DNA of 64,000 nt from Flavobacteriaceae bacterium GF1 (lineage in GTDB: Bacteria; Bacteroidota; Bacteroidia; Flavobacteriales; Flavobacteriaceae): the NCBI GenBank assembly GCA_009797885.1, contig WNKP01000006.1, positions 124,001 to 188,000 of the forward strand, in the 5' to 3' direction. The translations under genes were made by a program, and so were the position numbers. Positions 1 through 64,000 of this stretch are shown one piece after another. How positions within the stretch are numbered: the first letter of the stretch is position 1; each line of letters begins with the position of its first letter. The notes under the pieces were generated by a model. It was given only the letters and a program-made list of their open reading frames with translations. It was not told the DNA's origin and did not search any database.

Positions 1-865
1 GCGATGTGAGCACCACAATCACATCATTGTATCTATACAATTGGTTAGGCGAAAGGTCTGCATCTTTTGAAAAGGTTTTTACGTTTGCTATTTTTCCATC
101 TTCATAATGCTGTAATACCGTTCTGTCTGTATCCTTTCCTAACAGCCAGTAATCACCATTTTTCCCAATAGTAAAATCTACTATATTTAAGTCAAATTGC
201 AATGAATCTAGCTCATTACTTTTCTTATCGATTGTGTAAATCCAGTCCTTTTTATCATTTCTTTTGTAAGAAAGAAAGTAGAACTTTTTTTTTATTGACT
301 TTACCTTTTCTATAGGCTTTTCTAATTTCAAAGTGTCCCAACTTACACCACCATCAATAGTTTTCATAAAACCACCATCACGAGCATAATTAGACAGCCT
401 CCCAAAAATGTAACCTACTGAATCGTTCTCAAAAAAGACGCTCTTAGGGTATATATTTCCTAACTCAGATATTTTTTGCAATTCATCTGTATCCAAATTT
501 ACCTTATATAATATCGTTTTTGAATTGGAAAAAGATAATTTTTGGGTAAATATTTCATTGATTAAATAGATGTGTTTATCTGTAAAAGAAGTTTCACGAT
601 TCTCCCCAGGCACTCTTATATCAAGTAGTTTAAAATTTGTATTGCCTTTCCGTTTATAAATTATAGTCTCTTTTGTTCTATAATCTTGGGAATCTCCTGT
701 CGTTCCAATCATATAACCATACTGTCCTTTATCAACAATGGATTTATAATACTCAAACTCAAGTTTAACGTACTCTATACTACAATTGCTATTGTTGTTA
801 AAGGAACACGATACACAAGTTAGCATTGCAATTATTAAACTTAAAAACATTATTTCTTTATTCAT
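1..865 (-). CDS. Lipoprotein with Asp-box (BNR-like) motif, partial; candidate partner of the upstream RHS toxin
   Basis: An open frame of 288 codons starts with ATG at 865-863 and runs without a stop off the left edge. The N-terminus is a hydrophobic signal (MNKEIMFLSLIIAMLTCVSC) with cysteines suited to a lipobox, so a membrane-anchored lipoprotein is inferred. Inside, TIDGGVSWDTL is an Asp-box as found in BNR/sialidase-type beta-propellers. The start codon overlaps the stop of the RHS gene by one base (TAATG) and AGGAGG lies just upstream, an unusually strong Shine-Dalgarno for this phylum, so translation is probably coupled to the toxin gene. A gene in this position is often the immunity gene of a polymorphic toxin; that role is inference only. 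The DNA is clearly more AT-rich than the RHS core. Confidence 0.8.
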   Translation of the reverse strand, partial: MNKEIMFLSLIIAMLTCVSCSFNNNSNCSIEYVKLEFEYYKSIVDKGQYGYMIGTTGDSQDYRTKETIIYKRKGNTNFKLLDIRVPGENRETSFTDKHIYLINEIFTQKLSFSNSKTILYKVNLDTDELQKISELGNIYPKSVFFENDSVGYIFGRLSNYARDGGFMKTIDGGVSWDTLKLEKPIEKVKSIKKKFYFLSYKRNDKKDWIYTIDKKSNELDSLQFDLNIVDFTIGKNGDYWLLGKDTDRTVLQHYEDGKIANVKTFSKDADLSPNQLYRYNDVIVVLTS

Positions 866-3800
866 TATAAACCTCCTAATCTTAAATAAGTAGGGTTCTT
901 CGTTTTATTGTATAGTGATGACGGAGAAGACTTAAAAGAATTAAATAATAATTGTTTATTAAGAATCTTTCCTATCTGTGCTCTCCCTAAACCAGAACCA
1001 AAAGAATCACTGAAATTAGGAGTTACCATAATTCTCAACTTATCCGACATACCTAAATTGAATAGCTTATCTCCTTTTGAGTATGCAGGTACGTGTGATT
1101 CAAACGCAAACTTTTGGAAAGTTTCATTATTTAGCTCAATGCTCGGGTTTTCTCTCAAAGCTTCTTCCATTAAAACCTGTAATTCAATAGAAGTTTGGTC
1201 TAACCATTCTTTCCCAGTTTCCGAAAGTCCATCTCTGGTTTCATTCGTAAATCGAACATTGTACTTATGCCCATATCCTAAATAATAATCTGGTGGACGA
1301 GTACCATATTTTTCGATATGTTTTTTATATCTATTAATATAATAATCTGCACTACCATCAAGTGTTTCTTCAGTATATTCAGCTTCAACAGAATCTGGGT
1401 CTGCTCCATTTGTCAATTGCCAGCCATCATTTTCAGTATATGTCCAGTCATATCCAAAAGCTCCTTGCCTTGTATCTCCAACACTACCTTCTTCGCAAGG
1501 CACATATTCATCATTTTCAGATTTTGTAAAGCAATTGCCATCAGGATCAATAAATACATTGGGATTATTAGCCATAGCAGAGTATGGAGAAAATGCAATC
1601 TGCTTCTCGTGGTCAGCCATTGCATCAATACTTGTCCATCTACCTAAAGTAGCATCATAATTTCTTGCTCCGAAGTCGTGCCATTTTAAACCAAGTTCCT
1701 CCTGATTCTCTTTTCCTTGATAATCATAAGGATGATGTGTACCATTCACAACATTGTTGTATCCTTTATGACGTAAACCAAAGGGATAATAGTTGTTCTC
1801 CTCAATGATCTCAAGGGTTCCGTTGTTGTCAGTATATGATAGACGGACGTTCCCCAAATGATCTTTGTATTGGTACACATAGTCATAACCACTACTGTTA
1901 TTGGGCATCACATAGCCCTCTGGGTGGCCAAAGAACTGTAGGGCATTATTCTCATAGATGTAGTTGCCCGCATAATCGGTCGTGGTCGAAACACCGTTGT
2001 TATAGGTCATTTTCTTCAGTTTCGTTCCAAGGGCATCGTAAATATAGCTGATCTTTTTGTTAGTATTGTTGTCAAACTTTACCTCTGTCGGTAGATTTAG
2101 ATGGTTATAGCCGATCCCATCCACACTGGTGGTCCCAATGCCCTTGTTCAGGTCGCGCACCATGTTCCCGTTGGCATCGTACCAATAGTCTTGGCCATCG
2201 GTTGTACTATCCTTGAAGCCATAGGTTTTACGTCCAATGTCCAAAACCTTGGTGAGCTTGTTACCGGCATCATAACTATAACCCAATCTGTCCATTGGGC
2301 CGAAAGTGGTGGCTGTGGCATTGGTATGCCCATTTCTGTTCAGTTCGGTAATGTTACCGTTCTTATCATACAGGGCCGTCATATTATAATGGCCCGTTTG
2401 GACAACGGCAGAGGTAAGCCGGTTCAGCGCATCATAGCCATAGCGGTACCATTTTAGGGAACTGTCGGTATTGGCCGTACGCCACTCCGTTTCCGCAATA
2501 TTGCCATTGTACAGTTTGGTCCCACTATGGGCCACAGTATTGTAGTTAATCGCAAAGGCAAAGAGATCGTCGCCGAGGCTGGAAGGGTTGTTAATCTTTG
2601 TGAGCCATCCCCTAACATTATAAGCATACTTCACGGTCTGTAGGCCCATGGTCGCATCATAGGTTGCCCCTGGGCTACCGCCCACTTTCTTCCGTACCAA
2701 TTGTCCGAGTTCATCATAGTTGTTGTAAACGATCAGTTCCTGTGCAAATTGGGGATCGATCTTGGCAGTATAGCTCAAACCAGGGGCTGCCACTACGTGA
2801 AAGCCAGGGCGCAGGATAATACTGCTGGTGGCAATATCCGTTCGGGAACCGGTCACCGGGGTACTCAAAACAAGGGAGGTATCCCCAATAGCACTGTTGC
2901 AGGTATCGCCAAGGGTCGCGTCCCCTATACACTGGGTCTGGCTGAGCAATCGCCCCACATGGTCATAGGCAAAATTATCAATGGTCACAATGGTCTCTTC
3001 AACTCCGTCCAGAGTCCTGGTATGGGCACTACGTACCTTTAGGGACCTGCCCCCAAAGTCTAGCTGGGTCCCTACCACGTCGGTGGTGCCCAAATACGTA
3101 TTCTTGCTGGCCGTATAGATGGCCCTGCCCTTGGCATCGTAACCGGTCAGGGTAGTAATCCAGTCGGCCTGTCCTGCAGTTGCCGAGGAATCCAGTACCC
3201 TTACCTTGCTTACCGTAGCAAGGCCCTTTACGTTGCTGGCCTTGGTTTGCCCCAGAACCGTTGTAGGTACGGTAAGACCATCGGTATCCACATAGCTGTC
3301 GTAATAGTTTACCATATGGATCTCCATGGCAAGTGTATTGGGGTAGGCGCTATTGGAATACAGTACAGTTTCGTCTGCCAGGCTAGGGGAACTTGTCCGC
3401 CGGGATTCGTGCTGGGCAGTGGCATTGTTTGCCCCGGTTTGCAGGCTGGCCCGATTACTGGTGCTACTTACCATTCCGGTATAGGCCACACGGCCATGGA
3501 CATCGTATTTGGTAAACAGCCATTTTCCCTGTACCCTTAGGATGGGATCGCGGGTCATGATCGGTTGGTCCAGTTTGTTGTACACAATCTCTTCCCAGGT
3601 ACTTGCCGTACCCTTGCCGGGCAATTTCTTTTCCACCAAACGGTTGCGGTGATCGTACTTGTATTGGTAACAGAGTTCGTTGAGCTCCGTGGTACTCACC
3701 CCATTGGAGGTGTCCACCTTGGGCGGGATCACATAGGTCAGGTTCCCGTAGTCATCATACACATAATAGGTGTCGTGGGCCGTTATAGTGCTCCCGACCA

Positions 3801-6336
3801 GGGCATAAGTACGCTTGAGCACCACACGGCCCTGTTTATCGGTAAACTCCTCAGTGCTGTGCAGTTTTGAGGTCGAAGCGTGGTTTTCATCTTTGGTTAT
3901 GGTCTTGTACAGTTCCCCCGTAGCATAGTGTTCCTCCGCACCACTGCCCTTACGAAGCTCGGGCAGTTCCGTGTTTCCTCCAACGAAGGCCACATAAAAA
4001 TAAGGCACTTCCGAAGCAGTATTGATATGGTGTCCAAATTCCACTTCATGCCCCCCGCCCATACGCCAATCGTACCCGGGGGCGGCCTGTTTCAATACCC
4101 GGTCTAGGGGCGAGGCCTCAAAGGCCCTTTCCGAAAAGGGATTGGGTGTTGCCGATACAATATCGCCCGGATAATTGGCCACATAGTAGCCATGGGCATC
4201 ACTTTGGGCCGTGGTATGCAACTGGCCCACCGTACCTGTTGCGGGATAGGGGAGGTATTCTCTTTCCACACGGCCGTAATCGTCATATTCCATATGCGTC
4301 ACCAGATCCCTGCCTTTTGGGGTGGCCTTGAGCGCCAAATCCTGCATAGGTCTTCCCAGACCATCATAATAGGTCAACCGTTCGATCACATCGTTGTTGT
4401 TCACTAAGGTGCTGCTGCCCGTAATGGCCCTCTGATAGGAACGCACATGTAGATAGTTGGCATTGGTCATGATAGGGGCCGCATACCCACATCCATTGGC
4501 AAGCCCCGGAAAGTTGGGGCATTGATCGGAAGCGTTGTCCACATGATCCGGGGGACGGTCGCAAGTGGTGGTACTTACCGACGGATCCCCAAATCCGTCC
4601 CCATCGGTATCGGCATACCAGGTGGGCGGTGGGTTGACCGTTATCGTTACCGTGCCCGTGTACTTGGTTTGTCCACAGGATACCACCTGTCTGCGGTACC
4701 AGTGCGAGACCGAAATCGGGCCCGGGGCATACGAGGCGCTCGTGGCACCAGCAATGTTGACAAAGCCCGAAGTGGCACCGGTGGTCGATCGCTGCCACTG
4801 GTAGGCATAGCTGCCATTGCCGCCCGAAGCCGTTGAAACACTGGAAAGGTTCCCTGGATCCTTGTCCGCACAAAGGTTCTGTGTACCATTGATGCTGCCC
4901 GGGAACAGATTGGGCCGAACGGTCACTTTGATACTTGGGGTATATTTTGTCTGCCCACAGGAAATCACCCGCCTACGGTACCACCGTGTGGCCGTTTGGT
5001 TACCAGGGGGGTTGTAGCTGCTTTCCGTGGCACCACTGATGTTGCCCCAGGAGCTGTTGTTCGACGATATTTGCCACTGGTAGGCATACCCACCCAACCC
5101 GTTCGAGGGTGAGGCATAATAGCCCAGGGTAATTGGATCACCACCGTAACAGACCGTTTGCGTGCCGTTGATGTTGCCCGCCGTTAGGGGCGGCAGGACG
5201 GTCACCTTTACCGACCCGGTGTACTTGGTCTGTCCGCAGGAAATCACCCGCCTGCGGAACCACCGTGTAGCCGTTTGGTTCCCCGGCGGATCGTAGGTGC
5301 TTGCCGTGGCACCGCTGATATTGCCCCAGGAACTGTTGTTCGACGATATTTGCCATTGGTAACTATAGCCGCCCAACCCGTTCGAGGGCGAGACTTCGTT
5401 GCCCAAGGGGGACGGATTGCTACTAAAACAGACCGTTTGCGTGCCGTTGATGTTGCCCGCCGTTAGGGGCGGCAGAACGGTCACCTTAACGCTCCCTGTA
5501 TATCTGGTCTGGGAGGCGCATTGCGCACGCCTGCGGTACCATCTAGAGACCTTCTGTCCCCCAGGGGGGTTGTACGTGGTGGCGGTGGCCCCACTGATGT
5601 TGGTCCAACCACTACTGCCATTATTGGAATACTGCCATTGATAGGAAACACTCCCACTAACGCCGCTGGCCGAAGCGCTATTGCCAAGCGTACCGGGATT
5701 GCCATCATAACAAATGGTTTGGGTTCCGGAAATGGACCCTGCACCAAGGTTAACGATGGAAACATAACGCGATCCCGAACTGGTACTCCACTGGGCACTA
5801 CCGGTGTGGTAGGCCCGGATATAATAGGTTCCCGTTCCCTCGTTGGCGACAAAGGTGGTGCCCTTTCCCTTGTTGATATGGGTACCATTGGGGTTCTTTC
5901 CCTGCCAGTACCAGTCAACATCCTCTGGCGGTGAGCCATTCCGTGTGAGCAAGGCCTGGCCACAGCCATTATCGGATATGGACGGGGTGCCGGGTGCAGC
6001 AGTAGGAACGAACGCAACCGTTACTTCAATTTCAACTATAGAAAAATTTCCACTGACACCCATGGTCTCGTAGACAACCACCAGGGGTTGAGTGCCTGGA
6101 ATGTTCCATCTCACCGTGGCGCTGGTGTTGTTCGAACTTGTGATTACTCCTCCCGCGTCCCAATCAGCATAGGTGACGTCACCCCTGACAAGGGTATAGG
6201 TTTCCACATCTCCCAGGTTTACCGATCTATCGCCAATCAACTGGCCGTAAAGGCCGTTGTAGGTCAAAAACAACGATAGTAGTGTAACAATCAGCGGTAT
6301 TTTATAATTTTTATTGGTATTGAAGCTGTTTTGCAT
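865..6336 (-). CDS. RHS-repeat/DUF6443 secreted protein with variable C-terminal (toxin-like) domain
   Basis: 1823 aa. A signal peptide (residues 1-32) is followed by an Ig-like N-terminal region, four Ig/PKD-like repeats (about 198-568), a calcium-binding type-3-like segment (DTDGDGFGDP near 575), a DUF6443-like start near 625 (YDGLGRPMQD), many YD repeats, and an RHS-associated core ending DHLGNVR...LGRW...NNPN...DPDG near residue 1600. The last 222 residues form a separate tip that I cannot name. In RHS/YD systems the repeats build a shell around a C-terminal effector released after the core motif. No T6SS genes and no type IX sorting domain are visible, so the delivery route is unknown. 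Fourth gene of a minus-strand operon; it overlaps the downstream lipoprotein start. Confidence 0.9.
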   Translation of the reverse strand: MQNSFNTNKNYKIPLIVTLLSLFLTYNGLYGQLIGDRSVNLGDVETYTLVRGDVTYADWDAGGVITSSNNTSATVRWNIPGTQPLVVVYETMGVSGNFSIVEIEVTVAFVPTAAPGTPSISDNGCGQALLTRNGSPPEDVDWYWQGKNPNGTHINKGKGTTFVANEGTGTYYIRAYHTGSAQWSTSSGSRYVSIVNLGAGSISGTQTICYDGNPGTLGNSASASGVSGSVSYQWQYSNNGSSGWTNISGATATTYNPPGGQKVSRWYRRRAQCASQTRYTGSVKVTVLPPLTAGNINGTQTVCFSSNPSPLGNEVSPSNGLGGYSYQWQISSNNSSWGNISGATASTYDPPGNQTATRWFRRRVISCGQTKYTGSVKVTVLPPLTAGNINGTQTVCYGGDPITLGYYASPSNGLGGYAYQWQISSNNSSWGNISGATESSYNPPGNQTATRWYRRRVISCGQTKYTPSIKVTVRPNLFPGSINGTQNLCADKDPGNLSSVSTASGGNGSYAYQWQRSTTGATSGFVNIAGATSASYAPGPISVSHWYRRQVVSCGQTKYTGTVTITVNPPPTWYADTDGDGFGDPSVSTTTCDRPPDHVDNASDQCPNFPGLANGCGYAAPIMTNANYLHVRSYQRAITGSSTLVNNNDVIERLTYYDGLGRPMQDLALKATPKGRDLVTHMEYDDYGRVEREYLPYPATGTVGQLHTTAQSDAHGYYVANYPGDIVSATPNPFSERAFEASPLDRVLKQAAPGYDWRMGGGHEVEFGHHINTASEVPYFYVAFVGGNTELPELRKGSGAEEHYATGELYKTITKDENHASTSKLHSTEEFTDKQGRVVLKRTYALVGSTITAHDTYYVYDDYGNLTYVIPPKVDTSNGVSTTELNELCYQYKYDHRNRLVEKKLPGKGTASTWEEIVYNKLDQPIMTRDPILRVQGKWLFTKYDVHGRVAYTGMVSSTSNRASLQTGANNATAQHESRRTSSPSLADETVLYSNSAYPNTLAMEIHMVNYYDSYVDTDGLTVPTTVLGQTKASNVKGLATVSKVRVLDSSATAGQADWITTLTGYDAKGRAIYTASKNTYLGTTDVVGTQLDFGGRSLKVRSAHTRTLDGVEETIVTIDNFAYDHVGRLLSQTQCIGDATLGDTCNSAIGDTSLVLSTPVTGSRTDIATSSIILRPGFHVVAAPGLSYTAKIDPQFAQELIVYNNYDELGQLVRKKVGGSPGATYDATMGLQTVKYAYNVRGWLTKINNPSSLGDDLFAFAINYNTVAHSGTKLYNGNIAETEWRTANTDSSLKWYRYGYDALNRLTSAVVQTGHYNMTALYDKNGNITELNRNGHTNATATTFGPMDRLGYSYDAGNKLTKVLDIGRKTYGFKDSTTDGQDYWYDANGNMVRDLNKGIGTTSVDGIGYNHLNLPTEVKFDNNTNKKISYIYDALGTKLKKMTYNNGVSTTTDYAGNYIYENNALQFFGHPEGYVMPNNSSGYDYVYQYKDHLGNVRLSYTDNNGTLEIIEENNYYPFGLRHKGYNNVVNGTHHPYDYQGKENQEELGLKWHDFGARNYDATLGRWTSIDAMADHEKQIAFSPYSAMANNPNVFIDPDGNCFTKSENDEYVPCEEGSVGDTRQGAFGYDWTYTENDGWQLTNGADPDSVEAEYTEETLDGSADYYINRYKKHIEKYGTRPPDYYLGYGHKYNVRFTNETRDGLSETGKEWLDQTSIELQVLMEEALRENPSIELNNETFQKFAFESHVPAYSKGDKLFNLGMSDKLRIMVTPNFSDSFGSGLGRAQIGKILNKQLLFNSFKSSPSSLYNKTKNPTYLRLGGL
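868..1533 (-). other. Variable C-terminal tip of the RHS protein (putative effector domain)
   Basis: Residues 1602-1823 follow directly after the RHS core end (VFIDPDGN). The segment contains LGYGHKYNVRF, LSETGKEWLDQ, FQKFAFESHVPAYSKG and LGMSDKLRIMVTPN. I have a general impression that similar tips occur in other Bacteroidetes RHS proteins, but I cannot assign a Pfam name or catalytic residues. The DNA here is visibly AT-richer than the GC-rich core at 1900-6300, the usual sign of tip exchange in polymorphic toxins. Toxin activity is inferred from position and composition, not from a recognised fold. Confidence 0.6.
4633..5745 (-). repeat. Four tandem approx. 90-95-codon Ig/PKD-like repeats inside the RHS gene
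   Basis: Each unit carries GSIxGTQxxC, a YQWQxS motif, NISGATxxxY, a RWYRRR-type motif, CGQTKYTGS and a VTV ending. Units 2 and 3 are close to identical at the protein level, and their DNA (for example around 5040-5060 and 5315-5345) is also nearly identical, which suggests recent duplication or gene conversion. The repeats lie in the N-terminal half and probably act as spacers or adhesive modules. Confidence 0.85.
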
Positions 6337-6381
6337 TTTTATGGTTGTGTATGGATTTTATATTTGAGGTTGGGAAAAATC

Positions 6382-6846
6382 TCATCCAGTCCTGTTGAAA
6401 AAGAGTCTTTTGAACAGTATGTCCTTCGTTGCTGCACCCTGCGGTACAAGTATCAGTAGGTTTCCATCAAGACTAGCTATATAGTCGATCTCTATGCTGT
6501 TCCCATCGATCATGGCCAATAGGCCCAGATTATTAAGGGTCCAGCTTCCCGAAAGTACCGTACCGTCCGTATTGGTTATGGTATACATACCGTTGCTGTG
6601 GAAGTCAAAACGCCTGCCGTTCAAAAACTGCCTCATCCTGTTCTGTAGCGTACCGCTTACCTTTTGATAAAGCTGTCTTTCGTTGCCCGATACATCGGCC
6701 AGGGTCAGGTCGTAGTTCAGGGACCAACTTCCCCTAATATCGGTGGGGTCCCCCTGCTGTTGGCCGTGCGAGGCATATGATAGTACCGATAGACATGCAA
6801 TTAGCATTACACTTGGTAGCTTGATAATCAATTTTTGTGTTTTCAT
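6382..6846 (-). CDS. Small secreted lipocalin-like protein
   Basis: From the ATG at 6846 the product is 154 aa. It begins MKTQKLIIKLPSVMLIACLS and has a clean signal peptide ending near SYASHGQ. The mature part has IRGSWSLNYDLTL, then a strand-rich segment with YTITNTDGTVLSGSWTL, resembling lipocalin-like proteins of Bacteroidetes, but the assignment is soft. An upstream ATG at 6888 is in frame but adds 14 charged residues before the signal peptide and overlaps the previous gene, so 6846 is preferred; this leaves a 16-bp gap to the upstream RHS gene. It sits between two RHS genes in one operon and may be a structural or accessory partner; that is inference. Confidence 0.7.
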   Translation of the reverse strand: MKTQKLIIKLPSVMLIACLSVLSYASHGQQQGDPTDIRGSWSLNYDLTLADVSGNERQLYQKVSGTLQNRMRQFLNGRRFDFHSNGMYTITNTDGTVLSGSWTLNNLGLLAMIDGNSIEIDYIASLDGNLLILVPQGAATKDILFKRLFFNRTG

Positions 6847-6862
6847 GGTTTCTACCTTTGGT

Positions 6863-9800
6863 TTATTGTCCTTTATAATGGTATTCATAATCGGTCACCA
6901 GATTGTTATTCGCATCCCGGATGGATTCCAAACGGTTGAAGTCATCATAGTGATAGGTCATCTTATATCCTGTGGGATCGGTCATACTCGTAACACCCAC
7001 CAAAGGATCATAGGTATAGGTGGTGACCAGGGCGTCACTCATGGTAGAGTGGTTACGGAGTGTATTTTCCTGTGTGGAGGTAAGGCCCCCGGAACCGGTA
7101 TCGAAATTAGGATCAAAACCGGGCAGTGCCTCTATCAATGTTCTGGTGGCATTTTCTACCTTGGCCACCGGATATTGCCCATCATAGCCCCAGATATAAC
7201 TGATGGAGGGTCCGTTGGCCCTGGACACCTCCAGGGGGTTGCCCCAATTATCATAATCATGGTAAGTTATACGCTGTTCCGCAGCGGAATTTGACCCTTT
7301 GAGGGTTTCCATGGATTCTGGTAAAACAGCACCCGACGGCCAGTTTTTAAAACGGACAAAATCCTTCTGCAGCAGTTCATTGGCGTCCTCCATGGTATCG
7401 TTGTCAAGATCTAAAAAGGTGGAGGATTCAATAACCTCGTACTGGTGATTGGTCTTCATTTGTGTTTCTGCCGCCGTCAATGAAGGGGGCTTATCCTGTG
7501 GATAGGTCGATTTGGTTATCCTATTTTGACCCTTACTGTCAACCGTTTTTGTTTTTTGTACTTGATAGTGTTTACTATAATCATATAGATATTCCGTATG
7601 GTTGGTAACATTGCCGTTTTCGAGATAGTCTACGGTTTCAGAACTACTTAGTTTGCATACCCCTGCACTCAAATAAAAAACCTTGTAATTACTATGGCTA
7701 ATAGGGGATTGGGTGTTGGGGTTATAACCAAATACCACCAGGTCGGTTTCCTTATAGGTGCGCGGGTCAAGGTCAAAAACGTATTCGTAAACATTGTTTG
7801 TTTCCCTTACCCGTTCATAAACACCATTGTTGTTCCTGTAGTTGGTGATTTTTAGGGGCTTGCCCCTTAAGCGTTCGTTACTGTTGGGCAAGTGGTAAGG
7901 AGGTATGTAATACTGACCTCCATCATACATCGTAGTGAAGGTGTATTCGTTCTTTCCTATATTGTTGGTCTTATCCCCTATATATTCCGTTACAAAGGCA
8001 TATCCACCGTGATTGCCCTGTTCCAGGGTCAAGGTGTTTGCTGGCTTGAACATCACATGATGGAAGATCTTAACCTGCACACCTCCTTGAATGGTGGTGG
8101 TCCCATATCCGTAGTAAGAAGGAAGGGCAAATACCTTTCCCGAAGTGCTTCCATCGGCATAGGTATATTCATATTTTTTTTCTAGGGTATTGCCGCTGCC
8201 ATCCTTGAGCAGGATCTGTTTTATACGATTACCTCCCGTATAAATAAGGGTTTCCTCTTCTGGGGTAACATATTCCTGCCAGCTTAGCTGTATCCCAAAA
8301 TTATCCCCCCCATCGTACGGATCTTCAAGGGCCTTATCCGTAGGGATGACCCTGAGGATGTAATTTCCAGGGGTTATTGAAATGAAATTCGAGGTTTTAT
8401 GGAGGGTAGCATAGATATTGGTGCCGTTCTCATGAAAAATCTTGACAAAGTATGGGCAGTCATAACTTTCAACATCTGTGCAGTCGGGGTCGTCCAGAAA
8501 AACCTCTGTTTTGATGGCACCGGCGTCAATCAAATGGGGTGGGACCGTGAATGCTTGGGATGGGACGATGTTCTCGATGGTAAATGGGATGGAATACTCC
8601 TTTGTCTGGAAATCATAAAATTTGGGGTCCTTGTCCAGGACAACATATCTGGGAACCGTAGGATTATTCTGTGCAAATGCCACATGATCCCTTAAATGAT
8701 CGGGAAATTCTGCCTTGTTGGCCTCATATACATATTCAGCGGAACCCCCTGTAGGGTACTTGATTTTGGTCAGCAGGCCGGCCTGGACCTTATCGGTGTC
8801 TATGGTCGTTCCTCCTATTTGGTACAGATTGTCCGCGAAAACGGAAAAAAAGCCATTGTTTCTGCCGTTGTAGTACCCCCACTTATCATGGGAAGTTGAA
8901 AACCTGCTTGGCAGTACCTGCGGATTGTAGGTGAATTCATATGGTGGAAGGTAACTATTGTCATTGCCCTGTTCCCTTATGGAATTCAGGAATAACCGCT
9001 GTTTTGATTCCGGTGCATTTGTGTTCAAATGATGGAGAATATTGGTGCTTTTGTTCGACACCGTATGGACATAGTCAAAAACATATTTCTTTATCCGTTT
9101 GCCAGTATTATTGTTCACCTCCATACTGGTAAGGGCCTTGGGCGGTTTTGTGCTATCGTAGGCCTTTAGATCATCCCTTGTGGTATTGTAATTGAAAGTA
9201 ATCTTCCCATGCCCAAAATCTATTTGGCCTATCTTCTGTTGGGAGTTTTTGATTTCGGAAAAGTAGGAGGTGTTCACAAAGCTATTGCCGTCTTTTTCTG
9301 CCACCTCCCCATTTCTTTGGTACATTCTTGATTCTTCCTTTTCATAGGTAAAGGTTATGGTCTGCCCCGACAGTGGAATTATTTCCAACAGGTACCATGA
9401 ATTTTTTTTAATGGGTGCCTGGGAAACATTTTCGGTCAGTCCATTTTGATGGGAAAAGGAGTAATCCGTGATGGTATGGTTACTTTCGGTAGCGGTAATG
9501 GCCCCCGAACTCGACTTTCCAAAATAATATTTTGTGCCCTTGGTGTCGGTTACTATGAATCCCTCAATTTCCTGGGTAAGGTTACCGACCGTTTCTATTT
9601 TTAGGTCATCAAAGGTCTCTAGAATGGGTTTGTTTGGGTTCCCCCTGTCGTATATGAACTTTCCGCTATATCCAAGAAAATTGAAGAAGAACTGGTCCGG
9701 CATTCGGTCAAAAGTCCCATTGATTTCTGCCGAATAGGCATTCTGCCTTGTAGTGGATGAGGTAAAGAAGGTGTCATAATAACTCTGGTACAGATAGCCC

Positions 9801-10132
9801 TGTCCGGAATCGTCGGCATTCCCCCTGATCTGTCTGGTGATAACACCACCAGCATTCAGGGACCAGCCCATTCCATAGCTCGAGGCCAATTCCGCAACTT
9901 TTACGCCCCTTGCATGATAGGCCAGATTTATGGGGACCTGTACGTTCCCCTGGGAGATATGGTACAGGGGAATATGGATGTCCGGGAGCCCCGTATAATG
10001 GGATACGGGGATTTCCACGAACTGTGCCAAAGAGGCTGCGTTGGGAGATGGGGGTACAATTTTTGGCAAACCCTGTGCATAGGGTTTTATGCTAAGGCAT
10101 AGCAGGCTAATCACTAGAATTGTTCTTTTCAT
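6863..10132 (-). CDS. RHS/YD-repeat secreted protein without toxin tip
   Basis: 1089 aa with signal peptide MKRTILVISLLCLSIKPYAQ. The N-terminal motif VPPSPNAASLAQF...HYTGLPDI...LAYHARG...GMGWSLNAGG is typical of Bacteroidetes RHS proteins with an SpvB-like start. The C-terminus ends in YD repeats (MTYHYDDFNRLESIRDANNN...DYEYHYKGQ) without the RHS core ending or any effector tip. Its start overlaps the stop of the upstream 171-aa gene (ATGA, 10129-10132), so the two are probably translationally coupled. It is likely a companion shell or surface component to the longer RHS protein downstream. Confidence 0.85.
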   Translation of the reverse strand: MKRTILVISLLCLSIKPYAQGLPKIVPPSPNAASLAQFVEIPVSHYTGLPDIHIPLYHISQGNVQVPINLAYHARGVKVAELASSYGMGWSLNAGGVITRQIRGNADDSGQGYLYQSYYDTFFTSSTTRQNAYSAEINGTFDRMPDQFFFNFLGYSGKFIYDRGNPNKPILETFDDLKIETVGNLTQEIEGFIVTDTKGTKYYFGKSSSGAITATESNHTITDYSFSHQNGLTENVSQAPIKKNSWYLLEIIPLSGQTITFTYEKEESRMYQRNGEVAEKDGNSFVNTSYFSEIKNSQQKIGQIDFGHGKITFNYNTTRDDLKAYDSTKPPKALTSMEVNNNTGKRIKKYVFDYVHTVSNKSTNILHHLNTNAPESKQRLFLNSIREQGNDNSYLPPYEFTYNPQVLPSRFSTSHDKWGYYNGRNNGFFSVFADNLYQIGGTTIDTDKVQAGLLTKIKYPTGGSAEYVYEANKAEFPDHLRDHVAFAQNNPTVPRYVVLDKDPKFYDFQTKEYSIPFTIENIVPSQAFTVPPHLIDAGAIKTEVFLDDPDCTDVESYDCPYFVKIFHENGTNIYATLHKTSNFISITPGNYILRVIPTDKALEDPYDGGDNFGIQLSWQEYVTPEEETLIYTGGNRIKQILLKDGSGNTLEKKYEYTYADGSTSGKVFALPSYYGYGTTTIQGGVQVKIFHHVMFKPANTLTLEQGNHGGYAFVTEYIGDKTNNIGKNEYTFTTMYDGGQYYIPPYHLPNSNERLRGKPLKITNYRNNNGVYERVRETNNVYEYVFDLDPRTYKETDLVVFGYNPNTQSPISHSNYKVFYLSAGVCKLSSSETVDYLENGNVTNHTEYLYDYSKHYQVQKTKTVDSKGQNRITKSTYPQDKPPSLTAAETQMKTNHQYEVIESSTFLDLDNDTMEDANELLQKDFVRFKNWPSGAVLPESMETLKGSNSAAEQRITYHDYDNWGNPLEVSRANGPSISYIWGYDGQYPVAKVENATRTLIEALPGFDPNFDTGSGGLTSTQENTLRNHSTMSDALVTTYTYDPLVGVTSMTDPTGYKMTYHYDDFNRLESIRDANNNLVTDYEYHYKGQ

Positions 10133-10644
10133 TTTCTTATGTTATATACCATTTCAGTTTCAGTCTTATAGCTCAAAGAGCTTACGGGATTGCTCCATGG
10201 AGAATACCACCCAACATGGATTTCGCTACATCCACAACTCAGAAGATTGCCTTTGGCAAATCTTAATTTTACTAGAATAGTATGACCAAAAAAAGTGTTG
10301 AAATCGGTTGAATTGGGGACGAAAAAGGGGATTGGAGGGACATCCCAAGAGCCAGTATCGAAAAGGTGGAACTGATTCTGGTTGGGGATTCCATAATTTC
10401 CAGAAGGAAGGGTATTGTTTGTTTTAAAGGTAATGTAGCTAACAGGAAAATCCCGATCAAACTTTTTGATGGCATTTTTAAAACCAATGCTAGAGGATTT
10501 TGGCCCATGCCCGGCTTTGGAAATACCATTGGGTTTGGGAACTGAAAAACTGGCCTTGATTTCTTCGTTAGGGATGTTTCCTGTTACGGTAGGCTTAACA
10601 TCCGGGACATAGGTGCCGATACGCAACTTGTCTTTACCTTTCAT
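10129..10644 (-). CDS. Hypothetical protein, first gene of the RHS operon
   Basis: 171 aa. I do not recognise the family. No signal peptide or membrane segment is seen from the ATG at 10644. It is rich in Pro, Asn and Phe (IPFFVPNSTDFNTFFGH) and has two nearby cysteines (SCGCSE). The C-terminus VSSLSYKTETEMVYNIRK overlaps the following RHS gene by ATGA, which supports it as a real gene. It could be a truncated or short structural partner of the RHS proteins. Confidence 0.6.
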   Translation of the reverse strand: MKGKDKLRIGTYVPDVKPTVTGNIPNEEIKASFSVPKPNGISKAGHGPKSSSIGFKNAIKKFDRDFPVSYITFKTNNTLPSGNYGIPNQNQFHLFDTGSWDVPPIPFFVPNSTDFNTFFGHTILVKLRFAKGNLLSCGCSEIHVGWYSPWSNPVSSLSYKTETEMVYNIRK

Positions 10645-10952
10645 GGGTGTCCATTGAAAAGGTGGTGGATGCTATAGGGAGATATCCCATTGCCTTAAAA
10701 AATGGGGGAAAAATGGTGTGCACTGGAATAAGTGCTCGGGTTGAAGTGTGCATGTACGCCAAAAGAGTTAGCGGTCGCGAATTTCAAGCACTGGGGGTTG
10801 AATTAAAAACCTAATGTAACAAGCGAAAGTTTAGGGGGATGGTTGGGCGATTATTAGAGGTATACAGCCCATTCGCTTCACAGGCAACTGGAATGGTGTC
10901 ACAGACGATTGGGGGTACCCCCCTTTAAGGGGCCAGGAACTCCTTTGCCACG
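10645..10952. other. Intergenic stretch upstream of the RHS operon, with two GC-rich palindromes
   Basis: No coding frame is convincing. GGGGGTACCCCC at 10911-10922 is a perfect 12-bp palindrome and is directly followed by a second C-tract/G-tract hairpin (CCCCTTTAAGGGG, about 10920-10932). They lie just beyond the 3' end of the MBL gene and could form a terminator-like structure for it, although no T-tract follows. No TAnnTTTG promoter for the RHS operon was found. Confidence 0.4.
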
Positions 10953-11552
10953 TTAAGGGCGGAAATTGTCCCCTACTTTAAACATCTTTCCATGACCGGG
11001 AATGATGTAATCGGCATTTTTTAGAAGTGTTTTTCTACTTTCTACCAGGGCCTTCATATCCATATCCGTTGACTGAAGATGGTCTTTTTGATATAAATCG
11101 AACCGTTGTTCTTCGGTATCAAGCCACCAAATTACATCCCCGGCTACCGCAACTTTTCCCTGTGGCGTACGGACGATTAGGGAAAGATGTTCGGCTACAT
11201 GTCCCGGTGTATGAACAATTTCAATATCCTCACCAAGGATAGTTGCATCAAATTCGATCATCACATCTTTTTCATACATTAAATCGGCATCAAAGGTGAT
11301 GTATGTGGCCTTTTCAAATAGGCCTGCCAATAGCATATGATCGGGATGGCGATGGGATAGGAAAACATAATCAATATCAGCTGTTTTCAGGTTCTCGTCA
11401 TGTAATGCGTTAAGTAAGGCTTCCCGGTTACATCCGGGATCGGTGATGATTTTTTTGTCTTCCGTGGTGATCAAACACACGGTTGAACTCGCTTTCCAAC
11501 CTTTGTCGAGTGGTCTGGCATAACCTTCGACTAAAACCTTGATTTTGGCCAT
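10953..11552 (-). CDS. MBL-fold metallo-hydrolase (MBLAC1-like)
   Basis: 199 aa from ATG at 11552 (MAKIKVLVEGYARP); an in-frame start at 11588 would add 12 unlikely residues. Metal-binding motifs of the metallo-beta-lactamase fold are visible in order: SHRHPDH, HTPGH, AGD and a final PGHG. Length and the KVLVEGYA start resemble MBL-domain proteins of the MBLAC1 type. The substrate is unknown. It is a single gene between the RHS operon and a non-coding stretch. Confidence 0.8.
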   Translation of the reverse strand: MAKIKVLVEGYARPLDKGWKASSTVCLITTEDKKIITDPGCNREALLNALHDENLKTADIDYVFLSHRHPDHMLLAGLFEKATYITFDADLMYEKDVMIEFDATILGEDIEIVHTPGHVAEHLSLIVRTPQGKVAVAGDVIWWLDTEEQRFDLYQKDHLQSTDMDMKALVESRKTLLKNADYIIPGHGKMFKVGDNFRP

Positions 11553-12218
11553 AGTGCAATTAAAAATTTGGGGCAAGTCCGCTCCCATGACGAAAAGTGA
11601 AACGAATTCGTTTTTAACGGAACCAGGCTTTCAGTAGGCGAATATATCCAAATGTTAGGAAAGATCTTTCATGGTACCGGTTTTTGGCATGGCTTAGGGC
11701 ATGGCTGCACGGGGCCCTAGCGAATACTTCACCTTTAGGCCATGGTCGACCATCAGTGGTGGTACACCGGTTGGGTCGGATGAAATCGTATCGTGATAAA
11801 ACGCTGCGCCCTTTATATAGAAACCCAATCATCGCAATACATATTCAACTTGTTTTAAATACGGTATTTGAAACAACCACTGCTTTTTCGTTTCAATTGT
11901 ACAGCGCAATTTTGTTTGAAATCCAGGATAACGTTGCACTTGGAGGTTTTTGGGTAGTGCGGAAGTCCCGTTTGTTTTTTGATTTAAAAATACATATGCC
12001 ATACTTCTTTTGTACAGCTATGGCAGGGAAGGTTCACCACCATCCCCTACTAATAATCCAGATTTTAGGGTGGGTTGACTACGAACAAATGCGTAACAAG
12101 AACACTTTTCCACGGGGTGTCAAGAACCAAAAATGTAGCAGGAAAACAGGAGATTATTTTTCCATACGGCGGCCATTTTGATTGCCAAAAAGACGAGCAA
12201 CATTATAAAAGAACTACA
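11553..12218. other. Long intergenic region, no gene recognised
   Basis: About 670 bp. Open frames on both strands (for example 11684-12181 plus) give low-complexity translations with no family resemblance and mixed base composition. No tRNA, terminator or clear -7 element was recognised. It could contain gene remnants. Confidence 0.5.
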
Positions 12219-13004
12219 ATGAGGGAACCGTTTAAGATTTACAATTATTTTTTAATGATATGCTACCTGTCCATTCCTTTTTACGTAATAGGCTTTTGGG
12301 GCAGTGCTTTGTTTCCTGTGGATTTACCTATTAGCGCCCTAATGGTAGTTTGCCCTGCACTTGCCCTATGGGGCTATCATTCCTATTCGAAATTAAAAGA
12401 AATCATATTAAAGTCCCTTGCCTTTAAAACCGGGAAGATGGCTGGATATGTTTTGGCCTTCCTGACCATGCCCATTGCATTGACCTTCACATTTTTGGTA
12501 ATGTCCTATGTAGGTATCGAACTACCGCCCTTTCAAGTATCCCTATGGGATATTATGATTTTAGTGCCGCTTTTTTTTGTGGGTTCCTTCTTGGAAGAAA
12601 TAGGGTGGACGGGATACGCAACCAAAAGTTTACTACGAAAAAAGGGTGTTTTATATACAGGTGTCAGTATCGGTGTTTTATGGGGTGTATGGCACATCAT
12701 ACCCTACCTTCAAATGGGAAAGGACCCTTCCTGGATTTTCTGGCAATGCTTTGGGTCAGTGCTCAAAAGGATAGTCATGGTTTGGATATACGCAAAGTAT
12801 GGAAGAAACCTGTTTATGATTGTGGTATTTCATGCCTTTATTAATATTTCAGTCTTTGTTTTCCCATCAATGGGCTCGCACTATAACCCTTACTACTTCA
12901 GCCTGGTATTCCTTGTAATGATGGGGTTGGGCCTAATTTATGTTTACCTGTCCAATAGGAAGCGCTTCATTCAGGGGAAAGACTTCCCCAAAAAGACTTT
13001 TTGA
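12219..13004 (+). CDS. CPBP-family intramembrane glutamic endopeptidase
   Basis: 261 aa from ATG 12219 (MREPFKIYNYFLMICYLSIP); upstream in-frame codons back to 12075 are not protein-like. There are about seven hydrophobic helices. The CPBP signature is present: EEIGWTGYATK (catalytic glutamates), GVWHIIPYL and HAFIN (conserved histidines). The family (Abi/CAAX protease) processes or protects against peptides; the substrate here is unknown. The next gene starts 34 bp downstream on the same strand. Confidence 0.85.
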   Translation: MREPFKIYNYFLMICYLSIPFYVIGFWGSALFPVDLPISALMVVCPALALWGYHSYSKLKEIILKSLAFKTGKMAGYVLAFLTMPIALTFTFLVMSYVGIELPPFQVSLWDIMILVPLFFVGSFLEEIGWTGYATKSLLRKKGVLYTGVSIGVLWGVWHIIPYLQMGKDPSWIFWQCFGSVLKRIVMVWIYAKYGRNLFMIVVFHAFINISVFVFPSMGSHYNPYYFSLVFLVMMGLGLIYVYLSNRKRFIQGKDFPKKTF

Positions 13005-13038
13005 ACAAATCATCTTCAATCAAAATCCAAATCACATC

Positions 13039-14223
13039 ATGAAAATTGTTAAAATTATCATTGTTTCCGTAGTTATTTGGCAAGCCTCACAAGCTCAGGA
13101 CTCGACTGCAGGGAGGAAATACGATTTGCTTCCCGTTATAACATACGCTGCGGAATCTGCCCTTAATCTTGGGGCAATTGGATTCAAATATTTTGACTTA
13201 AGTAGGGAAAACAAGAACATTCCTGTCTCATTCTTGAACGCAGCCGCTATTTATACCACGCGAAACCAATTGTTTCTTGAGTCGGGCTATCAATTTTTCC
13301 TATCCAATGCCGATCGACTCAATGGTCGTTTTTACTATTTCGATGCGCCTGATAGAAATTATGGCCTTGGCAATGATCCAAGTCTTAGAATTCTTGAAAA
13401 TGACACCCAAGAAATCCTAAATTATATAAATGTGGATGTTACGAGGATTGGATTTATGGCGAACTATCAAAAAAAGATAGCCGGGAAACTCTTTTTTGGG
13501 CCATCCGTGAAAATTGAAGACGTCATAAAATATGATACCATACCAAATTCCTTTGAAGTCCTTCAAGGTGCCCAAAAGATCGATCGTCTTCAAAATCGAA
13601 CTGAAGGCAGGAGGGTGGGCGTTGGGTTTACGGTCACCCATGATACCCGAGATCAAGTTATAAATTCGAGGACAGGCCATTTTTTTGAATCCTCCTTCTT
13701 ACTCCATTCAAAAATTTTCGCCAGCGATTTTGAATATGCGGCCATACGGACGGAATTCATTAAATACCTAAATCCATTTAACAATCACACCCTGGCATTC
13801 CGGATAATCCAAGACTGGAAATATCCGAATAGGAATGGCGGAAATGTTCCGCTCTATGGACTTTCCCGTCCAAATGGAAGGGGATATTTTCAAGGAACGT
13901 TCCAAGACCAACATTCCCAACAAATAGATGTGGAATATCGCTTGCCCTTTTGGAGGGATACGGATATGGAGTATCCCAGATTCCATTTTTGGAAGGGCCT
14001 GGGGGCAGTTTTTTTTATAAGTGGCCAACAGGCCTATGGAGAAACAGGTCCATACCGTGTTTCAAACACCAATTTGGCCTTGGGAACGGGTTTAAGGGTT
14101 CTTTTTAACAAGAAGAATCGAATGAACCTTAGGGTTGATTTTGCCTATGGTTTATTGGAGAACGGTAATGGGATCAATGGTCGTCAGACCACATTTTCAT
14201 TTAATCTGTCGGAAGCATTTTGA
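13039..14223 (+). CDS. Outer-membrane beta-barrel, surface-antigen (BamA/Omp85 C-terminal) type
   Basis: 394 aa from ATG 13039. Signal peptide MKIVKIIIVSVVIWQASQAQ. The sequence has alternating beta strands and the Omp85-type features HDTRDQVINSRTGHFFESSF and GLSRPNGRGYFQG, with a terminal strand ending SFNLSEAF. No POTRA domains are present, so it is a short barrel-only member. The upstream in-frame start at 12940 overlaps the CPBP gene and is rejected. One base separates it from the amidohydrolase, implying an operon. Confidence 0.8.
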   Translation: MKIVKIIIVSVVIWQASQAQDSTAGRKYDLLPVITYAAESALNLGAIGFKYFDLSRENKNIPVSFLNAAAIYTTRNQLFLESGYQFFLSNADRLNGRFYYFDAPDRNYGLGNDPSLRILENDTQEILNYINVDVTRIGFMANYQKKIAGKLFFGPSVKIEDVIKYDTIPNSFEVLQGAQKIDRLQNRTEGRRVGVGFTVTHDTRDQVINSRTGHFFESSFLLHSKIFASDFEYAAIRTEFIKYLNPFNNHTLAFRIIQDWKYPNRNGGNVPLYGLSRPNGRGYFQGTFQDQHSQQIDVEYRLPFWRDTDMEYPRFHFWKGLGAVFFISGQQAYGETGPYRVSNTNLALGTGLRVLFNKKNRMNLRVDFAYGLLENGNGINGRQTTFSFNLSEAF

Positions 14224-14224
14224 G

Positions 14225-15970
14225 ATGATATTGATTAAGAACGGCCTATTTTTTTCAGGGGATTTGAATGACAAAGCCACGCGAAAAAATATCGTAATCG
14301 ACGGCAAAGGAAAGATTGGCAAAATAACGTCTGCCGAAATTTCAACAAGCCCTGATTTTAGGATCATAGATGCCACGGACAAGTGGGTAGTTCCGGGTTT
14401 TATAGATTGCCATACACATTATGACGCAGAAGTGATCGTATCACCAGGATTGAAAGAATCTGCCCGCCACGGAATTACAACCGTAATCCTTGGAAGTTGC
14501 TCGGTATCTGCCGTTTACAATAGCCCGGAAGATACTTCGGATTGTTTTGCCAGGGTCGAAGCGGTGCCAAGGGAAATCATCCTGCCCATATTAAGAAAAA
14601 ATAAGACCTGGGAGACCGCAGCGGAATGGAAATCCTACATTAATGGGCTCCCTCTTGGAATCAACGTTGGTTCCTTTATCGGGCATTCCGATATTCGAAT
14701 GAAAGCTATGGGGATCAGCAGGTCCTTAAAGGAGGGTGAAAGGGCAACGGCAAAGGAAAAAAGCGTAATGGACCATATGTTGAATGAGGCCTTGGATGCT
14801 GGGTTCTTTGGGCTTTCCACCATGGACAGTCCATGGGATAAAATGGATGGAAACCGCTATTGGTCCCATAAAACCCCTTCCTTTTACGCCTCTTGGAAAG
14901 AAAGAAAAGGATTACTGGCCATTCTTAGAAAGCGTGGAGCGATTTTGCAAGGAACTCCAAATGTGGTCACCAGGATAAATGCAATTCACTATATGATGGC
15001 AAGCATGGGATGGTTCAGAAAACCATTGAAAACTTCAATGCTTGCAATGATGGATTTGATAGGTGACCGATATATCCTCCCCCTGACCAGCTTCACCTCA
15101 AGATTCACCAATGTCATAGGAAGGGGGGATTTTAGGATGCAATCCCTCCCCTGTCCTTTTACGGTGTATTATGATGGCATTGAATCCGTTATGTTCGAAG
15201 AATTTCCCAGCGGTGAAGCATTACGGCACCTGGCCAAAGCGCTTGATCAACGAAATAAACTGATACGGGACAAAGCCTTTAGGGAAAGGTTTAAGTCCGA
15301 AATGAGAAGAAAGTTTGCGCCAAAAATTTGGCATAAGGATTTGAGCCGCTCAATAATCCTAAGCGCACCTGACAAAGAACTAATCGGACAGGATTTTTTC
15401 GGTCTGGCCATACGACGAAAAGAACATCCGGTGGATACTTTTTTGGACTTGATTTTGCAATATGATAAGAACATCCAATGGACAACCACCATCGCCAATG
15501 ATAGAAAGGAAAAATACCGACATATGTATAACTTTCCCTATAATCTGATTGGGTTTTCAGATGCGGGAGCCCACTTGAACAATATGGCCTTCTACAATTT
15601 CCCGTTACAAATGATTCAAGTCGTTAAGGAGTCCATTGAAAGGGGAAATCCAATCATGCGAATGGAAAAATGTATCTGGCGACTTACCAAAGAATTGGCA
15701 GATTGGTTTGGGATGGAAAGGGGCTTTTTGGCTGAAGGAAGAATAGCCGATATAGCCATTCTTGATCCAAAGAAATTTGATAGTGTTTCCGGGGATGTAT
15801 ACTCAGATGTTATCGAGGATTTCAATAATTATAAAAGACTGGTCAATAGGAATTGTGGAGCAGTTTCACAAGTAATTGTCAAAGGGGAAATTATCTTTGA
15901 TATGGGGAAATTTGTTAGGGACTACGGAAAGAAAAAGAAGTTTGGATGCTTCATTGAAAAATCAAAATAA
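14225..15970 (+). CDS. Amidohydrolase, N-acyl-D-amino-acid deacylase-like
   Basis: 581 aa from ATG 14225 (MILIKNGLFFSGDL). The metal-site motif PGFIDCHTHYDAE, GHSDIRMKAMG and late GFSDAGAHLNN (catalytic Asp, metal His) fit the D-aminoacylase branch of the amidohydrolase superfamily. The C-terminus has the small beta-sandwich motif LAEGRIADIAILDP. It is longer than classic D-aminoacylases. No signal peptide, so cytoplasmic. It starts 1 bp after the surface-antigen gene; substrate unknown. Confidence 0.85.
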   Translation: MILIKNGLFFSGDLNDKATRKNIVIDGKGKIGKITSAEISTSPDFRIIDATDKWVVPGFIDCHTHYDAEVIVSPGLKESARHGITTVILGSCSVSAVYNSPEDTSDCFARVEAVPREIILPILRKNKTWETAAEWKSYINGLPLGINVGSFIGHSDIRMKAMGISRSLKEGERATAKEKSVMDHMLNEALDAGFFGLSTMDSPWDKMDGNRYWSHKTPSFYASWKERKGLLAILRKRGAILQGTPNVVTRINAIHYMMASMGWFRKPLKTSMLAMMDLIGDRYILPLTSFTSRFTNVIGRGDFRMQSLPCPFTVYYDGIESVMFEEFPSGEALRHLAKALDQRNKLIRDKAFRERFKSEMRRKFAPKIWHKDLSRSIILSAPDKELIGQDFFGLAIRRKEHPVDTFLDLILQYDKNIQWTTTIANDRKEKYRHMYNFPYNLIGFSDAGAHLNNMAFYNFPLQMIQVVKESIERGNPIMRMEKCIWRLTKELADWFGMERGFLAEGRIADIAILDPKKFDSVSGDVYSDVIEDFNNYKRLVNRNCGAVSQVIVKGEIIFDMGKFVRDYGKKKKFGCFIEKSK

Positions 15971-16069
15971 GACGAAAATTTATACGAATTGGATGGTAAG
16001 ACCTGGGCCGGAACCCCGCTATCGGTATTCAAATTCATCTAAGTTATCACCATTTTAAATACAGCGAAA

Positions 16070-16657
16070 ATGACAAAAAAGATGTACTGGTTTAATGAGC
16101 CTGATACGTGGGAAACCATGGGCAATTCGTCATTGGCCATGAAGGTTACTCCCAAAACGGATTATTGGAGACAAACGCATTACGGATTTACCATTGATGA
16201 TGGCCCCTTTTATTATGTAATGATGGGAGGGGAGTTTGAGGCACGGGTCAAAATATCCGGGGCATTCAAAAACCAATATGATCAAATGGGATTAATGATC
16301 AGAAAGAATAAGAAAAGATGGATCAAAAGCGGCGCTGAATTTGTGGACGGAAAAGTACATTTGAGTACGGTCGTTACCAATAAATTTAGTGACTGGAGTC
16401 TGGTTGAACTGGAAAAAGCACCTAAGGCTATTTGGTTAAAGGCAATCAGAAGGTTGGATAGTCTAAAATTATACCATTCATTGGACGGAAAGAATTTTAC
16501 GTTGGGAAGACTGGCCTACCTTCCCAACAATAGCCCGGTTATGGTTGGAATAATGGCGGCAAGTCCTGATGGGGATGGGTTCAACGCTGTTTTTGAAGAT
16601 TTTGTTTTGAAGCAACTTCCCGATCAAAAACGAATGGAATGGTCAAACAATTCCTAA
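16070..16657 (+). CDS. DUF1349 (concanavalin A-like) protein
   Basis: 195 aa. WFNEPDTWE, TDYWRQTHYGF, YDQMGLMIRKNKKRWIKSG and AASPDGDGF match the DUF1349 family, a small concanavalin A-like lectin/glucanase fold. No signal peptide. It follows the amidohydrolase after a 100-bp gap and may be a carbohydrate-binding or catalytic protein; no active-site claim is made. Confidence 0.8.
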   Translation: MTKKMYWFNEPDTWETMGNSSLAMKVTPKTDYWRQTHYGFTIDDGPFYYVMMGGEFEARVKISGAFKNQYDQMGLMIRKNKKRWIKSGAEFVDGKVHLSTVVTNKFSDWSLVELEKAPKAIWLKAIRRLDSLKLYHSLDGKNFTLGRLAYLPNNSPVMVGIMAASPDGDGFNAVFEDFVLKQLPDQKRMEWSNNS

Positions 16658-16787
16658 TCCTCCCGTAATCATAGGACAACTGAATTCTTGGAGTTCAAAG
16701 AAAGAAGATTACATGAAAGGATGTTGTTTAACGTTGGTGGGGAATGATCAAGGATGATAACGAATGAAAGCATTTTAAGACACTATA

Positions 16788-17249
16788 ATGGGACGAAAGG
16801 AAATCGAAATAAAAGAACTTAAACCTGATGATGTAGAAGATTTTATGGCATCGATACAGCTTTTTGAGGAGGTGTTCGATATGAAAGACTTTTCACCTCC
16901 AAGCACCTCGTATGTTCAAAAATTACTTGGACAACAAGATTTCCATGTTTTTGCCGCCATTGGAAACGGAAAAATTATTGGGGCTTTAACATCGTATGTG
17001 CTAAGACCGTATTACGCAGAAAGACCACTTGCCTACATATTTGATTTGGCAGTGTCCAGGGATATGCAAAGACGTGAGATTGGAACCTTATTGATGGAAG
17101 AAACCATTCGGTTTTTTAAAGAAAGAGGATTTGAAGAGGTCTTTGTTCAGGCGGATCAAGCGGAACAATATGCCCTTGACTTTTATCGCTCGACAAAACC
17201 TACGGAGGAGGAAAAAGTAATTCACTTTTACTATCGTTTACACCCATAG
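16788..17249 (+). CDS. GNAT acetyltransferase resembling AAC(3)-I aminoglycoside N-acetyltransferases
   Basis: 153 aa. The pattern LFEEVFD near residue 25, IGALTSYVLRPYY, ERPLAYIFDLAVSRDMQRREIGTLL (acetyl-CoA loop) and VFVQADQAEQYALDFY follows the AAC(3)-I subfamily closely from memory. The QADxxEQYALxFY segment is characteristic. Aminoglycoside acetylation is a family-based suggestion, and chromosomal members may have other substrates. Single gene, not in an obvious cassette or mobile element. Confidence 0.75.
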   Translation: MGRKEIEIKELKPDDVEDFMASIQLFEEVFDMKDFSPPSTSYVQKLLGQQDFHVFAAIGNGKIIGALTSYVLRPYYAERPLAYIFDLAVSRDMQRREIGTLLMEETIRFFKERGFEEVFVQADQAEQYALDFYRSTKPTEEEKVIHFYYRLHP

Positions 17250-17291
17250 CAAAAGCCCGACATTTACCCATGAAAAAAGACGGTTGTAGGC

Positions 17292-18437
17292 TTAGGGCGT
17301 AGGTGTTTTTGAGCTGTTTTTTCGAAATTCTCCAGGGGAACACCCCAATTTTTTCTTGAACGCATAGTATAAGGCTGACCTGGAATTGAATCCGGATTCC
17401 ATGCCAACACCTTCAATGGAAAGCTTATTTTCCGTATCATTTTCAATAAGCTCCCTTGCTTTTTGAATTCTAAAATCGTTTACCCATTCATTGAAGTTTT
17501 TTCCAAAGCTTCGGTTTAGGGAATCGGAAATTTTTCTCGGAGACATATGTATGGCTTCGGCAAAGGAATGTAAGGTCAAATCTTTCTTTAAAAAAAATTT
17601 GTTCTCCATCATCAATGCCTCAATATTGTCCGGGCTTAGCTGTGGTTTTTGGAGGTTTTTGGAAAGCTGCCCAACTTCCAAATTTTTAGTCCCCAAAATG
17701 CTTTTGGGAAGTTTATCAAACAAGTTGGGATGCAAATAGGCCTGATAACTTAAATAATACAGGAAAACTCCGATAAGACAAAATAGCGGGACATCAAAAA
17801 CGTCTGCATATTTAGGAACAAAAACCACGGTGAACAAGGCTATTCCCCAAAGCAGGATTACCGGAACAAGAAAGTAAATAAAATTCATCAACCAATTCAT
17901 TTGGAGCAAGCTAAAATCCGAGAATTCGTTTCGCACCAATTTTTTGAATTGCCTAATCTCCCATGCTGCAATGGAAAAAGTGTACACTGTGACAAGGAAT
18001 CCAAGTAATTTAACCCCAAAATGGGCCCAGTAAACCGTTTCCACCCCAAACATTTTGGTGAGGGAGGAATCTTTGAAAAAGAATAGATAAATATTGACAA
18101 AGGTAACCGCGCCAATAACTGTTGCCAGGGAATAATGGATACCTAAGAAATTTCGATAACTATGGGTATTCCCGAGTTTTTCGAGAACAAAATGAAAAAA
18201 AAGAATTGGGATAAAGATAACCACATCTGGAAGGGAAAAATATGCATCAATATCATAACTGCCAATAGTATGGTAAGGCCAAATCGCAGTTATGGCTTCA
18301 AGAATTATGGCCAATAAAAATAAACCCAGCAACTTGTTCGCAAAAATTCTATTCTTTTTTGAAAACATATATAGAATTGCCAGGAAAAGACCATGTAACA
18401 AAGCCGCCCATACAATAAAGAATACTATAGAACCCAT
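17292..18437 (-). CDS. AraC-family regulator with membrane-embedded N-terminal domain
   Basis: 381 aa from ATG 18437 (MGSIVFFIVWAALLHGLF). The frame is open to a TTG at 18473, but a -7 element overlaps that codon, so 18437 is the better start. Residues 1-230 contain about seven hydrophobic helices; the C-terminal part carries two helix-turn-helix units (LTLHSFAEAIHMSPRKISD and GFNSRSALYYAFKKKLGCSP). This architecture is common in Flavobacteriia and suggests sensing at the inner membrane. The target genes are not evident. Confidence 0.85.
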   Translation of the reverse strand: MGSIVFFIVWAALLHGLFLAILYMFSKKNRIFANKLLGLFLLAIILEAITAIWPYHTIGSYDIDAYFSLPDVVIFIPILFFHFVLEKLGNTHSYRNFLGIHYSLATVIGAVTFVNIYLFFFKDSSLTKMFGVETVYWAHFGVKLLGFLVTVYTFSIAAWEIRQFKKLVRNEFSDFSLLQMNWLMNFIYFLVPVILLWGIALFTVVFVPKYADVFDVPLFCLIGVFLYYLSYQAYLHPNLFDKLPKSILGTKNLEVGQLSKNLQKPQLSPDNIEALMMENKFFLKKDLTLHSFAEAIHMSPRKISDSLNRSFGKNFNEWVNDFRIQKARELIENDTENKLSIEGVGMESGFNSRSALYYAFKKKLGCSPGEFRKNSSKTPTP

Positions 18438-18470
18438 TGCTAACAAGTAACTTACAATAAAGATAGTAAT

Positions 18471-18478
18471 CAAATTTA
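18471..18478 (-). promoter_or_regulatory. -7 promoter element of the AraC-type gene
   Basis: On the minus strand the bases read TAAATTTG, matching the Bacteroidetes -7 consensus TAnnTTTG. Transcription would begin near 18467, giving a leader of about 30 nt to the ATG at 18437. Confidence 0.5.
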
Positions 18479-18798
18479 TGTAGTCAACACCATTCGGTTA
18501 TGTGCTTCAATACAGGGCTGTTTTGTATTTGAACGCTGCTCATCCGAGGTAACTTTATGTTCACCCAAACATTTAAATGAATTTTTCCATGGAAAAACCA
18601 AGATGGCCTTAAAGACTTACCGGAATATCCATTAGGGAATTTAAAAAACAGGGAGAGTATCAATTATTGAAACGGAGCGTTTGTTGATTTTTTCCTTGCA
18701 ACAAGGGTAAGGGAATGTAACTTGGCTTTTCACCTAATGGACCAAAGGATTTTTCCATCCACAAATGAAAAAAGGACATTGTCTTTATGGTGCTTGGA
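18479..18798. other. Intergenic region between the AraC-type gene and oxyR
   Basis: About 320 bp. A plus-strand frame at 18722-18991 overlaps oxyR antisense and has no family features. No terminator or RNA gene was recognised. Confidence 0.4.
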
Positions 18799-19731
18799 TC
18801 AACGCCACTTTACCTTTACAAACCGTGTATTCTTTTTAAACGACTTTGGCGTATGCTCCAGAATTGATTTTCGCAATTCAGAAATCAACCGTTCCCTTGT
18901 AAAGTTTTTATGGGTGACAATACTGATTTCCCTAACAGGTTGGGGTTCTTCAAATCGAATGGTATTTTCCTGGTCGGTGTGTTTGCTATAAGAAAGTTCT
19001 GGTATTAAGGTATAACCGGATATTTCCTTGATCATTTTTTTAAGGGTCTCAATGGAGCCCCCTTCCATAAAAAGGTTGCGGTTGTAATCCAAGGTATCAA
19101 ATTCGCAGACGTTCAGAGTATGGTTTCGAAAACAATGGCCCTGCCCCAATAGCCAAAGGCCTTCTGGTGTCAGATCACTTGCGTGTATCTTTTCATCGTT
19201 ATGGATCAGGGTATCCTTATCGTCCGTGTAAACTAGGAACGGTTCATAGAATAAAGTGATTTCACGGATATTGTTCTCGTTTAAGGGTGTGGCCAAAAGG
19301 CCAATGTCCAAAAGGTCCTTTTCCAATTTGGTGATGATATCGTTGCTCTTCAATTCCTGTATTTCAAGTTTTATTTCTGGAAATTGGGCTAAAAATTCCT
19401 TAATGAACAAGGGCAATAAATAAGGGGCCAAGGTGGGAATAATACCAACCCTAAAGGTGCCGTTCATTAGATTTCTCTCATCGTTTACCATTGCCTTTAA
19501 CAGTTGTATCTCCCCAAGGATTTCCCTGGCCTTTTGAATAAAAATCTCGCCCATGGGAGTGGGCTTTAAGGGTTGGCTACTGCGGTCAAAGAGCATCAGG
19601 GCCATCTGTTCTTCCAATTTTTTTACCTGTAAGGTCAATGTAGGTTGGGCCACATGACAACTCTCTGCCGCTTTTACAAAATGCCGGTGATTGTCCAGTG
19701 CTACCACATAAGTCAATTGTTGGATAGTCAT
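18799..19731 (-). CDS. oxyR: LysR-type hydrogen-peroxide sensor OxyR
   Basis: 310 aa from ATG 19731 (MTIQQLTYVVALDNHRHF). The upstream start at 19785 would translate the AT-rich operator and is rejected. An N-terminal winged HTH (VAQPTLTLQVKKLEEQ) is followed by a LysR substrate domain with the two redox cysteines C200 and C209 in GQGHCFRNHTLNVC, aligning with the C-x8-C pair of E. coli OxyR. It is divergent from the catalase operon with a shared 87-bp control region. It is expected to activate catalase on peroxide exposure and to autoregulate. Confidence 0.92.
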   Translation of the reverse strand: MTIQQLTYVVALDNHRHFVKAAESCHVAQPTLTLQVKKLEEQMALMLFDRSSQPLKPTPMGEIFIQKAREILGEIQLLKAMVNDERNLMNGTFRVGIIPTLAPYLLPLFIKEFLAQFPEIKLEIQELKSNDIITKLEKDLLDIGLLATPLNENNIREITLFYEPFLVYTDDKDTLIHNDEKIHASDLTPEGLWLLGQGHCFRNHTLNVCEFDTLDYNRNLFMEGGSIETLKKMIKEISGYTLIPELSYSKHTDQENTIRFEEPQPVREISIVTHKNFTRERLISELRKSILEHTPKSFKKNTRFVKVKWR

Positions 19732-19777
19732 ATTTATTTTATAAATATAATTTAATAAAATATCTATTTGATAAATA
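19731..19777. promoter_or_regulatory. Candidate OxyR operator: two 17-bp palindromic half-sites 30 bp apart
   Basis: TATTTATTTTATAAATA at 19731-19747 and TATCTATTTGATAAATA at 19761-19777 match at 15 of 17 positions and start exactly 30 bp (about three helical turns) apart. The second site extends into ATAG, so CTAT...ATAG resembles the known OxyR half-site. The first touches the oxyR start codon, fitting autoregulation. A weak -7 (TTTTTTTG, 19791-19798) could serve the catalase gene. Confidence 0.6.
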
Positions 19778-19818
19778 TAGTGCAATCGTTTTTTTTTGTC
19801 AAAAAATAGTTAGATATC

Positions 19819-21357
19819 ATGAAAACATTTCACATTACCTTCATCTGTGCCTTGTTGGCCCTAAGTGTAACGGGACAGCAGATGACCACTAATTTTGGCG
19901 CTCCGGTAGGGGACAACCAAAACTCCAAAACCGCTGGGGAATATGGACCCGTGTTGTTGGAAGACATCCATTTGATTGAAAAATTGGCAGCTTTTGACCG
20001 GGAACGTATTCCGGAACGTGTCGTTCATGCCAGAGGCGCAGGTGCGTTTGGATATTTTGAGGCTTCAAAGGATATGTCCCTATTTACCATGGCCGTCCCA
20101 TTTCAGGAAGTCGGTAAAAAAACGGAGCTTGCCGTACGTTTTTCAACAGTGATCCATGGTAAGGGATCGCCAGAGACCGCAAGAGATCCCCGGGGATTTG
20201 CCGTAAAATTCTATACCGAAGATGGGAACTATGATATCGTGGGCAATAACTTGCCCGTATTCTTTATCAGGGATGCCATTAAATTTCCGGATATGGTCCA
20301 TTCCCTAAAACCTTCACCGGTTACGAACAAACAGGATCCCAATAGGTTCTTTGACTTTTTTTCGCACATCCCAGAGGCTACCCATATGCTCACCCGTGTG
20401 TACTCGGATTATGGTATCCCGGCAGGATATCAATTTATGAACGGCAGTAGTGTACATGGATTCAAATGGATCAATGGAAAAGGGGAGGTTACCTATGTAA
20501 AATACCATTGGGAATCAAAACAGGGTGAGAAAAACTTAACGGTTGCCGATGCCACCATGCAACAAGGTAAGGACTGGCAACATGCCACGGTAAGCTTAAG
20601 AAAGGATATTGATGAGGAACGGTTTCCCCAGTGGGATCTTTATGTACAAATGATTAAGCCTGAAGATATGCAGAACTTTGATTTTTGGCCCCTGGATGCT
20701 ACCAAGGATTGGCCTGCCAATGAAGTGGAACGCATCAGGATAGGAACAATGACCCTCAACAAAAACCCAATGAATTATTTTCAGGAGGTGGAATCCATCG
20801 CATTTTCCCCTGGCTCTTTGATCCCTGGGGTCGAAGCATCGGAAGATAGGCTATTGCAAGGTCGATTGTTCTCTTATTTTGATACCCACAGACATCGCCT
20901 TGGCCCAAATTATTTACAGATAGCGGTAAACAAACCCAGGGAAAAGGTGGTCAATTACAACTCGGATAGTTATTCGAGTGCCAGAAATGATGATTTTGTG
21001 AATGCGGATGTGAATTATCAACCAAGCTCAAAAACACCTACAACGGACAATAACAAATACAATTATGCTACACAGACCTTGGAGAAGGTGACCATAGGTC
21101 AGCAAAAAATTTCCAAAACCAATGATTTTAAGCAGGCAGGTGATTTTTACAGGAGCCTCACCAAAAAAGGGCAGGATAATCTGGTAAGCAACCTTCTTGG
21201 AGATTTGGGGCAGGTCAAGAGCAAGGACATCCAAAAAACCATGATTACCTACTTCTATAGGGCTGATAGGGATTTTGGAATGAAATTGGCTACTGGTCTG
21301 GGCTTTTCAATGAAGGATTTTTCCAAGGGAAGCTCTAAATACGGCAAGGTACGATAG
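19819..21357 (+). CDS. katA: Exported heme catalase
   Basis: 512 aa, clade-3-like small-subunit catalase. Signal peptide MKTFHITFICALLALSVTGQ points to export to the periplasm. Key residues: distal His70 in RVVHARGAGAFGYF, Asn144 in VGNNLPVFFIRD, and proximal heme Tyr in RLFSYFDTHRHRLG. It removes hydrogen peroxide. First gene of a katA-hemA-ank operon opposite oxyR, with a 61-bp gap to hemA. The C-terminal extension ends SSKYGKVR. Confidence 0.95.
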   Translation: MKTFHITFICALLALSVTGQQMTTNFGAPVGDNQNSKTAGEYGPVLLEDIHLIEKLAAFDRERIPERVVHARGAGAFGYFEASKDMSLFTMAVPFQEVGKKTELAVRFSTVIHGKGSPETARDPRGFAVKFYTEDGNYDIVGNNLPVFFIRDAIKFPDMVHSLKPSPVTNKQDPNRFFDFFSHIPEATHMLTRVYSDYGIPAGYQFMNGSSVHGFKWINGKGEVTYVKYHWESKQGEKNLTVADATMQQGKDWQHATVSLRKDIDEERFPQWDLYVQMIKPEDMQNFDFWPLDATKDWPANEVERIRIGTMTLNKNPMNYFQEVESIAFSPGSLIPGVEASEDRLLQGRLFSYFDTHRHRLGPNYLQIAVNKPREKVVNYNSDSYSSARNDDFVNADVNYQPSSKTPTTDNNKYNYATQTLEKVTIGQQKISKTNDFKQAGDFYRSLTKKGQDNLVSNLLGDLGQVKSKDIQKTMITYFYRADRDFGMKLATGLGFSMKDFSKGSSKYGKVR

Positions 21358-21417
21358 GGAATGGATAGGTCTGTGGTGTATGGCCTTACGCCGCAGATTT
21401 CTTAAAGAACAGTTACG

Positions 21418-22533
21418 ATGAAGAATAGAGTAATGTATGTGGGTATTGCCCATGAAACGGCTTCGGTTTCAGAAAGGGCCCATTACGCGCTCAATGATGG
21501 TCAAAAAGCGCAATTTATTGCCCGTCTAAAAAGGGAACTGTCCCTAAAAGGTGTGGTAGTATTGAGCACGTGCAACCGTACTGAAATTTATTTTGAGTCA
21601 TATGGGGCAACCCCTGACCTTGTGCGTGATGCTCTGATGGATTTTGTCAAGCCTGGGCATCTCGTCAATTTAAAAAGGTCGGTTTTCAAAATGTTTGATG
21701 ATACCCGGGAAACGGTACACCATCTGTTGAAGGTATCCAATGGCTTAAAATCTGCAATCATTGGGGACAAACAGATTATTACCCAAATAAAGGGGGCTTA
21801 TCAAGAAGCACTTAAAAACCGGGATCAGGGTTCATTGTTGGAAAGGGCCTTTCAATCCGTGTTCAAAAGTCATAAGAGAATTTCCAGGGAATCGCTTTAC
21901 CAGAATGGAAGCACCTCTGCCGCCTACCTTTCCATAAAGATGGTTAAGCAATTTTTGGCCAAACGGCCCCTATCCCAAAACAAACTGTTGCTGATCGGAG
22001 CAGGCCAGATAACACAGGATATACTCAAATACCTGGGGAAGTTTGGGTTGACCAATGTGTTCATTGCCAACAGAACGGCGGAAAAGGCAATTAAATTGGC
22101 AGAGCAATATGCCTTGGGCATCTACGACTGGAACCGTGTACTCCAAAATGATCTGTCCTCTTTTGATGCTATAATTTCTGCAGTAGGAAACCAAAAGCAT
22201 TTGGTAAGATCAATTAAAAAGTACGACAAAAAGCGAATATGGATTGATTTAGCGATGCCTTCAAATATTGACAAGGCCATTTCCAATCCCTTCAATACCA
22301 TTTACAATATTGATGAGATCAGTAAAAAGATAGACATGGCCAATCAGGACCATTTAAGGGCCATACCTGTTGTGGAAGCCATTATTGAAGAGGAATTGGA
22401 TGCTTTTATGTCCTGGGCGAATAGGAATGCCACATGCTATATTTTCCATGTCGACAAAAAAATGCACGGCTCTCAGACCGTGATCGCTTCGACAACCATA
22501 AAAGGGGCAGGTGAAATATATCTGGCCAGTTAA
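21418..22533 (+). CDS. hemA: Glutamyl-tRNA reductase-like protein with shortened C-terminus
   Basis: 371 aa. Catalytic Cys52 lies in LSTCNRTEIYFES, and an NADPH Rossmann motif LLIGAGQITQDIL and NRTAEKA follow. Canonical enzymes are over 410 aa; here the sequence stops soon after the EEELDAFMSWANR helix, so most of the C-terminal dimerisation domain is missing. The enzyme makes glutamate-1-semialdehyde for heme. Its place between catalase and the ankyrin gene suggests a second, stress-induced copy supplying heme for the catalase; the housekeeping copy would be elsewhere. Whether the short form is active is unknown. Confidence 0.85.
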   Translation: MKNRVMYVGIAHETASVSERAHYALNDGQKAQFIARLKRELSLKGVVVLSTCNRTEIYFESYGATPDLVRDALMDFVKPGHLVNLKRSVFKMFDDTRETVHHLLKVSNGLKSAIIGDKQIITQIKGAYQEALKNRDQGSLLERAFQSVFKSHKRISRESLYQNGSTSAAYLSIKMVKQFLAKRPLSQNKLLLIGAGQITQDILKYLGKFGLTNVFIANRTAEKAIKLAEQYALGIYDWNRVLQNDLSSFDAIISAVGNQKHLVRSIKKYDKKRIWIDLAMPSNIDKAISNPFNTIYNIDEISKKIDMANQDHLRAIPVVEAIIEEELDAFMSWANRNATCYIFHVDKKMHGSQTVIASTTIKGAGEIYLAS

Positions 22534-22549
22534 TCCAAATAACAATACA

Positions 22550-23071
22550 ATGAAAAAAAAATTAATTATCCTGATAGGGGTTATGGCAACAAATATGATC
22601 AAGGCCCAGACCACTATTTATGATGCGTGCAGAAAGGGTGACCTTAGTAGAGTGCGCGAACTGATAATGGAGACTACCGACCTGGTAAATCAAAGGGATC
22701 CGATGGGATTTAGCCCGCTGATTTTGGCGGTATATAACGACCGGCCAAAAGTAGTGGAACTGTTGATTCAGGCAGGGGCAGATGTCAATGCCTATGATAA
22801 ATTCGGGAATACGGCTTTAATGGGCGCAATTTTCAAGGGCTATCTACATCAGGTAGAAACGCTTGTGGAAGCTGGAGCGGATGTAAATCAACAAAATTAT
22901 AATAAGGCAACTGCCCTAACCTTTGCCGCCACTTTTGGAGGGGAGGAACTCGCAAAACTACTGATGAAAGCCGGTGGCGACCCATCCATTAAGGACAATC
23001 AGGGAAAGACACCCTTGGACCATGCCATCTTTCAGGGAAACAATGCGGTGGTAGCGGTTTTCATGAACTAA
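22550..23071 (+). CDS. Exported ankyrin-repeat protein (AnkB-like catalase partner)
   Basis: 173 aa from ATG 22550. Signal peptide MKKKLIILIGVMATNMIKAQ is followed by four to five ankyrin repeats (GFSPLILAVYNDRPKVVELL, GNTALMGAIFKGYLHQVETL, ATALTFAATFGGEELAKLL, GKTPLDHAIFQGNNAVVAVF). Ankyrin proteins encoded next to catalases are known, for example ankB with katB in Pseudomonas aeruginosa, where the ankyrin protein supports catalase activity. Its export signal matches that of the catalase. Last gene of the operon, before a strong terminator. Confidence 0.85.
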   Translation: MKKKLIILIGVMATNMIKAQTTIYDACRKGDLSRVRELIMETTDLVNQRDPMGFSPLILAVYNDRPKVVELLIQAGADVNAYDKFGNTALMGAIFKGYLHQVETLVEAGADVNQQNYNKATALTFAATFGGEELAKLLMKAGGDPSIKDNQGKTPLDHAIFQGNNAVVAVFMN

Positions 23072-23147
23072 GGTTACATTTCGAATAGTCCACTGATACG
23101 GTTGGAACGGGATAAAAGTTCCAAATGGAATGCTTTAGTGCCGTCCC

Positions 23148-23178
23148 AAAAAAAGGCTCCATTTTTGGAGCCTTTTTT
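23148..23178. terminator. Bidirectional intrinsic terminator between katA operon and nrdA
   Basis: AAAAAGGCTCC pairs perfectly with GGAGCCTTTTT across an ATTTTT loop, with A and T tracts on the two flanks, so it can stop transcription from both convergent operons. Confidence 0.85.
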
Positions 23179-23246
23179 GATTCTGCCATATGATGTGGAT
23201 GCATAAAAAACAAATCAACCGGTGTAGGGTGGGTCAATGCTGTTGG

Positions 23247-25037
23247 TTACGCCTCACAACTGGCACATTCTTTTTTTTGTTTAAATTTTTGTGCGGCATT
23301 CATACTGTGCTGGTAGTACAGGGATTTTAGGCCCAACTTCCAGGCGGTGACATGAATTTTATTGACATCCTTTGTTGGCATATCCGGATGCACGATGATG
23401 TTTACGGACTGTCCCTGATCAATATGGTTTTGCCTATTGGCCGCTTGGTATACAATGTCCAATTGGTCTATTTCGGAATAGGTTTTGAAGACCGCTTTTT
23501 CATCATCCGTCAAGAATTCCAAGTGTTGGACGGAGCCATCACGGTCGCGAATGCTTTTCCAAACTTCCGAGGTGTTCATGCCCTTTTCTTCCAACAGATC
23601 CCTTAAATACTGGTTTTTAATGGTCACTTTTATTTTGGCAATGTCCTTTACATAAATGTTGGACCAAATGGGCTCAATGCCTTGTGAAACCTGCCCTAAA
23701 ATAAAAGCGGACGATGTGGTGGGCGCAATGGCATTCAACGTAGCGTTACGCCTTCCGTAGCCCTTAAGCACCTTTGGTTCGCCAAAACGTGCCGCCAACT
23801 CCTGGGATGCTTTGTAGGATCGGTCTTTCATGGCCTTGAAGATCTCACTGTTCAAATCATAGGCCTCTTGGCTGTTAAAGGCCAACATTTTGGATTGTAA
23901 AAGCGAATGCCATCCCAAGGCCCCCAAGCCCAAAGCCCTGTTTTCCTTTGCAAAATTATAGGCCCTTTCCATGAACAAAAAGGTTTGGCGGTCGTCCCTA
24001 TCCGAGGAATCCCGATACGCATCCAATTTTTCGATAAATTCAGTAATCACCGCATCCAGGAAGAATACCATGGTTTCCACCGCATCCGTGTTTTTCCATT
24101 TGTCATAGTGCAAGAGGTTGATGCTGGAAAGTACACAAACAAAGGACCAATTGTCATTGGACGGTAACATGATCTCCGTACAAAGGTTACTTGCGTAAAT
24201 ACGGTGCTGCTTTTCCTGATATACATCCACGGAACCATTGTTGGCATTGTCCGAGAAGAAAACATAGGGATAGCCCATTTCCCCTCTGCGCTGCAATACC
24301 TTGGCCCAAACCGTGCGTTTTTCCACGTCCCCATCCACCATTTCCTGCATCCATTGGTTGCCAACGGTGACTCCGTGGGTCAATTGCTGAATGGGGTTTC
24401 CTTCGGTACCTATTTCCAAAAACTCCATGATGTCCGGATGATCAATGGGTAAATAGGGGGAAAAACGACCCCTGCGCACGGAACCTTGGCTCACCACATC
24501 CACCATGGATTCAAACAATTGCATAATATGCACTGCTCCGGATGCCTCACCATTATTTTTAACGGGGGCACCTCGATGACGGATTTTTCCAAAATACCCG
24601 GAAGTACCACCGCCCAATTTGGACATCATGCCCACCTCTGATTGGGTATAAAGGATATTGCCCATGTCATCATCAATATGGGAACCAAAACAGCTAATGG
24701 GAAGCCCACGTTCCTTTCCAAAATTGGACCATACGGGGGAGGCCAGGGAAAAGAATCCTTCGGACATATAATTGTAAAATTTGTCCGAATAACCCGGAAT
24801 CTGCAAAATTTGTTCCGCACGATCGGCAATTTCCCGGATACGGCCTTCCGGCGAAATCCCTTCGGTGAGATAACCAGAGGCCAAAAATTGTCGGCTATAC
24901 TCATTGAGCCATTGGAACCCCTCGGCGTCCTTTTCCGGTTTTAGGGTGGACAAGGCCTCTTTTCTGGCATTGACCAGGGTTTGGGTGGTATTCTCTTTGG
25001 TGAGTTCGGCGTGTTGTGTATGGGTGCTTTTTTCCAT
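23247..25037 (-). CDS. nrdA: Class I ribonucleoside-diphosphate reductase, alpha subunit (no ATP-cone)
   Basis: 596 aa. Active-site motifs: PISCFGSH (first redox Cys), NLCTEIML (radical Cys and Glu), FVCVLSSINL (second Cys), and the C-terminal shuttle KKECASCEA. It reduces ribonucleotides to deoxyribonucleotides. The protein is short and begins directly with the catalytic fold, lacking the N-terminal ATP-cone found in many NrdA. The activity regulator is instead on NrdB, encoded 3 bp upstream. nrdB-nrdA form an operon. Confidence 0.95.
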   Translation of the reverse strand: MEKSTHTQHAELTKENTTQTLVNARKEALSTLKPEKDAEGFQWLNEYSRQFLASGYLTEGISPEGRIREIADRAEQILQIPGYSDKFYNYMSEGFFSLASPVWSNFGKERGLPISCFGSHIDDDMGNILYTQSEVGMMSKLGGGTSGYFGKIRHRGAPVKNNGEASGAVHIMQLFESMVDVVSQGSVRRGRFSPYLPIDHPDIMEFLEIGTEGNPIQQLTHGVTVGNQWMQEMVDGDVEKRTVWAKVLQRRGEMGYPYVFFSDNANNGSVDVYQEKQHRIYASNLCTEIMLPSNDNWSFVCVLSSINLLHYDKWKNTDAVETMVFFLDAVITEFIEKLDAYRDSSDRDDRQTFLFMERAYNFAKENRALGLGALGWHSLLQSKMLAFNSQEAYDLNSEIFKAMKDRSYKASQELAARFGEPKVLKGYGRRNATLNAIAPTTSSAFILGQVSQGIEPIWSNIYVKDIAKIKVTIKNQYLRDLLEEKGMNTSEVWKSIRDRDGSVQHLEFLTDDEKAVFKTYSEIDQLDIVYQAANRQNHIDQGQSVNIIVHPDMPTKDVNKIHVTAWKLGLKSLYYQHSMNAAQKFKQKKECASCEA

Positions 25038-25040
25038 GGG

Positions 25041-26315
25041 TTAAAAAAGATCGTCGCTGGTTATACTTTGTGTTCTTTTGCTATAATTGATGGATCGTTT
25101 CACGAAGAAATCCCCGTGTTTTGTTCCTATAATTTCGTCATCAAACCATTCGGTCTGGGCCAATAGGTCTGGGTCTACCTCAAAAACCTTGGCTATTCCA
25201 ATACTTTCCAGGGAATTGTTGAAACGGTTTTTAATGAATTCGTTCACCACGGCCTTGGGCAGGAAATCAATCTCTCCGTCCTCAAAAATCCAGTCCACAA
25301 TTCGGCTTTCGGCAAGGAAGGCATCTTCACACAACTGCTGGATCATGGCATGATATGCTTCATCGAACCATTCCGGATGCTCTTTCTTTATGATGTTGAT
25401 TACGTCAATTCCAAAATCCCCATGTATCTGCTCCTCCTTGGAAGTGGCCTCCACAACATTGGAGATGCCCTTTAGCATGTTCTTATGCTTGTTGAAGGCC
25501 ATAATAATCAAAAACTGGGAAAAGAGGGAAACGTGTTCTATGAACAGGGAGAACAGCAAAATCGACTCGGCATACTCTTTATTGTCCTCACTTTTGGCAT
25601 TTTTCAATGCGGTTTCCAGGTACTGGACCCGCTTCATGATAACGGGTTTTTTCTTTAAGGTTTCAAACTCACGGTTCAACCCCAAAATTTCCAAAAGATG
25701 GGAATAGGCGTCATGGTGCCTCACTTCACTTTCGGCAAAGGTGGCCCCCACAGAACCAATTTCTGGTTTGGGCATGCGGTGGTAGATATCCCCCCAAAAA
25801 GTCTTTACGGCCACCTCAATTTGTGAAATGGCCAACATGGTATTCTTTATGGCACTTCGTTCCACACTCGTCAATCGGGACTTGAAATCCTGAATATCGC
25901 TGGTGAAATTGAACTCGGTATGTATCCAATACGAATGGCGGATGGCGGGGACGTATTCATACAGCTCTGGGTATTCGTAAGGCTTTAAGTTGATGCGTTT
26001 TTCAAAAATGTTGGACTTTCTGCTTTGGGCCTGTTGGTTTCGATAAATGATATAGGCTTTGGCCACATCCTGGAATTCACTGAGCATTAATTTTTGCTCA
26101 ACAATATCCTGTACTTCCTCTACAGTAGGAACGTAATCCTTAACTTGGGCCTTGCGCTCGATCAATGCAGCATATACCTGCTCTGCAATGGTCTGGGCAT
26201 CGCCCATTTCGCCGTGATTGACAGCGGTCATGGCCTTTAAAACCGCGTTGGTGATTTTGAAAAGCTCAAAGGGTTTGGTACTAAAATCCCTTTTAGTAAT
26301 TTGGGTAATTTCCAT
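25041..26315 (-). CDS. nrdB: Ribonucleotide reductase beta subunit with N-terminal ATP-cone
   Basis: 424 aa from ATG 26315 (MEITQITKRDF); the longer frame to 26381 has no support. Residues 2-92 form an ATP-cone (ITKRDFSTKPFELFKITNAV ... VEEVQDIVEQ ... AKAYIIYR). The ferritin-like radical domain follows with metal ligands in SEVRHHDAYSH; the residue four after the His is Tyr, the position of the radical Tyr122 of E. coli NrdB. NrdB proteins with an ATP-cone are described from the flavobacterium Leeuwenhoekiella blandensis, where dATP drives inactive NrdB oligomers. Metal type cannot be decided from sequence. Confidence 0.93.
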   Translation of the reverse strand: MEITQITKRDFSTKPFELFKITNAVLKAMTAVNHGEMGDAQTIAEQVYAALIERKAQVKDYVPTVEEVQDIVEQKLMLSEFQDVAKAYIIYRNQQAQSRKSNIFEKRINLKPYEYPELYEYVPAIRHSYWIHTEFNFTSDIQDFKSRLTSVERSAIKNTMLAISQIEVAVKTFWGDIYHRMPKPEIGSVGATFAESEVRHHDAYSHLLEILGLNREFETLKKKPVIMKRVQYLETALKNAKSEDNKEYAESILLFSLFIEHVSLFSQFLIIMAFNKHKNMLKGISNVVEATSKEEQIHGDFGIDVINIIKKEHPEWFDEAYHAMIQQLCEDAFLAESRIVDWIFEDGEIDFLPKAVVNEFIKNRFNNSLESIGIAKVFEVDPDLLAQTEWFDDEIIGTKHGDFFVKRSINYSKRTQSITSDDLF

Positions 26316-26717
26316 AAAGTGTCTGAATAAAATTGGAACCGTCCTAAAAACAGCGAAGTAAAATTCACATTTTCTTGACATTGATTTTACATCATCGAAT
26401 TTTGATTCTCAACAATGTTATCAACAGGGGTGTTTTTCCCGTGACAGAAAACCGTTTTTAATTAAAAAATAAATTGTAAGTATTTGAAAGTAAGTGTTTT
26501 GTATTCTAACGGCTATGGGTCCCACTAAAACGAACCATGAATTTCGATACTCCTTTTTAAGTGTAAAGCTATTAGGTTGGGGGCTTGGATTTTGATGTCG
26601 ATTTAGACCTTTAAAATTAGGGAATTGACGCTCCTATGATCCAATTTTCCACCTGGGAAAGTGTAAAAAATGTTGGATGGATGATGAAAGGTACTTTCCT
26701 TGGAAAATTTAAATTTT
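26316..26717. other. Intergenic region upstream of nrdB
   Basis: About 400 bp between divergent-tail glycerate kinase and nrdB, both on the minus strand. No NrdR box, -7 element or terminator was recognised. A TTATCAACA word at about 26408-26416 resembles a DnaA box but stands alone. Confidence 0.4.
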
Positions 26718-27860
26718 TCAGTAAAGGGACATGTCCTTCTTTAAAACTTTGCAAAAGTTGAAGGCAGCGATGACCAGATTTTCATAGCTCGAGCCCATGG
26801 CCTCCTCCAGGGTCTGAAAATTCCGAAGTATGGAGGTGGTATAAGTAATCCCCAAGGTCTCTTGTTCCGAAATGGAAAGATCGATAATGCCACAAATCGC
26901 CGCAACGTCGGTTCGTTGTTTCATTGCCGATTCCAATACGCCGGCAATGGTTTTTCCCGAAAGGGTCTGACTGTCCAATTTACCTTCTCCGGTAATGATC
27001 CAATTGGCATCCCTAATAACGGCGTCAAAATCCGCAATTTCCTTTATAAAGCCTATTCCCGAAATCAATGAGGCATTCAAAAAGGCCATGGCACCCCCAC
27101 CCAGGCCGCCGGCAGCTCCCGCCCCGGGGATACGTTGAACGTCCAACCCAAAATGGTTTTTTATGGCTGTTGAAAATGTCCGTAGGCCCTTATCCAAAAA
27201 AACGACTTCTTCCACTGTTGCGCCTTTTTGCGGACCATAAACGTATGCCGCTCCGTTGGGCCCGTAAAAAGGATTGTCCACATCACAGGCAACCCTTACT
27301 TTGGTCTGCGCTAACCCCTTATGAAGGGTGTCGGACACAATACGTTTTACTTTTTCCAGGTTCCCGCCAATGGGATTGATCGTATTTCCGTTATGGTCCA
27401 GAAATCGATACCCCAGGGCATGGGCCATTCCCATACCGCCATCGTTGGTCGCGCTACCGCCAATGCCCAGAATGATTTCATGGGCACCCCTGTCCAGGGC
27501 ATCTGCAATAAGTTGACCGGTACCAAGGGAAGTGGTATCCATACAATTGAGTTCCGCAGGTTTTAACAATCGATGCCCCGAAGCTTCCGACATCTCAATA
27601 AAGGCAATTTTGCGTCTCTTGGAGAAGAGGTAAGTAGCCTCAATGTCCCGAAACAAGGGATCCTTGACCTGCACTTTTATTTCATGGGCATTGAGGTAGT
27701 CCTTAACCACTTCCATGGTGCCATCACCGCCATCGGCCAGCGGTTTCTTGATGATTACGGCCGTTGGGAATACTTTGCGGATTCCTTCCTCAACCGCTTC
27801 ACAGAACTCAAGTCCCGTTAAAGAGCCCTTAAACTTATCGGGTGCAAGTACAAACTTCAT
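26718..27860 (-). CDS. Glycerate kinase (GarK/GlxK type)
   Basis: 380 aa. The family start MKFVLAPDKFKGSLTGLEFCEA, ADGGDGTMEVV, LGIGGSATNDGGMGMAHALG (nucleotide/substrate loop) and PGAGAAGGLGGGAMAF, TGEGKLDSQTLSGK are all present. It phosphorylates D-glycerate. Stands alone with no glyoxylate or garlic pathway genes nearby. Confidence 0.93.
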   Translation of the reverse strand: MKFVLAPDKFKGSLTGLEFCEAVEEGIRKVFPTAVIIKKPLADGGDGTMEVVKDYLNAHEIKVQVKDPLFRDIEATYLFSKRRKIAFIEMSEASGHRLLKPAELNCMDTTSLGTGQLIADALDRGAHEIILGIGGSATNDGGMGMAHALGYRFLDHNGNTINPIGGNLEKVKRIVSDTLHKGLAQTKVRVACDVDNPFYGPNGAAYVYGPQKGATVEEVVFLDKGLRTFSTAIKNHFGLDVQRIPGAGAAGGLGGGAMAFLNASLISGIGFIKEIADFDAVIRDANWIITGEGKLDSQTLSGKTIAGVLESAMKQRTDVAAICGIIDLSISEQETLGITYTTSILRNFQTLEEAMGSSYENLVIAAFNFCKVLKKDMSLY

Positions 27861-27949
27861 TGGCTAAATTAGTCATCAAGTAAGGTAGCCAAAAAAATCA
27901 CAAATCGAATAAAAAACCCGCCCTTTTATAGCTGCCACGAAATTGCGGC

Positions 27950-28729
27950 TTAATTTACTTCCTGCATTTGCCTTATTTGTTTTAGGAGCACTTTTTTGGG
28001 GGTAAAGGGAATCATTTTCATCATTACTTTTTGTGAAGTGGTAAGCCCGGAAACCACATCAAGTTTACCTTGCATCATTCCGTTGTACCCATCTTCCGCA
28101 ACACTTCTTGCGCTTACCGTTTTTTCAAATAGATTGGTCTTGTCCATGCCGGAGGTTTTGGCAAATTCGGTTTCGGTGGCTCCGGGCATGAGGTTTGTGA
28201 CCGTAATTTTAGTGTCATATAGCTCTTCCGCAATGGCGTTACTGAAGAAGGTAACATAGGCCTTTGTAGCAAAATAAACCGCCTGTAACGGGCCGGGCAT
28301 AAAGCTGGCCGTGGAAGAGGTGTTCAATATTTTACCGTCATTTCTTTTGACCATGTCCGGCAAAAAGAACCGGGTCAATGCCGTTAAGGCCGTAATGTTT
28401 AGATTGATCATACTTAAGTCCTGTTCCCATGGACGTTCGTGGAATTTGCCATGACCCCCAAATCCAGCATTGTTGATGAGGTAATCAATTTGAATCCCGG
28501 CGGCCTTTACTTCGTCATAGATCAGTTTGGCGGCATGGGGATCGGTCAAATCCCTGGCCATGATTTCCACTTGAACCGAATGCTTTTCTTCCAGTTCCGA
28601 CTTTAAGACCTCAAGTTTGTCCTTGCTTCTGGCAATCAACACCAAATCCCCGCCTTTTTCTGCGTGGATTTTTGCGAGTTCCTTACCAATTCCACTTGAG
28701 GCTCCTGTGATTAATGCTACTTTTTTCAT
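27950..28729 (-). CDS. Short-chain dehydrogenase/reductase (DltE/YqjQ-like)
   Basis: 259 aa. Classical SDR features: ALITGASSGIGKELA (cofactor loop), NNAGFGGHG, Ser in STASF and YFATKAY (YxxxK catalytic pair). Specificity is unknown. Second gene after the TetR regulator with a 40-bp gap that contains a copy of the regulator's candidate operator, so it is likely the controlled gene. Confidence 0.9.
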   Translation of the reverse strand: MKKVALITGASSGIGKELAKIHAEKGGDLVLIARSKDKLEVLKSELEEKHSVQVEIMARDLTDPHAAKLIYDEVKAAGIQIDYLINNAGFGGHGKFHERPWEQDLSMINLNITALTALTRFFLPDMVKRNDGKILNTSSTASFMPGPLQAVYFATKAYVTFFSNAIAEELYDTKITVTNLMPGATETEFAKTSGMDKTNLFEKTVSARSVAEDGYNGMMQGKLDVVSGLTTSQKVMMKMIPFTPKKVLLKQIRQMQEVN

Positions 28730-28734
28730 AATGT

Positions 28735-28748
28735 GTGAGTACTTACTT
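28735..28748. promoter_or_regulatory. Second TetR operator copy, in front of the SDR gene
   Basis: GTGAGTACTTACTT matches the palindrome before the tetR gene (29294-29309) at 12 of 15 aligned positions and lies at the same distance, 5-6 bp, upstream of a start codon. Confidence 0.5.
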
Positions 28749-28769
28749 ATAATTGTTTTAAAAATTTTT

Positions 28770-29291
28770 TTAGAGGTTATATTTTTTAAGCAAAAAGCTT
28801 TTTAAAGGTGCTTGACTGTCCAATCCTTCCTTGATGATGCCCCCGGCAATCCCTTCGAGTAAATGGTTCAGTAGTTCTGCTTCTTTTTTTGATTCGTCAT
28901 AGCCCAGTTGTTCAAAGGCCCATTGGAGTTTGTCAATAAAGGGCTGCATTTTTTCACGGCCGGAAATCTCCAACTCCCATTTTAATTTAAACTGTAGTTT
29001 CCAAAAATGGTATTCACTTTTTTTGACCTCAAAAGGCAGGGTTATGGCCTTCCAAAGTACCTGTTTGGGGTCTTGTTCCGCAATGATATGGGCATATAAA
29101 GCAGTTGCCTTTTCAAAGGCTTGAACCAAAATGGCATCCAAAAGCCCTTGTTTGTTTTTGTAATGCCTAAATATCAACCCTTCGGAAACACCGGCGTGTT
29201 TTGCTATTTTGTTTGTAGGTACCGCATTATAGCCCTCCGTTGCAAATAACTCAAGTGCCGAACTAAGAATTTTTTCCTGCTTCTCCGTCAT
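28770..29291 (-). CDS. TetR-family transcriptional repressor
   Basis: 173 aa. The N-terminal HTH is clear: LFATEGYNAVPTNKIAKHAG and VSEGLIFRHYKNKQGLLDAI. The C-terminal ligand domain is unspecific. A perfect palindrome covers the predicted transcription start directly in front of the gene, suggesting autorepression, and a second copy precedes the SDR gene. Confidence 0.9.
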   Translation of the reverse strand: MTEKQEKILSSALELFATEGYNAVPTNKIAKHAGVSEGLIFRHYKNKQGLLDAILVQAFEKATALYAHIIAEQDPKQVLWKAITLPFEVKKSEYHFWKLQFKLKWELEISGREKMQPFIDKLQWAFEQLGYDESKKEAELLNHLLEGIAGGIIKEGLDSQAPLKSFLLKKYNL

Positions 29292-29293
29292 AA

Positions 29294-29318
29294 AAGTGAG
29301 TAATCACTTGCAAAAATA
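29294..29318 (-). promoter_or_regulatory. tetR promoter with overlapping palindromic operator
   Basis: Palindrome AAGTGA-GTAA-TCACTT at 29294-29309 (perfect 6-bp arms). Adjacent minus-strand TATTTTTG (29311-29318) fits the -7 consensus TAnnTTTG; transcription would start inside the palindrome, ideal for repression. Confidence 0.7.
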
Positions 29319-29359
29319 GATTTTTTATTCGATTCATAACATATTTTAAGGAAAGATTA

Positions 29360-30739
29360 TCACAAAAGGTGTTTTATGCGCTTTGTGATGCGATCGGAAA
29401 GTTTGTAGGGAGGATAACGCATGGGCAAATCCAACAAAAAGGGTTTTTTGACAATGGCCTTTTTATGGGAAAAAAGGTAGAAGGAATGCTCCCCATGATA
29501 TCCACCAAAACCCGAATTGCCCACACCACCAAAGGGCATTCTTTTATTGGCGATATGAATGACACAATCATTAATACCCCCACCGCCAAAGGCATAGTTG
29601 CCCAACAGATGGTCCTGGAACTTTTTCCGTTTGGAAAACACATAAAGGGCCAGGGGTTTCCCGTACCTTTTTATGAAGCCTTCCAAATCCTGCAGGGTGG
29701 TATAGCTATAAATGGGGAGGATCGGGCCAAAGATTTCATCCTGCATGAGTTCGGAGTCCAGGGCGGGGCTATCCACCAGTGTAGGGGCAATATAGCGGTC
29801 CCTATCATTGTATTCCCCTCCCCAGATCACGTTTTCATCCGTGAGCATTTTTTTTAATCGGTCATATTGCTTCTTGGTGGCAATTCTGGCCAAATGGGGT
29901 GAGGATTGCACATCCTCTCCATAAAACCGTTGCACCGATTTTTTAATGGCGGCAATCAGTTTCTCCTTCACCGAATGGTGTACCAATAGGTAATCCGGGG
30001 CCAAACAGGTCTGGCCTGCATTGAGCAATTTTCCCCATGTAATACGCCTTGCAGCAACGGCAATGGACGCACTATCATCCACAATACAGGGATTTTTTCC
30101 ACCCAGTTCCAAGGTCACGGGCGTGAGCTGTTCTGCGGCGCTTTTGTACACGATCTTTCCAACACGGGTACTTCCCGTAAAGAAGAGGTAATCCCATTTA
30201 AGGGACAACAATTCCTGTGAGACTTCCGCGTCACCCTCTACTACGGTGACGTGTCCCGGTTCAAAAGCTTCTGCAATGATTTCCAAAAGGATCTTGGATG
30301 TTGCCGGACTTAACTCCGACGGTTTCAAAACCACGGTATTCCCTGCAGCAACCGCACCCACAAGTGGGGAAATGGCCAGCATAAAAGGATAGTTCCAGGG
30401 AGAAATGACCAGAATGGTCCCAAAGGGCTCATATTGGATCCAATCTTTGGATGGAAAACTGCTTAAACTGCCCGATACCCTTTTGGGCCTGGCCCAAAAC
30501 GAAACATTGTTCAGTATGTATTGCAGTTCCGAGAGCACGAACTGGGTCTCTGAAACCAAACCCTCAAATTTCGGCTTTTTAAAGTCGGCATAAAGCGCAT
30601 CACATATGGCATCTTCCTTTTGTGTGATTACTTGCTTTAGTTTTTTTAAGGCCTTTTTTCGATAGCCAATGTCCTTGCTTTTTCCACTGGAAAAAAAGGA
30701 CCGTTGCTGTGCGTACAATTCAGAAATTGGGGAAGGCAT
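29360..30739 (-). CDS. Aldehyde dehydrogenase, class-3 type
   Basis: 459 aa. Visible: ISPWNYPFMLAISPL, FTGSTRVGKIV (NAD loop), LELGGKNPCIVD (catalytic Glu), NAGQTCLAPDY (catalytic Cys), EIFGPILPI and the C-terminal MPFGGVGNSGFGGYHG. Length fits class-3 or fatty/coniferyl aldehyde dehydrogenases. Divergent from the Crp/Fnr gene over a 62-bp shared region, so co-regulation is possible. Confidence 0.92.
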   Translation of the reverse strand: MPSPISELYAQQRSFFSSGKSKDIGYRKKALKKLKQVITQKEDAICDALYADFKKPKFEGLVSETQFVLSELQYILNNVSFWARPKRVSGSLSSFPSKDWIQYEPFGTILVISPWNYPFMLAISPLVGAVAAGNTVVLKPSELSPATSKILLEIIAEAFEPGHVTVVEGDAEVSQELLSLKWDYLFFTGSTRVGKIVYKSAAEQLTPVTLELGGKNPCIVDDSASIAVAARRITWGKLLNAGQTCLAPDYLLVHHSVKEKLIAAIKKSVQRFYGEDVQSSPHLARIATKKQYDRLKKMLTDENVIWGGEYNDRDRYIAPTLVDSPALDSELMQDEIFGPILPIYSYTTLQDLEGFIKRYGKPLALYVFSKRKKFQDHLLGNYAFGGGGINDCVIHIANKRMPFGGVGNSGFGGYHGEHSFYLFSHKKAIVKKPFLLDLPMRYPPYKLSDRITKRIKHLL

Positions 30740-30778
30740 AAAAGGTGGATTAAAAAGAAGTATAGGTATAAATATAAA

Positions 30779-30801
30779 GGGAATTCCCCTATTTTTAGGG
30801 G
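30779..30801. promoter_or_regulatory. Two overlapping palindromes between ALDH and Crp/Fnr genes
   Basis: GGGAATTCCC (30779-30788) overlaps CCCCTA-TTTT-TAGGGG (30786-30801), which ends directly before the ATG at 30802. They are candidate operators for autoregulation; the sequence is unlike GTAACCnnGGTTAC found at the sulfur promoters. No good TAnnTTTG was found for the Crp gene. Confidence 0.45.
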
Positions 30802-31434
30802 ATGGAATTGGATTTAAAATCGAGTTTTGAAAACATCTTTGAACCCCAGTTGTTAAAGGAAATTGAGGCGCTTGGCATCTATAGGGAATTCCAGGAAGGG
30901 GAAAAGATCATGGAAATTGGGGAATACATCAAGGGAATGCCGCTTTTGATTTCCGGTGTCATCAAGATTTTGCGGGAAGATGAGGATGGGGACGAACTCT
31001 TGCTCTATTATTTGGAGCGGGGGGACACCTGCAGTATGACGATGGCCTGTTGTTTGGGGGATACCCAAAGTGAAATACGGGCCATAGCGGAAACTGATGT
31101 TTCCCTGATCATAGTCCCGGTCCGGAAAATGGAGGAGTGGATTTCACAATACCGTTCCTGGCGGAATTTTGTCTTTGAAAGTTACCACAACCGACTGAAT
31201 GAAATGTTGTCCACCATAGATAGCATTGCCTTTATGAATATGGACCAAAGACTTATCGAATATTTAAAGGAAAAAGCCCGGATCAATCAATCCAACACCA
31301 TTCAGAATACCCATCAGGAAATTGCATATGACCTGCACAGTGCCCGTGTGGTCATTTCACGGCTATTAAAGAAATTGGAGCACTTGGGTAAAATTAGATT
31401 GCATCGAAACTCAATTGAAATCCTGGATTTATAA
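30802..31434 (+). CDS. Crp/Fnr-family regulator with Cys-rich loop; candidate sulfur-regulon activator
   Basis: 210 aa. N-terminal cyclic-nucleotide-binding-like barrel and C-terminal winged HTH (QEIAYDLHSARVVISRLLKKLEHLGKI). The phosphate-binding cassette expected for cAMP is replaced by GDTCSMTMACCLGDTQSE with Cys77, Cys83 and Cys84, so classic cAMP binding is unlikely and a thiol-based signal is plausible (inference). Crp/Fnr members with such a loop accompany rhodanese and MBL genes in Bacteroidetes as far as I recall. It lies 3 kb before the sulfur block whose promoters share a Crp/Fnr-like palindrome at the class II activator position. Confidence 0.85.
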   Translation: MELDLKSSFENIFEPQLLKEIEALGIYREFQEGEKIMEIGEYIKGMPLLISGVIKILREDEDGDELLLYYLERGDTCSMTMACCLGDTQSEIRAIAETDVSLIIVPVRKMEEWISQYRSWRNFVFESYHNRLNEMLSTIDSIAFMNMDQRLIEYLKEKARINQSNTIQNTHQEIAYDLHSARVVISRLLKKLEHLGKIRLHRNSIEILDL

Positions 31435-31806
31435 GCGTGGACGGTTAAAACTTTGGTCCCTGATACGCTAAAAAAAGATTAAAGGGGACAACCAAATATC
31501 GGTTTTTGTTTTTTCCTATTTGTTGTGAAGTAAAACAGCAGGTATCCTGTCTTTGGAAATACATTTCAATTCAGCAACATAGATTACATCCGCCTTAAAC
31601 CCCCAGATTTGATTAAGGTCGCTTAACCTGGACTTTTCCTGTCAGTTGAACAGGATTCCATAGATGCTTAAAACTTTTCCATTGGTATATCCGTATCAAC
31701 CATGAACAAACTTGAACGAAGATGAACGGTCAATACGCCTAAAAACGGAGTTGGTCACTGTACATTGGGATGTCATAAATCGATCCAATCAAAAAAAGTG
31801 CTTGAT
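31435..31806. other. Intergenic region after the Crp/Fnr gene
   Basis: About 370 bp. No TAnnTTTG element, no GTAACC palindrome, no terminator and no plausible small gene were recognised. Confidence 0.4.
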
Positions 31807-33171
31807 ATGAAAAACAGTCTTTACAACCTGCTGATTCTTCTTGTGGGCATTCCCATAGTATCCTGTGTCCAGGAAAACAAAAAAACCAGTACGGTCCAGG
31901 ATTTTGCCTTTACGGAAAACAACTGGGAAATTGAAAATACGGACGGTTCAATGGATACCATAACTATCTTGGAACATCAGGGAAGGCAGGCCCTATTGTT
32001 GGAATCCAATCAAAAGGCGTATTTGAAAGGTGCTACCTTCAAAAACTTCCAATTGGAGTTCCATTGTAACGGCCAAGTTCCAGGATTGGGTTTTAGGATT
32101 CAGGACAAGAAAAACTATGAGTACCTCTACCTAAGAATGATGATGAGCGGAAAAAAAGATGCGTTGCAATACATTCCCATTTACAATGGAAGCTTGCCTT
32201 GGCAACTCTATAATTATCCCAAATATGAGGGGAATGCCGTATTTCCAAGAAAGGAAGTGGCCACTTTGCCGCTTTCCCTGGAGGAGGAACTGGTTCAGGG
32301 AAAAGTGGGGAAAACGCTTTTAAAGGCCTTGGAGGAGGAAGGGATTTTGTATTCCGAGGAATCGTTCATTGATCTTCCCAACGAAACCATGTCCTATATT
32401 TATGATCCACAGCGCAATGAAGCGCTACTTTTTGAAAAACGGAAAGATTCCATTGTGTTCCTGGATATCCGTACCTGGATTCCTGCCAAAATAGTGGTCA
32501 TTGAGGATAAAATGTCGGTTTATGTTGGGGATATGGGCACTCCCACCTTTGTTGTTGATAACCTAAAAGGTGAATCCAAGGCGGGGGGAATAAGCCTGTT
32601 CAGTACTTTTGGCCAGGTATATTTTAGTGATGTCTCCATTCAGGAAATCAAAGAGTCCGATATACCAAAACACCAGGGGACTGAAGAGGGAATTCCCTCC
32701 AACTATTTGACCACGTGGCAAATGTCTGAAATGTTTGTCATGGACACCTTGAATTTTGTGGCACAGGTGGATTCCCTTCTTAAATCCAGGGATAGCTTCA
32801 AAACTGTAAAGGCCGATACGGATGGGCTTCTCAACATTAGTCGATTTTATGATGATATGGACAAAACGGTTGTGCTCACGTGTACCCTGCTATCGGATTC
32901 CGATCAGGAGGTTAGCCTGAATTTTGATTACGCCGATCACTTGGTAATCGTATTGAACTCCAAGGTACTGTTCGATGGGGGAATGAACTTTCGGCCACCT
33001 CCTGAAAAGGGTACGGAAGGAAGGGTGTTCGTGGATGATGAACAAACCGTATTGAACTTGCGCAAGGGAACCAATGATTTAACCTTTGTACTGTCCGGGG
33101 ATAACCGTCAGAAATACAATTGGGGATGTATTGCCAAACTGGCGCATTTGGACGGGATTTCATTGGAATGA
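31807..33171 (+). CDS. Lipoprotein with DUF1080-like concanavalin fold domain
   Basis: 454 aa from ATG 31807 (MKNSLYNLLILLVGIPIVSC; lipobox IVSC). The first half (FTENNWEIENTDGS, FQLEFHCNGQVPGLGFRIQD, GGISLFSTFGQVYFSDV) looks like a DUF1080/laminin-G-type beta sandwich. The second half (LNISRFYDDMDKTVVLTCTLLS, LRKGTNDLTFVLSGDN) resembles a galactose-binding-like jelly roll. Function unknown. Its stop overlaps the next start (ATGA), so it is co-translated with the serine hydrolase. Confidence 0.7.
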   Translation: MKNSLYNLLILLVGIPIVSCVQENKKTSTVQDFAFTENNWEIENTDGSMDTITILEHQGRQALLLESNQKAYLKGATFKNFQLEFHCNGQVPGLGFRIQDKKNYEYLYLRMMMSGKKDALQYIPIYNGSLPWQLYNYPKYEGNAVFPRKEVATLPLSLEEELVQGKVGKTLLKALEEEGILYSEESFIDLPNETMSYIYDPQRNEALLFEKRKDSIVFLDIRTWIPAKIVVIEDKMSVYVGDMGTPTFVVDNLKGESKAGGISLFSTFGQVYFSDVSIQEIKESDIPKHQGTEEGIPSNYLTTWQMSEMFVMDTLNFVAQVDSLLKSRDSFKTVKADTDGLLNISRFYDDMDKTVVLTCTLLSDSDQEVSLNFDYADHLVIVLNSKVLFDGGMNFRPPPEKGTEGRVFVDDEQTVLNLRKGTNDLTFVLSGDNRQKYNWGCIAKLAHLDGISLE

Positions 33172-34301
33172 GTAGTAATATGGATCTAATGTCCCTCCAA
33201 AAAATAAGGAACTATTGTACTGCCTTACTCGGGATTGTGCTTGTTGGTTGTGTGGATGGTGGAAGTAAACCCTCCCAGGACAAACAAAAAGGGCCTACGG
33301 TATCGGCAAGGCAAATGGAATTGGTCCAGGAGACGCTTCAGACCTTTCCCGAGGGGACCGAGTTTTCCTTAGGGTTTCTGTATGAGGGGGAAACACACTA
33401 TTTTGGAGCAAGGTTGGTCGATGGCCATAGCGAAGAGGTTGCCAACAGCAATCATCTTTTTGAAATCGGTTCCATCACCAAGGTCTTCACTTCAACACTC
33501 CTTACTTCGCTGGTACTGGAAGGTCAGGTCAGGTTGGAAGATCCGGTCCAAAAGCACATAGGTTTTACGCTGGGGACAGCACAGGAAATCACCTTAGAGC
33601 AACTTGCGAACCATACCTCTGGACTACCGCGGATGCCTTCCAATCTGGACCTGTTCGAAGATCCCGACAATCCGTACAAGGCGTACGACGATCAAAAAAT
33701 GAAAGCATACCTGGTCAATGACCTTAAGTTGAACCATCCACCTGGGACAGAATATGAGTATTCAAATCTCGGGGCCGGACTTTTGGGGTTTCTGGTTGCC
33801 AAACTATCAGGTTCCCCTTATGAAGAATTCGTTCGGGACAAGGTTTTTTCAGAATATGAAATGCTCCACTCCACGACGGACCGTACCAAAATTCGTGGCA
33901 AACTTGTACCGGGATTGGATCCTGACGGAAGGGAAGTATCCAATTGGGATTTTGATGCATTGACCGGTGCCGGTGCCATTTTTTCTTCTGTTGTGGACTT
34001 GGCAAAATTTGGAAATGCCCAGTTCGATTCCACAGACACAAAACTTGTCATGACCCAACGACCTACTTTCATCCCCAACGATGAGTTCAAAGTTGGCCTG
34101 GGGTGGCATATTTTAAACCAGGAGAATGGCAAGGAATTGCTCTGGCATAATGGCGGTACCGGGGGGTATTCATCTTCGATGGCATTGGATGTCCAGAACA
34201 AACAAGGGATTATCGTCTTGTCCAATGTCTCCGCTTTCCATCCTTTTAGGCGTAATGTGGACGAGCTTTGCCTTTCCCTGATGGAAACCTTTAAAAAATG
34301 A
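33168..34301 (+). CDS. Serine hydrolase lipoprotein, class C beta-lactamase/DD-peptidase fold
   Basis: 377 aa from ATG 33168, chosen because it forms an ATGA overlap with the previous stop; later ATGs at 33180 and 33189 are also possible. Lipobox VLVGC. Catalytic triad motifs of the beta-lactamase family: SITK in IGSITKVFT (SxxK), YSN in YEYSNLGAG and HNGGTGGY (HxG). The family includes esterases and peptidases; beta-lactam resistance should not be assumed. Confidence 0.85.
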   Translation: MSSNMDLMSLQKIRNYCTALLGIVLVGCVDGGSKPSQDKQKGPTVSARQMELVQETLQTFPEGTEFSLGFLYEGETHYFGARLVDGHSEEVANSNHLFEIGSITKVFTSTLLTSLVLEGQVRLEDPVQKHIGFTLGTAQEITLEQLANHTSGLPRMPSNLDLFEDPDNPYKAYDDQKMKAYLVNDLKLNHPPGTEYEYSNLGAGLLGFLVAKLSGSPYEEFVRDKVFSEYEMLHSTTDRTKIRGKLVPGLDPDGREVSNWDFDALTGAGAIFSSVVDLAKFGNAQFDSTDTKLVMTQRPTFIPNDEFKVGLGWHILNQENGKELLWHNGGTGGYSSSMALDVQNKQGIIVLSNVSAFHPFRRNVDELCLSLMETFKK

Positions 34302-34456
34302 GATCAATGGAACTTGCCACTGGAAAATTGCATGAAACAGCATACCGCTGCCAATTTAATGTTCACGATCGACCTGGTCCACTATGAATAAAACATTTTG
34401 GTAGCTACCCTGTCTTAGGAAGTATCGCCCAGTTGGATAACCTATTTTAGGTCTAT

Positions 34457-34500
34457 GTCATCCAGGTTACTGACCTAACGGTAAAAGGTGGTTACCTTTG
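34457..34500 (+). promoter_or_regulatory. Sulfur-regulon promoter A (sulP)
   Basis: Operator GTCATC-CA-GGTTAC at 34457-34470 (right arm perfect, left arm 4/6) is centred 29.5 bp upstream of TACCTTTG (34493-34500), a full TAnnTTTG. The predicted start near 34505 puts the site at about -41.5, and the ATG at 34506 would make the mRNA almost leaderless. Confidence 0.75.
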
Positions 34501-34505
34501 TGGCC

Positions 34506-36230
34506 ATGTTAAAACGGTATTTCCCAATATTGGAGTGGTTGCCCAATTATAAAAGGGCATACCTTTCCGGGGATATTTCGGCGGGGATAACGGTAGGGGT
34601 CATGTTGATACCACAGGGAATGGCCTATGCCCTTATTGCCGGCCTGCCCCCGGTGTACGGGTTGTACGCTGCCCTGGTCCCCAACCTACTTTACGCCTTT
34701 ACGGGGTCCAGCAGAAAACTGGCCGTTGGCCCTGTGGCCTTGGACTCCTTGATTGTGGCCTCAAGTTTGGCAGCCATGAAACTGGCGAATATGGAGGACT
34801 ACATTGCCATGGCCCTTTTTTTGGCATTGTTGGTCGGGGTTTTGCAACTGGTCATGGGATTTTTCCGAATGGGGTTTTTGGCCAACTTTCTTTCCAGGCC
34901 AGTGGTCAATGGATTTACCTCGGCAGCGGCACTGGTCATTGCTGTGAGCCAATTGAAATACCTCTTTGGTCTGGAACTGGAAACCATAGGCACTTTTTCT
35001 ACTTTTAGTGCGGTACTCCAAAACCTGGGACAAACCAATTTTTATGACCTTTCCATTGGAATTGGTGCCATTCTTGTCATTTGGGGATTAAAAAAATTGA
35101 ACCGTAAGCTTCCGGCTGCCATGCTGGTGGTCATCCTGTCCATTATCGGCATCTATTTTTTTATGGTAAACGAAACCGATGTCCATATTCTGGGTACGGT
35201 CCCCCAGGGATTGCCGGCCTTTGTGCTGCCAAAGTTTACAACGTCACAGTTGGTCATAGCCCTCCCCACAGCTTTGGCTTTGGCTTTTATCGCTTTTGCA
35301 GAGGCCATGGCCATAGCCAAAGCGGTTGAGCAACAATCCGAGGACCAGCATACGGAGCCAAACCAGGAGTTAAGGGCATTGGGCTTCTCCAATCTCGTAG
35401 GTTCCTTTTTTCAGTCCTTTCCGACAAACGCAGGCTTGTCACGAACCGCAGTGAATGTGGAAGAAGGTGCCCAAACAGGTTTTGCCTCAATTATAAGTGC
35501 CATCATAGTTGGAGCAACATTGCTGTTCTTGACCCCGTTTTTTTACTATTTGCCCAAGTCCGTTTTGGGAGCCATTATATTAGTAGCGGTCTACAGCCTT
35601 ATTGACATGCAATACCCGAGGCAATTGCTCAAACAGCAAAAGGACGAATTTGTTTTGTTCCTAATTACCTTTTTCACCACACTTCTAATCGGGATATCCG
35701 AAGGCATCATTTTTGGGGTATTGTTCTCCTTGGTCCTGTTGGTGTATAGAATCTCCAAGCCCCATATTGCAGTTCTTGGAAAAATAAAGGGAATGGAGTA
35801 TTTTAAGAATGTAGATCGTTTTAGTGAAGAGGTGGAAGTCCATGATGCGGTTTTAATGATACGTTTTGATGCTCAATTGTTTTTTGCCAATGTGCAGTAT
35901 TTCAAAACCGCCCTGTTAAAGGAAGTGGATAAAAAAGGCGAAGCATTAAAATATATCATTCTCAATGCCGAGCCTGTAAATTACCTGGACGATACCGCGG
36001 CAAAGCAATTACAGACCTTGATCGTTCAATTGCGTGATAGGGGCATTGTCTTTAAACTGGCCGGGGCCATTGGTCCCCTACGGGACATCCTTAAAAAAAG
36101 CGGATTGGTGGACGTAATAGGGCAGGACAACATCTATGTGAGAACGGCAGAGGCCTATGCGGACAGTTTGGAAAAAGTGGAGCGTACCGCCATTCAGGAA
36201 AAAGTTTCACTCCAACATAAAGAATTGTAA
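34506..36230 (+). CDS. SulP-family anion transporter with STAS domain
   Basis: 574 aa from ATG 34506 (MLKRYFPILEWLPNYKRAYL); a GTG at 34488 lies inside the -7 element. SulP signature SGDISAGITVGVMLIPQGMAYA and GLPPVYGLYAALVP, about twelve hydrophobic helices with FQSFPTNAGLSRTAVN, then a STAS domain from about residue 435 (MIRFDAQLFFANVQYF ... NYLDDTA). SulP proteins move sulfate, bicarbonate or other anions; the surrounding genes suggest a sulfur oxyanion (inference). Confidence 0.92.
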   Translation: MLKRYFPILEWLPNYKRAYLSGDISAGITVGVMLIPQGMAYALIAGLPPVYGLYAALVPNLLYAFTGSSRKLAVGPVALDSLIVASSLAAMKLANMEDYIAMALFLALLVGVLQLVMGFFRMGFLANFLSRPVVNGFTSAAALVIAVSQLKYLFGLELETIGTFSTFSAVLQNLGQTNFYDLSIGIGAILVIWGLKKLNRKLPAAMLVVILSIIGIYFFMVNETDVHILGTVPQGLPAFVLPKFTTSQLVIALPTALALAFIAFAEAMAIAKAVEQQSEDQHTEPNQELRALGFSNLVGSFFQSFPTNAGLSRTAVNVEEGAQTGFASIISAIIVGATLLFLTPFFYYLPKSVLGAIILVAVYSLIDMQYPRQLLKQQKDEFVLFLITFFTTLLIGISEGIIFGVLFSLVLLVYRISKPHIAVLGKIKGMEYFKNVDRFSEEVEVHDAVLMIRFDAQLFFANVQYFKTALLKEVDKKGEALKYIILNAEPVNYLDDTAAKQLQTLIVQLRDRGIVFKLAGAIGPLRDILKKSGLVDVIGQDNIYVRTAEAYADSLEKVERTAIQEKVSLQHKEL

Positions 36231-36235
36231 TTTAT

Positions 36236-36279
36236 GTGACAAAAGTTACCTCCTTTTTAAGGGGTTACCCCTAATTTTG
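36236..36279 (+). promoter_or_regulatory. Sulfur-regulon promoter C (persulfide dioxygenase operon)
   Basis: GTGACA-AA-AGTTAC at 36236-36249 (the most degenerate copy) is centred 29.5 bp upstream of TAATTTTG (36272-36279). The leader to ATG 36298 would be about 15 nt. Confidence 0.7.
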
Positions 36280-36297
36280 AATTAAATTTTTAGCGAG

Positions 36298-37707
36298 ATG
36301 AACATAGAACAGATATACACCGGATGCTTGGCTCAAGGGGCCTATTATATTGAAAGTGAGGGAGAGGTGGCCATTATAGATCCCCTTCGTGAGGTACAAC
36401 CGTATCTTGAGCGCGCAAAACGGGATAAGGCCAAGATCAAATACATTTTTGAAACCCACTTTCATGCCGATTTTGTGAGTGGCCATGTAACCCTTTCCAG
36501 GGAAACCGGGGCCCCAATAGTATATGGTCCCAGCGCCAACCCCTCCTTTGACGCCATTATTGCGGAAGATGGTCAGGCGTTTCCCTTGGGGAAGCTCAAG
36601 ATCATAGCGTTGCATACCCCGGGACATACCATGGAGAGCACTACCTATTTGTTGCGGGATGAAAACGGGAAAGATCATGCCATTTTTAGTGGGGATACCC
36701 TTTTCCTGGGGGATGTGGGACGCCCTGATTTGGCACAAAAAGCAGCCAGTATGACCCAAGAAGAACTGGCCGCCACCTTATACGATAGCCTTAGGACCAA
36801 GATCATGCCCCTTGCAGATGATGTCATCGTATATCCTGCGCACGGTGCAGGTTCTGCATGTGGTAAGAATATGATGAAGGAAACGGTGGATACGTTGGGG
36901 AACCAGAAACAAATGAACTATGCCCTACGGGCCGATATGACCAAGGAAGAGTTTGTGAAGGAGGTTACGGACGGACTATTGCCCCCACCCCAGTACTTCC
37001 CGTTGAACGTTAAAATGAATAAGGAAGGATATGATGATATTGAGGACGTTATCGAACGTGGAGCCGTTGGGCTGTCCCCGGAAGCTTTTGAAACTGCGGC
37101 CAACGAAACCGGAGCCGTGGTGTTGGACGTTCGCCACCAAAATGATTTTGCCAAAGCACATATCCCCAGATCCATTTTTATTGGTTTGGGCGGGAGTTTT
37201 GCCCCTTGGGTGGGCGCTTTGATTGCCGATGTAAAACAGCCTATTTTGTTGATTACCCCCGAAGGCAAGGAAGAAGAAACCATAACTCGACTGTCCAGGG
37301 TTGGTTTTGATGGTACCATAGGATTTTTAAAAGGGGGTCTGGAGGCTTGGATAGCGGCCGGTAAAGATACGGATAGCGTAACAAGCATGGATGCGGAAAC
37401 CTTTAAAGCCCATGTTGAAGCAAAGGCACCCATCTTTGACGTTAGAAAGGAAACGGAATACAATGCAGAACATCTGGAAGATGCCCACTTAACGCCCCTC
37501 GATTTTTTGAACGACCACTTGGCGGCGTTTCCGGCAAAGGACACCTTCTACGTACACTGTGCCGGAGGCTACAGAAGTATGATAGCGGCCTCCATCCTCA
37601 AGAGTCGTGGTATCCATAATTTGGTGGATGTTGCAGGGGGATTTGGAGCCATTAAAAAAGCGGGAATCAAAACTACGGACTTCGTTTGTCCAACAACTTC
37701 AAACTAA
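36298..37707 (+). CDS. Persulfide dioxygenase-like MBL domain fused to two rhodanese domains
   Basis: 469 aa. The N-terminal MBL half has ETHFHADFVSGH, HTPGHTMES, SGDTLFLGDVGRPDL and YPAHGAGSACG, the pattern of ETHE1-like persulfide dioxygenases (mononuclear iron, oxidises glutathione persulfide to sulfite). Two rhodanese domains follow, about residues 265-360 and 365-465. The second has an active-site Cys in YVHCAGGYRSM; the first has LLITPEGKEE at that place and lacks the Cys, so it is probably inactive. No signal peptide; cytoplasmic. First gene of an operon with HMA and a periplasmic rhodanese. Confidence 0.92.
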   Translation: MNIEQIYTGCLAQGAYYIESEGEVAIIDPLREVQPYLERAKRDKAKIKYIFETHFHADFVSGHVTLSRETGAPIVYGPSANPSFDAIIAEDGQAFPLGKLKIIALHTPGHTMESTTYLLRDENGKDHAIFSGDTLFLGDVGRPDLAQKAASMTQEELAATLYDSLRTKIMPLADDVIVYPAHGAGSACGKNMMKETVDTLGNQKQMNYALRADMTKEEFVKEVTDGLLPPPQYFPLNVKMNKEGYDDIEDVIERGAVGLSPEAFETAANETGAVVLDVRHQNDFAKAHIPRSIFIGLGGSFAPWVGALIADVKQPILLITPEGKEEETITRLSRVGFDGTIGFLKGGLEAWIAAGKDTDSVTSMDAETFKAHVEAKAPIFDVRKETEYNAEHLEDAHLTPLDFLNDHLAAFPAKDTFYVHCAGGYRSMIAASILKSRGIHNLVDVAGGFGAIKKAGIKTTDFVCPTTSN

Positions 37708-37711
37708 TACT

Positions 37712-37984
37712 ATGAAAACTACAATTGCCATTCAAAATCTAAAGTGCGGTGGTTGTGCTGCCACTATTAAAAACAAGGTAAGTGAACTTGAAGGGGTGGA
37801 TACCGTTGAGGTCGATGAATTGGAAGGCGCGGTACGTGTTGTGTATGCCCACGAAAATGTACTTTTGGGCATAAAGCAAAAGCTGGCGGCCCTGGGCTAT
37901 CCCGAGGTGGATAGCGAAAACGGGTTGCTTACCAAAGCAAAGTCTTTTGTGAGCTGTGCCGCCGGTCGACTATCAAAATCATGA
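37712..37984 (+). CDS. Heavy-metal-associated (HMA) domain protein
   Basis: 90 aa from ATG 37712, 4 bp after the previous stop. Motif NLKCGGCAATIKNKVSEL carries the metal-binding CxxC of the HMA/CopZ fold. The C-terminal tail has a further Cys (FVSCAAGR). It probably binds Cu(I) or another soft metal, or carries sulfur. Its stop overlaps the next start (ATGA). Confidence 0.88.
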   Translation: MKTTIAIQNLKCGGCAATIKNKVSELEGVDTVEVDELEGAVRVVYAHENVLLGIKQKLAALGYPEVDSENGLLTKAKSFVSCAAGRLSKS

Positions 37985-38388
37985 AGCGTTGCTTGCTTTG
38001 TTGCCTGTTCTTGGGGCTTAGTCTTTCCTGTAAAGAGAAAATGCCTGCAAAGATCACCGTAGTGGATAAAACCTTTTTTCAGAAAGAGGTTCTTGGGAAA
38101 GAGGTACAATTGGTGGATGTACGTACCCAGGAGGAGTACGAATCCGGGCATATCGATGATGCTCTGAACTTTAACATTATTGATAAAAAAACCTTTTTGG
38201 AACAGATAGAGACCCTGGACAAAGAAGAACCGGTGTACCTGTATTGCAGAATGGGAGGGCGCAGCAATAGGGCCGCCCTATTGATGAAAGGAAAAGGGTT
38301 TACCCAAGTCTTTGATTATTCAGGCGGTTACAATGATTGGATGGGGGTTAATGCAGGGGTTCCACGGGACCAAATCAGCAAAAAATGA
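37981..38388 (+). CDS. Exported single-domain rhodanese lipoprotein
   Basis: 135 aa. The N-terminus MKRCLLCCLFLGLSLSC has a lipobox (LSLSC), so it should act outside the inner membrane. The rhodanese domain has VQLVDVRTQEEYESGHI and active-site YCRMGGRSN. It transfers sulfane sulfur. ATGA overlap with the HMA gene indicates coupled translation. Confidence 0.9.
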   Translation: MKRCLLCCLFLGLSLSCKEKMPAKITVVDKTFFQKEVLGKEVQLVDVRTQEEYESGHIDDALNFNIIDKKTFLEQIETLDKEEPVYLYCRMGGRSNRAALLMKGKGFTQVFDYSGGYNDWMGVNAGVPRDQISKK

Positions 38389-38469
38389 TTATTGGTATTC
38401 CCTCGCAGCGCTGCTAATGCATCCGCTGTCTTTCAGTTGTTCCATACAAGGAAAAACTTTCCGGACAAT

Positions 38470-38513
38470 GTAACCCAGGTTACTGTGGCAAAAGTTCGCC
38501 TAAACTACTTTTG
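38470..38513 (+). promoter_or_regulatory. Sulfur-regulon promoter B (rhodanese-cytochrome-thioredoxin operon)
   Basis: Perfect palindrome GTAACC-CA-GGTTAC at 38470-38483, centred 29.5 bp upstream of TACTTTTG (38506-38513). Leader to ATG 38534 about 17 nt. Confidence 0.8.
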
Positions 38514-38533
38514 AACCAAAATACAAGGTAACA

Positions 38534-38878
38534 ATGTCCATATTCAATACACTATTCGGTAAGAAAGGAATTTCAGATAAGGTCAAGGTGCTATCAAAAG
38601 CGGATTATGCCCAAGCCATAAAAGGAGGTAATGTGCAACTGGTAGACGTTAGAACGGCAAGGGAATTCCGTTCCGGCCATATCAAAGGGGCCCAAAACAT
38701 CGACTTTTTTAGTCTGGGCAACTTTAACGCCTCCTTTGAAAAATTGGATAAGGACAGCGCGGTTTATCTCTATTGCCAATCCGGTAACCGTAGCCAAAAA
38801 GCGGCAAAACGGTTGGTTAAAATGGGTTTTGAAACCGTCATTGACCTTTCCGGGGGATACAGTGCCTGGTCACGCTAA
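38534..38878 (+). CDS. Single-domain cytoplasmic rhodanese
   Basis: 114 aa. VQLVDVRTAREFRSGHIKGA and active-site loop YCQSGNRSQKA with the catalytic Cys. No signal peptide, in contrast to the neighbouring lipoprotein rhodanese. First gene of the promoter-B operon; 17 bp to the cytochrome gene. Confidence 0.92.
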   Translation: MSIFNTLFGKKGISDKVKVLSKADYAQAIKGGNVQLVDVRTAREFRSGHIKGAQNIDFFSLGNFNASFEKLDKDSAVYLYCQSGNRSQKAAKRLVKMGFETVIDLSGGYSAWSR

Positions 38879-38895
38879 TCCAAAACCATAGCCCA

Positions 38896-39906
38896 ATGGC
38901 AAGACCATCCATTGTCCTGATGACCATTTTGATATTATCCCTCTCCTGTAAGAACCAAAAGGGGGACAATTTGGACTCCATTAATAGTGTCAAAAATACA
39001 TTTTCACTAACGGACTACGGTGAGGGCAAAAGGCTCATGGCGCAACAATGTTACCTATGCCATAGTCCATCAGCGTCCCAAAAAGAGGGCAGGGTAGGGC
39101 CTCCCATGATAGCGATCAAGGCCCATTACCAACAACACTTTACCAATAGGCAAATGTTCTTGGATTCCTTTGTTCAATTTGTAATGGACCCCAAGGCACC
39201 CAATGCCAAATTAAAAGGAGCGGTACAAAGGTTTGGATTGATGCCCAAACAGGTGTTTCGCAGCGATGAAGTTGAAAAAATGGCTGCCTATCTCCGTGAC
39301 TACCAAATTGAGGAACCCGATTGGTTTGAAGCACATTGGGCTTCCCAAGGTTCTGAACCATATACGAACAGGGAGCAAAAGAAATGGATTGGGGAGGAGG
39401 ATAAGGGCTACGCCGAAATTGGGCTGTCCTATGCTTTGGGCACAAAAAAGGTGTTGGGGGCCAACCTAATGGGGGCGCTACAGGAAAAGGGACCGGTTGA
39501 AGCCGTTACATTTTGTAACGAAAGGGCCTATCCCCTTACCGATAGTATGTCCGTAGTTTTCAATGCGAAGATCAAACGGGTGACCGATAGACCACGTAAC
39601 CCGAGCAATGCTGCCGATGCTAGGGAGTTGAAACATATAAAAACGTTTCAAACCTTGGTCTTTAACAATGAAAAGCTCGTGCCCGTTGTTGAGGATTTGG
39701 GGGAAAAGGTGCAGTTTTATTATCCCATAGTCACCAATGACCTATGTTTGAAATGCCATGGAAACCCCAAAACGGATGTATCTTTGGAGGTACGGAACCT
39801 CTTACGGGAAAAGTATCCCACTGATAAGGCCTTGGGCTATGGTATCAACGAGGTTAGGGGAATTTGGAGCATAACGTTTGATAAACTGGAAAATGTCGAG
39901 TTTTAA
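38896..39906 (+). CDS. Di-heme c-type cytochrome lipoprotein: cytochrome c fused to a Tll0287/DUF3365-like domain
   Basis: 336 aa. Lipoprotein signal ILSLSC. An N-terminal cytochrome c domain has CYLCH (near residue 52) and a Met in GLMPKQ; the C-terminal half ([45 protein letters not shown]) is a Tll0287/DUF3365-like heme sensor or redox domain with a second CxxCH. Such fusions suggest electron transfer or heme-based sensing in the periplasm. It overlaps the thioredoxin gene by 14 bp. Confidence 0.88.
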
Positions 39907-40180
39907 GGAAATCATCACAGGGGACAAACCGGTCCTAATCGATTTTTATGCCACGTGGTGTGGCCCATGCCAAACCATGATGCCCATTTTGGAACAGGTA
40001 AAGGACCAAGTGGGGGATGCGGCAAAAATCATTAAGATAGATGTGGATAAAAACCAGGCTTTGGCGCAAAAATATCAGGTGCGCGGCGTACCTACCTTAA
40101 TGGTCTTCAAAAATGGGGAATTGGTGTGGCGCCAATCCGGAGTGGTGCAGGCCAACCAGTTGGTAGGGTTGCTAACTTAA
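39893..40180 (+). CDS. Thioredoxin
   Basis: 95 aa from ATG 39893 ([20 protein letters not shown]); an earlier ATG at 39878 lies deeper in the previous gene. Active site TWCGPCQ and cis-Pro loop [10 protein letters not shown]. No signal peptide. Co-encoded with rhodanese and cytochrome under promoter B, so it may reduce persulfides formed by the rhodaneses (inference). Confidence 0.92.
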
Positions 40181-40258
40181 GGCCCGGCACCCCCCTTTTC
40201 TTAAGATATTCCGGTAAGGACTTTTTTGAACCCCGATCAGTTCGTTTTTTTCCGATAT

Positions 40259-40840
40259 TCAAATTTTTGTTACGATAGAGGTGTAGATAACGGACCAAAT
40301 TAAACCCAAGATCAGTGCAATAACCGCTAATTTGATCATGGTTTGTTTGCGTTTGACGGCTAGTCCCAGAAAGTAGATATCGGTAGTTAGTTCATCAAAA
40401 ACCGTCTCTCCATTTTTCGTGATGTTTTTAAATTGTGATTGGAACTCAGGCAGTGATTTATCGGCAAAATTCCCAGCGTACAAGTTCCCTTGATACCCAC
40501 TTTGTTTGTATGTTTTCCCAACATATTTATGGGGGAGCATGCCAACAAGCGCAATTATCATGGAGATGAGGCAAAAATAAACCAGTGATGAAATAAAAAT
40601 CCCAATATTTTCTTTTCCCACTCCTTCAACATGATTTATTGCTCCATAGGACACCGTTATCAATATGGAATTAACGGTTAGGATTATGGCAGCTTTGGTG
40701 TCCACCATTCGTAAAAGCGTATAATGATTGCGTGATAGGGTCCTAAATAAGGTGTCCATTCCTTTAGCATCAAGCCTATCCCTGGCCTTGTCCTTTTTCT
40801 TTTTGGATTTAAGGATTTGTTGTCCTTCTTCTATTTCCAT
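40259..40840 (-). CDS. DUF5706 / Pycsar-effector-like membrane protein
   Basis: 193 aa. A charged N-terminus (KSKKKKDKARDRLDAKG) is followed by DTLFRTLSRNHYTLLRMVDTKAA and helices at about 48-68, 80-104 and 165-190. The RNHYTLLxMVDxKAxIIL pattern is that of DUF5706, the membrane effector domain (PycTM) of Pycsar anti-phage systems. No nucleotide cyclase is encoded next to it; flavobacteria also carry DUF5706 proteins outside such systems. Function in defence is therefore uncertain. Confidence 0.75.
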   Translation of the reverse strand: MEIEEGQQILKSKKKKDKARDRLDAKGMDTLFRTLSRNHYTLLRMVDTKAAIILTVNSILITVSYGAINHVEGVGKENIGIFISSLVYFCLISMIIALVGMLPHKYVGKTYKQSGYQGNLYAGNFADKSLPEFQSQFKNITKNGETVFDELTTDIYFLGLAVKRKQTMIKLAVIALILGLIWSVIYTSIVTKI

Positions 40841-41054
40841 TTAGGTGCGCCTGCTTTACAAATTCAAGAAGTTAACGTATTGTTGTTATCGGGAGGGGCT
40901 CCAAGAAATGCACCCCTGTTTTATTCATCATAACTAAATTACAAAAGAAGCAAGAGAAAAAGCGATAGGTATGCCCTTGGTTCGAACATTTTAGTGCGAC
41001 CCCCAACTTAACATTGGCAAGGACGGGCAATCCATAGCCATGATAGGGGCTTTT

Positions 41055-42131
41055 CTATTTTTCGGATTCCAGTTTTTCCAGCCTTGATTGCAATTCAAAA
41101 AGTTCCTTGTCCAAGGACTTCATTTTTTCGTTTTCCCTTTCAAGATGTTTGATTTTCTTTTCTTGCTGAATGGTGTAAAGTGTCAATTCCTCAATTTTCT
41201 GAAGGAGTTTAATATTCAGCTCTCCGATCAGAACGCCGTTCTCCAGCATGTCTTTTTCGGGAGCAATTTCAGGAAGGTGTTTATACCGATTGATGAACCT
41301 TTCGGTCTCTTCAAGCGATCTTAGATCATAGGAATCGTTAAAAACAAAGTCGGCACCGGCGTCGACCGTAACCTTAATTTCACGGGAGTGAATATTCCCG
41401 GCCACCGTTAGCTTTGCATCCGGGCCTTCCGTTCCTATGCCCACATTGCCATTGTCTTCCAATACCAATTTGATGTCATTGGCCGAATTCCTGAATTCAA
41501 GTTGATTATAACCTGACCAGATCCTAAAATCCGCCGGACTTGTCCCCGTTCTTCTTAACCGAATGTTGGCATAGGAATTCTCTTCTTCAATGGTCAAAAG
41601 GTCACTTGGGGAAGTGGTATTTATTCCGACCCTTCCCCCACCTTTTACCAGTACAACATTCCCTGTCTCATTATGATTTATGAAAACAGGGCCATTGGAA
41701 GTGCCTCCATGCAAATGTAAGATTCCGTCATTGGCCCTACCGTAAATATGGGTGTATCCCCTTATTCTGCTTTCAATATCTCCTCCTTCATAAATGATAT
41801 CATTGCCACTGTCAAAAAGTGATTTCCATGAATACCATTGGTCCCCGGCAGAAAAATTGGCAAACCTAATTTTGAGTTGCGGTAACGAATGGCCCTTAAA
41901 TAGCTGATAGGAATAGCCATACCCATTGTTTGCATTGGAATATCCAAAAAGCGAACCATGGGAGGCTGGATAATTGGTAAGGTCATTTGTAACAAATCCA
42001 CCATAAAACTGACTCCAAGGTGTTTGGGAAGGTAGGGTATGACCCTCCCCTATATAACTTTGATCAAATTGCCCAAAAGTTGTTTTGACCGTGAATAGGG
42101 CAATCCCAATGAAGAGCGCTATCTTTCTCAT
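41055..42131 (-). CDS. Secreted tail-fibre-like protein with C-terminal coiled coil
   Basis: 358 aa, signal peptide ending TTFG. Beta-rich stem motifs GRVGINTTSPSDLLTIEE and GNVGIGTEGPDAKLTVAG precede IHSREIKVTVDAGADFVF, HLPEIAPEKDM and IGELNIKLLQKIEELTLY, then a Glu/Lys-rich coiled coil of about 45 residues. This is a widespread Bacteroidetes surface/secreted family with phage-fibre-like repeats; its role is unknown. An AGGGTT...AACCCT hairpin lies in its upstream region (about 42161-42181). Confidence 0.8.
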   Translation of the reverse strand: MRKIALFIGIALFTVKTTFGQFDQSYIGEGHTLPSQTPWSQFYGGFVTNDLTNYPASHGSLFGYSNANNGYGYSYQLFKGHSLPQLKIRFANFSAGDQWYSWKSLFDSGNDIIYEGGDIESRIRGYTHIYGRANDGILHLHGGTSNGPVFINHNETGNVVLVKGGGRVGINTTSPSDLLTIEEENSYANIRLRRTGTSPADFRIWSGYNQLEFRNSANDIKLVLEDNGNVGIGTEGPDAKLTVAGNIHSREIKVTVDAGADFVFNDSYDLRSLEETERFINRYKHLPEIAPEKDMLENGVLIGELNIKLLQKIEELTLYTIQQEKKIKHLERENEKMKSLDKELFELQSRLEKLESEK

Positions 42132-42303
42132 AATTTAAATGGGTTAGGAACTTAAAATAAAAGGGTTACGGAGTGCAACCCTGTGTTTAATTTGCCTATT
42201 AAAAATACGAAATATTTTTCCTACAATAAGAAAGGAAAACGACTAAATATGATGGTTTTAAACCGGGAAATTCTTTTGCAATTGCCGTTGCCAATCTAGG
42301 CAG

Positions 42304-43368
42304 TTAGTACTTGCGTTGTTTTTTCCTTTTTTTGAATTCCTTGACCATTTTTCCGAAGTCCTTGTCTTTTTTTCGTTTCTCGGCCACCGTCAATTCAAAG
42401 TGTTCTTTTTCCCGCTCCATTTTTAGGTAATTTTCATAGGCCGATGGATCAATTTCCCCATGGGAAAGCGCTTCCAAAACTGCGCAATCAATTTCATTGG
42501 TATGCGTACAATCCGAAAATTTGCATTGTGCGGAGAATTCTATGATGGCATCGAAGGTCATATCCAGTCCATCCGGAGCATCTGTCATACCCACCTCCCG
42601 CATTCCAGGGTTGTCAATTAAAATTCCCATTTCCGTTACGATCAATTCCCGGTGCGTAGTGGTATGCTTTCCCCGATTAATACGTTCGCTAATTGCGGTA
42701 GTGGCCATGACTTCCATCCCAATCAGATTATTGATGAGTGTGGATTTTCCTACTCCCGAGGATCCCAATAAACAATAGGTTTTTCCTTTTCTTAGGTACG
42801 CTTTCAGGGTTTCCATGCCTTGCTGCGATTCATTGCTCAAGGGAATTACCGGAACCCGTTGTATTCTTTTTTGAAGGGTGTCGACCAGCTCCGTTAGTTG
42901 GGGGGCGTCTATGAGATCGGTTTTGGTAAGGATAATAAGGGGTTCTACTTTGGCCGCATGGCAAATGGTCAGGTACCGTTCGATTCGGTTAAGGTTGAAA
43001 TCCCGATCGACCGCCTGCAAAATAAGGGAATGGTCAATATTGGCGGCAATGATCTGTTTCTCTCCCTGTTTCCCTACCGCTTGGCGTTCAATACTGCTTT
43101 TTCTTGGTAATACGGAATGGATGAGTACTTTATTTTCATCATACGCAGAAATGACCACCCAATCACCCACTGCAGGAAAATCCGCCCTGCTACTTGCGGA
43201 AAAACGTAAATTTCCAATGATTTCCCCATCATATTCATTTTCAGTATTCTTTACCACATACCGCTCCTTATGCTCGGAGATCACCCGTCCTATTCCAAAT
43301 GAATCCAAACCATGTTCCTTTCGGTAATTCTCCAGTGCTGTGGTATATCCTAAATCTTCCAGGGTCAT
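42304..43368 (-). CDS. rsgA: Ribosome-maturation GTPase RsgA
   Basis: 354 aa. N-terminal OB fold (GDWVVISAYDENKV), circularly permuted GTPase motifs TKTDL (G4), GSSGVGKSTLINNL (G1) and DNPGMREVG (G3), and the C-terminal zinc site CKFSDCTHTNEIDCAV. It acts late in 30S subunit assembly. Basic C-terminus KKRKKQRKY. Confidence 0.95.
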   Translation of the reverse strand: MTLEDLGYTTALENYRKEHGLDSFGIGRVISEHKERYVVKNTENEYDGEIIGNLRFSASSRADFPAVGDWVVISAYDENKVLIHSVLPRKSSIERQAVGKQGEKQIIAANIDHSLILQAVDRDFNLNRIERYLTICHAAKVEPLIILTKTDLIDAPQLTELVDTLQKRIQRVPVIPLSNESQQGMETLKAYLRKGKTYCLLGSSGVGKSTLINNLIGMEVMATTAISERINRGKHTTTHRELIVTEMGILIDNPGMREVGMTDAPDGLDMTFDAIIEFSAQCKFSDCTHTNEIDCAVLEALSHGEIDPSAYENYLKMEREKEHFELTVAEKRKKDKDFGKMVKEFKKRKKQRKY

Positions 43369-43610
43369 GTTTAAGTTTTCGGGTAAACCTAGGGCTTTGG
43401 TCTTACTACGGGCAGTGGAAAGGTAACGCTTAGTACAGCCCTAGGTTCCGTTCGTCCAAACGAAGTTACAAAAGAATCAAGGGAGCATACGGGTCGCGTC
43501 CCTAAAAAAGACAATTCTATTAAAGAGATGGAGCGAGGGGATACATAGTCCTGGTGCTCCGTTCCGTACTATCGCATTTTGGGATGCCGCCGATGGCAGT
43601 GCGCTGGTCT

Positions 43611-45329
43611 TTAAAATACCATTGCCGGCAATAGATACTCCCTTAGTATTTCCCGTGGTTGATTGCCTTTCCGATTTCGAAAATTTCCGGAGGTGATGAC
43701 AACCACGGATTCCAATTCCGGGATAATAAAAATAAATTGACCCCCGGCCCCCCTGGCTTCCACAGTTTCAATGGTTTTGTTCTTAACGGTATACATATCA
43801 TGCCACCATTGGTATCCGTAGGCGTTCTTGTCCCTTACATCTTGTAGTTGCACGTGTTTTTCAAATGATTCTTCCACCCAACTTTCAGCAATGATTTGTG
43901 TGCCCTTCCATTTCCCCTTGTTGAGATAGAGTTGTCCAAATTTGAGCATGTCCCTGGGGGTAATGAGCATTCCACCACCAAAATAGGGAGAGGACTTTGT
44001 GTCATCGGTCTGATTGATGTAGTTGGTAATACCCAAAGGCGCGAACAGTTTTTCATCCATATAGCGTTCCATGGGTTTTTGCAGGCGCTCCTGTAAACAG
44101 ACCCCCAATAAAAAAGGATTCGCCGAACCATAATCGGCATAGGTTCCGGGTTCTTCCACCATGGGTGCTTCCAAAACCGTTTTTAGCCAACTGTTGGAAT
44201 TATTGGGATTTTGGTAATAGTCTTCAGAGGCCAGATTGTTTACGTCCAATCCGGAACTCATCGTCAATAAGTCCTTGATTCGTATGTTGGATTTTAAGGG
44301 ATTTTTTGTGTATTGATATGCTTCGGGGACAAAGTCGTACAGTTTTTCGTCAACACTTTCCATAAGGCCATCATTAAGGGCAATACCTATCACTGCAGAT
44401 GAAATGCTCTTTGATGCCGAGCGCTGATCATGGGGAATATGGGCATTAAAACCATCAAAATAGGTTTCAAATACCAGTTTCCCTTCCTTGGCAATGAGAA
44501 TACTATGGGTATTTACGAGTTTTTTGGAATTGACGTTATCGATCAATTCCTGCAATTTGGTTTTGTTGATGGCATGGTCGTTACCATCTGCTACGGCCCA
44601 TCCATCGTCCAACTGTGGCGGTTTGTTGGTAGTCTGGGTTTTATCGGTGGTATCCACCTCATATTCCCAATCCTCTTCCGAATGTTGCAGGGTGGTCTTT
44701 GTAATAAGGGCATCGACCAAGTACATTTCCAACCCAATGGCATTTTTGGAGAATAGGGCGCGAAAATTAAAGCCTGTGTTGTCGTCACTAAAAAAGAGGG
44801 TGTCCCCTTTCTTTTCAAACCCACTTGCCCAGGTACCCCTAAACCGTTGATCGCCAAAAAAGGGATAGGCAACAAGCCCGGATTCATTGGTTTTTTCAAC
44901 GTAGAGCAGTATATCATCGGATATAAGGCCGTCATCAAACATAAACGGATTCCAGCGCCCTTCATAGGTGTTGTGTTCCACCTGTTTTAGGCTCATATGG
45001 TAAAGAAACCTTCCGGATTTAATGAAACCGGTAAGTTCCTGTCCATTTTTCATGGGATAAAGCTCAAAGTGGAGCTGATCATCAATGGAAAACTGGACAT
45101 GGTCATTGGACATCGATTTCACCTCCCTATCCATAATGGTTTTGGTATTGGCAATGATCAGGTGATAGCGGCCGGATGCTGTATTTTCAAGGGCGACCTT
45201 AAAATTGAAACCCTGTCTGTCCGGTAAAGTACCGATCCAGTTTCCGTTATGGTCCTGTGGACCTTGCTGTCCACAACCAAACAAAGTGAAAAATGATAGG
45301 AGTATTGCAAAAATGGTGTATTTGAACAT
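43611..45329 (-). CDS. Serine hydrolase lipoprotein with extra N-terminal domain (NylB-like)
   Basis: 572 aa. Lipobox LFGC. Residues about 25-230 form a lipocalin-like or DUF-type beta domain (HNGNWIGTLPDRQGFNFKV). The beta-lactamase-fold hydrolase follows with SASK in DQRSASKSISSAVIG and YADYGSANPFLLG and a late RGAGGQFIFIIPEL. The order resembles 6-aminohexanoate-dimer hydrolase-like serine hydrolases. Substrate unknown. Separate from the other beta-lactamase-fold gene at 33168. Confidence 0.85.
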   Translation of the reverse strand: MFKYTIFAILLSFFTLFGCGQQGPQDHNGNWIGTLPDRQGFNFKVALENTASGRYHLIIANTKTIMDREVKSMSNDHVQFSIDDQLHFELYPMKNGQELTGFIKSGRFLYHMSLKQVEHNTYEGRWNPFMFDDGLISDDILLYVEKTNESGLVAYPFFGDQRFRGTWASGFEKKGDTLFFSDDNTGFNFRALFSKNAIGLEMYLVDALITKTTLQHSEEDWEYEVDTTDKTQTTNKPPQLDDGWAVADGNDHAINKTKLQELIDNVNSKKLVNTHSILIAKEGKLVFETYFDGFNAHIPHDQRSASKSISSAVIGIALNDGLMESVDEKLYDFVPEAYQYTKNPLKSNIRIKDLLTMSSGLDVNNLASEDYYQNPNNSNSWLKTVLEAPMVEEPGTYADYGSANPFLLGVCLQERLQKPMERYMDEKLFAPLGITNYINQTDDTKSSPYFGGGMLITPRDMLKFGQLYLNKGKWKGTQIIAESWVEESFEKHVQLQDVRDKNAYGYQWWHDMYTVKNKTIETVEARGAGGQFIFIIPELESVVVITSGNFRNRKGNQPREILREYLLPAMVF

Positions 45330-45348
45330 GCCTTAGGATATTTAAGTA

Positions 45349-45356
45349 CAAATCTA
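45349..45356 (-). promoter_or_regulatory. -7 element of the serine hydrolase gene
   Basis: Minus-strand TAGATTTG fits TAnnTTTG; predicted start near 45345 gives a leader of about 16 nt to ATG 45329. Confidence 0.5.
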
Positions 45357-45481
45357 AAGGGTAGGTTTTTTTTAAAATTGTACCAGATTAACATGGCCGT
45401 TTTTTAAAACGTGCTACCGTTCCTTGGATTTGCCGTTAGGTAGGAATTTCCCCTTGGGAAGGGAGCGCTTAATTTGAAGGG

Positions 45482-46357
45482 TCATGACGCCCCTTTTTTA
45501 AATCCATGGACCAACTGCCCCCAAAATCCTTTGGGCATCCGTTCGTCCCCTTTATAGCCCAATGCAATGGTCCCACTGTCCTCGGGAATATGATGGGTTT
45601 TAAAGAGATAATCCCATAGGCTGAGGCTAATCCCAAAATTCACCCCATATTTTCCTTCGGGCAGCACATAGGAATGGTGGTAGAGGTGCATGACAGGGTT
45701 ATTAAAAATGTATTTCAAAGGGCCATAGGTCAGTTTAATATTGGCATGGTTCAGGTGCCCAATGGCAATGGCCACAAAATGGACAATATAGGCCTGTTCG
45801 GGCTCAAATCCTCCCAAAAGCATTACCCCAAATGTCTTTAACGGTTTGTAAAGGATGTTTTCCATCCAATGGTAACGTAGGTGGGCCGCAAATCCCATTT
45901 CCTTCACACTGTGGTGCACTTGATGAAACCGCCAGAGCAATGGAAACTTATGAAGGGCAATATGGGTGAGCCACTGTACAAAATCCAGTAGTACAAAGAA
46001 GACCAAAAGTTGTAGCCACATAGGCCAGGAACCGATACTCAAAAGCGCCAGGCTTTGTGCGGTAATCCCCAATTGTCCAAAGCCTACTTCCAATATATTG
46101 TAAACGCCTTGTATGACGATGGCGAAGACAAAAAAGTTGAAGAACATATAAAACCCATCCAGCCAAAAATCCTTTCGAAAGATGGACTGGTCCTTTCGCC
46201 AGGGGAAGACCATTTCCAATAACCAGACCACCAATGAAATGGCAACCAACCCCCAAAAGTAATTTTTGTACCACGGCACTTGAAACAAAATGGATTTCCA
46301 CGTATAATTTACCGTACCGTTAAAACCGTTTAAAAATGCTTCCCAATAGACTTCCAT
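45482..46357 (-). CDS. Sterol desaturase/fatty acid hydroxylase superfamily membrane protein
   Basis: 291 aa. Hydrophobic helices alternate with the histidine clusters of the family: HIALHKFPLLWRFHQVHHS, HLNHANI and HLYHHSY, ligands for a di-iron site. It is the last gene of a three-gene minus operon with the molybdenum enzyme and cytochrome (2-bp gap). Its substrate and link to sulfite oxidation are unknown. Confidence 0.9.
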   Translation of the reverse strand: MEVYWEAFLNGFNGTVNYTWKSILFQVPWYKNYFWGLVAISLVVWLLEMVFPWRKDQSIFRKDFWLDGFYMFFNFFVFAIVIQGVYNILEVGFGQLGITAQSLALLSIGSWPMWLQLLVFFVLLDFVQWLTHIALHKFPLLWRFHQVHHSVKEMGFAAHLRYHWMENILYKPLKTFGVMLLGGFEPEQAYIVHFVAIAIGHLNHANIKLTYGPLKYIFNNPVMHLYHHSYVLPEGKYGVNFGISLSLWDYLFKTHHIPEDSGTIALGYKGDERMPKGFWGQLVHGFKKGAS

Positions 46358-46359
46358 AG

Positions 46360-46818
46360 TTATTCCAATTCATACCAATCCTCATTGGTCAGGTTTTGTC
46401 TTCGACCTTTACGTTCGGGGCCATAGTTTTTGGCCAAATAGGCCACTATTTTCCCATGGTTGGCTCCCAAATCCCATAGGTTTTGTGTTTCCTGCATCCA
46501 GGTAATGGTAGCTTCCCAGCCTTCTTTGCTCATTCGGTTTTGCGTTACCAATTTGGCCGAATGGCATTGGGTGCAATTTTGAATAACGCCCGATACCCCT
46601 TCGTCATTGATAAATCCTGATTGTGCAATGGTTTGGGCATCCAAGAGTACCATTTCGGATTCATCGGCAGGCAAGACTTCATAGACCTCGCTTGATTTTA
46701 GGGCATCCGGATTGTTTTTTAGATAGAAAATCCCCATAAATACCGTTACCAACAAAAGCCCAAAGACCATAAGTAACCTGCCCAACGATGTAATCTGTTT
46801 CCGAAAGTTTTCCTGCAT
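46360..46818 (-). CDS. Membrane-anchored mono-heme cytochrome c, SorB-like
   Basis: 152 aa. One N-terminal helix (LLMVFGLLLVTVFMGIFYL) anchors a periplasmic domain with a single heme site NCTQCHSAKLV; TWMQETQNLW is typical of cytochrome subunits of sulfite dehydrogenase. Gap of 1 bp to the Mo enzyme, so it is very likely its electron acceptor. Confidence 0.85.
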   Translation of the reverse strand: MQENFRKQITSLGRLLMVFGLLLVTVFMGIFYLKNNPDALKSSEVYEVLPADESEMVLLDAQTIAQSGFINDEGVSGVIQNCTQCHSAKLVTQNRMSKEGWEATITWMQETQNLWDLGANHGKIVAYLAKNYGPERKGRRQNLTNEDWYELE

Positions 46819-46819
46819 C

Positions 46820-48040
46820 TTATACTACTTTTAGGGCAATACGGTGGCAGGCGTTGTTCAAATATCCCTTTGGGTTCCATCCGGGCAACACCATGGGCTG
46901 GCTTTTGCCCGCGCTGTCCGTGGCTTTTGCCCATATTTCATAATACCCTTTTTTAGGAAAACTGACCTGTGCCCTAAAATGCTGCCAAGCCAATCGGTTT
47001 ACGGGCTTTTCCAGGGTACACCCATGCCAGGTACTTCCAAAATCAATGGAGTAGTGAACCTGGGACACTTCCAGTTCCCCAGCCCAGGCATGCCCGTTAA
47101 TGACCAGGCTCTTCCCTTTTTTAAGAAGCGCCCCGCTCTTTGGAAAGGTAATCAAGGACTTTACGGGCATGGATTCGATAATGCACATATTTTGATCCGT
47201 CACTTCACTGCCGGGAGCAACGCTTTCACAAGGGACCCGATAAGAGGCACCTCCCATTTTGGCACCATCATGTACCTGGTTTCGGATACTGATGCGTTGT
47301 ATCCATTTTCCGGAAGCGGAAGCTGGCCAACCACCACAGACCAAGCGCAGGGGATAGCCATGTGCCAGGGGAATATCCTTTCCATTCATCTGAAAAGCCA
47401 GAAGGGTCTCCTCTTGCATGGCTTTTGAAATGGGCACTCCACGGGAAATGGGCTCTTTTTTGGGGTCACCACTCAAATGGGTATCCGCCGCATGGTAACC
47501 AATGTATACGGCCTCGGGTTTTATACCAACATCCTGGAGTAGATCACGTAACCGAATCCCTGTCCAGTTGGCACAGGAAACTGCTCCCACGGTCCATTGG
47601 TTCCCCTTGGCAGGGGGATCGAACTCGCTTCTGCCATTGCCTCCACACTCCAAGGTCAATTGATAGGTGTGTTGTGGAAATTTTGTCTTTAACTCCGCCA
47701 ACGAATACACTTTTTTCCGTTCTACGGCTTCACCATCAATAGTCAATGTCCAATTGTCGGCATCTATCTGTTTTGGTAGTATCCCGTTGTTTCGGATGAA
47801 CATGTACCTGTTTGGGGTAACGGCATCGTTTAGAAGATGGGCCTTGGCCTCAATATTCCATGGACGGTCGTTCAAAACCGTCATTTCCCTATCCTTAGCG
47901 AACAGTGAAAAGGGGTCTGGGTCCTGAAGCGCCAGGGGAACGTAATTTTTGGGAATAGTACCGGCAAAAACAACCGGAGCGCCAATTGCACTGGCAATTC
48001 CCGCCATTGTCAAGCTTTTGGAGAAATCCCTTCTGTCCAT
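46820..48040 (-). CDS. Periplasmic molybdopterin sulfite dehydrogenase-like enzyme (SorA/SoxC type)
   Basis: 406 aa from ATG 48040; a TTG at 48049 is in frame. The N-terminus has a twin-arginine signal (MDRRDFSKSLTMAG). The sulfite oxidase fold is shown by LTLECGGNGRSEFDPP with the molybdenum-ligand Cys, GAVSCANWTGIRLRDLL, YPLRLVCGGWPASASGKW and a C-terminal dimerisation domain (INGHAWAGELEVSQVHYSID). It would oxidise sulfite to sulfate and pass electrons to the downstream cytochrome. A MITE-like element ends 23 bp upstream of its ATG. Confidence 0.9.
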   Translation of the reverse strand: MDRRDFSKSLTMAGIASAIGAPVVFAGTIPKNYVPLALQDPDPFSLFAKDREMTVLNDRPWNIEAKAHLLNDAVTPNRYMFIRNNGILPKQIDADNWTLTIDGEAVERKKVYSLAELKTKFPQHTYQLTLECGGNGRSEFDPPAKGNQWTVGAVSCANWTGIRLRDLLQDVGIKPEAVYIGYHAADTHLSGDPKKEPISRGVPISKAMQEETLLAFQMNGKDIPLAHGYPLRLVCGGWPASASGKWIQRISIRNQVHDGAKMGGASYRVPCESVAPGSEVTDQNMCIIESMPVKSLITFPKSGALLKKGKSLVINGHAWAGELEVSQVHYSIDFGSTWHGCTLEKPVNRLAWQHFRAQVSFPKKGYYEIWAKATDSAGKSQPMVLPGWNPKGYLNNACHRIALKVV

Positions 48041-48063
48041 ACCTTGCAAGATTCAATTTAAAA

Positions 48064-48263
48064 CTTAGAGCCTGTTTAGGAATTTGTCAATTGTTTTCTT
48101 ATGTCCCTTTTTGCACGGCACATCGTTAAAATTTTAGTCCATAACTATGGCTATGCCTTTCCATCGCCCCAGCTCGCCCATAGCTTTCGCTATGTCGTGC
48201 CTCGTTCCGCACTAAAAATGGCCTACAACAATTCCAATCATAAATTCCTAGACAGGCTCTAAG
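48064..48263. mobile_element. 200-bp MITE-like element with 24-bp terminal inverted repeats
   Basis: Outer ends CTTAGAGCCTG...(48064-48087) and ...CAGGCTCTAAG (48240-48263) are inverted copies matching at 22 of 24 bases. The inside has no gene but contains further short inverted copies (CATAGC...GCTATG) so the whole element can fold. No target-site duplication is evident. It lies between operator D and the sulfite dehydrogenase gene. Confidence 0.7.
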
Positions 48264-48283
48264 ATAAAAAATGTGGTCGTTGT

Positions 48284-48328
48284 GTAACCGAGGTTACCAA
48301 AAGTAAGATGGGAGTACCGTTATATTTG
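48284..48328 (+). promoter_or_regulatory. Sulfur-regulon promoter D (small ORF-DUF2892)
   Basis: Palindrome GTAACC-GA-GGTTAC at 48284-48297 (perfect arms), centred 30.5 bp upstream of TATATTTG (48321-48328). The predicted start falls at or next to the ATG at 48332. Confidence 0.78.
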
Positions 48329-48331
48329 AGG

Positions 48332-48430
48332 ATGAAACTGAAGAAATGGCAAAAACTTATCATGGTCTGCCTTATCTGTGCTGGAATGGTAACCATAGCG
48401 GTTTTGTCCATTGAACGTTTAAATAGATAG
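48332..48430 (+). CDS. 32-aa single-helix membrane protein (small ORF)
   Basis: Translation MKLKKWQKLIMVCLICAGMV... ends ...IERLNR and stops with TAG 2 bp before the DUF2892 start. It has a basic N-terminus, one hydrophobic helix of about 18 residues with two cysteines, and a basic end, a common small membrane-protein design. The ATG sits 3 bp after the -7 element of promoter D, so it would be translated from a leaderless mRNA. It could instead be an untranslated leader of the next gene. Confidence 0.5.
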   Translation: MKLKKWQKLIMVCLICAGMVTIAVLSIERLNR

Positions 48431-48432
48431 CT

Positions 48433-48639
48433 ATGAAAAAAAATATGGGTAGATTGGATCGTATCGCGAGATTGGTTATTGCAGCCATAGTGGGCACCTT
48501 GTATTTTACAGGTGTTGTGCAAGGTATTTTGGGGTATGTGCTTTTGGCCTTGGCCGGTATTTTTGTGCTCACCTCCTTTGTAAGCTTTTGTCCACTGTAC
48601 GCCCTTGTAGGGCTCAATACGTGCCGAAGAAAAAATTAG
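48433..48639 (+). CDS. DUF2892 (YgaP-like) transmembrane protein
   Basis: 68 aa. MGRLDRIARLVIAAIVG...FTGVVQGILGYVLLALAGIFVLT with two helices and SFCPLYALVGLNT is the standard DUF2892 pattern, the membrane part of the YgaP rhodanese. Proteins of this type commonly accompany rhodaneses and sulfur genes. It is transcribed from promoter D and followed by a terminator. Confidence 0.9.
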   Translation: MKKNMGRLDRIARLVIAAIVGTLYFTGVVQGILGYVLLALAGIFVLTSFVSFCPLYALVGLNTCRRKN

Positions 48640-48655
48640 TTTTTTGGTTGAATGT

Positions 48656-48690
48656 AAAAAGCCATTCCGTTGGTATCGGGATGGCTTTTT
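48656..48690 (+). terminator. Intrinsic terminator after DUF2892 gene
   Basis: AAAAAGCCATTCCG pairs with CGGGATGGCTTTTT (one G-T pair) across a 7-base loop, ending in a T-tract. Confidence 0.88.
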
Positions 48691-48745
48691 AATGGGGTTT
48701 GGGGTAAAATTGAGATTTATCATGTTTTGGCAATCATACTGATTT

Positions 48746-48753
48746 TAAATTTG
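48746..48753 (+). promoter_or_regulatory. -7 element of the 42-aa ORF
   Basis: TAAATTTG matches TAnnTTTG, 20 bp before ATG 48774; a TTTG word lies at 48726-48729. No GTAACC palindrome precedes it, so it is outside the shared regulon. Confidence 0.5.
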
Positions 48754-48773
48754 GTGTACTAAACCAAATAACT

Positions 48774-48902
48774 ATGGGTGAACTTCTTACATTACCGTTG
48801 GTTTCCTGGGATAACGGTATTTTGATGATTGGCGTTTTTGCGCTGGTCGTTGTGTTATTGATTGCAGCTGTTTTTATGTTAATGAACAGCGGTAAGAAAT
48901 AG
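48774..48902 (+). CDS. 42-aa single-helix membrane protein (small ORF)
   Basis: Starts MGELLTLPLVSWDNGILMIG, then a long hydrophobic helix (VFALVVVLLIAAVFML) and ends MNSGKK. A TAnnTTTG element is correctly placed upstream and a terminator isolates it from the previous gene, which supports a real gene. Family unknown to me. It lies between two sulfur-regulon transcription units. Confidence 0.6.
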   Translation: MGELLTLPLVSWDNGILMIGVFALVVVLLIAAVFMLMNSGKK

Positions 48903-49061
48903 TTTTTACCGGTCACAGCCGTATTCCTTACGCCGGTCTTTTGTTGGATTTTGGTTTCCGACAAATGACCCGCTTTTGTATTGCCATTAGGGGACCATCT
49001 TTCTTTCAGCCTCTTCACGCCCCAACACTTTTTTAGCCCGTTTTAAGGACTTTCAATCAAG

Positions 49062-49105
49062 GTAACCAATGTTACTGTGTCGGCCATAGGGTCAACGTAG
49101 CTTTG
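49062..49105 (+). promoter_or_regulatory. Sulfur-regulon promoter E (TolC-MFP-RND-YeeE operon)
   Basis: GTAACC-AA-TGTTAC at 49062-49075 (11 of 12 arm bases conserved), centred 29.5 bp upstream of TAGCTTTG (49098-49105). Leader to ATG 49123 about 14 nt. Confidence 0.78.
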
Positions 49106-49122
49106 GACTCAAATTCAAAACG

Positions 49123-50436
49123 ATGACGATTAAACTTTGGGTTGTTACCTTGGTTCTATTTGGGTGGATCCTTCCCCTTAAAGCACAACAGCTCAAACCC
49201 ATTACGCTGAATGAGGTATTGATAAAAGTGCAGGAATCCAATGCGGATATTAAGATATCAGAATTTGAACTTACCGAAGCACAGGGGGACTTTACTATGG
49301 GTAATGCCATCTTTCTGCCCACTATTTCGATTTCCCATACCGGTATGGCAACGACCAATCCCCTAATGGCCTTTGGCACAAAACTGAACCAGGAAATCCT
49401 GACGGCCGCAGATTTTAATCCGGATTTGCTTAACGACCCCGATCAGATTGAGAACTACGCCACTACCCTGGTCATAGAACAACCCCTGGTCAATATGGAT
49501 GGGCTTTTTCAACGAAAGGCCGCTAAATCCACGATGGAAGCACGGGAGCAACAGGTTTATAGAACCAAGGACTATCTGGCGTTTGAAGCAACCCGTGCAT
49601 TCATGCAACTACAGTTGGCCCACAAGCGTGTTGAAGTTCTTGAAAAGGCCGTCAAAGCGGCATTGGCCAATGAAACCATGGTTGCCGATCGCTTTGAGGA
49701 AGGGTTATTGCAAAAGGCGGATTTGTTGCAGGCCAAGGTAAGGACCACAGGGATGGAGAACCAATTGATTTCCGCACAAAGCAACTTGAGCAATGCTTCC
49801 GACTATCTTGCTTTTTTGATGGATGAGGATGTAGCAGGGGACTATGTTCCCACCAAGGGATTGGAACTGGTGGACTACGTTATGGCGGATACTGACCGTG
49901 CAATTGAGGATCGGCCCGATGTAAAGGCCCTGGAGTTGGTTTCACAGGCCTATCGTTCGACCTATAAAGCGGATAAAATGGCCTTTTTGCCGCGGTTGAA
50001 TGCGTTTGGCTCCTATCAGCTTTTCGACGACGATCTTTTTCAGGCCAATTCCCAAGGTTACACCTTTGGTGCAAGTTTGAGCTGGGATGCGTTTCAAGGG
50101 GCCAAACGCTTTGCCAAAATCAAAAAAAGTCGAGCCACCTATGAAAAGGCACAAGTGGCCTATGAGCACTATCGTTCAAAGAGCGAACTGGAATTGCAAA
50201 AAGCTGGGAGAATGCTACTGGATGCGAAAAATCGTGCATCTACCTCTGCCTTGACGCTGGAACAGTCCGCGGAAACCCTACACATACGTTCCAATCGATT
50301 TAAGGAGGGCCTTGAAAGCACCTCGGAACTTTTAAGGGCAGAGGCACAATATGCCGAGAAGGAACTGGACCATTACAATGCGATTTATGAATACAATTAC
50401 GCTGTGGCGTACCATAATTTTTTAACCAAGAGATAA
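49123..50436 (+). CDS. TolC-family outer-membrane channel
   Basis: 437 aa. Signal peptide ending LPLKAQ. Two TolC repeats of long helices (LNEVLIKVQESNADIKISEFEL; KRVEVLEKAVKAALANETMV; later SRATYEKAQVAYEHYRSKSEL) and NHQ-type strands (GYTFGASLSWDAFQG). It is the exit duct of the RND pump encoded next. Gap of 1 bp to the adaptor gene. Confidence 0.92.
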   Translation: MTIKLWVVTLVLFGWILPLKAQQLKPITLNEVLIKVQESNADIKISEFELTEAQGDFTMGNAIFLPTISISHTGMATTNPLMAFGTKLNQEILTAADFNPDLLNDPDQIENYATTLVIEQPLVNMDGLFQRKAAKSTMEAREQQVYRTKDYLAFEATRAFMQLQLAHKRVEVLEKAVKAALANETMVADRFEEGLLQKADLLQAKVRTTGMENQLISAQSNLSNASDYLAFLMDEDVAGDYVPTKGLELVDYVMADTDRAIEDRPDVKALELVSQAYRSTYKADKMAFLPRLNAFGSYQLFDDDLFQANSQGYTFGASLSWDAFQGAKRFAKIKKSRATYEKAQVAYEHYRSKSELELQKAGRMLLDAKNRASTSALTLEQSAETLHIRSNRFKEGLESTSELLRAEAQYAEKELDHYNAIYEYNYAVAYHNFLTKR

Positions 50437-50437
50437 A

Positions 50438-51529
50438 ATGATACGTAAGATTTTAATGTACGGTCCCAAAAGATGGCTGTTCCCACTGATGGCAAGTCTT
50501 TTTTTAGTGGCGTGCGGAGAGGTAAAGAAAGAGGATGTTCATCAGAAGGATAGGATATCGGTCGCCGTAGCTACAGTAGGTATGGGAATGGAGGAGTACC
50601 TAACCGTTGGTAGTGGGCAGGTCACTTCGGTGAACAGTGCCACTTTGAGCACCCGTATGATGGGGCATGTTGAGCGTATTCCCGTAAAAGTTGGGGAAGC
50701 AGTGGACAAGGGCGATTTGTTGGTGGTGATCAACAATACTGACCTCAGGGCCAGAAAAGCCCAGGTGACCGCAAGTGTTATGGAGGCCCAAGCTTCCTTT
50801 GCCAATGCCAAAAAGGATTATGAACGCTATGTAAACCTTTTTGAAAAGAACAGCGCCTCGCAAAAAGAACTTGAGGATATGACCACCCGCTATGAAAGGG
50901 CCAAAGCGGGATTGGCAGCAGCACGGGAACTGGGCAAAGAGGTTGAGGCCCAATTTGCTTATGCAAACGTTAGGGCCCCATTTAAAGGTGTAGTGACCAA
51001 CACTTTTGTAGATGTGGGGACAATGGCCAATCCTGGTGCCCCTTTAATCTCGATTGAAAAACCAGGGACGTATGAAGTGATGGCCAGGATTCCTGAAAAT
51101 AGGATTAGTGGTATTGCAGTCGGGATGAAAGCTAAGGTCACCATTAAGGTTTTGGACACCGTGCTCACTGGGGAATTAACTGAACTCAGTACCTCCGCAA
51201 GCAGAACCGGCGGGCAATATTTGGCTACCGTTGAACTTACGGGCACTCCTTCTTCGGTACGGTCCGGGATGTACACTGCTGTGGCCCTTCCTGCAACAGA
51301 TGTCGCCCCAAAAACAGTTGTCGTGCCCAAAGAAGCTTTGGTGGAACAAGGACAACTCATAGGGATATATACCCTAGGGCAGGACAATACAGCCATTCTG
51401 CGTTGGCTCCGTTTGGGGGAAACTCTGGACAATGGCGTGGAGGTATTGTCCGGGTTGTCGGAAGGGGAAACCTATATCACTTCCTCCCAAGGAAAATTGT
51501 TCAATGGAGCAAAGGTCAGTATTCAATAA
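50438..51529 (+). CDS. RND efflux periplasmic adaptor (membrane fusion protein)
   Basis: 363 aa lipoprotein (LFLVAC). Lipoyl-like halves flank a helical hairpin: GHVERIPVKVGEAVDKGDLLVVIN, hairpin ASVMEAQASFANAKKDYERY, and FAYANVRAPFKGVVTNTFVDVG; beta-barrel domain near KAKVTIKVLD. It links the RND transporter to TolC. No metal-binding His/Cys-rich tail is seen, so a heavy-metal pump is not indicated. Confidence 0.92.
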   Translation: MIRKILMYGPKRWLFPLMASLFLVACGEVKKEDVHQKDRISVAVATVGMGMEEYLTVGSGQVTSVNSATLSTRMMGHVERIPVKVGEAVDKGDLLVVINNTDLRARKAQVTASVMEAQASFANAKKDYERYVNLFEKNSASQKELEDMTTRYERAKAGLAAARELGKEVEAQFAYANVRAPFKGVVTNTFVDVGTMANPGAPLISIEKPGTYEVMARIPENRISGIAVGMKAKVTIKVLDTVLTGELTELSTSASRTGGQYLATVELTGTPSSVRSGMYTAVALPATDVAPKTVVVPKEALVEQGQLIGIYTLGQDNTAILRWLRLGETLDNGVEVLSGLSEGETYITSSQGKLFNGAKVSIQ

Positions 51530-51539
51530 AGACGAATAG

Positions 51540-54500
51540 ATGAAAGAAGGTCTAGCAGGAAAGATAGCCAAAGGATTTATGACATCGAGACTTACGGTGC
51601 TCTTGATGGTCGTATTCATGGTCATCGGGATTTACAGTTCGTTTTTGATCCCAAGGGAGGAGGAACCTCAGATTGATGTCCCCATGGCTGATATTTTTGT
51701 GGGCTATCCAGGGGCAAATCCAACCGAGGTGGAGTCACGTATCACCAAGCCACTTGAGAAAATCATTTCGAATATTAAAGGGGTGGAATATGTGTATTCC
51801 ACTTCCATGAAAGAAGCGGGGATGGTTATCGTACAGTTCTACGTTGGGGAGGATATTGAGCGGTCGTTGGTGAGACTGTACGATGAGATCAACAAGCATA
51901 TGGACCAAATGCCCCAGGGAGTGACCATGCCCTTGGTCAAGACCAGGGCCATTGATGATGTCCCCATGCTTTCATTGACCTTGTGGAGCGAAACCTATGA
52001 TGACTATCAATTGGGTCAAATTTCGAATGAGTTGCTCAACGAAATTGAAAAAGTGAACGATGTGGCCATTACCAAAAAGATAGGGGGTCGTGATCGGCAG
52101 TTGCGCGTCGTATTGGATAAAGAAAGAATGGCCGGAAGCGGACTGGATTTTTTAAGGATTGCCGAAGTCATAAAGGCGAACAATGTACAAATGGGCGCAG
52201 GGGATTTTTACGCCAATGATACGGAGTTTCATGTAACGAGCGGAACATTTTTGTCCTCAAAGGAAGATGTAGAAAACCTGGTTGTGGGCACATTGGAAAA
52301 CCAGCCCATATATCTCAAACAGGTGGCCGAGGTCATCGATGGACCGCAGTTGGCCAATGCCTATGTTTCCTTTGGATATGGCGGAGCCAATGGGGCTGCC
52401 CGTGCGTTTCCTTCCGAATATCCCGCCGTTACCTTATCCATTGCCAAACGAAAGGGAGCGGATGCCATGAAAATTGCGGATAGGGTACTGCAGAAGGTGG
52501 AACATCTTAAAAGAACCCTATTGCCCAATGAAGTACACGTGGCGGTCACTCGAAATTACGGGGAAACGGCTTCACAAAAAGTATCGGAACTGTTGCTCCA
52601 CCTAATTGGTGCCATCATTGCCGTAACCTTTGTGGTCATGTTGGCTATGGGCTGGCGCGGGGGCTTGGTGGTATTTTTGTCCGTACCCATCACCTTTGCC
52701 CTCACACTGCTCAACTACTATATGCTGGAGTATACGTTGAACCGCATCACGCTTTTTGCACTGGTCTTTGTAACCGGTATTGTGGTGGATGATTCCATCA
52801 TCATAGCCGAGAACATGCACCGTCATTTTAAGATGAAGCGATTGCCGTTCAAAGATGCCGCCCTTTTTGCCATAAATGAGGTGGGCAACCCAACTATTTT
52901 GGCCACGTTTACGGTCATTGCTTCGGTATTGCCCATGGCTTTTGTTTCGGGCTTAATGGGGCCGTATATGTCACCAATGCCCATTGGGGCCTCAATTGCC
53001 ATGCTGTTGTCACTTTTTGTGGCCTTGACGATCACGCCATATCTCGGCTATCTGTTTTTACGGGAAAAAGACCGGAAGAAAAGTGAAAAGACAACGGTAC
53101 AAATTCAGGACACCGTTATCTTCAAAACCTATGAACGGTTCCAACGCCCATTGATCGAAAACCGAAAGAAAAGGTGGTTGTTCATTGGGGTTACCGTTAT
53201 ATTGCTTTTGGGCTCGGTAGGGTTGTTCTTCACCAAATCCGTGGCGGTAAAAATGCTTCCATTCGATAACAAGAATGAATTTCAGGTCATTATCGATATG
53301 CCGGAAGGGACAACACTGGAGCGGACGGCCGTGGTGACCAAAGAAATCGCTTCCTATTTGGCCTCAAGGCCAGAGGTGATGGATTATCAGGCCTATGTGG
53401 GGACTTCCGCGCCCATTACCTTTAATGGTTTGGTACGGCATTACGATTTGCGTGGAGGGAGCAATATGGCCGATATCCAGGTAAACCTTGTGGATAAACA
53501 CGATCGAAATGTACAAAGCCATGATATCGCTAAAATGTTACGGCCCCGTATACAGGAAATTGGGGCTTCCTATAAGGCCAATGTAAAAGTGGTCGAGGTG
53601 CCCCCGGGACCCCCTGTGCTCTCTACCATAGTGGCCGAAGTCTACGGTCCCGATTATGAAAAACAGATTGCTTTGGCTAATGGGGTGAAGACCATTCTTG
53701 AAAATACCGCTGATGTGGTTGATGTGGACTGGATGGTCGAAGCGGACCAAAAACAATATGATTTTGTGGTAGATAAGGAAAAGGCGTTACGCCATGGGGT
53801 CAACACGGCCCAAATTGTACATACCTTGAATATGGCCATGGCCGAACGTCCCGTAACCTATCTGTACCAAACAAATGCCTTTGATCATATTGGAATTGTA
53901 TTGACGTTGAGTGAGAACGACCGCTCGGGATTGGATAATCTGAAACAAATACGGGTGGTCTCCAAAAATGGACAAACGCTTCCCATTGGGGATTTGGTCA
54001 CTATTACAGAAACCACCAAGGACAAAAGCATCTATCGGAAGAACCAAAAAAGAGTGGTCTATGTCACCTCTGATATGGCAGGGGATTTGGAAAGCCCCGT
54101 TTATGCCATTTTAGGAATGACCGATAAGTTAAGGGATTTGGAACTCCCCCAAGGATATGGGATAAACGAATTGTATATGTCCCAGCCCGAGCTTGAAGAT
54201 GATTTTACCATAAAATGGGATGGGGAATGGCGGATTACGCTTGAAGTGTTCCGTGATTTGGGAATTGCCTTTTTAGGGGTAATCGTCATCATCTATATGT
54301 TGATTGTGGGGTGGTTCCAAAATTTTAGGGCACCATTGGTTATGATGGTGGCGATTCCCCTATCGTTAATAGGAATAGTCCTAGGGCATTGGATTCTGGG
54401 TGCTTTTTTCACGGCTACCTCGTTTATTGGGATGATAGCTTTGGCGGGAATCATGGTAAGGAATTCGGTCTTACTTATTGATTTTGTCAATCTGCGAACG

Positions 54501-54734
54501 CAGGAAGGGGTTCCTTTAAAACAAGCGGTAATTGAAGCTGGAGCAGTTAGGACAACGCCCATTCTACTAACGGCCGGGACGGTGGTCATCGGGGCCTTTG
54601 TGATTTTGTTCGACCCCATATTTCAGGGCTTGGCGATTTCTTTAATGGGGGGTACCATTGCCTCTACCGTGCTGACCTTGTTGGTGGTGCCCCTGGTCTA
54701 CTATATGATGGAACGTAAAAATGAAACAAAATGA
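51540..54734 (+). CDS. RND-family efflux permease (proton-driven)
   Basis: 1064 aa, full AcrB-like length with two sets of helices and two large periplasmic loops. TM4 contains VVDDSIIIAENMHRH with the paired Asp used for proton coupling in drug-type pumps. The end of TM12 overlaps the next gene by ATGA. A pump in a sulfur-regulated operon could export a sulfur compound, metal or toxic by-product; substrate unknown. Confidence 0.93.
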   Translation: MKEGLAGKIAKGFMTSRLTVLLMVVFMVIGIYSSFLIPREEEPQIDVPMADIFVGYPGANPTEVESRITKPLEKIISNIKGVEYVYSTSMKEAGMVIVQFYVGEDIERSLVRLYDEINKHMDQMPQGVTMPLVKTRAIDDVPMLSLTLWSETYDDYQLGQISNELLNEIEKVNDVAITKKIGGRDRQLRVVLDKERMAGSGLDFLRIAEVIKANNVQMGAGDFYANDTEFHVTSGTFLSSKEDVENLVVGTLENQPIYLKQVAEVIDGPQLANAYVSFGYGGANGAARAFPSEYPAVTLSIAKRKGADAMKIADRVLQKVEHLKRTLLPNEVHVAVTRNYGETASQKVSELLLHLIGAIIAVTFVVMLAMGWRGGLVVFLSVPITFALTLLNYYMLEYTLNRITLFALVFVTGIVVDDSIIIAENMHRHFKMKRLPFKDAALFAINEVGNPTILATFTVIASVLPMAFVSGLMGPYMSPMPIGASIAMLLSLFVALTITPYLGYLFLREKDRKKSEKTTVQIQDTVIFKTYERFQRPLIENRKKRWLFIGVTVILLLGSVGLFFTKSVAVKMLPFDNKNEFQVIIDMPEGTTLERTAVVTKEIASYLASRPEVMDYQAYVGTSAPITFNGLVRHYDLRGGSNMADIQVNLVDKHDRNVQSHDIAKMLRPRIQEIGASYKANVKVVEVPPGPPVLSTIVAEVYGPDYEKQIALANGVKTILENTADVVDVDWMVEADQKQYDFVVDKEKALRHGVNTAQIVHTLNMAMAERPVTYLYQTNAFDHIGIVLTLSENDRSGLDNLKQIRVVSKNGQTLPIGDLVTITETTKDKSIYRKNQKRVVYVTSDMAGDLESPVYAILGMTDKLRDLELPQGYGINELYMSQPELEDDFTIKWDGEWRITLEVFRDLGIAFLGVIVIIYMLIVGWFQNFRAPLVMMVAIPLSLIGIVLGHWILGAFFTATSFIGMIALAGIMVRNSVLLIDFVNLRTQEGVPLKQAVIEAGAVRTTPILLTAGTVVIGAFVILFDPIFQGLAISLMGGTIASTVLTLLVVPLVYYMMERKNETK

Positions 54735-54916
54735 AAAATAGGATTGTAAGGGCCGTAGCAGGGAGCTTTGTACTCATCAGCTTGTTATTGGCGGTGTATG
54801 TGAATATAAATTGGTTATGGTTTACTGCCTTTGTGGGTGCCAATTTATTGCAGTCGTCCATTACCAAATGGTGCTTAATGGAAGATATTTTAAGGAAATT
54901 GGGTGTAAAGGACTAG
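54731..54916 (+). CDS. DUF2892 (YgaP-like) transmembrane protein, second copy
   Basis: 61 aa. KNRIVRAVAGSFVLISLLLA, FTAFVGANLLQSSITKWCLM and EDILRKLGV match DUF2892, with two helices and the conserved NLLQSxxTxxC stretch. It starts within the RND stop codon (ATGA), so translation is coupled to the pump and followed by the YeeE genes. Confidence 0.9.
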   Translation: MKNRIVRAVAGSFVLISLLLAVYVNINWLWFTAFVGANLLQSSITKWCLMEDILRKLGVKD

Positions 54917-55011
54917 TGTTTTGTCCCATTTGTCAGGTATGGGGCCAATGGCCGGGGTCAAGGGATATGTTTCTTAGGGTTATTTGTGCATTTTTGTAAA
55001 AAAAACGAGTA

Positions 55012-55569
55012 ATGGAAGCAGTATACAACCCTTGGCCCTGGTATGTTTCTGGGCCTTTGATTGCATTGACCATGGCAATTTTGATTTTATTGGGCAAACG
55101 GTTTGGTATGTCTTCAAACCTGGAGACCTTTTGCTCGATGGGAGGCGCCGGGAAATTTGTGGATTATTTTAAGGTGGACACAAAACCCCGCAGATGGAAT
55201 TTGATGGTGGTCCTTGGGACGGTCATTGGAGGTTTCATTGGCGCCAATGTGCTATCCCCGCAAGATCAAGTGGCCATAAACAAGAAAAGCGTCGAGACCT
55301 TGAAAGCATTTGGTTTTGATAGTGCCGGGGAAGCCTATTTACCTACCGAGCTGTTCTCGGCCCAATCCCTGTCGGACCCCAAAATTTGGATCATTTTACT
55401 TGTTGGGGGCTTTCTGGTAGGTTTTGGCGCCCGATACGCGGGCGGCTGCACATCCGGTCATGCCATTTCTGGATTGAGCGATCTACAGATTCCTTCGTTG
55501 ATTGCCGTTATTGGTTTTTTTGTAGGTGGACTGGTCATGGTCCATATGGTGTTCCCCTTAATTTTTTAG
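55012..55569 (+). CDS. YeeE/YedE-family sulfur transporter, N-terminal-half protein
   Basis: 185 aa with about five helices. GGFIGANVLSP, and GFGARYAGGCTSGHAISGLSDL near the C-terminus, the conserved Cys-containing motif of YeeE/TsuA-type thiosulfate or persulfide transporters. The family is split here into two genes; the partner follows 4 bp downstream. Confidence 0.92.
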   Translation: MEAVYNPWPWYVSGPLIALTMAILILLGKRFGMSSNLETFCSMGGAGKFVDYFKVDTKPRRWNLMVVLGTVIGGFIGANVLSPQDQVAINKKSVETLKAFGFDSAGEAYLPTELFSAQSLSDPKIWIILLVGGFLVGFGARYAGGCTSGHAISGLSDLQIPSLIAVIGFFVGGLVMVHMVFPLIF

Positions 55570-55573
55570 TGTT

Positions 55574-55987
55574 ATGCGAAGTATTGGCTATGTGTTGGTC
55601 GGCGTTTTTTTTGGAATAGTGCTGTTTAAATCAGAAGCTGCCTCCTGGTTTCGGATATATGAGATGTTTCAGTTTGATAGTTTTCATATGTATGGTATTA
55701 TGGGTTCTGCCCTGATATTGGGTGCGTTGTTCACCCAATGGGTCAAAAAATCGGGAACAAAATCGTTTTTTGGCGAGAAAATCAGCATTGTGCCCAAGGA
55801 AAAAGGGTATGTCCGTTATGCCATTGGAGGTATTCTTTTTGGCTTGGGCTGGGCATTGGCCGGAGCTTGTCCAGGACCCATGTACGTATTGGTGGGAGCG
55901 GGGTACTGGCCTATTCTTATTGTACTGGGAAGTGCGGTGTTTGGGGCCTTTTGCTATGGCCTGTTGCGGAGGAAATTACCGCATTGA
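55574..55987 (+). CDS. YeeE/YedE-related DUF6691 protein, second half-transporter
   Basis: 137 aa with four helices. The motif GGILFGLGWALAGACPGPMYVLVGAG contains the conserved Cys and mirrors the first half. Together the pair resembles PmpA/PmpB-like split YeeE transporters. It likely moves a sulfur species across the inner membrane. Confidence 0.92.
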   Translation: MRSIGYVLVGVFFGIVLFKSEAASWFRIYEMFQFDSFHMYGIMGSALILGALFTQWVKKSGTKSFFGEKISIVPKEKGYVRYAIGGILFGLGWALAGACPGPMYVLVGAGYWPILIVLGSAVFGAFCYGLLRRKLPH

Positions 55988-56028
55988 CCAATTCTGTTGT
56001 AGTTTTACAGCAGTAAAAGGCGTACGTT

Positions 56029-56433
56029 ATTAAGAATTCCTACTCCATTTGTATTATTGAGGACGATATGGTTTCCCAGTTTGCCTCACGTTATTGCCTG
56101 GAACAATTTGCCCGGGAGACCTTTGTTATTTCCACCTTTGATTCTGCAGAAGTGGCTTTGGACGCTTTTGGAAAAAACATAAAGGAAGGAAGTCCATTGC
56201 CCAAACTTATCTTTCTGGATTTGGGTTTGGATGAAATGGATGGTTGGGGGTTTATTGAGGCATTACAAGAGTTAGTGGGTGCCCGCACCATGCCGGAAAT
56301 CTATATTCTATCTGCATTTGGCAAGGCCAAGGACCGTGAATTGGCCCAAAAACACCCTCATGTCTTGGGGTATATCGATAAACCTTTGACCCGTAATCGA
56401 CTGGAAAAGATCTTTGAAGCGGGTCAAGTCTGA
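56029..56433 (+). CDS. Single-domain response regulator with apparent ATT start codon
   Basis: About 134 aa. Receiver-domain residues are all present: acidic pair in ICIIEDDMVSQF, phosphoacceptor Asp in LIFLDLGLDEMDGW, Ser in LSAFGK and Lys in YIDKPLT. The only ATG (56068) lies after the acidic pair and would remove the first strand; the frame is open only back to a TAA at 56014-56016 and holds no ATG, GTG or TTG before it. The best remaining start is ATT at 56029, 41 bp after the DUF6691 stop. No histidine kinase is encoded nearby. It has no DNA-binding domain. Confidence 0.7.
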   Translation: MKNSYSICIIEDDMVSQFASRYCLEQFARETFVISTFDSAEVALDAFGKNIKEGSPLPKLIFLDLGLDEMDGWGFIEALQELVGARTMPEIYILSAFGKAKDRELAQKHPHVLGYIDKPLTRNRLEKIFEAGQV

Positions 56434-56563
56434 TTTTTGCTAAAGCTGTAATGTTTAAGAGTTTAGGGCTTATTTGGCCTTATGAATGCACTTCTTTGAA
56501 CACCATTGTTAAACTCCTCATAAAAGCGGATGTTGGTGTCTGCTCCATTTTAAAAATCCAAAA

Positions 56564-56824
56564 ATGTTTAAGATATTTACAATATTATTAAACAAAATTG
56601 ATATGGATTTATTGATGAAAGCAGACGAATTCGAAAAGATGAAGATGAGTCATATGTCTACCAGCGATAGGGTAAAAGCATCAAGGCATGCCAAAGAATT
56701 GGTTTTGGCCATCAATGAAATTTATAAAAAGACCAAAGATTCCAAACTAATGGATGCCATGAAGCGCATTACCGAGAAAAAGAAAAAGATAGATAAACGG
56801 TTAAAGGGAAGACTTACCGTCTAA
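56564..56824 (+). CDS. Small conserved-type hypothetical protein
   Basis: 86 aa from 56564, or 73 aa from the ATG at 56603 (MDLLMKADEFEKMKM), which I consider equally likely. Highly charged, helical, Lys-rich (RITEKKKKIDKRLKGRL). No domain recognised. Probably cytoplasmic. Confidence 0.55.
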   Translation: MFKIFTILLNKIDMDLLMKADEFEKMKMSHMSTSDRVKASRHAKELVLAINEIYKKTKDSKLMDAMKRITEKKKKIDKRLKGRLTV

Positions 56825-56829
56825 ATGTT

Positions 56830-56932
56830 AGGGTGCCGCTAGGCCAATGGATTTTGGGAACTAAATTGCTATGAATAACGTTTTCGGTTATACATTGTGT
56901 TTCTATTGGTTGAACTACACATGCGGCACCCT
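56830..56932. repeat. 103-bp inverted-repeat element between convergent genes
   Basis: AGGGTGCCGC (56830-56839) and GCGGCACCCT (56923-56932) are perfect 10-bp inverted arms; CCAAT near 56844 and ATTGG near 56906 can extend the fold. It could be a terminator-like RNA fold for both genes or a tiny mobile element. Confidence 0.5.
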
Positions 56933-56972
56933 TCTATTTCATTGCACCTAAGATTTTCGGGATGAGGTGGTC

Positions 56973-57374
56973 TCACTCCGCCACTTTCTCCCAAACGAGT
57001 TCCGAGGAAAGTCGAAAACTGGAAATAAAGTCAAAAGAGCACTCGTTAGGCTTCAAAATGGACAAAAAGTGGGAACTTCCCTTTCCTTTGTATAAATAGT
57101 AGGTCTTGCCTACTATGGGCTTAAAATTATAATCTGCGCCATAGACCAATCGATTGTATTCATAGCGCTCCTGCAGGGCAAGGTACTTATTTCGCAACTC
57201 CTCAAATTCAGCGGCAATGGAATCATTTACCGATTTAATGCCCCTGGTTTTCCAGGGGCCAAGATTTTCGATCTTAATTGCCGGGGCTCCAAGGTTTGTA
57301 CCGTATTCCTTTAAACGTGCGTCATAGGAATTGGTTTCCGTGTTGAATACAATGTTATCCGGTTTTTTGGCCAT
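56973..57374 (-). CDS. DUF2452 protein
   Basis: 133 aa. PDNIVFNTETNSYDARLKEYGT, APAIKIEN and YNFKPIVGKTYYLY match DUF2452, a small Bacteroidetes-enriched family with unknown function. No signal peptide. Downstream of the glutathione peroxidase gene, 25-bp gap. Confidence 0.88.
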   Translation of the reverse strand: MAKKPDNIVFNTETNSYDARLKEYGTNLGAPAIKIENLGPWKTRGIKSVNDSIAAEFEELRNKYLALQERYEYNRLVYGADYNFKPIVGKTYYLYKGKGSSHFLSILKPNECSFDFISSFRLSSELVWEKVAE

Positions 57375-57399
57375 TTCAAAACACTTGGTGATGGAAAAA

Positions 57400-57939
57400 C
57401 TAAATGAAGTTTTTGGTAATCCTTTTACTTAAGGGTGATGTTGTCGAATAATAATACGCAATAAGGTTACCCGAAGGACCGACTAAATATTTCTGAAAAT
57501 TCCACCGTACGGTACTGTTTGATTTTCCATTGAATTGCCTTTGGGTCAACCATTGGTACAATTCGTGTTGATGGGCACCCTTTACATTGGCCTTTTCGGT
57601 CAAAACAAAAGTGACACCATAGTTTAGTTCGCAAAAGGCCTTGATTTCGGATGCTGCACCGGGCTCCTGGGATGCAAATTGATTGCACGGTACACCTATG
57701 ACCATTAACCTGTCCTTGTATTCGCTGTATAGCTTTTCCAAATCTTTGTACTGCGGGGTAAACCCACACTTACTGGCAACGTTGACAATCAACAGGAATT
57801 TGCCCTTGTATTTTGAAAAATCCAGATCACTCCCATCTAAGTGTTTCATTTGAATGGAATACATTGATTTCTCAGGCCCGTTGACTTCGCCTCGCCTATT
57901 TCTGAACGCTTTATTGCTGAAGGAATCCAGTAGTTTCAA
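57400..57939 (-). CDS. Glutathione peroxidase-like thiol peroxidase
   Basis: 179 aa. VNVASKCGFTPQY holds the peroxidatic Cys (not selenocysteine), followed by GVPCNQFASQEPG (Gln) and VRWNFQKYLV (Trp, Asn). ATG 57939 gives a 25-residue N-terminal extension before the usual start of the fold; an internal ATG (MYSIQMKHLDG) is an alternative. Such Cys enzymes usually use thioredoxin. It follows folE by 6 bp, so the two share an operon. Confidence 0.9.
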   Translation of the reverse strand: MKLLDSFSNKAFRNRRGEVNGPEKSMYSIQMKHLDGSDLDFSKYKGKFLLIVNVASKCGFTPQYKDLEKLYSEYKDRLMVIGVPCNQFASQEPGAASEIKAFCELNYGVTFVLTEKANVKGAHQHELYQWLTQRQFNGKSNSTVRWNFQKYLVGPSGNLIAYYYSTTSPLSKRITKNFI

Positions 57940-57945
57940 AACAAA

Positions 57946-58656
57946 TTAGTTATTGATGTAATTGTAGAGTTCCTGGATTTTTTCTGGACGATTGAATTGA
58001 CCTCCGTAAAAAGCGGTTACAGTGGCCGAAGTATCGTCTTTTATCCCTCTGGAAGAGACACACAAATGTTTGGCATCAATGATAACAGCAACGTCCTCTG
58101 TATTCAGGATGGTTTGAAGTTCAATGGCAATTTGATTGGTCAACCGTTCCTGCACTTGGGGCCTTTTGGCAAAATATTGCACAATTCGGTTCAGCTTTGA
58201 GAGGCCTATGACCTTTCCGGAAGAAATATAGGCAACATGGGCCTTTCCAATTATGGGAACAAAATGGTGTTCACAATTGGAGTAAAATGTAATGTCCTTT
58301 TCAACCAACATTTGATTGTAATGATACTTGTTTTCGAAGAGGGCCACTTTTGGCTTGTTATCCGGATTTAGGCCGGAGAATATTTCATCGATAAACATTT
58401 TGGCCACCCGTTTTGGGGTACCCTTTAAGGAATCATCATTAAGATCAAGGCCCATTACATCCATTATCTCCCCGAATAAGATGGCGATCATTTCCTTTTT
58501 CTTTGCGTCCGATAGGTCAAACGCGCCCTTTTTCATAGGGGTTTCGATGCCCGTATATAAATGGTCGTCCCCAATTTCTTCATGGGTCAATTGTTCCGGT
58601 ATGGCAGTGGAGTTCAAAACTTCATTAAGAACTACTTCTTGGGTTTTAATTTTCAT
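57946..58656 (-). CDS. folE: GTP cyclohydrolase I
   Basis: 236 aa. Zinc/active-site motifs SNCEHHFVPIIGKAHV and AKHLCVSSRGIKD, plus GLSKLNRIVQYFAKRPQVQERL. It forms dihydroneopterin triphosphate for folate or other pterins. First gene of a folE-gpx operon; a cluster of TGTTTAA-type motifs overlaps its predicted promoter. Confidence 0.95.
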   Translation of the reverse strand: MKIKTQEVVLNEVLNSTAIPEQLTHEEIGDDHLYTGIETPMKKGAFDLSDAKKKEMIAILFGEIMDVMGLDLNDDSLKGTPKRVAKMFIDEIFSGLNPDNKPKVALFENKYHYNQMLVEKDITFYSNCEHHFVPIIGKAHVAYISSGKVIGLSKLNRIVQYFAKRPQVQERLTNQIAIELQTILNTEDVAVIIDAKHLCVSSRGIKDDTSATVTAFYGGQFNRPEKIQELYNYINN

Positions 58657-58728
58657 AAGTTTATTTTGAAATTGTATTTGGGCTTGGACAAGCTTCGCCC
58701 TTATGATTTTGGGTAAATCTATTTAATA

Positions 58729-58764
58729 TGTTTAATAAATTCTGTTAAAGTTTAAACAAAATTA
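58729..58764 (-). promoter_or_regulatory. Candidate operator cluster and -7 element in front of folE
   Basis: TGTTTAA (58729-58735), TGTTAAA (58743-58749) and TTTAAACA (58751-58758) lie in one AT-rich stretch. Minus-strand TAATTTTG (58757-58764) fits the -7 consensus for folE, so a bound protein would block it. From memory, TTTAAACA-type motifs precede light/carotenoid-response genes in flavobacteria, but this was not checked. Confidence 0.35.
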
Positions 58765-58824
58765 CCAAATCAATTTTTGAGCGGGTTGGCAAGCCTTATT
58801 TTCGCCTTACGCATTTGTTGAGCA

Positions 58825-60108
58825 ATGGGAATGGAAAAATCAGATTATAAAATCCATATTGTTGGTGCCGGGGTTAGTGGCCTCATTGCCGCCTTGGTCC
58901 TGGAAGAAAAAGGCTATAGCCCCACAATTATCGAAGCAACAAATAGTATAGGGGGTCGGGTAAAAACGGATGTTGTGGATGGGGTTCCCTTGGACCATGG
59001 TTTCCAGGTTATGCTAACCGCCTATCCCATGGTCAATACCTATCTTGATTTAAAAGCGCTGGATCTTTGCCATTTTCAATCCGGGGCAACAGTTTATACC
59101 CAAGGCCGTATCACTAAAATTGGGGACCCCCGGCGCAATCCTTCCCTATTGTTTCCAACCCTATGGAGTTCCCTGGCCACTTTGGGGGACAAAATCAAAA
59201 TTTTTAAGCTACAGCAAGAACTCAAAAGGAAATCCATTGCCCAGATTTTTGAAACCCCTGAGCAAAGTACGCGGTCCTATCTTAAAGGGCGGGGATTTAG
59301 TGAAACTGTGATACAACAATTTTTTGTTCCTTTTTTCAGTGGTATTTTTCTGGAAAACGACCTTCAAACATCAAGTCGGATGTTTGAGTTTGTCTATAAG
59401 ATGTTCGGTGAGGGTTTGGCGGCAATTCCCCGCCAAGGTATTGGAGCTATCCCAGAACAGCTCAGAGCTAAACTGAAAAGGACCAGGTTTCTATTGGACA
59501 CCGTCGTTTTTGAGGTAAAGGACGACCACATTTTTTTGAAGGATGGAACCAAATTGGACACTCACTTTACCATTATTGCCACTGATGCCAGTGCCATGGT
59601 TTCCAATTTACGGAAACAGGAGGTGCAATGGAAGCGTTGTGATACGCTCTATTTTGAAGTTCCCAGAATGAAATCCAGGGCAAGATTAATTGGATTGGTG
59701 GCAGATGGGGATGCCCTTATCAACACTATAGTATCGCTCTCCAACCTCTTTGGACTACCCAACAAAAAGGATATACTTTCCGTTACCGTGGTAAAGCAAC
59801 ATCCTTGGTCCTCGGAACAACTTGACACAAAGGTTTCGGAAGAACTCAGAAAGATTTTGGGAATTGAAGCCCCCCAATTGATAAGACACTATGCAATCCC
59901 AAAGGCGTTGCCGGATATTTCAAACCTAAAAAATGATTTGGAACCGGAAGAGACCCGTTTGACCACAAGAATTTTTCTAGCCGGGGATACCTTGCTCAAT
60001 GGTTCGCTCAATGCCGCCATGAAGGCTGGGGAACAAGCGGCTTACGGTGTTGTAAACCTATTGGAGGACAGCCCGGATTTAGCACAGTTTACCACGGAAT
60101 ACCTTTAA
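58825..60108 (+). CDS. FAD-dependent oxidoreductase (amine oxidase/phytoene desaturase-like)
   Basis: 427 aa. Dinucleotide motif IHIVGAGVSGLIAALVLEEKG followed by IEATNSIGGRVKTDVVDG and DHGFQVML; the C-terminus has FLAGDTLLNGSLNAAMKAGE for FAD. This pattern is shared by protoporphyrinogen oxidase-like, amine oxidase and carotenoid desaturase-like enzymes; the substrate cannot be chosen from sequence. Divergent from folE. Confidence 0.88.
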   Translation: MGMEKSDYKIHIVGAGVSGLIAALVLEEKGYSPTIIEATNSIGGRVKTDVVDGVPLDHGFQVMLTAYPMVNTYLDLKALDLCHFQSGATVYTQGRITKIGDPRRNPSLLFPTLWSSLATLGDKIKIFKLQQELKRKSIAQIFETPEQSTRSYLKGRGFSETVIQQFFVPFFSGIFLENDLQTSSRMFEFVYKMFGEGLAAIPRQGIGAIPEQLRAKLKRTRFLLDTVVFEVKDDHIFLKDGTKLDTHFTIIATDASAMVSNLRKQEVQWKRCDTLYFEVPRMKSRARLIGLVADGDALINTIVSLSNLFGLPNKKDILSVTVVKQHPWSSEQLDTKVSEELRKILGIEAPQLIRHYAIPKALPDISNLKNDLEPEETRLTTRIFLAGDTLLNGSLNAAMKAGEQAAYGVVNLLEDSPDLAQFTTEYL

Positions 60109-60202
60109 ATGGAAGGGAATGATCCCAAGGGAAATCAATGTGATTATTGCCCAGGGAGCATCATTTTGATCAAGCCCAATGTAGCCCACGATTTCAAAGC
60201 TC

Positions 60203-60244
60203 AGCCCTTTTTGGGTAAATAAAAACCCCTCGTTGGAAAGGGCT
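60203..60244 (+). terminator. Hairpin after the FAD oxidoreductase gene (weak terminator candidate)
   Basis: AGCCCTTT and AAAGGGCT form outer arms, with GGGT/ACCC inside, but no T-tract follows. A tandem repeat TTGCGAATTC occurs twice directly after it (about 60244-60263). Confidence 0.35.
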
Positions 60245-60335
60245 TGCGAATTCTTGCGAATTCAGGCTAAATCATACATGTCGAGTAAGTTAATGACATT
60301 TTAAACCTTGATAGTACTCCGATTCAAGGGATATC

Positions 60336-61628
60336 CTAATTGTCATTTGAAATATTTACAACGATTGATATATCCGCGCCTGTTACTTGAAAAGCCTCAG
60401 AAACCTCTTCTGTAGTCCAATCATAGCGGTAAAAGCTGTTTTCTGTTTGTGTTGCAACAGGTAGGTATATGCCGCCATTATGGAAAAATGTGTCATTGGC
60501 CGAAAAAACACCAGTGGGAGGTACCCCGGGAATAGGGGTTACGGTTAGTGCAACCAAGTCCAAAACGCACCACGAAGCCGACTCTGCGGTGAACAGAATA
60601 TTGAAAATCGTATCAATCTGATTGGAGGTTAAATTTGCGAGGTTGCCTCCAACACTTAAAACAATATCAACAACTTCTTGTGGTACAGAGGCATTTACCC
60701 TAGCAATGGCCGTTCCGTTCGGCAATACTTTAAAACCGCCAAATGTGGGTAAAAAGACATTTGTGGGATTTAATGTCACCGCCGGAAGAAAAACGTAACC
60801 GGGATCTATTTCATTACTCCCAGCAGGAATTTTGTTGACTGCCGCCGCAACTCCTTGACCGGTGAAATTCCCGGCATCAGTAATGTAGAGATTACCATTG
60901 GGGTCGGTTAAGTTTTGACCAAAACTATTGAGTGTGGTGATTTCGGCAACTCCATTGCCGTCTCTTTGTGTATCACCAACAAATTGACCGGATGCAACAT
61001 TGGCTTGGTGCAGAATTAGGGACGTAAAGCTTTCACCGTTCACATTTCCCCTAATCGGCGCAAACACGTCATCATCCCTAAAAATAAACCGTTGGTAACG
61101 TTGTGCGATATCATCTGGGACAAAACCTTCGGTCATATCAACTCCTCCAATTACTTCCATGGTTGTGGGGTTGAAAATCGAAATATTATCTGATGTTGCC
61201 CTGTCCTGAAAAACGCCATAGCTGGAATCCCTGGCATCAATCCTAAATGAACCCGAATTTAGAGTGGGTATTGAACCTGCTTCGAAAAGGCCGCCATTCG
61301 CACCAACAATATATTTTGAGAAGCCAGGAAAACCATCAGGTCTGGGCAAAAATAGTGCATGGTCAATACATGAGTTGGGAACAAATCTCTGAAAACCAAA
61401 TCCATCTGTTAGGTCTATGGTTCCTGTTGGGATATCTTGAAAGTACTTTACCAACGCTGTATTGGATGCAGTGGTTCCCACTACCACAAAACCAGACGTT
61501 TGTTGAACGACGTTATTGTCCTCTAAATCATTGAATCCATCATCACATGAAATAACGATAACCAATACTAAACCAAATACAGGTAGTTTCGTTATGAGTT
61601 TGGATAGGTTTCTTAGTTTCATTTTCAT
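60336..61628 (-). CDS. DUF4374-like beta-propeller lipoprotein, partner of the TonB receptor
   Basis: 430 aa. Lipobox IVISC. Repeated propeller-like strands (IFNPTTMEVIGGVDMTEGF, LYITDAGNF, ADISIVVNISN) and a length typical of DUF4374-type lipoproteins found beside siderophore-type TonB receptors. It starts 4 bp after the receptor stop, so the two form an operon and it is probably the surface lid or a periplasmic partner. Start could be ATG 61622. Confidence 0.8.
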   Translation of the reverse strand: MKMKLRNLSKLITKLPVFGLVLVIVISCDDGFNDLEDNNVVQQTSGFVVVGTTASNTALVKYFQDIPTGTIDLTDGFGFQRFVPNSCIDHALFLPRPDGFPGFSKYIVGANGGLFEAGSIPTLNSGSFRIDARDSSYGVFQDRATSDNISIFNPTTMEVIGGVDMTEGFVPDDIAQRYQRFIFRDDDVFAPIRGNVNGESFTSLILHQANVASGQFVGDTQRDGNGVAEITTLNSFGQNLTDPNGNLYITDAGNFTGQGVAAAVNKIPAGSNEIDPGYVFLPAVTLNPTNVFLPTFGGFKVLPNGTAIARVNASVPQEVVDIVLSVGGNLANLTSNQIDTIFNILFTAESASWCVLDLVALTVTPIPGVPPTGVFSANDTFFHNGGIYLPVATQTENSFYRYDWTTEEVSEAFQVTGADISIVVNISNDN

Positions 61629-61632
61629 TTTT

Positions 61633-64000
61633 TTAGAATGAATAATTTATCTTAAAGTTGTAATTGGTTCCCGGTCTAGGTACACTGAAGTTGTCAAATA
61701 CCTCTTGGTTAAATACATTTTGTACGCCCAAGGAAAAGATCAATTTCTGCCTTGGCATGGTGTATGTCACATTCACATTATTTAAATGCTGTCTTGGTAT
61801 TGAATTTATTGAAGTTGCCGCATCCAAGCTTTCCAATGGGATAAATCCAAAAACATCCACAAAGAAATAGTTCCAAGCAATGTCAAATTCATTATTGGAA
61901 TTAAACACGCTGTCAAACTTATATCGTGCACTTAAATTTGCAAACGTTGTTGGAATGTTGGGCACAGGACTGCCTTCAAAACTTACGGAACTGACACTAT
62001 TTGCTTCGGCAATTTCTAATTTTTGAATCGTTAGATTCCCATTAAGAAATAGATTTTTCCAGGTATAGCTTGAGCTGACTTCAACACCTATGCTTTCTAC
62101 GAAAGCTTCGTTAACGAATTGAGAGTTCTCCGGACCAAAGGGTATAGTTCTTATTAAATCTTCTTGGTCTCTAAAAAAGAATCCCAGGTCAACCTTTAAA
62201 GCCTTACTATCATTAAATTGATTGGTATATCGAATCCCTACATTGTAATTATTACTTCGTTCCGGACGTAATTCAAAATTTGGTATGATGGCTGCAAAAT
62301 CCCCAAAAACTTCGCCTTGCGTAGGAAAACGAATGGTTTTTTCATAGCTTGACCTCACAAACAATTTGGGATTGATTTGGTATTTAAACCCTCCTCCATA
62401 GCCATTATCATTGGAATTCACAGTTCGTAATGGAATAGTGGTCACTCCGCTTGTATTATTGAACTGAATGGACTCAGCGCTATAATCGTAGTTTTTGAAC
62501 AGTCCGAAAACGGTAAGTCTTTTGTCAAAAAATTTGAATGTGGTTTCTGCTCCTATAATGTTGGATTGTAAAGTAGATGGAATCGTATTGGGGTCAATCA
62601 TTTCATCTCCCAAGGCAATCCTTGCTCCAATAGGGTCGTTGCCTTGTATAACGTATTTGTTGTTGAACTCGGATATGTTGATGTTTATGTCGTCTGTTAG
62701 GTTGATTCTTAAGGTAAGTCTATGGGCAGTTCCTTCATCTTCTCCCTCCCTCTGGGTAGGGACACCCGAAATTTCCGATCCAACATCATTTTGCGTTATC
62801 AACTGTTGCCCCCTCCAATTGTAAAGTGCCGTTGTACTATCAGTGACCTTATTATCTATCCTTGAAAAAAGACCATGGTACTTCAAATCCAACAAATTGT
62901 CAAAGAATCGTTTTCTATACTTGACTTCTCCAATAAATGCTTCATTTTCCCTTTCCGCTTCACCTACCGCTAAGCCCGTAATGAACGTTCCATTTTGGAT
63001 TTGATTATCCCTTCTCGAAGCAATGAGGGAAGCTTCCAATTCATCGGCCACTACAATATCAGTAAACCTTAGCGCTCCTTTAACGAAAGAAGACCGAAAA
63101 CGGTCGTGAAAACGCCTCGCATCTATCCGTTCTTCAGAAATACTGGCCACTGTCCCATCTGACCTTAGATTCTCCACAAAATTTGGAATGTCACGCATTA
63201 AATAATCATTATCGGTATAGTTGACGAACGATTGTAAGGAAATTGCAATGTTGTCATTGAAATTATGATTGCCATTCACTGTTACCCTATGCGTATTGAA
63301 CGATCCAAAGGAATACGAAATCCTGGCATAATCTTCAGATCTTTCAAAAGAGACCAGGTTAATCCCCCCACCGAGGGCGTCGGTACCTATACCAACGGGC
63401 ATAACCCCTTTGTAAATATCAACCCTTGACAGTATATCCACAGGTATGTCATTTATCTGGAATGCTCCGCCATATAGTTCTAAGGGCATACCATCATAGT
63501 ATGTTCTTACGGCTTGTCCTGTCAATCCATTTAAATTGATGTTTACTTGACTTCCAAGGCCTCCGCTTTGCCGAACTACCACACCTGTGGATTGCTTTAT
63601 GACAGATTCTACCCCGAGTGCTTGATTCTGAAGTTTTTTTACATCCAGCGAGTTAATGGTGAGCGCTTTAGCACTTTGTCGTTGCTCTTGGGATTCTGCA
63701 AACAAAGTCACTCCTTCCAATGCTTCGGCCCCTTCCCGAAGTGTTACACTGAGTTTGACATTTTCATTTAGATCAATTGTTTTCTTGAAGGAAGTGAATC
63801 CAATAAAAGATATAGTTATGTTGTACGTGCCGGCATCAATGTTTGTTATTTTGAACTTTCCATTTTCGTCGGTTATTGCGTATTTGTTGCTCCCTTCCAA
63901 AACCACATTGGCAAAGGAAATCGGTGCTCCAGTAATCTCCTTCACCTCTCCGGTTATGTCTAGCTCTTGTTGTGAAAATAATTGGGTGGATATAAGGAAC
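61633..64000 (-). CDS. TonB-dependent outer-membrane receptor, partial (N-terminus beyond right edge)
   Basis: At least 789 residues visible. The frame stays open to the right edge: upstream of 63945 it reads FLISTQLFSQQELDITGEV, the end of a signal peptide, so the true start is just outside. A carboxypeptidase-regulatory-like domain (ITGEVKEITGAPISFANVVL), plug domain (IKQSTGVVVRQSGGLGSQVNINLNGL) and a 22-strand barrel ending GTNYNFKINYSF follow. No SusD gene follows; a DUF4374-like lipoprotein does, pointing to siderophore or other metal chelate uptake rather than glycans. Confidence 0.93.
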   Translation of the reverse strand, partial: FLISTQLFSQQELDITGEVKEITGAPISFANVVLEGSNKYAITDENGKFKITNIDAGTYNITISFIGFTSFKKTIDLNENVKLSVTLREGAEALEGVTLFAESQEQRQSAKALTINSLDVKKLQNQALGVESVIKQSTGVVVRQSGGLGSQVNINLNGLTGQAVRTYYDGMPLELYGGAFQINDIPVDILSRVDIYKGVMPVGIGTDALGGGINLVSFERSEDYARISYSFGSFNTHRVTVNGNHNFNDNIAISLQSFVNYTDNDYLMRDIPNFVENLRSDGTVASISEERIDARRFHDRFRSSFVKGALRFTDIVVADELEASLIASRRDNQIQNGTFITGLAVGEAERENEAFIGEVKYRKRFFDNLLDLKYHGLFSRIDNKVTDSTTALYNWRGQQLITQNDVGSEISGVPTQREGEDEGTAHRLTLRINLTDDININISEFNNKYVIQGNDPIGARIALGDEMIDPNTIPSTLQSNIIGAETTFKFFDKRLTVFGLFKNYDYSAESIQFNNTSGVTTIPLRTVNSNDNGYGGGFKYQINPKLFVRSSYEKTIRFPTQGEVFGDFAAIIPNFELRPERSNNYNVGIRYTNQFNDSKALKVDLGFFFRDQEDLIRTIPFGPENSQFVNEAFVESIGVEVSSSYTWKNLFLNGNLTIQKLEIAEANSVSSVSFEGSPVPNIPTTFANLSARYKFDSVFNSNNEFDIAWNYFFVDVFGFIPLESLDAATSINSIPRQHLNNVNVTYTMPRQKLIFSLGVQNVFNQEVFDNFSVPRPGTNYNFKINYSF

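Follow-up and report, generated by a model that had tools for sequence, protein, structure and literature searches.

In Staphylococcus aureus, the persulfide-sensing regulator CstR controls tauE, cstA, cstB, and sqr, as set out in the accessible part of PMC5480029. SqrR and FisR, regulators of sulfur-oxidising genes, respond to sulfane sulfur according to the available sections of PMC11211675, where a cited title places FisR in the sigma54-type family. Within the Crp/Fnr superfamily, glutathione binding by PrfA provides a precedent for thiol control, and heme binding by CooA requires loss of the region equivalent to CRP residues 72–82 (both from the accessible text of PMC12937710). PgRsp of Porphyromonas gingivalis is a Bacteroidota Crp/Fnr redox regulator that has been modelled on 3DV8 (PMC6955866, accessible part). 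HcpR2 has a motif published as GTAACnnnnGTTAC, hcp as its regulon, and, in most members, Pro at position 181 (Rodionov 2005, PMC1274295, accessible part). No Crp/Fnr persulfide sensor was found in the literature searched, which was mostly without subscription papers and included the accessible portions of PMC9774590, PMC12040651, PMC12531629, PMC9603854, and PMC11211675.

Here, we analysed a 64,000-nucleotide stretch of the Flavobacteriaceae bacterium GF1 genome (the window, in whose numbering positions are given). It encodes a Crp/Fnr regulator that, judged from sequence comparisons, very probably turns on reactive-sulfur disposal genes in marine flavobacteria.

The regulator and its gene neighbourhood

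The regulator is a 210-residue protein with an ATG start (30802–31434, plus strand), defined by its ORF, Pfam profiles, and alignment to CRP. It scored 41.4 bits against Pfam cNMP_binding (cut-off, 27.5) and 33 bits against HTH_Crp_2 (cut-off, 27), and profile and fold agree in giving it the cNMP-binding fold and Crp-type helix-turn-helix (HTH) of the Crp/Fnr superfamily. An AlphaFold model (mean pLDDT, 84.9; pTM, 0.61), which served for fold comparison alone and was least certain at residues 81–84 (pLDDT below 50), aligned in fold and cassette with CRP, Vfr, NtcA, and 3dv8. Fold, cassette position, and HTH are common to the regulator, Escherichia coli CRP, and Pseudomonas aeruginosa Vfr; however, the regulator has Glu72 and Arg82 replaced and carries three cysteines in the cassette. 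The cAMP ligands in the CRP cassette are Glu72, Arg82, and Ser83, the last of which contacts the phosphate. In the HMM alignment, Glu72 corresponds to Met79 and Arg82 to Gln89, and the serine alone is retained, as Ser90; the curated CRP model PRK11753 scored 50.6 bits, under its cut-off of 266. The only cysteines of the protein, Cys77, Cys83, and Cys84, align with CRP Ile70, Phe76, and Glu77 in the phosphate-binding cassette, which bears out the sequence-only reading that three cysteines occupy the region of the cAMP pocket. The nearest solved sequence, the Eubacterium rectale Crp/Fnr protein 3dv8 (E 5.8e-24), likewise has Cys at positions 77 and 83 but lacks Cys84.

Downstream on the plus strand, profiles identified a SulP-family anion transporter (34488–36230), a metallo-beta-lactamase/rhodanese protein resembling persulfide dioxygenase (PDO; 36298–37707; nearest solved chains, 3tp9 and 3r2u), an HMA-domain protein (37703–37984), two rhodaneses (37981–38388 and 38534–38878), a Tll0287-like/cytochrome c protein (38896–39906), and a thioredoxin (39893–40180). 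The minus strand carries a SorB-like cytochrome c (46360–46818; its score is under the curated SorB cut-off) and a SorA-like sulfite dehydrogenase (46820–48049), whose best NCBIfam match was SorA at 231.5 bits against a cut-off of 600. Further plus-strand genes encode a YgaP-like transmembrane protein (48433–48639; PF11127) and TolC-like, membrane-fusion, and RND transporter proteins (49123–54734), the last three being ORFs named by sequence reading. The regulator had been described as lying just before the regulated block; it does precede the sulfur genes, although not directly, as two genes (31807–34301), encoding a 454-residue protein and a serine beta-lactamase-family protein, separate it from SulP. 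Among 80 homologous loci, homologues of this pair occurred at the same place in L018 only. A fatty-acid hydroxylase family gene (45482–46357) has homologues in 43 of the 80 loci, and in many of them an operator lies near the gene start.

These 80 loci, totalling 1.52 Mb, came from a scan of named genomes and are mostly from Flavobacteriaceae; the set is biased towards the cysteine loop because the loop was one of six seeds. Counting any position in the locus, 66 of the 80 contain a PDO homologue, which usually lies downstream of the regulator, and as many as 65 contain rhodanese homologues. A frequent order was regulator, SulP or another gene, PDO, and rhodanese, to which SorAB, a YeeE pair, or TolC-MFP-RND genes are often added; in Myroides, the YeeE pair lies upstream of the regulator. 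In L064 and L211, Pfam places TauE/SafE immediately after the regulator. The former, a Salegentibacter locus (10001–14429), has an exact palindrome after the regulator, followed by TauE and a gene resembling cytochrome bd subunit I; it lacks PDO, as do several further Salegentibacter loci. In another locus (L197, 8585–10974), a regulator with Cys77 only is followed by an exact composite of palindrome and promoter box and then by thioredoxin, OsmC, and Cys/Met-metabolism PLP enzyme genes, possibly a second sulfur regulon.

Operator, promoter geometry, and predicted regulon

The palindrome GTAACC...GGTTAC reported from the sequence-only reading is real in the window, with two exact copies (38470 and 48284) against 0.04 expected in shuffles. 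The looser form GTAACNNNNGTTAC, with at most one mismatch, occurs at four sites (36236, 38470, 48284, and 49062; 1.08 expected), a count matched by 4 of 100 shuffles. On the plus strand, the predicted operator GTGACAAAAGTTAC (36236–36249; one mismatch), with a -7 box TAATTTTG at 36272–36279, precedes the PDO operon; GTAACCCAGGTTAC (38470–38483), with the box TACTTTTG at 38506–38513, precedes the rhodanese operon; and GTAACCAATGTTAC (49062–49075), with the box TAGCTTTG at 49098–49105, precedes the TolC operon. The predicted operator GTAACCGAGGTTAC (48284–48297) has a plus-strand box, TATATTTG (48321–48328), at a spacing one base longer and precedes the YgaP-like ORF. No operator was seen before the regulator gene itself, and neither SulP nor the YeeE pair is preceded by a composite that is exact or has one mismatch.

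Across the 80 loci, GTAAC-N4-GTTAC occurred 190 times in 74 loci, compared with 3 copies of the reversed control, 12 of the complement-order control, and 8 of the FNR consensus; spacings N2, N3, N5, and N6 gave 2, 1, 0, and 0. Only 3 of the 190 palindromes lay deep in an ORF, in DNA of which ORFs of at least 80 codons cover 87%, and palindromes in the relatives' loci precede persulfide dioxygenase, rhodanese, sulfite dehydrogenase, and efflux genes. Homologues of the TolC, MFP, and RND genes were found near operators in relatives by tblastn. When 180 palindromes were aligned by site, TAnnTTTG appeared at +36 to +43, with T, A, T, and T at +36, +37, +40, and +41 being 94–98% conserved; we take this box to be the Bacteroidota -7 element. 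In these 180 sites, 29.5 bp separate the palindrome centre from the box downstream of it, presumably the geometry of a class II CRP/FNR promoter, whose site centre would fall near -41.5 from a transcription start placed by prediction. The half-site spacing is FNR-like rather than CRP-like. When the palindrome-plus-box composite was counted in 154 loci for all 60 anagrams of GTAAC, GTAAC itself gave 185, the next best 8, and the other 59 a mean of 0.2. GTRAC composites lay within 150 bp of 50 of 63 PDO genes.

Genome-wide, the bare GTAACN4GTTAC was rarer than its reversed control (9 versus 36), and composites with up to two mismatches (16 + 14) also fell below control (34 + 44). The bare palindrome is therefore a weak genome-wide predictor of the regulon, and prediction can use only composites that are exact or carry one mismatch and stand in promoter position; as a result, few sites support the regulon outside the window. 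One of these, a one-mismatch composite at C22:278346, precedes a gene most closely related, among solved structures, to sulfide:quinone reductases (SQR; E 7e-60). This target was not sought beforehand and fits the sulfur pathway, so that predicted operators in this genome precede PDO, rhodanese, and SQR-like genes. A 14-bp palindrome copy at C33:211478 falls within a large ORF and has no box, and a one-mismatch site at C22:217114, before an ORF read as DUF983-like from its sequence, may be a chance occurrence.

The sorA promoter appears to have been interrupted in this strain. A TA-flanked inverted-repeat element of 192 bp (48068–48259) interrupts the -7 box of what was presumably once the sorA promoter; the genome contains 26 matches to this stretch, a figure that includes fragments and the copy in the window. 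Joining the flanks as an empty-site test indicated that the element entered the TA of the -7 box and that an exact composite would otherwise face sorA; on the minus strand, the operator at 48284 is this cut-off promoter. In relatives, a GTRAC palindrome lies within 150 bp of 17 of 19 sorA genes, with a box in 9 of the 19. Since the element splits its -7 box, sorA is perhaps outside the regulon here and may have been uncoupled from it in GF1.

Whether motif-bearing genomes also carry the regulator was examined in 249 family genomes, with figures tallied by hand. An exact composite was present in 177 of 212 genomes with a close homologue (E below 1e-20) and absent from the other 35; it was present in only 4 of 37 genomes without one (2 of 11 with weak matches and 2 of 26 with none), although genomes lacking the regulator are mostly small, which confounds the comparison. 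The reversed-control composite gave 12 sites in 10 of the 249 genomes. In a phylum sample of 296 genomes, 34 had the composite, of which four had no regulator match (G467, G475, G274, and G322) and one had a weak match only (G325); the reversed control gave 7 sites over all 296.

Residue 183, at the position of CRP Glu181, offers further evidence for this pairing. It is Val in the regulator and, with Arg182 (CRP Arg180), lies in the recognition helix (codons 31345–31350, plus strand); the accessible part of PMC1274295 records that Rodionov and colleagues link residue 181 to the half-site base in question. Half-sites shift towards GTGAC where the homologue has Glu at this position: composites with zero, one, and two G-type halves numbered 181, 22, and 18 in loci with a single Val-type regulator, which thus tolerate GTGAC/GTCAC at 18 of 221 sites, versus 1, 15, and 3 in loci with a single Glu-type regulator. 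The Fisher p of 1e-11 for this association counts sites and ignores relatedness, and a corrected test cannot reach significance because the tree offers only two phylogenetically independent contrasts. A quick tree gave five V/E changes at residue 183 and four changes each at Cys83 and Cys84. Of the 17 genomes of one genus (g128) in the sample, all of which were considered, 13 have a Glu-type best homologue, and 12 of these carry a GTRAC-N4-GTCAC composite, the thirteenth carrying GTGAC-N4-GTTAC; the GTAAC/GTTAC composite occurs in 1 of the 13. The four Val-type genomes of the genus, possibly with other paralogues, have 3, 2, 3, and 6 GTAAC/GTTAC composites and no G-type one, and the G-type control gave 2 sites in the genus. 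Over the phylum, G-type composites numbered 35 in 28 of 296 genomes against 11 for the control, roughly threefold. G402 is a counterexample, being Glu-type with three GTAAC/GTTAC composites and no G-type composite. The proposed tie between this regulator, the palindrome, and a persulfide/sulfite regulon is thereby supported in silico by motif, promoter geometry, regulon, co-occurrence, and the apparent match of residue 183 to the third base of the half-site; the Val/Glu difference supplies a natural pair for studying how Crp/Fnr proteins read that base.

The signal and alternative explanations

Cys77 (codon 31030–31032, plus strand) is present in all 156 aligned homologues, down to 29% identity. 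Cys83 and Cys84 (codons 31048–31050 and 31051–31053, plus strand) vary in the wider family, with both present in 93 homologues and at least one missing in 63. Sulfur markers (PDO, TauE, YeeE, or rhodanese) lie within 5 kb in 34 of these 63, so that Cys83 and Cys84 are not co-conserved with the sulfur genes. Rhodanese is a loose marker, as its queries can also match the rhodanese domain of PDO; with rhodanese-only links removed, 28 of the 63 are still sulfur-linked by hand count, including L216 and L230, where a second family member with both cysteines shares the locus. The CIMSFLGGLH branch (L198, L200, L203, L211, and L212) is sulfur-linked without the full Cys83/84 pair, and L095, also without it, retains the SulP-PDO order. 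Homologues with a 3dv8-like CILTxxC cassette (Cys77 and Cys83) had no sulfur neighbour in any of six Bacteroidota loci (L219, L222, L225, L226, L227, and L233). Given 34 of 63 linked homologues on one side and none of six on the other, a dithiol or trithiol loop is no mark of sulfur regulation. The three-cysteine signature was rejected as a sulfur-sensing mark, since sulfur neighbours persist without Cys83 and Cys84, and the earlier suggestion that the TCSMTMACC loop is the sensor finds no support in the form given. Among the 27 homologues near which none of the sulfur markers searched was found, Cys77 is again invariant; it is therefore no mark of sulfur regulons and is a property of the whole branch.

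Taken as a whole, the explanation towards which we lean slightly is a dimeric Crp/Fnr activator of a persulfide regulon that would act through GTAAC-N4-GTTAC and sense sulfane sulfur at Cys77. Its parts differ in strength: binding to the predicted operator is highly likely, activation is likely, and the sensing of sulfane sulfur through Cys77 is evenly poised. A protein dimeric by family resemblance would bind the palindrome, tolerating GTGAC half-sites, about 41 bp before the predicted transcription start, and would recruit RNA polymerase to the TAnnTTTG box. Its predicted targets would be the persulfide dioxygenase, rhodaneses, thioredoxin, and RND efflux system, with sulfite dehydrogenase in relatives and sulfide:quinone reductase elsewhere in the genome. 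Sulfane sulfur, as polysulfide or a low-molecular-weight persulfide, may modify Cys77 in the former cyclic-nucleotide cassette and stabilise the DNA-binding form, and Cys83 and Cys84 could serve as resolving thiols where present. We infer persulfide as the signal, an idea strengthened by the cst-operon-like regulon; Cys77 is most likely where reactive sulfur would be sensed. Two points favour this switch: the regulated genes both make and consume persulfide, and, in the accessible account of Staphylococcus, a like gene set is under persulfide-sensing CstR. We are more tentative, and lean somewhat against, generalising to a Bacteroidota-wide branch in which a one-cysteine switch at Cys77, with positions 83 and 84 gained and lost, drives class II activation of persulfide and sulfite oxidation.

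The main rival to a Cys77 persulfide switch keeps the same regulator and regulon but takes the signal to be a sulfur oxyanion, whether sulfite, thiosulfate, or polythionate. Ser90 and basic residues close to it would hold this ligand non-covalently, much as CRP holds the cAMP phosphate, and Cys77 would be structural or line the pocket. Several features would suit an oxyanion: Ser90 is found in 118 of the 121 sulfur-linked homologues and in 20 of the other 27, Lys or Arg occupies residue 89 in 87 and residue 93 in 100 of the 121, and Cys83/84 are dispensable for the sulfur link. Cys77 is nevertheless more strictly conserved than any of these residues, and an oxyanion leaves the invariant cysteine unexplained; we consider this reading unlikely. 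Metal, oxygen, or nitric oxide sensing by Cu(I), an Fe-S cluster, or heme held in the C-x5-CC loop would draw on the three cysteines, on the HMA-domain gene in the PDO operon and the RND-type efflux operon behind a predicted operator, and on PgRsp, which binds heme in the accessible account of PMC6955866 and was modelled on 3DV8, a protein with the Cys77/Cys83 spacing. Such a cofactor is improbable given that homologues with Cys77 only still adjoin sulfur clusters, that the N-terminal cysteines of an FNR-type 4Fe-4S cluster are absent, and that the region equivalent to CRP 72–82 is present, so that heme binding of the CooA type, as described in the accessible part of PMC12937710, is disfavoured.

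Two further readings concern who binds the palindrome and to what effect. A repressor released by persulfide would leave regulator and sites as proposed. The strict single distance to the -7 box equals class II activation, and repression is disfavoured because it would need no exact spacing. The downstream half-site overlaps the position where the Bacteroidota promoter layout places a -33 element, as repression might predict, but the aligned-site profile shows no conservation of a full -33 element. Although CstR represses its own operon (PMC5480029, accessible part) and a title cited in the available text of PMC11211675 calls SqrR a repressor, we regard repression here as rather unlikely, with activation the reading retained. 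That the regulator gene is a bystander and another Crp/Fnr protein, for example HcpR2, binds the palindrome would accord with the published HcpR2 motif (PMC1274295, accessible part) and with the 22 cNMP-domain matches in the genome. Against this, the motif tracks the regulator across genomes and shifts with residue 183, the regulator as query found a single other cNMP-domain match in its own genome (21% identical), and a search of the genome with its C-terminal 64 residues, up to E 10, returned no second match. In the 99.99%-complete genome, the Hcp family PF03063 had no match; HcpR2 was rejected as the palindrome binder on this ground, and a bystander role is very improbable.

Comparison with known systems

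The operator is not new. It counts as known because GTAACnnnnGTTAC, which the predicted sites carry, was published for HcpR2, but that protein represents another branch with another regulon. Both proteins have lost CRP Glu181, for which, in the accessible description, HcpR2 mostly has Pro where the regulator has Val183. PgRsp, another Bacteroidota Crp/Fnr protein, differs by heme binding in the available text of PMC6955866.

Flavobacteria are abundant marine heterotrophs, and the literature searched held no description of how they control sulfide or persulfide oxidation. The superfamily is an ordinary one, and the present assignment was likewise not found there; the regulon is strongly indicated, and the sensing mechanism is a proposal. 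Together these results name a regulator, spell out an exact operator-promoter grammar, predict a regulon, and point to one residue for mutagenesis. SqrR belongs to the ArsR-type family. The cst operon of S. aureus has a regulated set (tauE, persulfide dioxygenase, sulfurtransferase, and sqr) like the one predicted for the flavobacterial loci and, as proposed here, a thiol regulator (PMC5480029, accessible part); CstR, however, is a CsoR-like repressor of unrelated fold, whereas the flavobacterial protein is Crp/Fnr. We read the latter as a new Crp/Fnr variant and, if this is true, a branch of that superfamily would fill in flavobacteria the role that CstR, SqrR, and FisR have in other bacteria.
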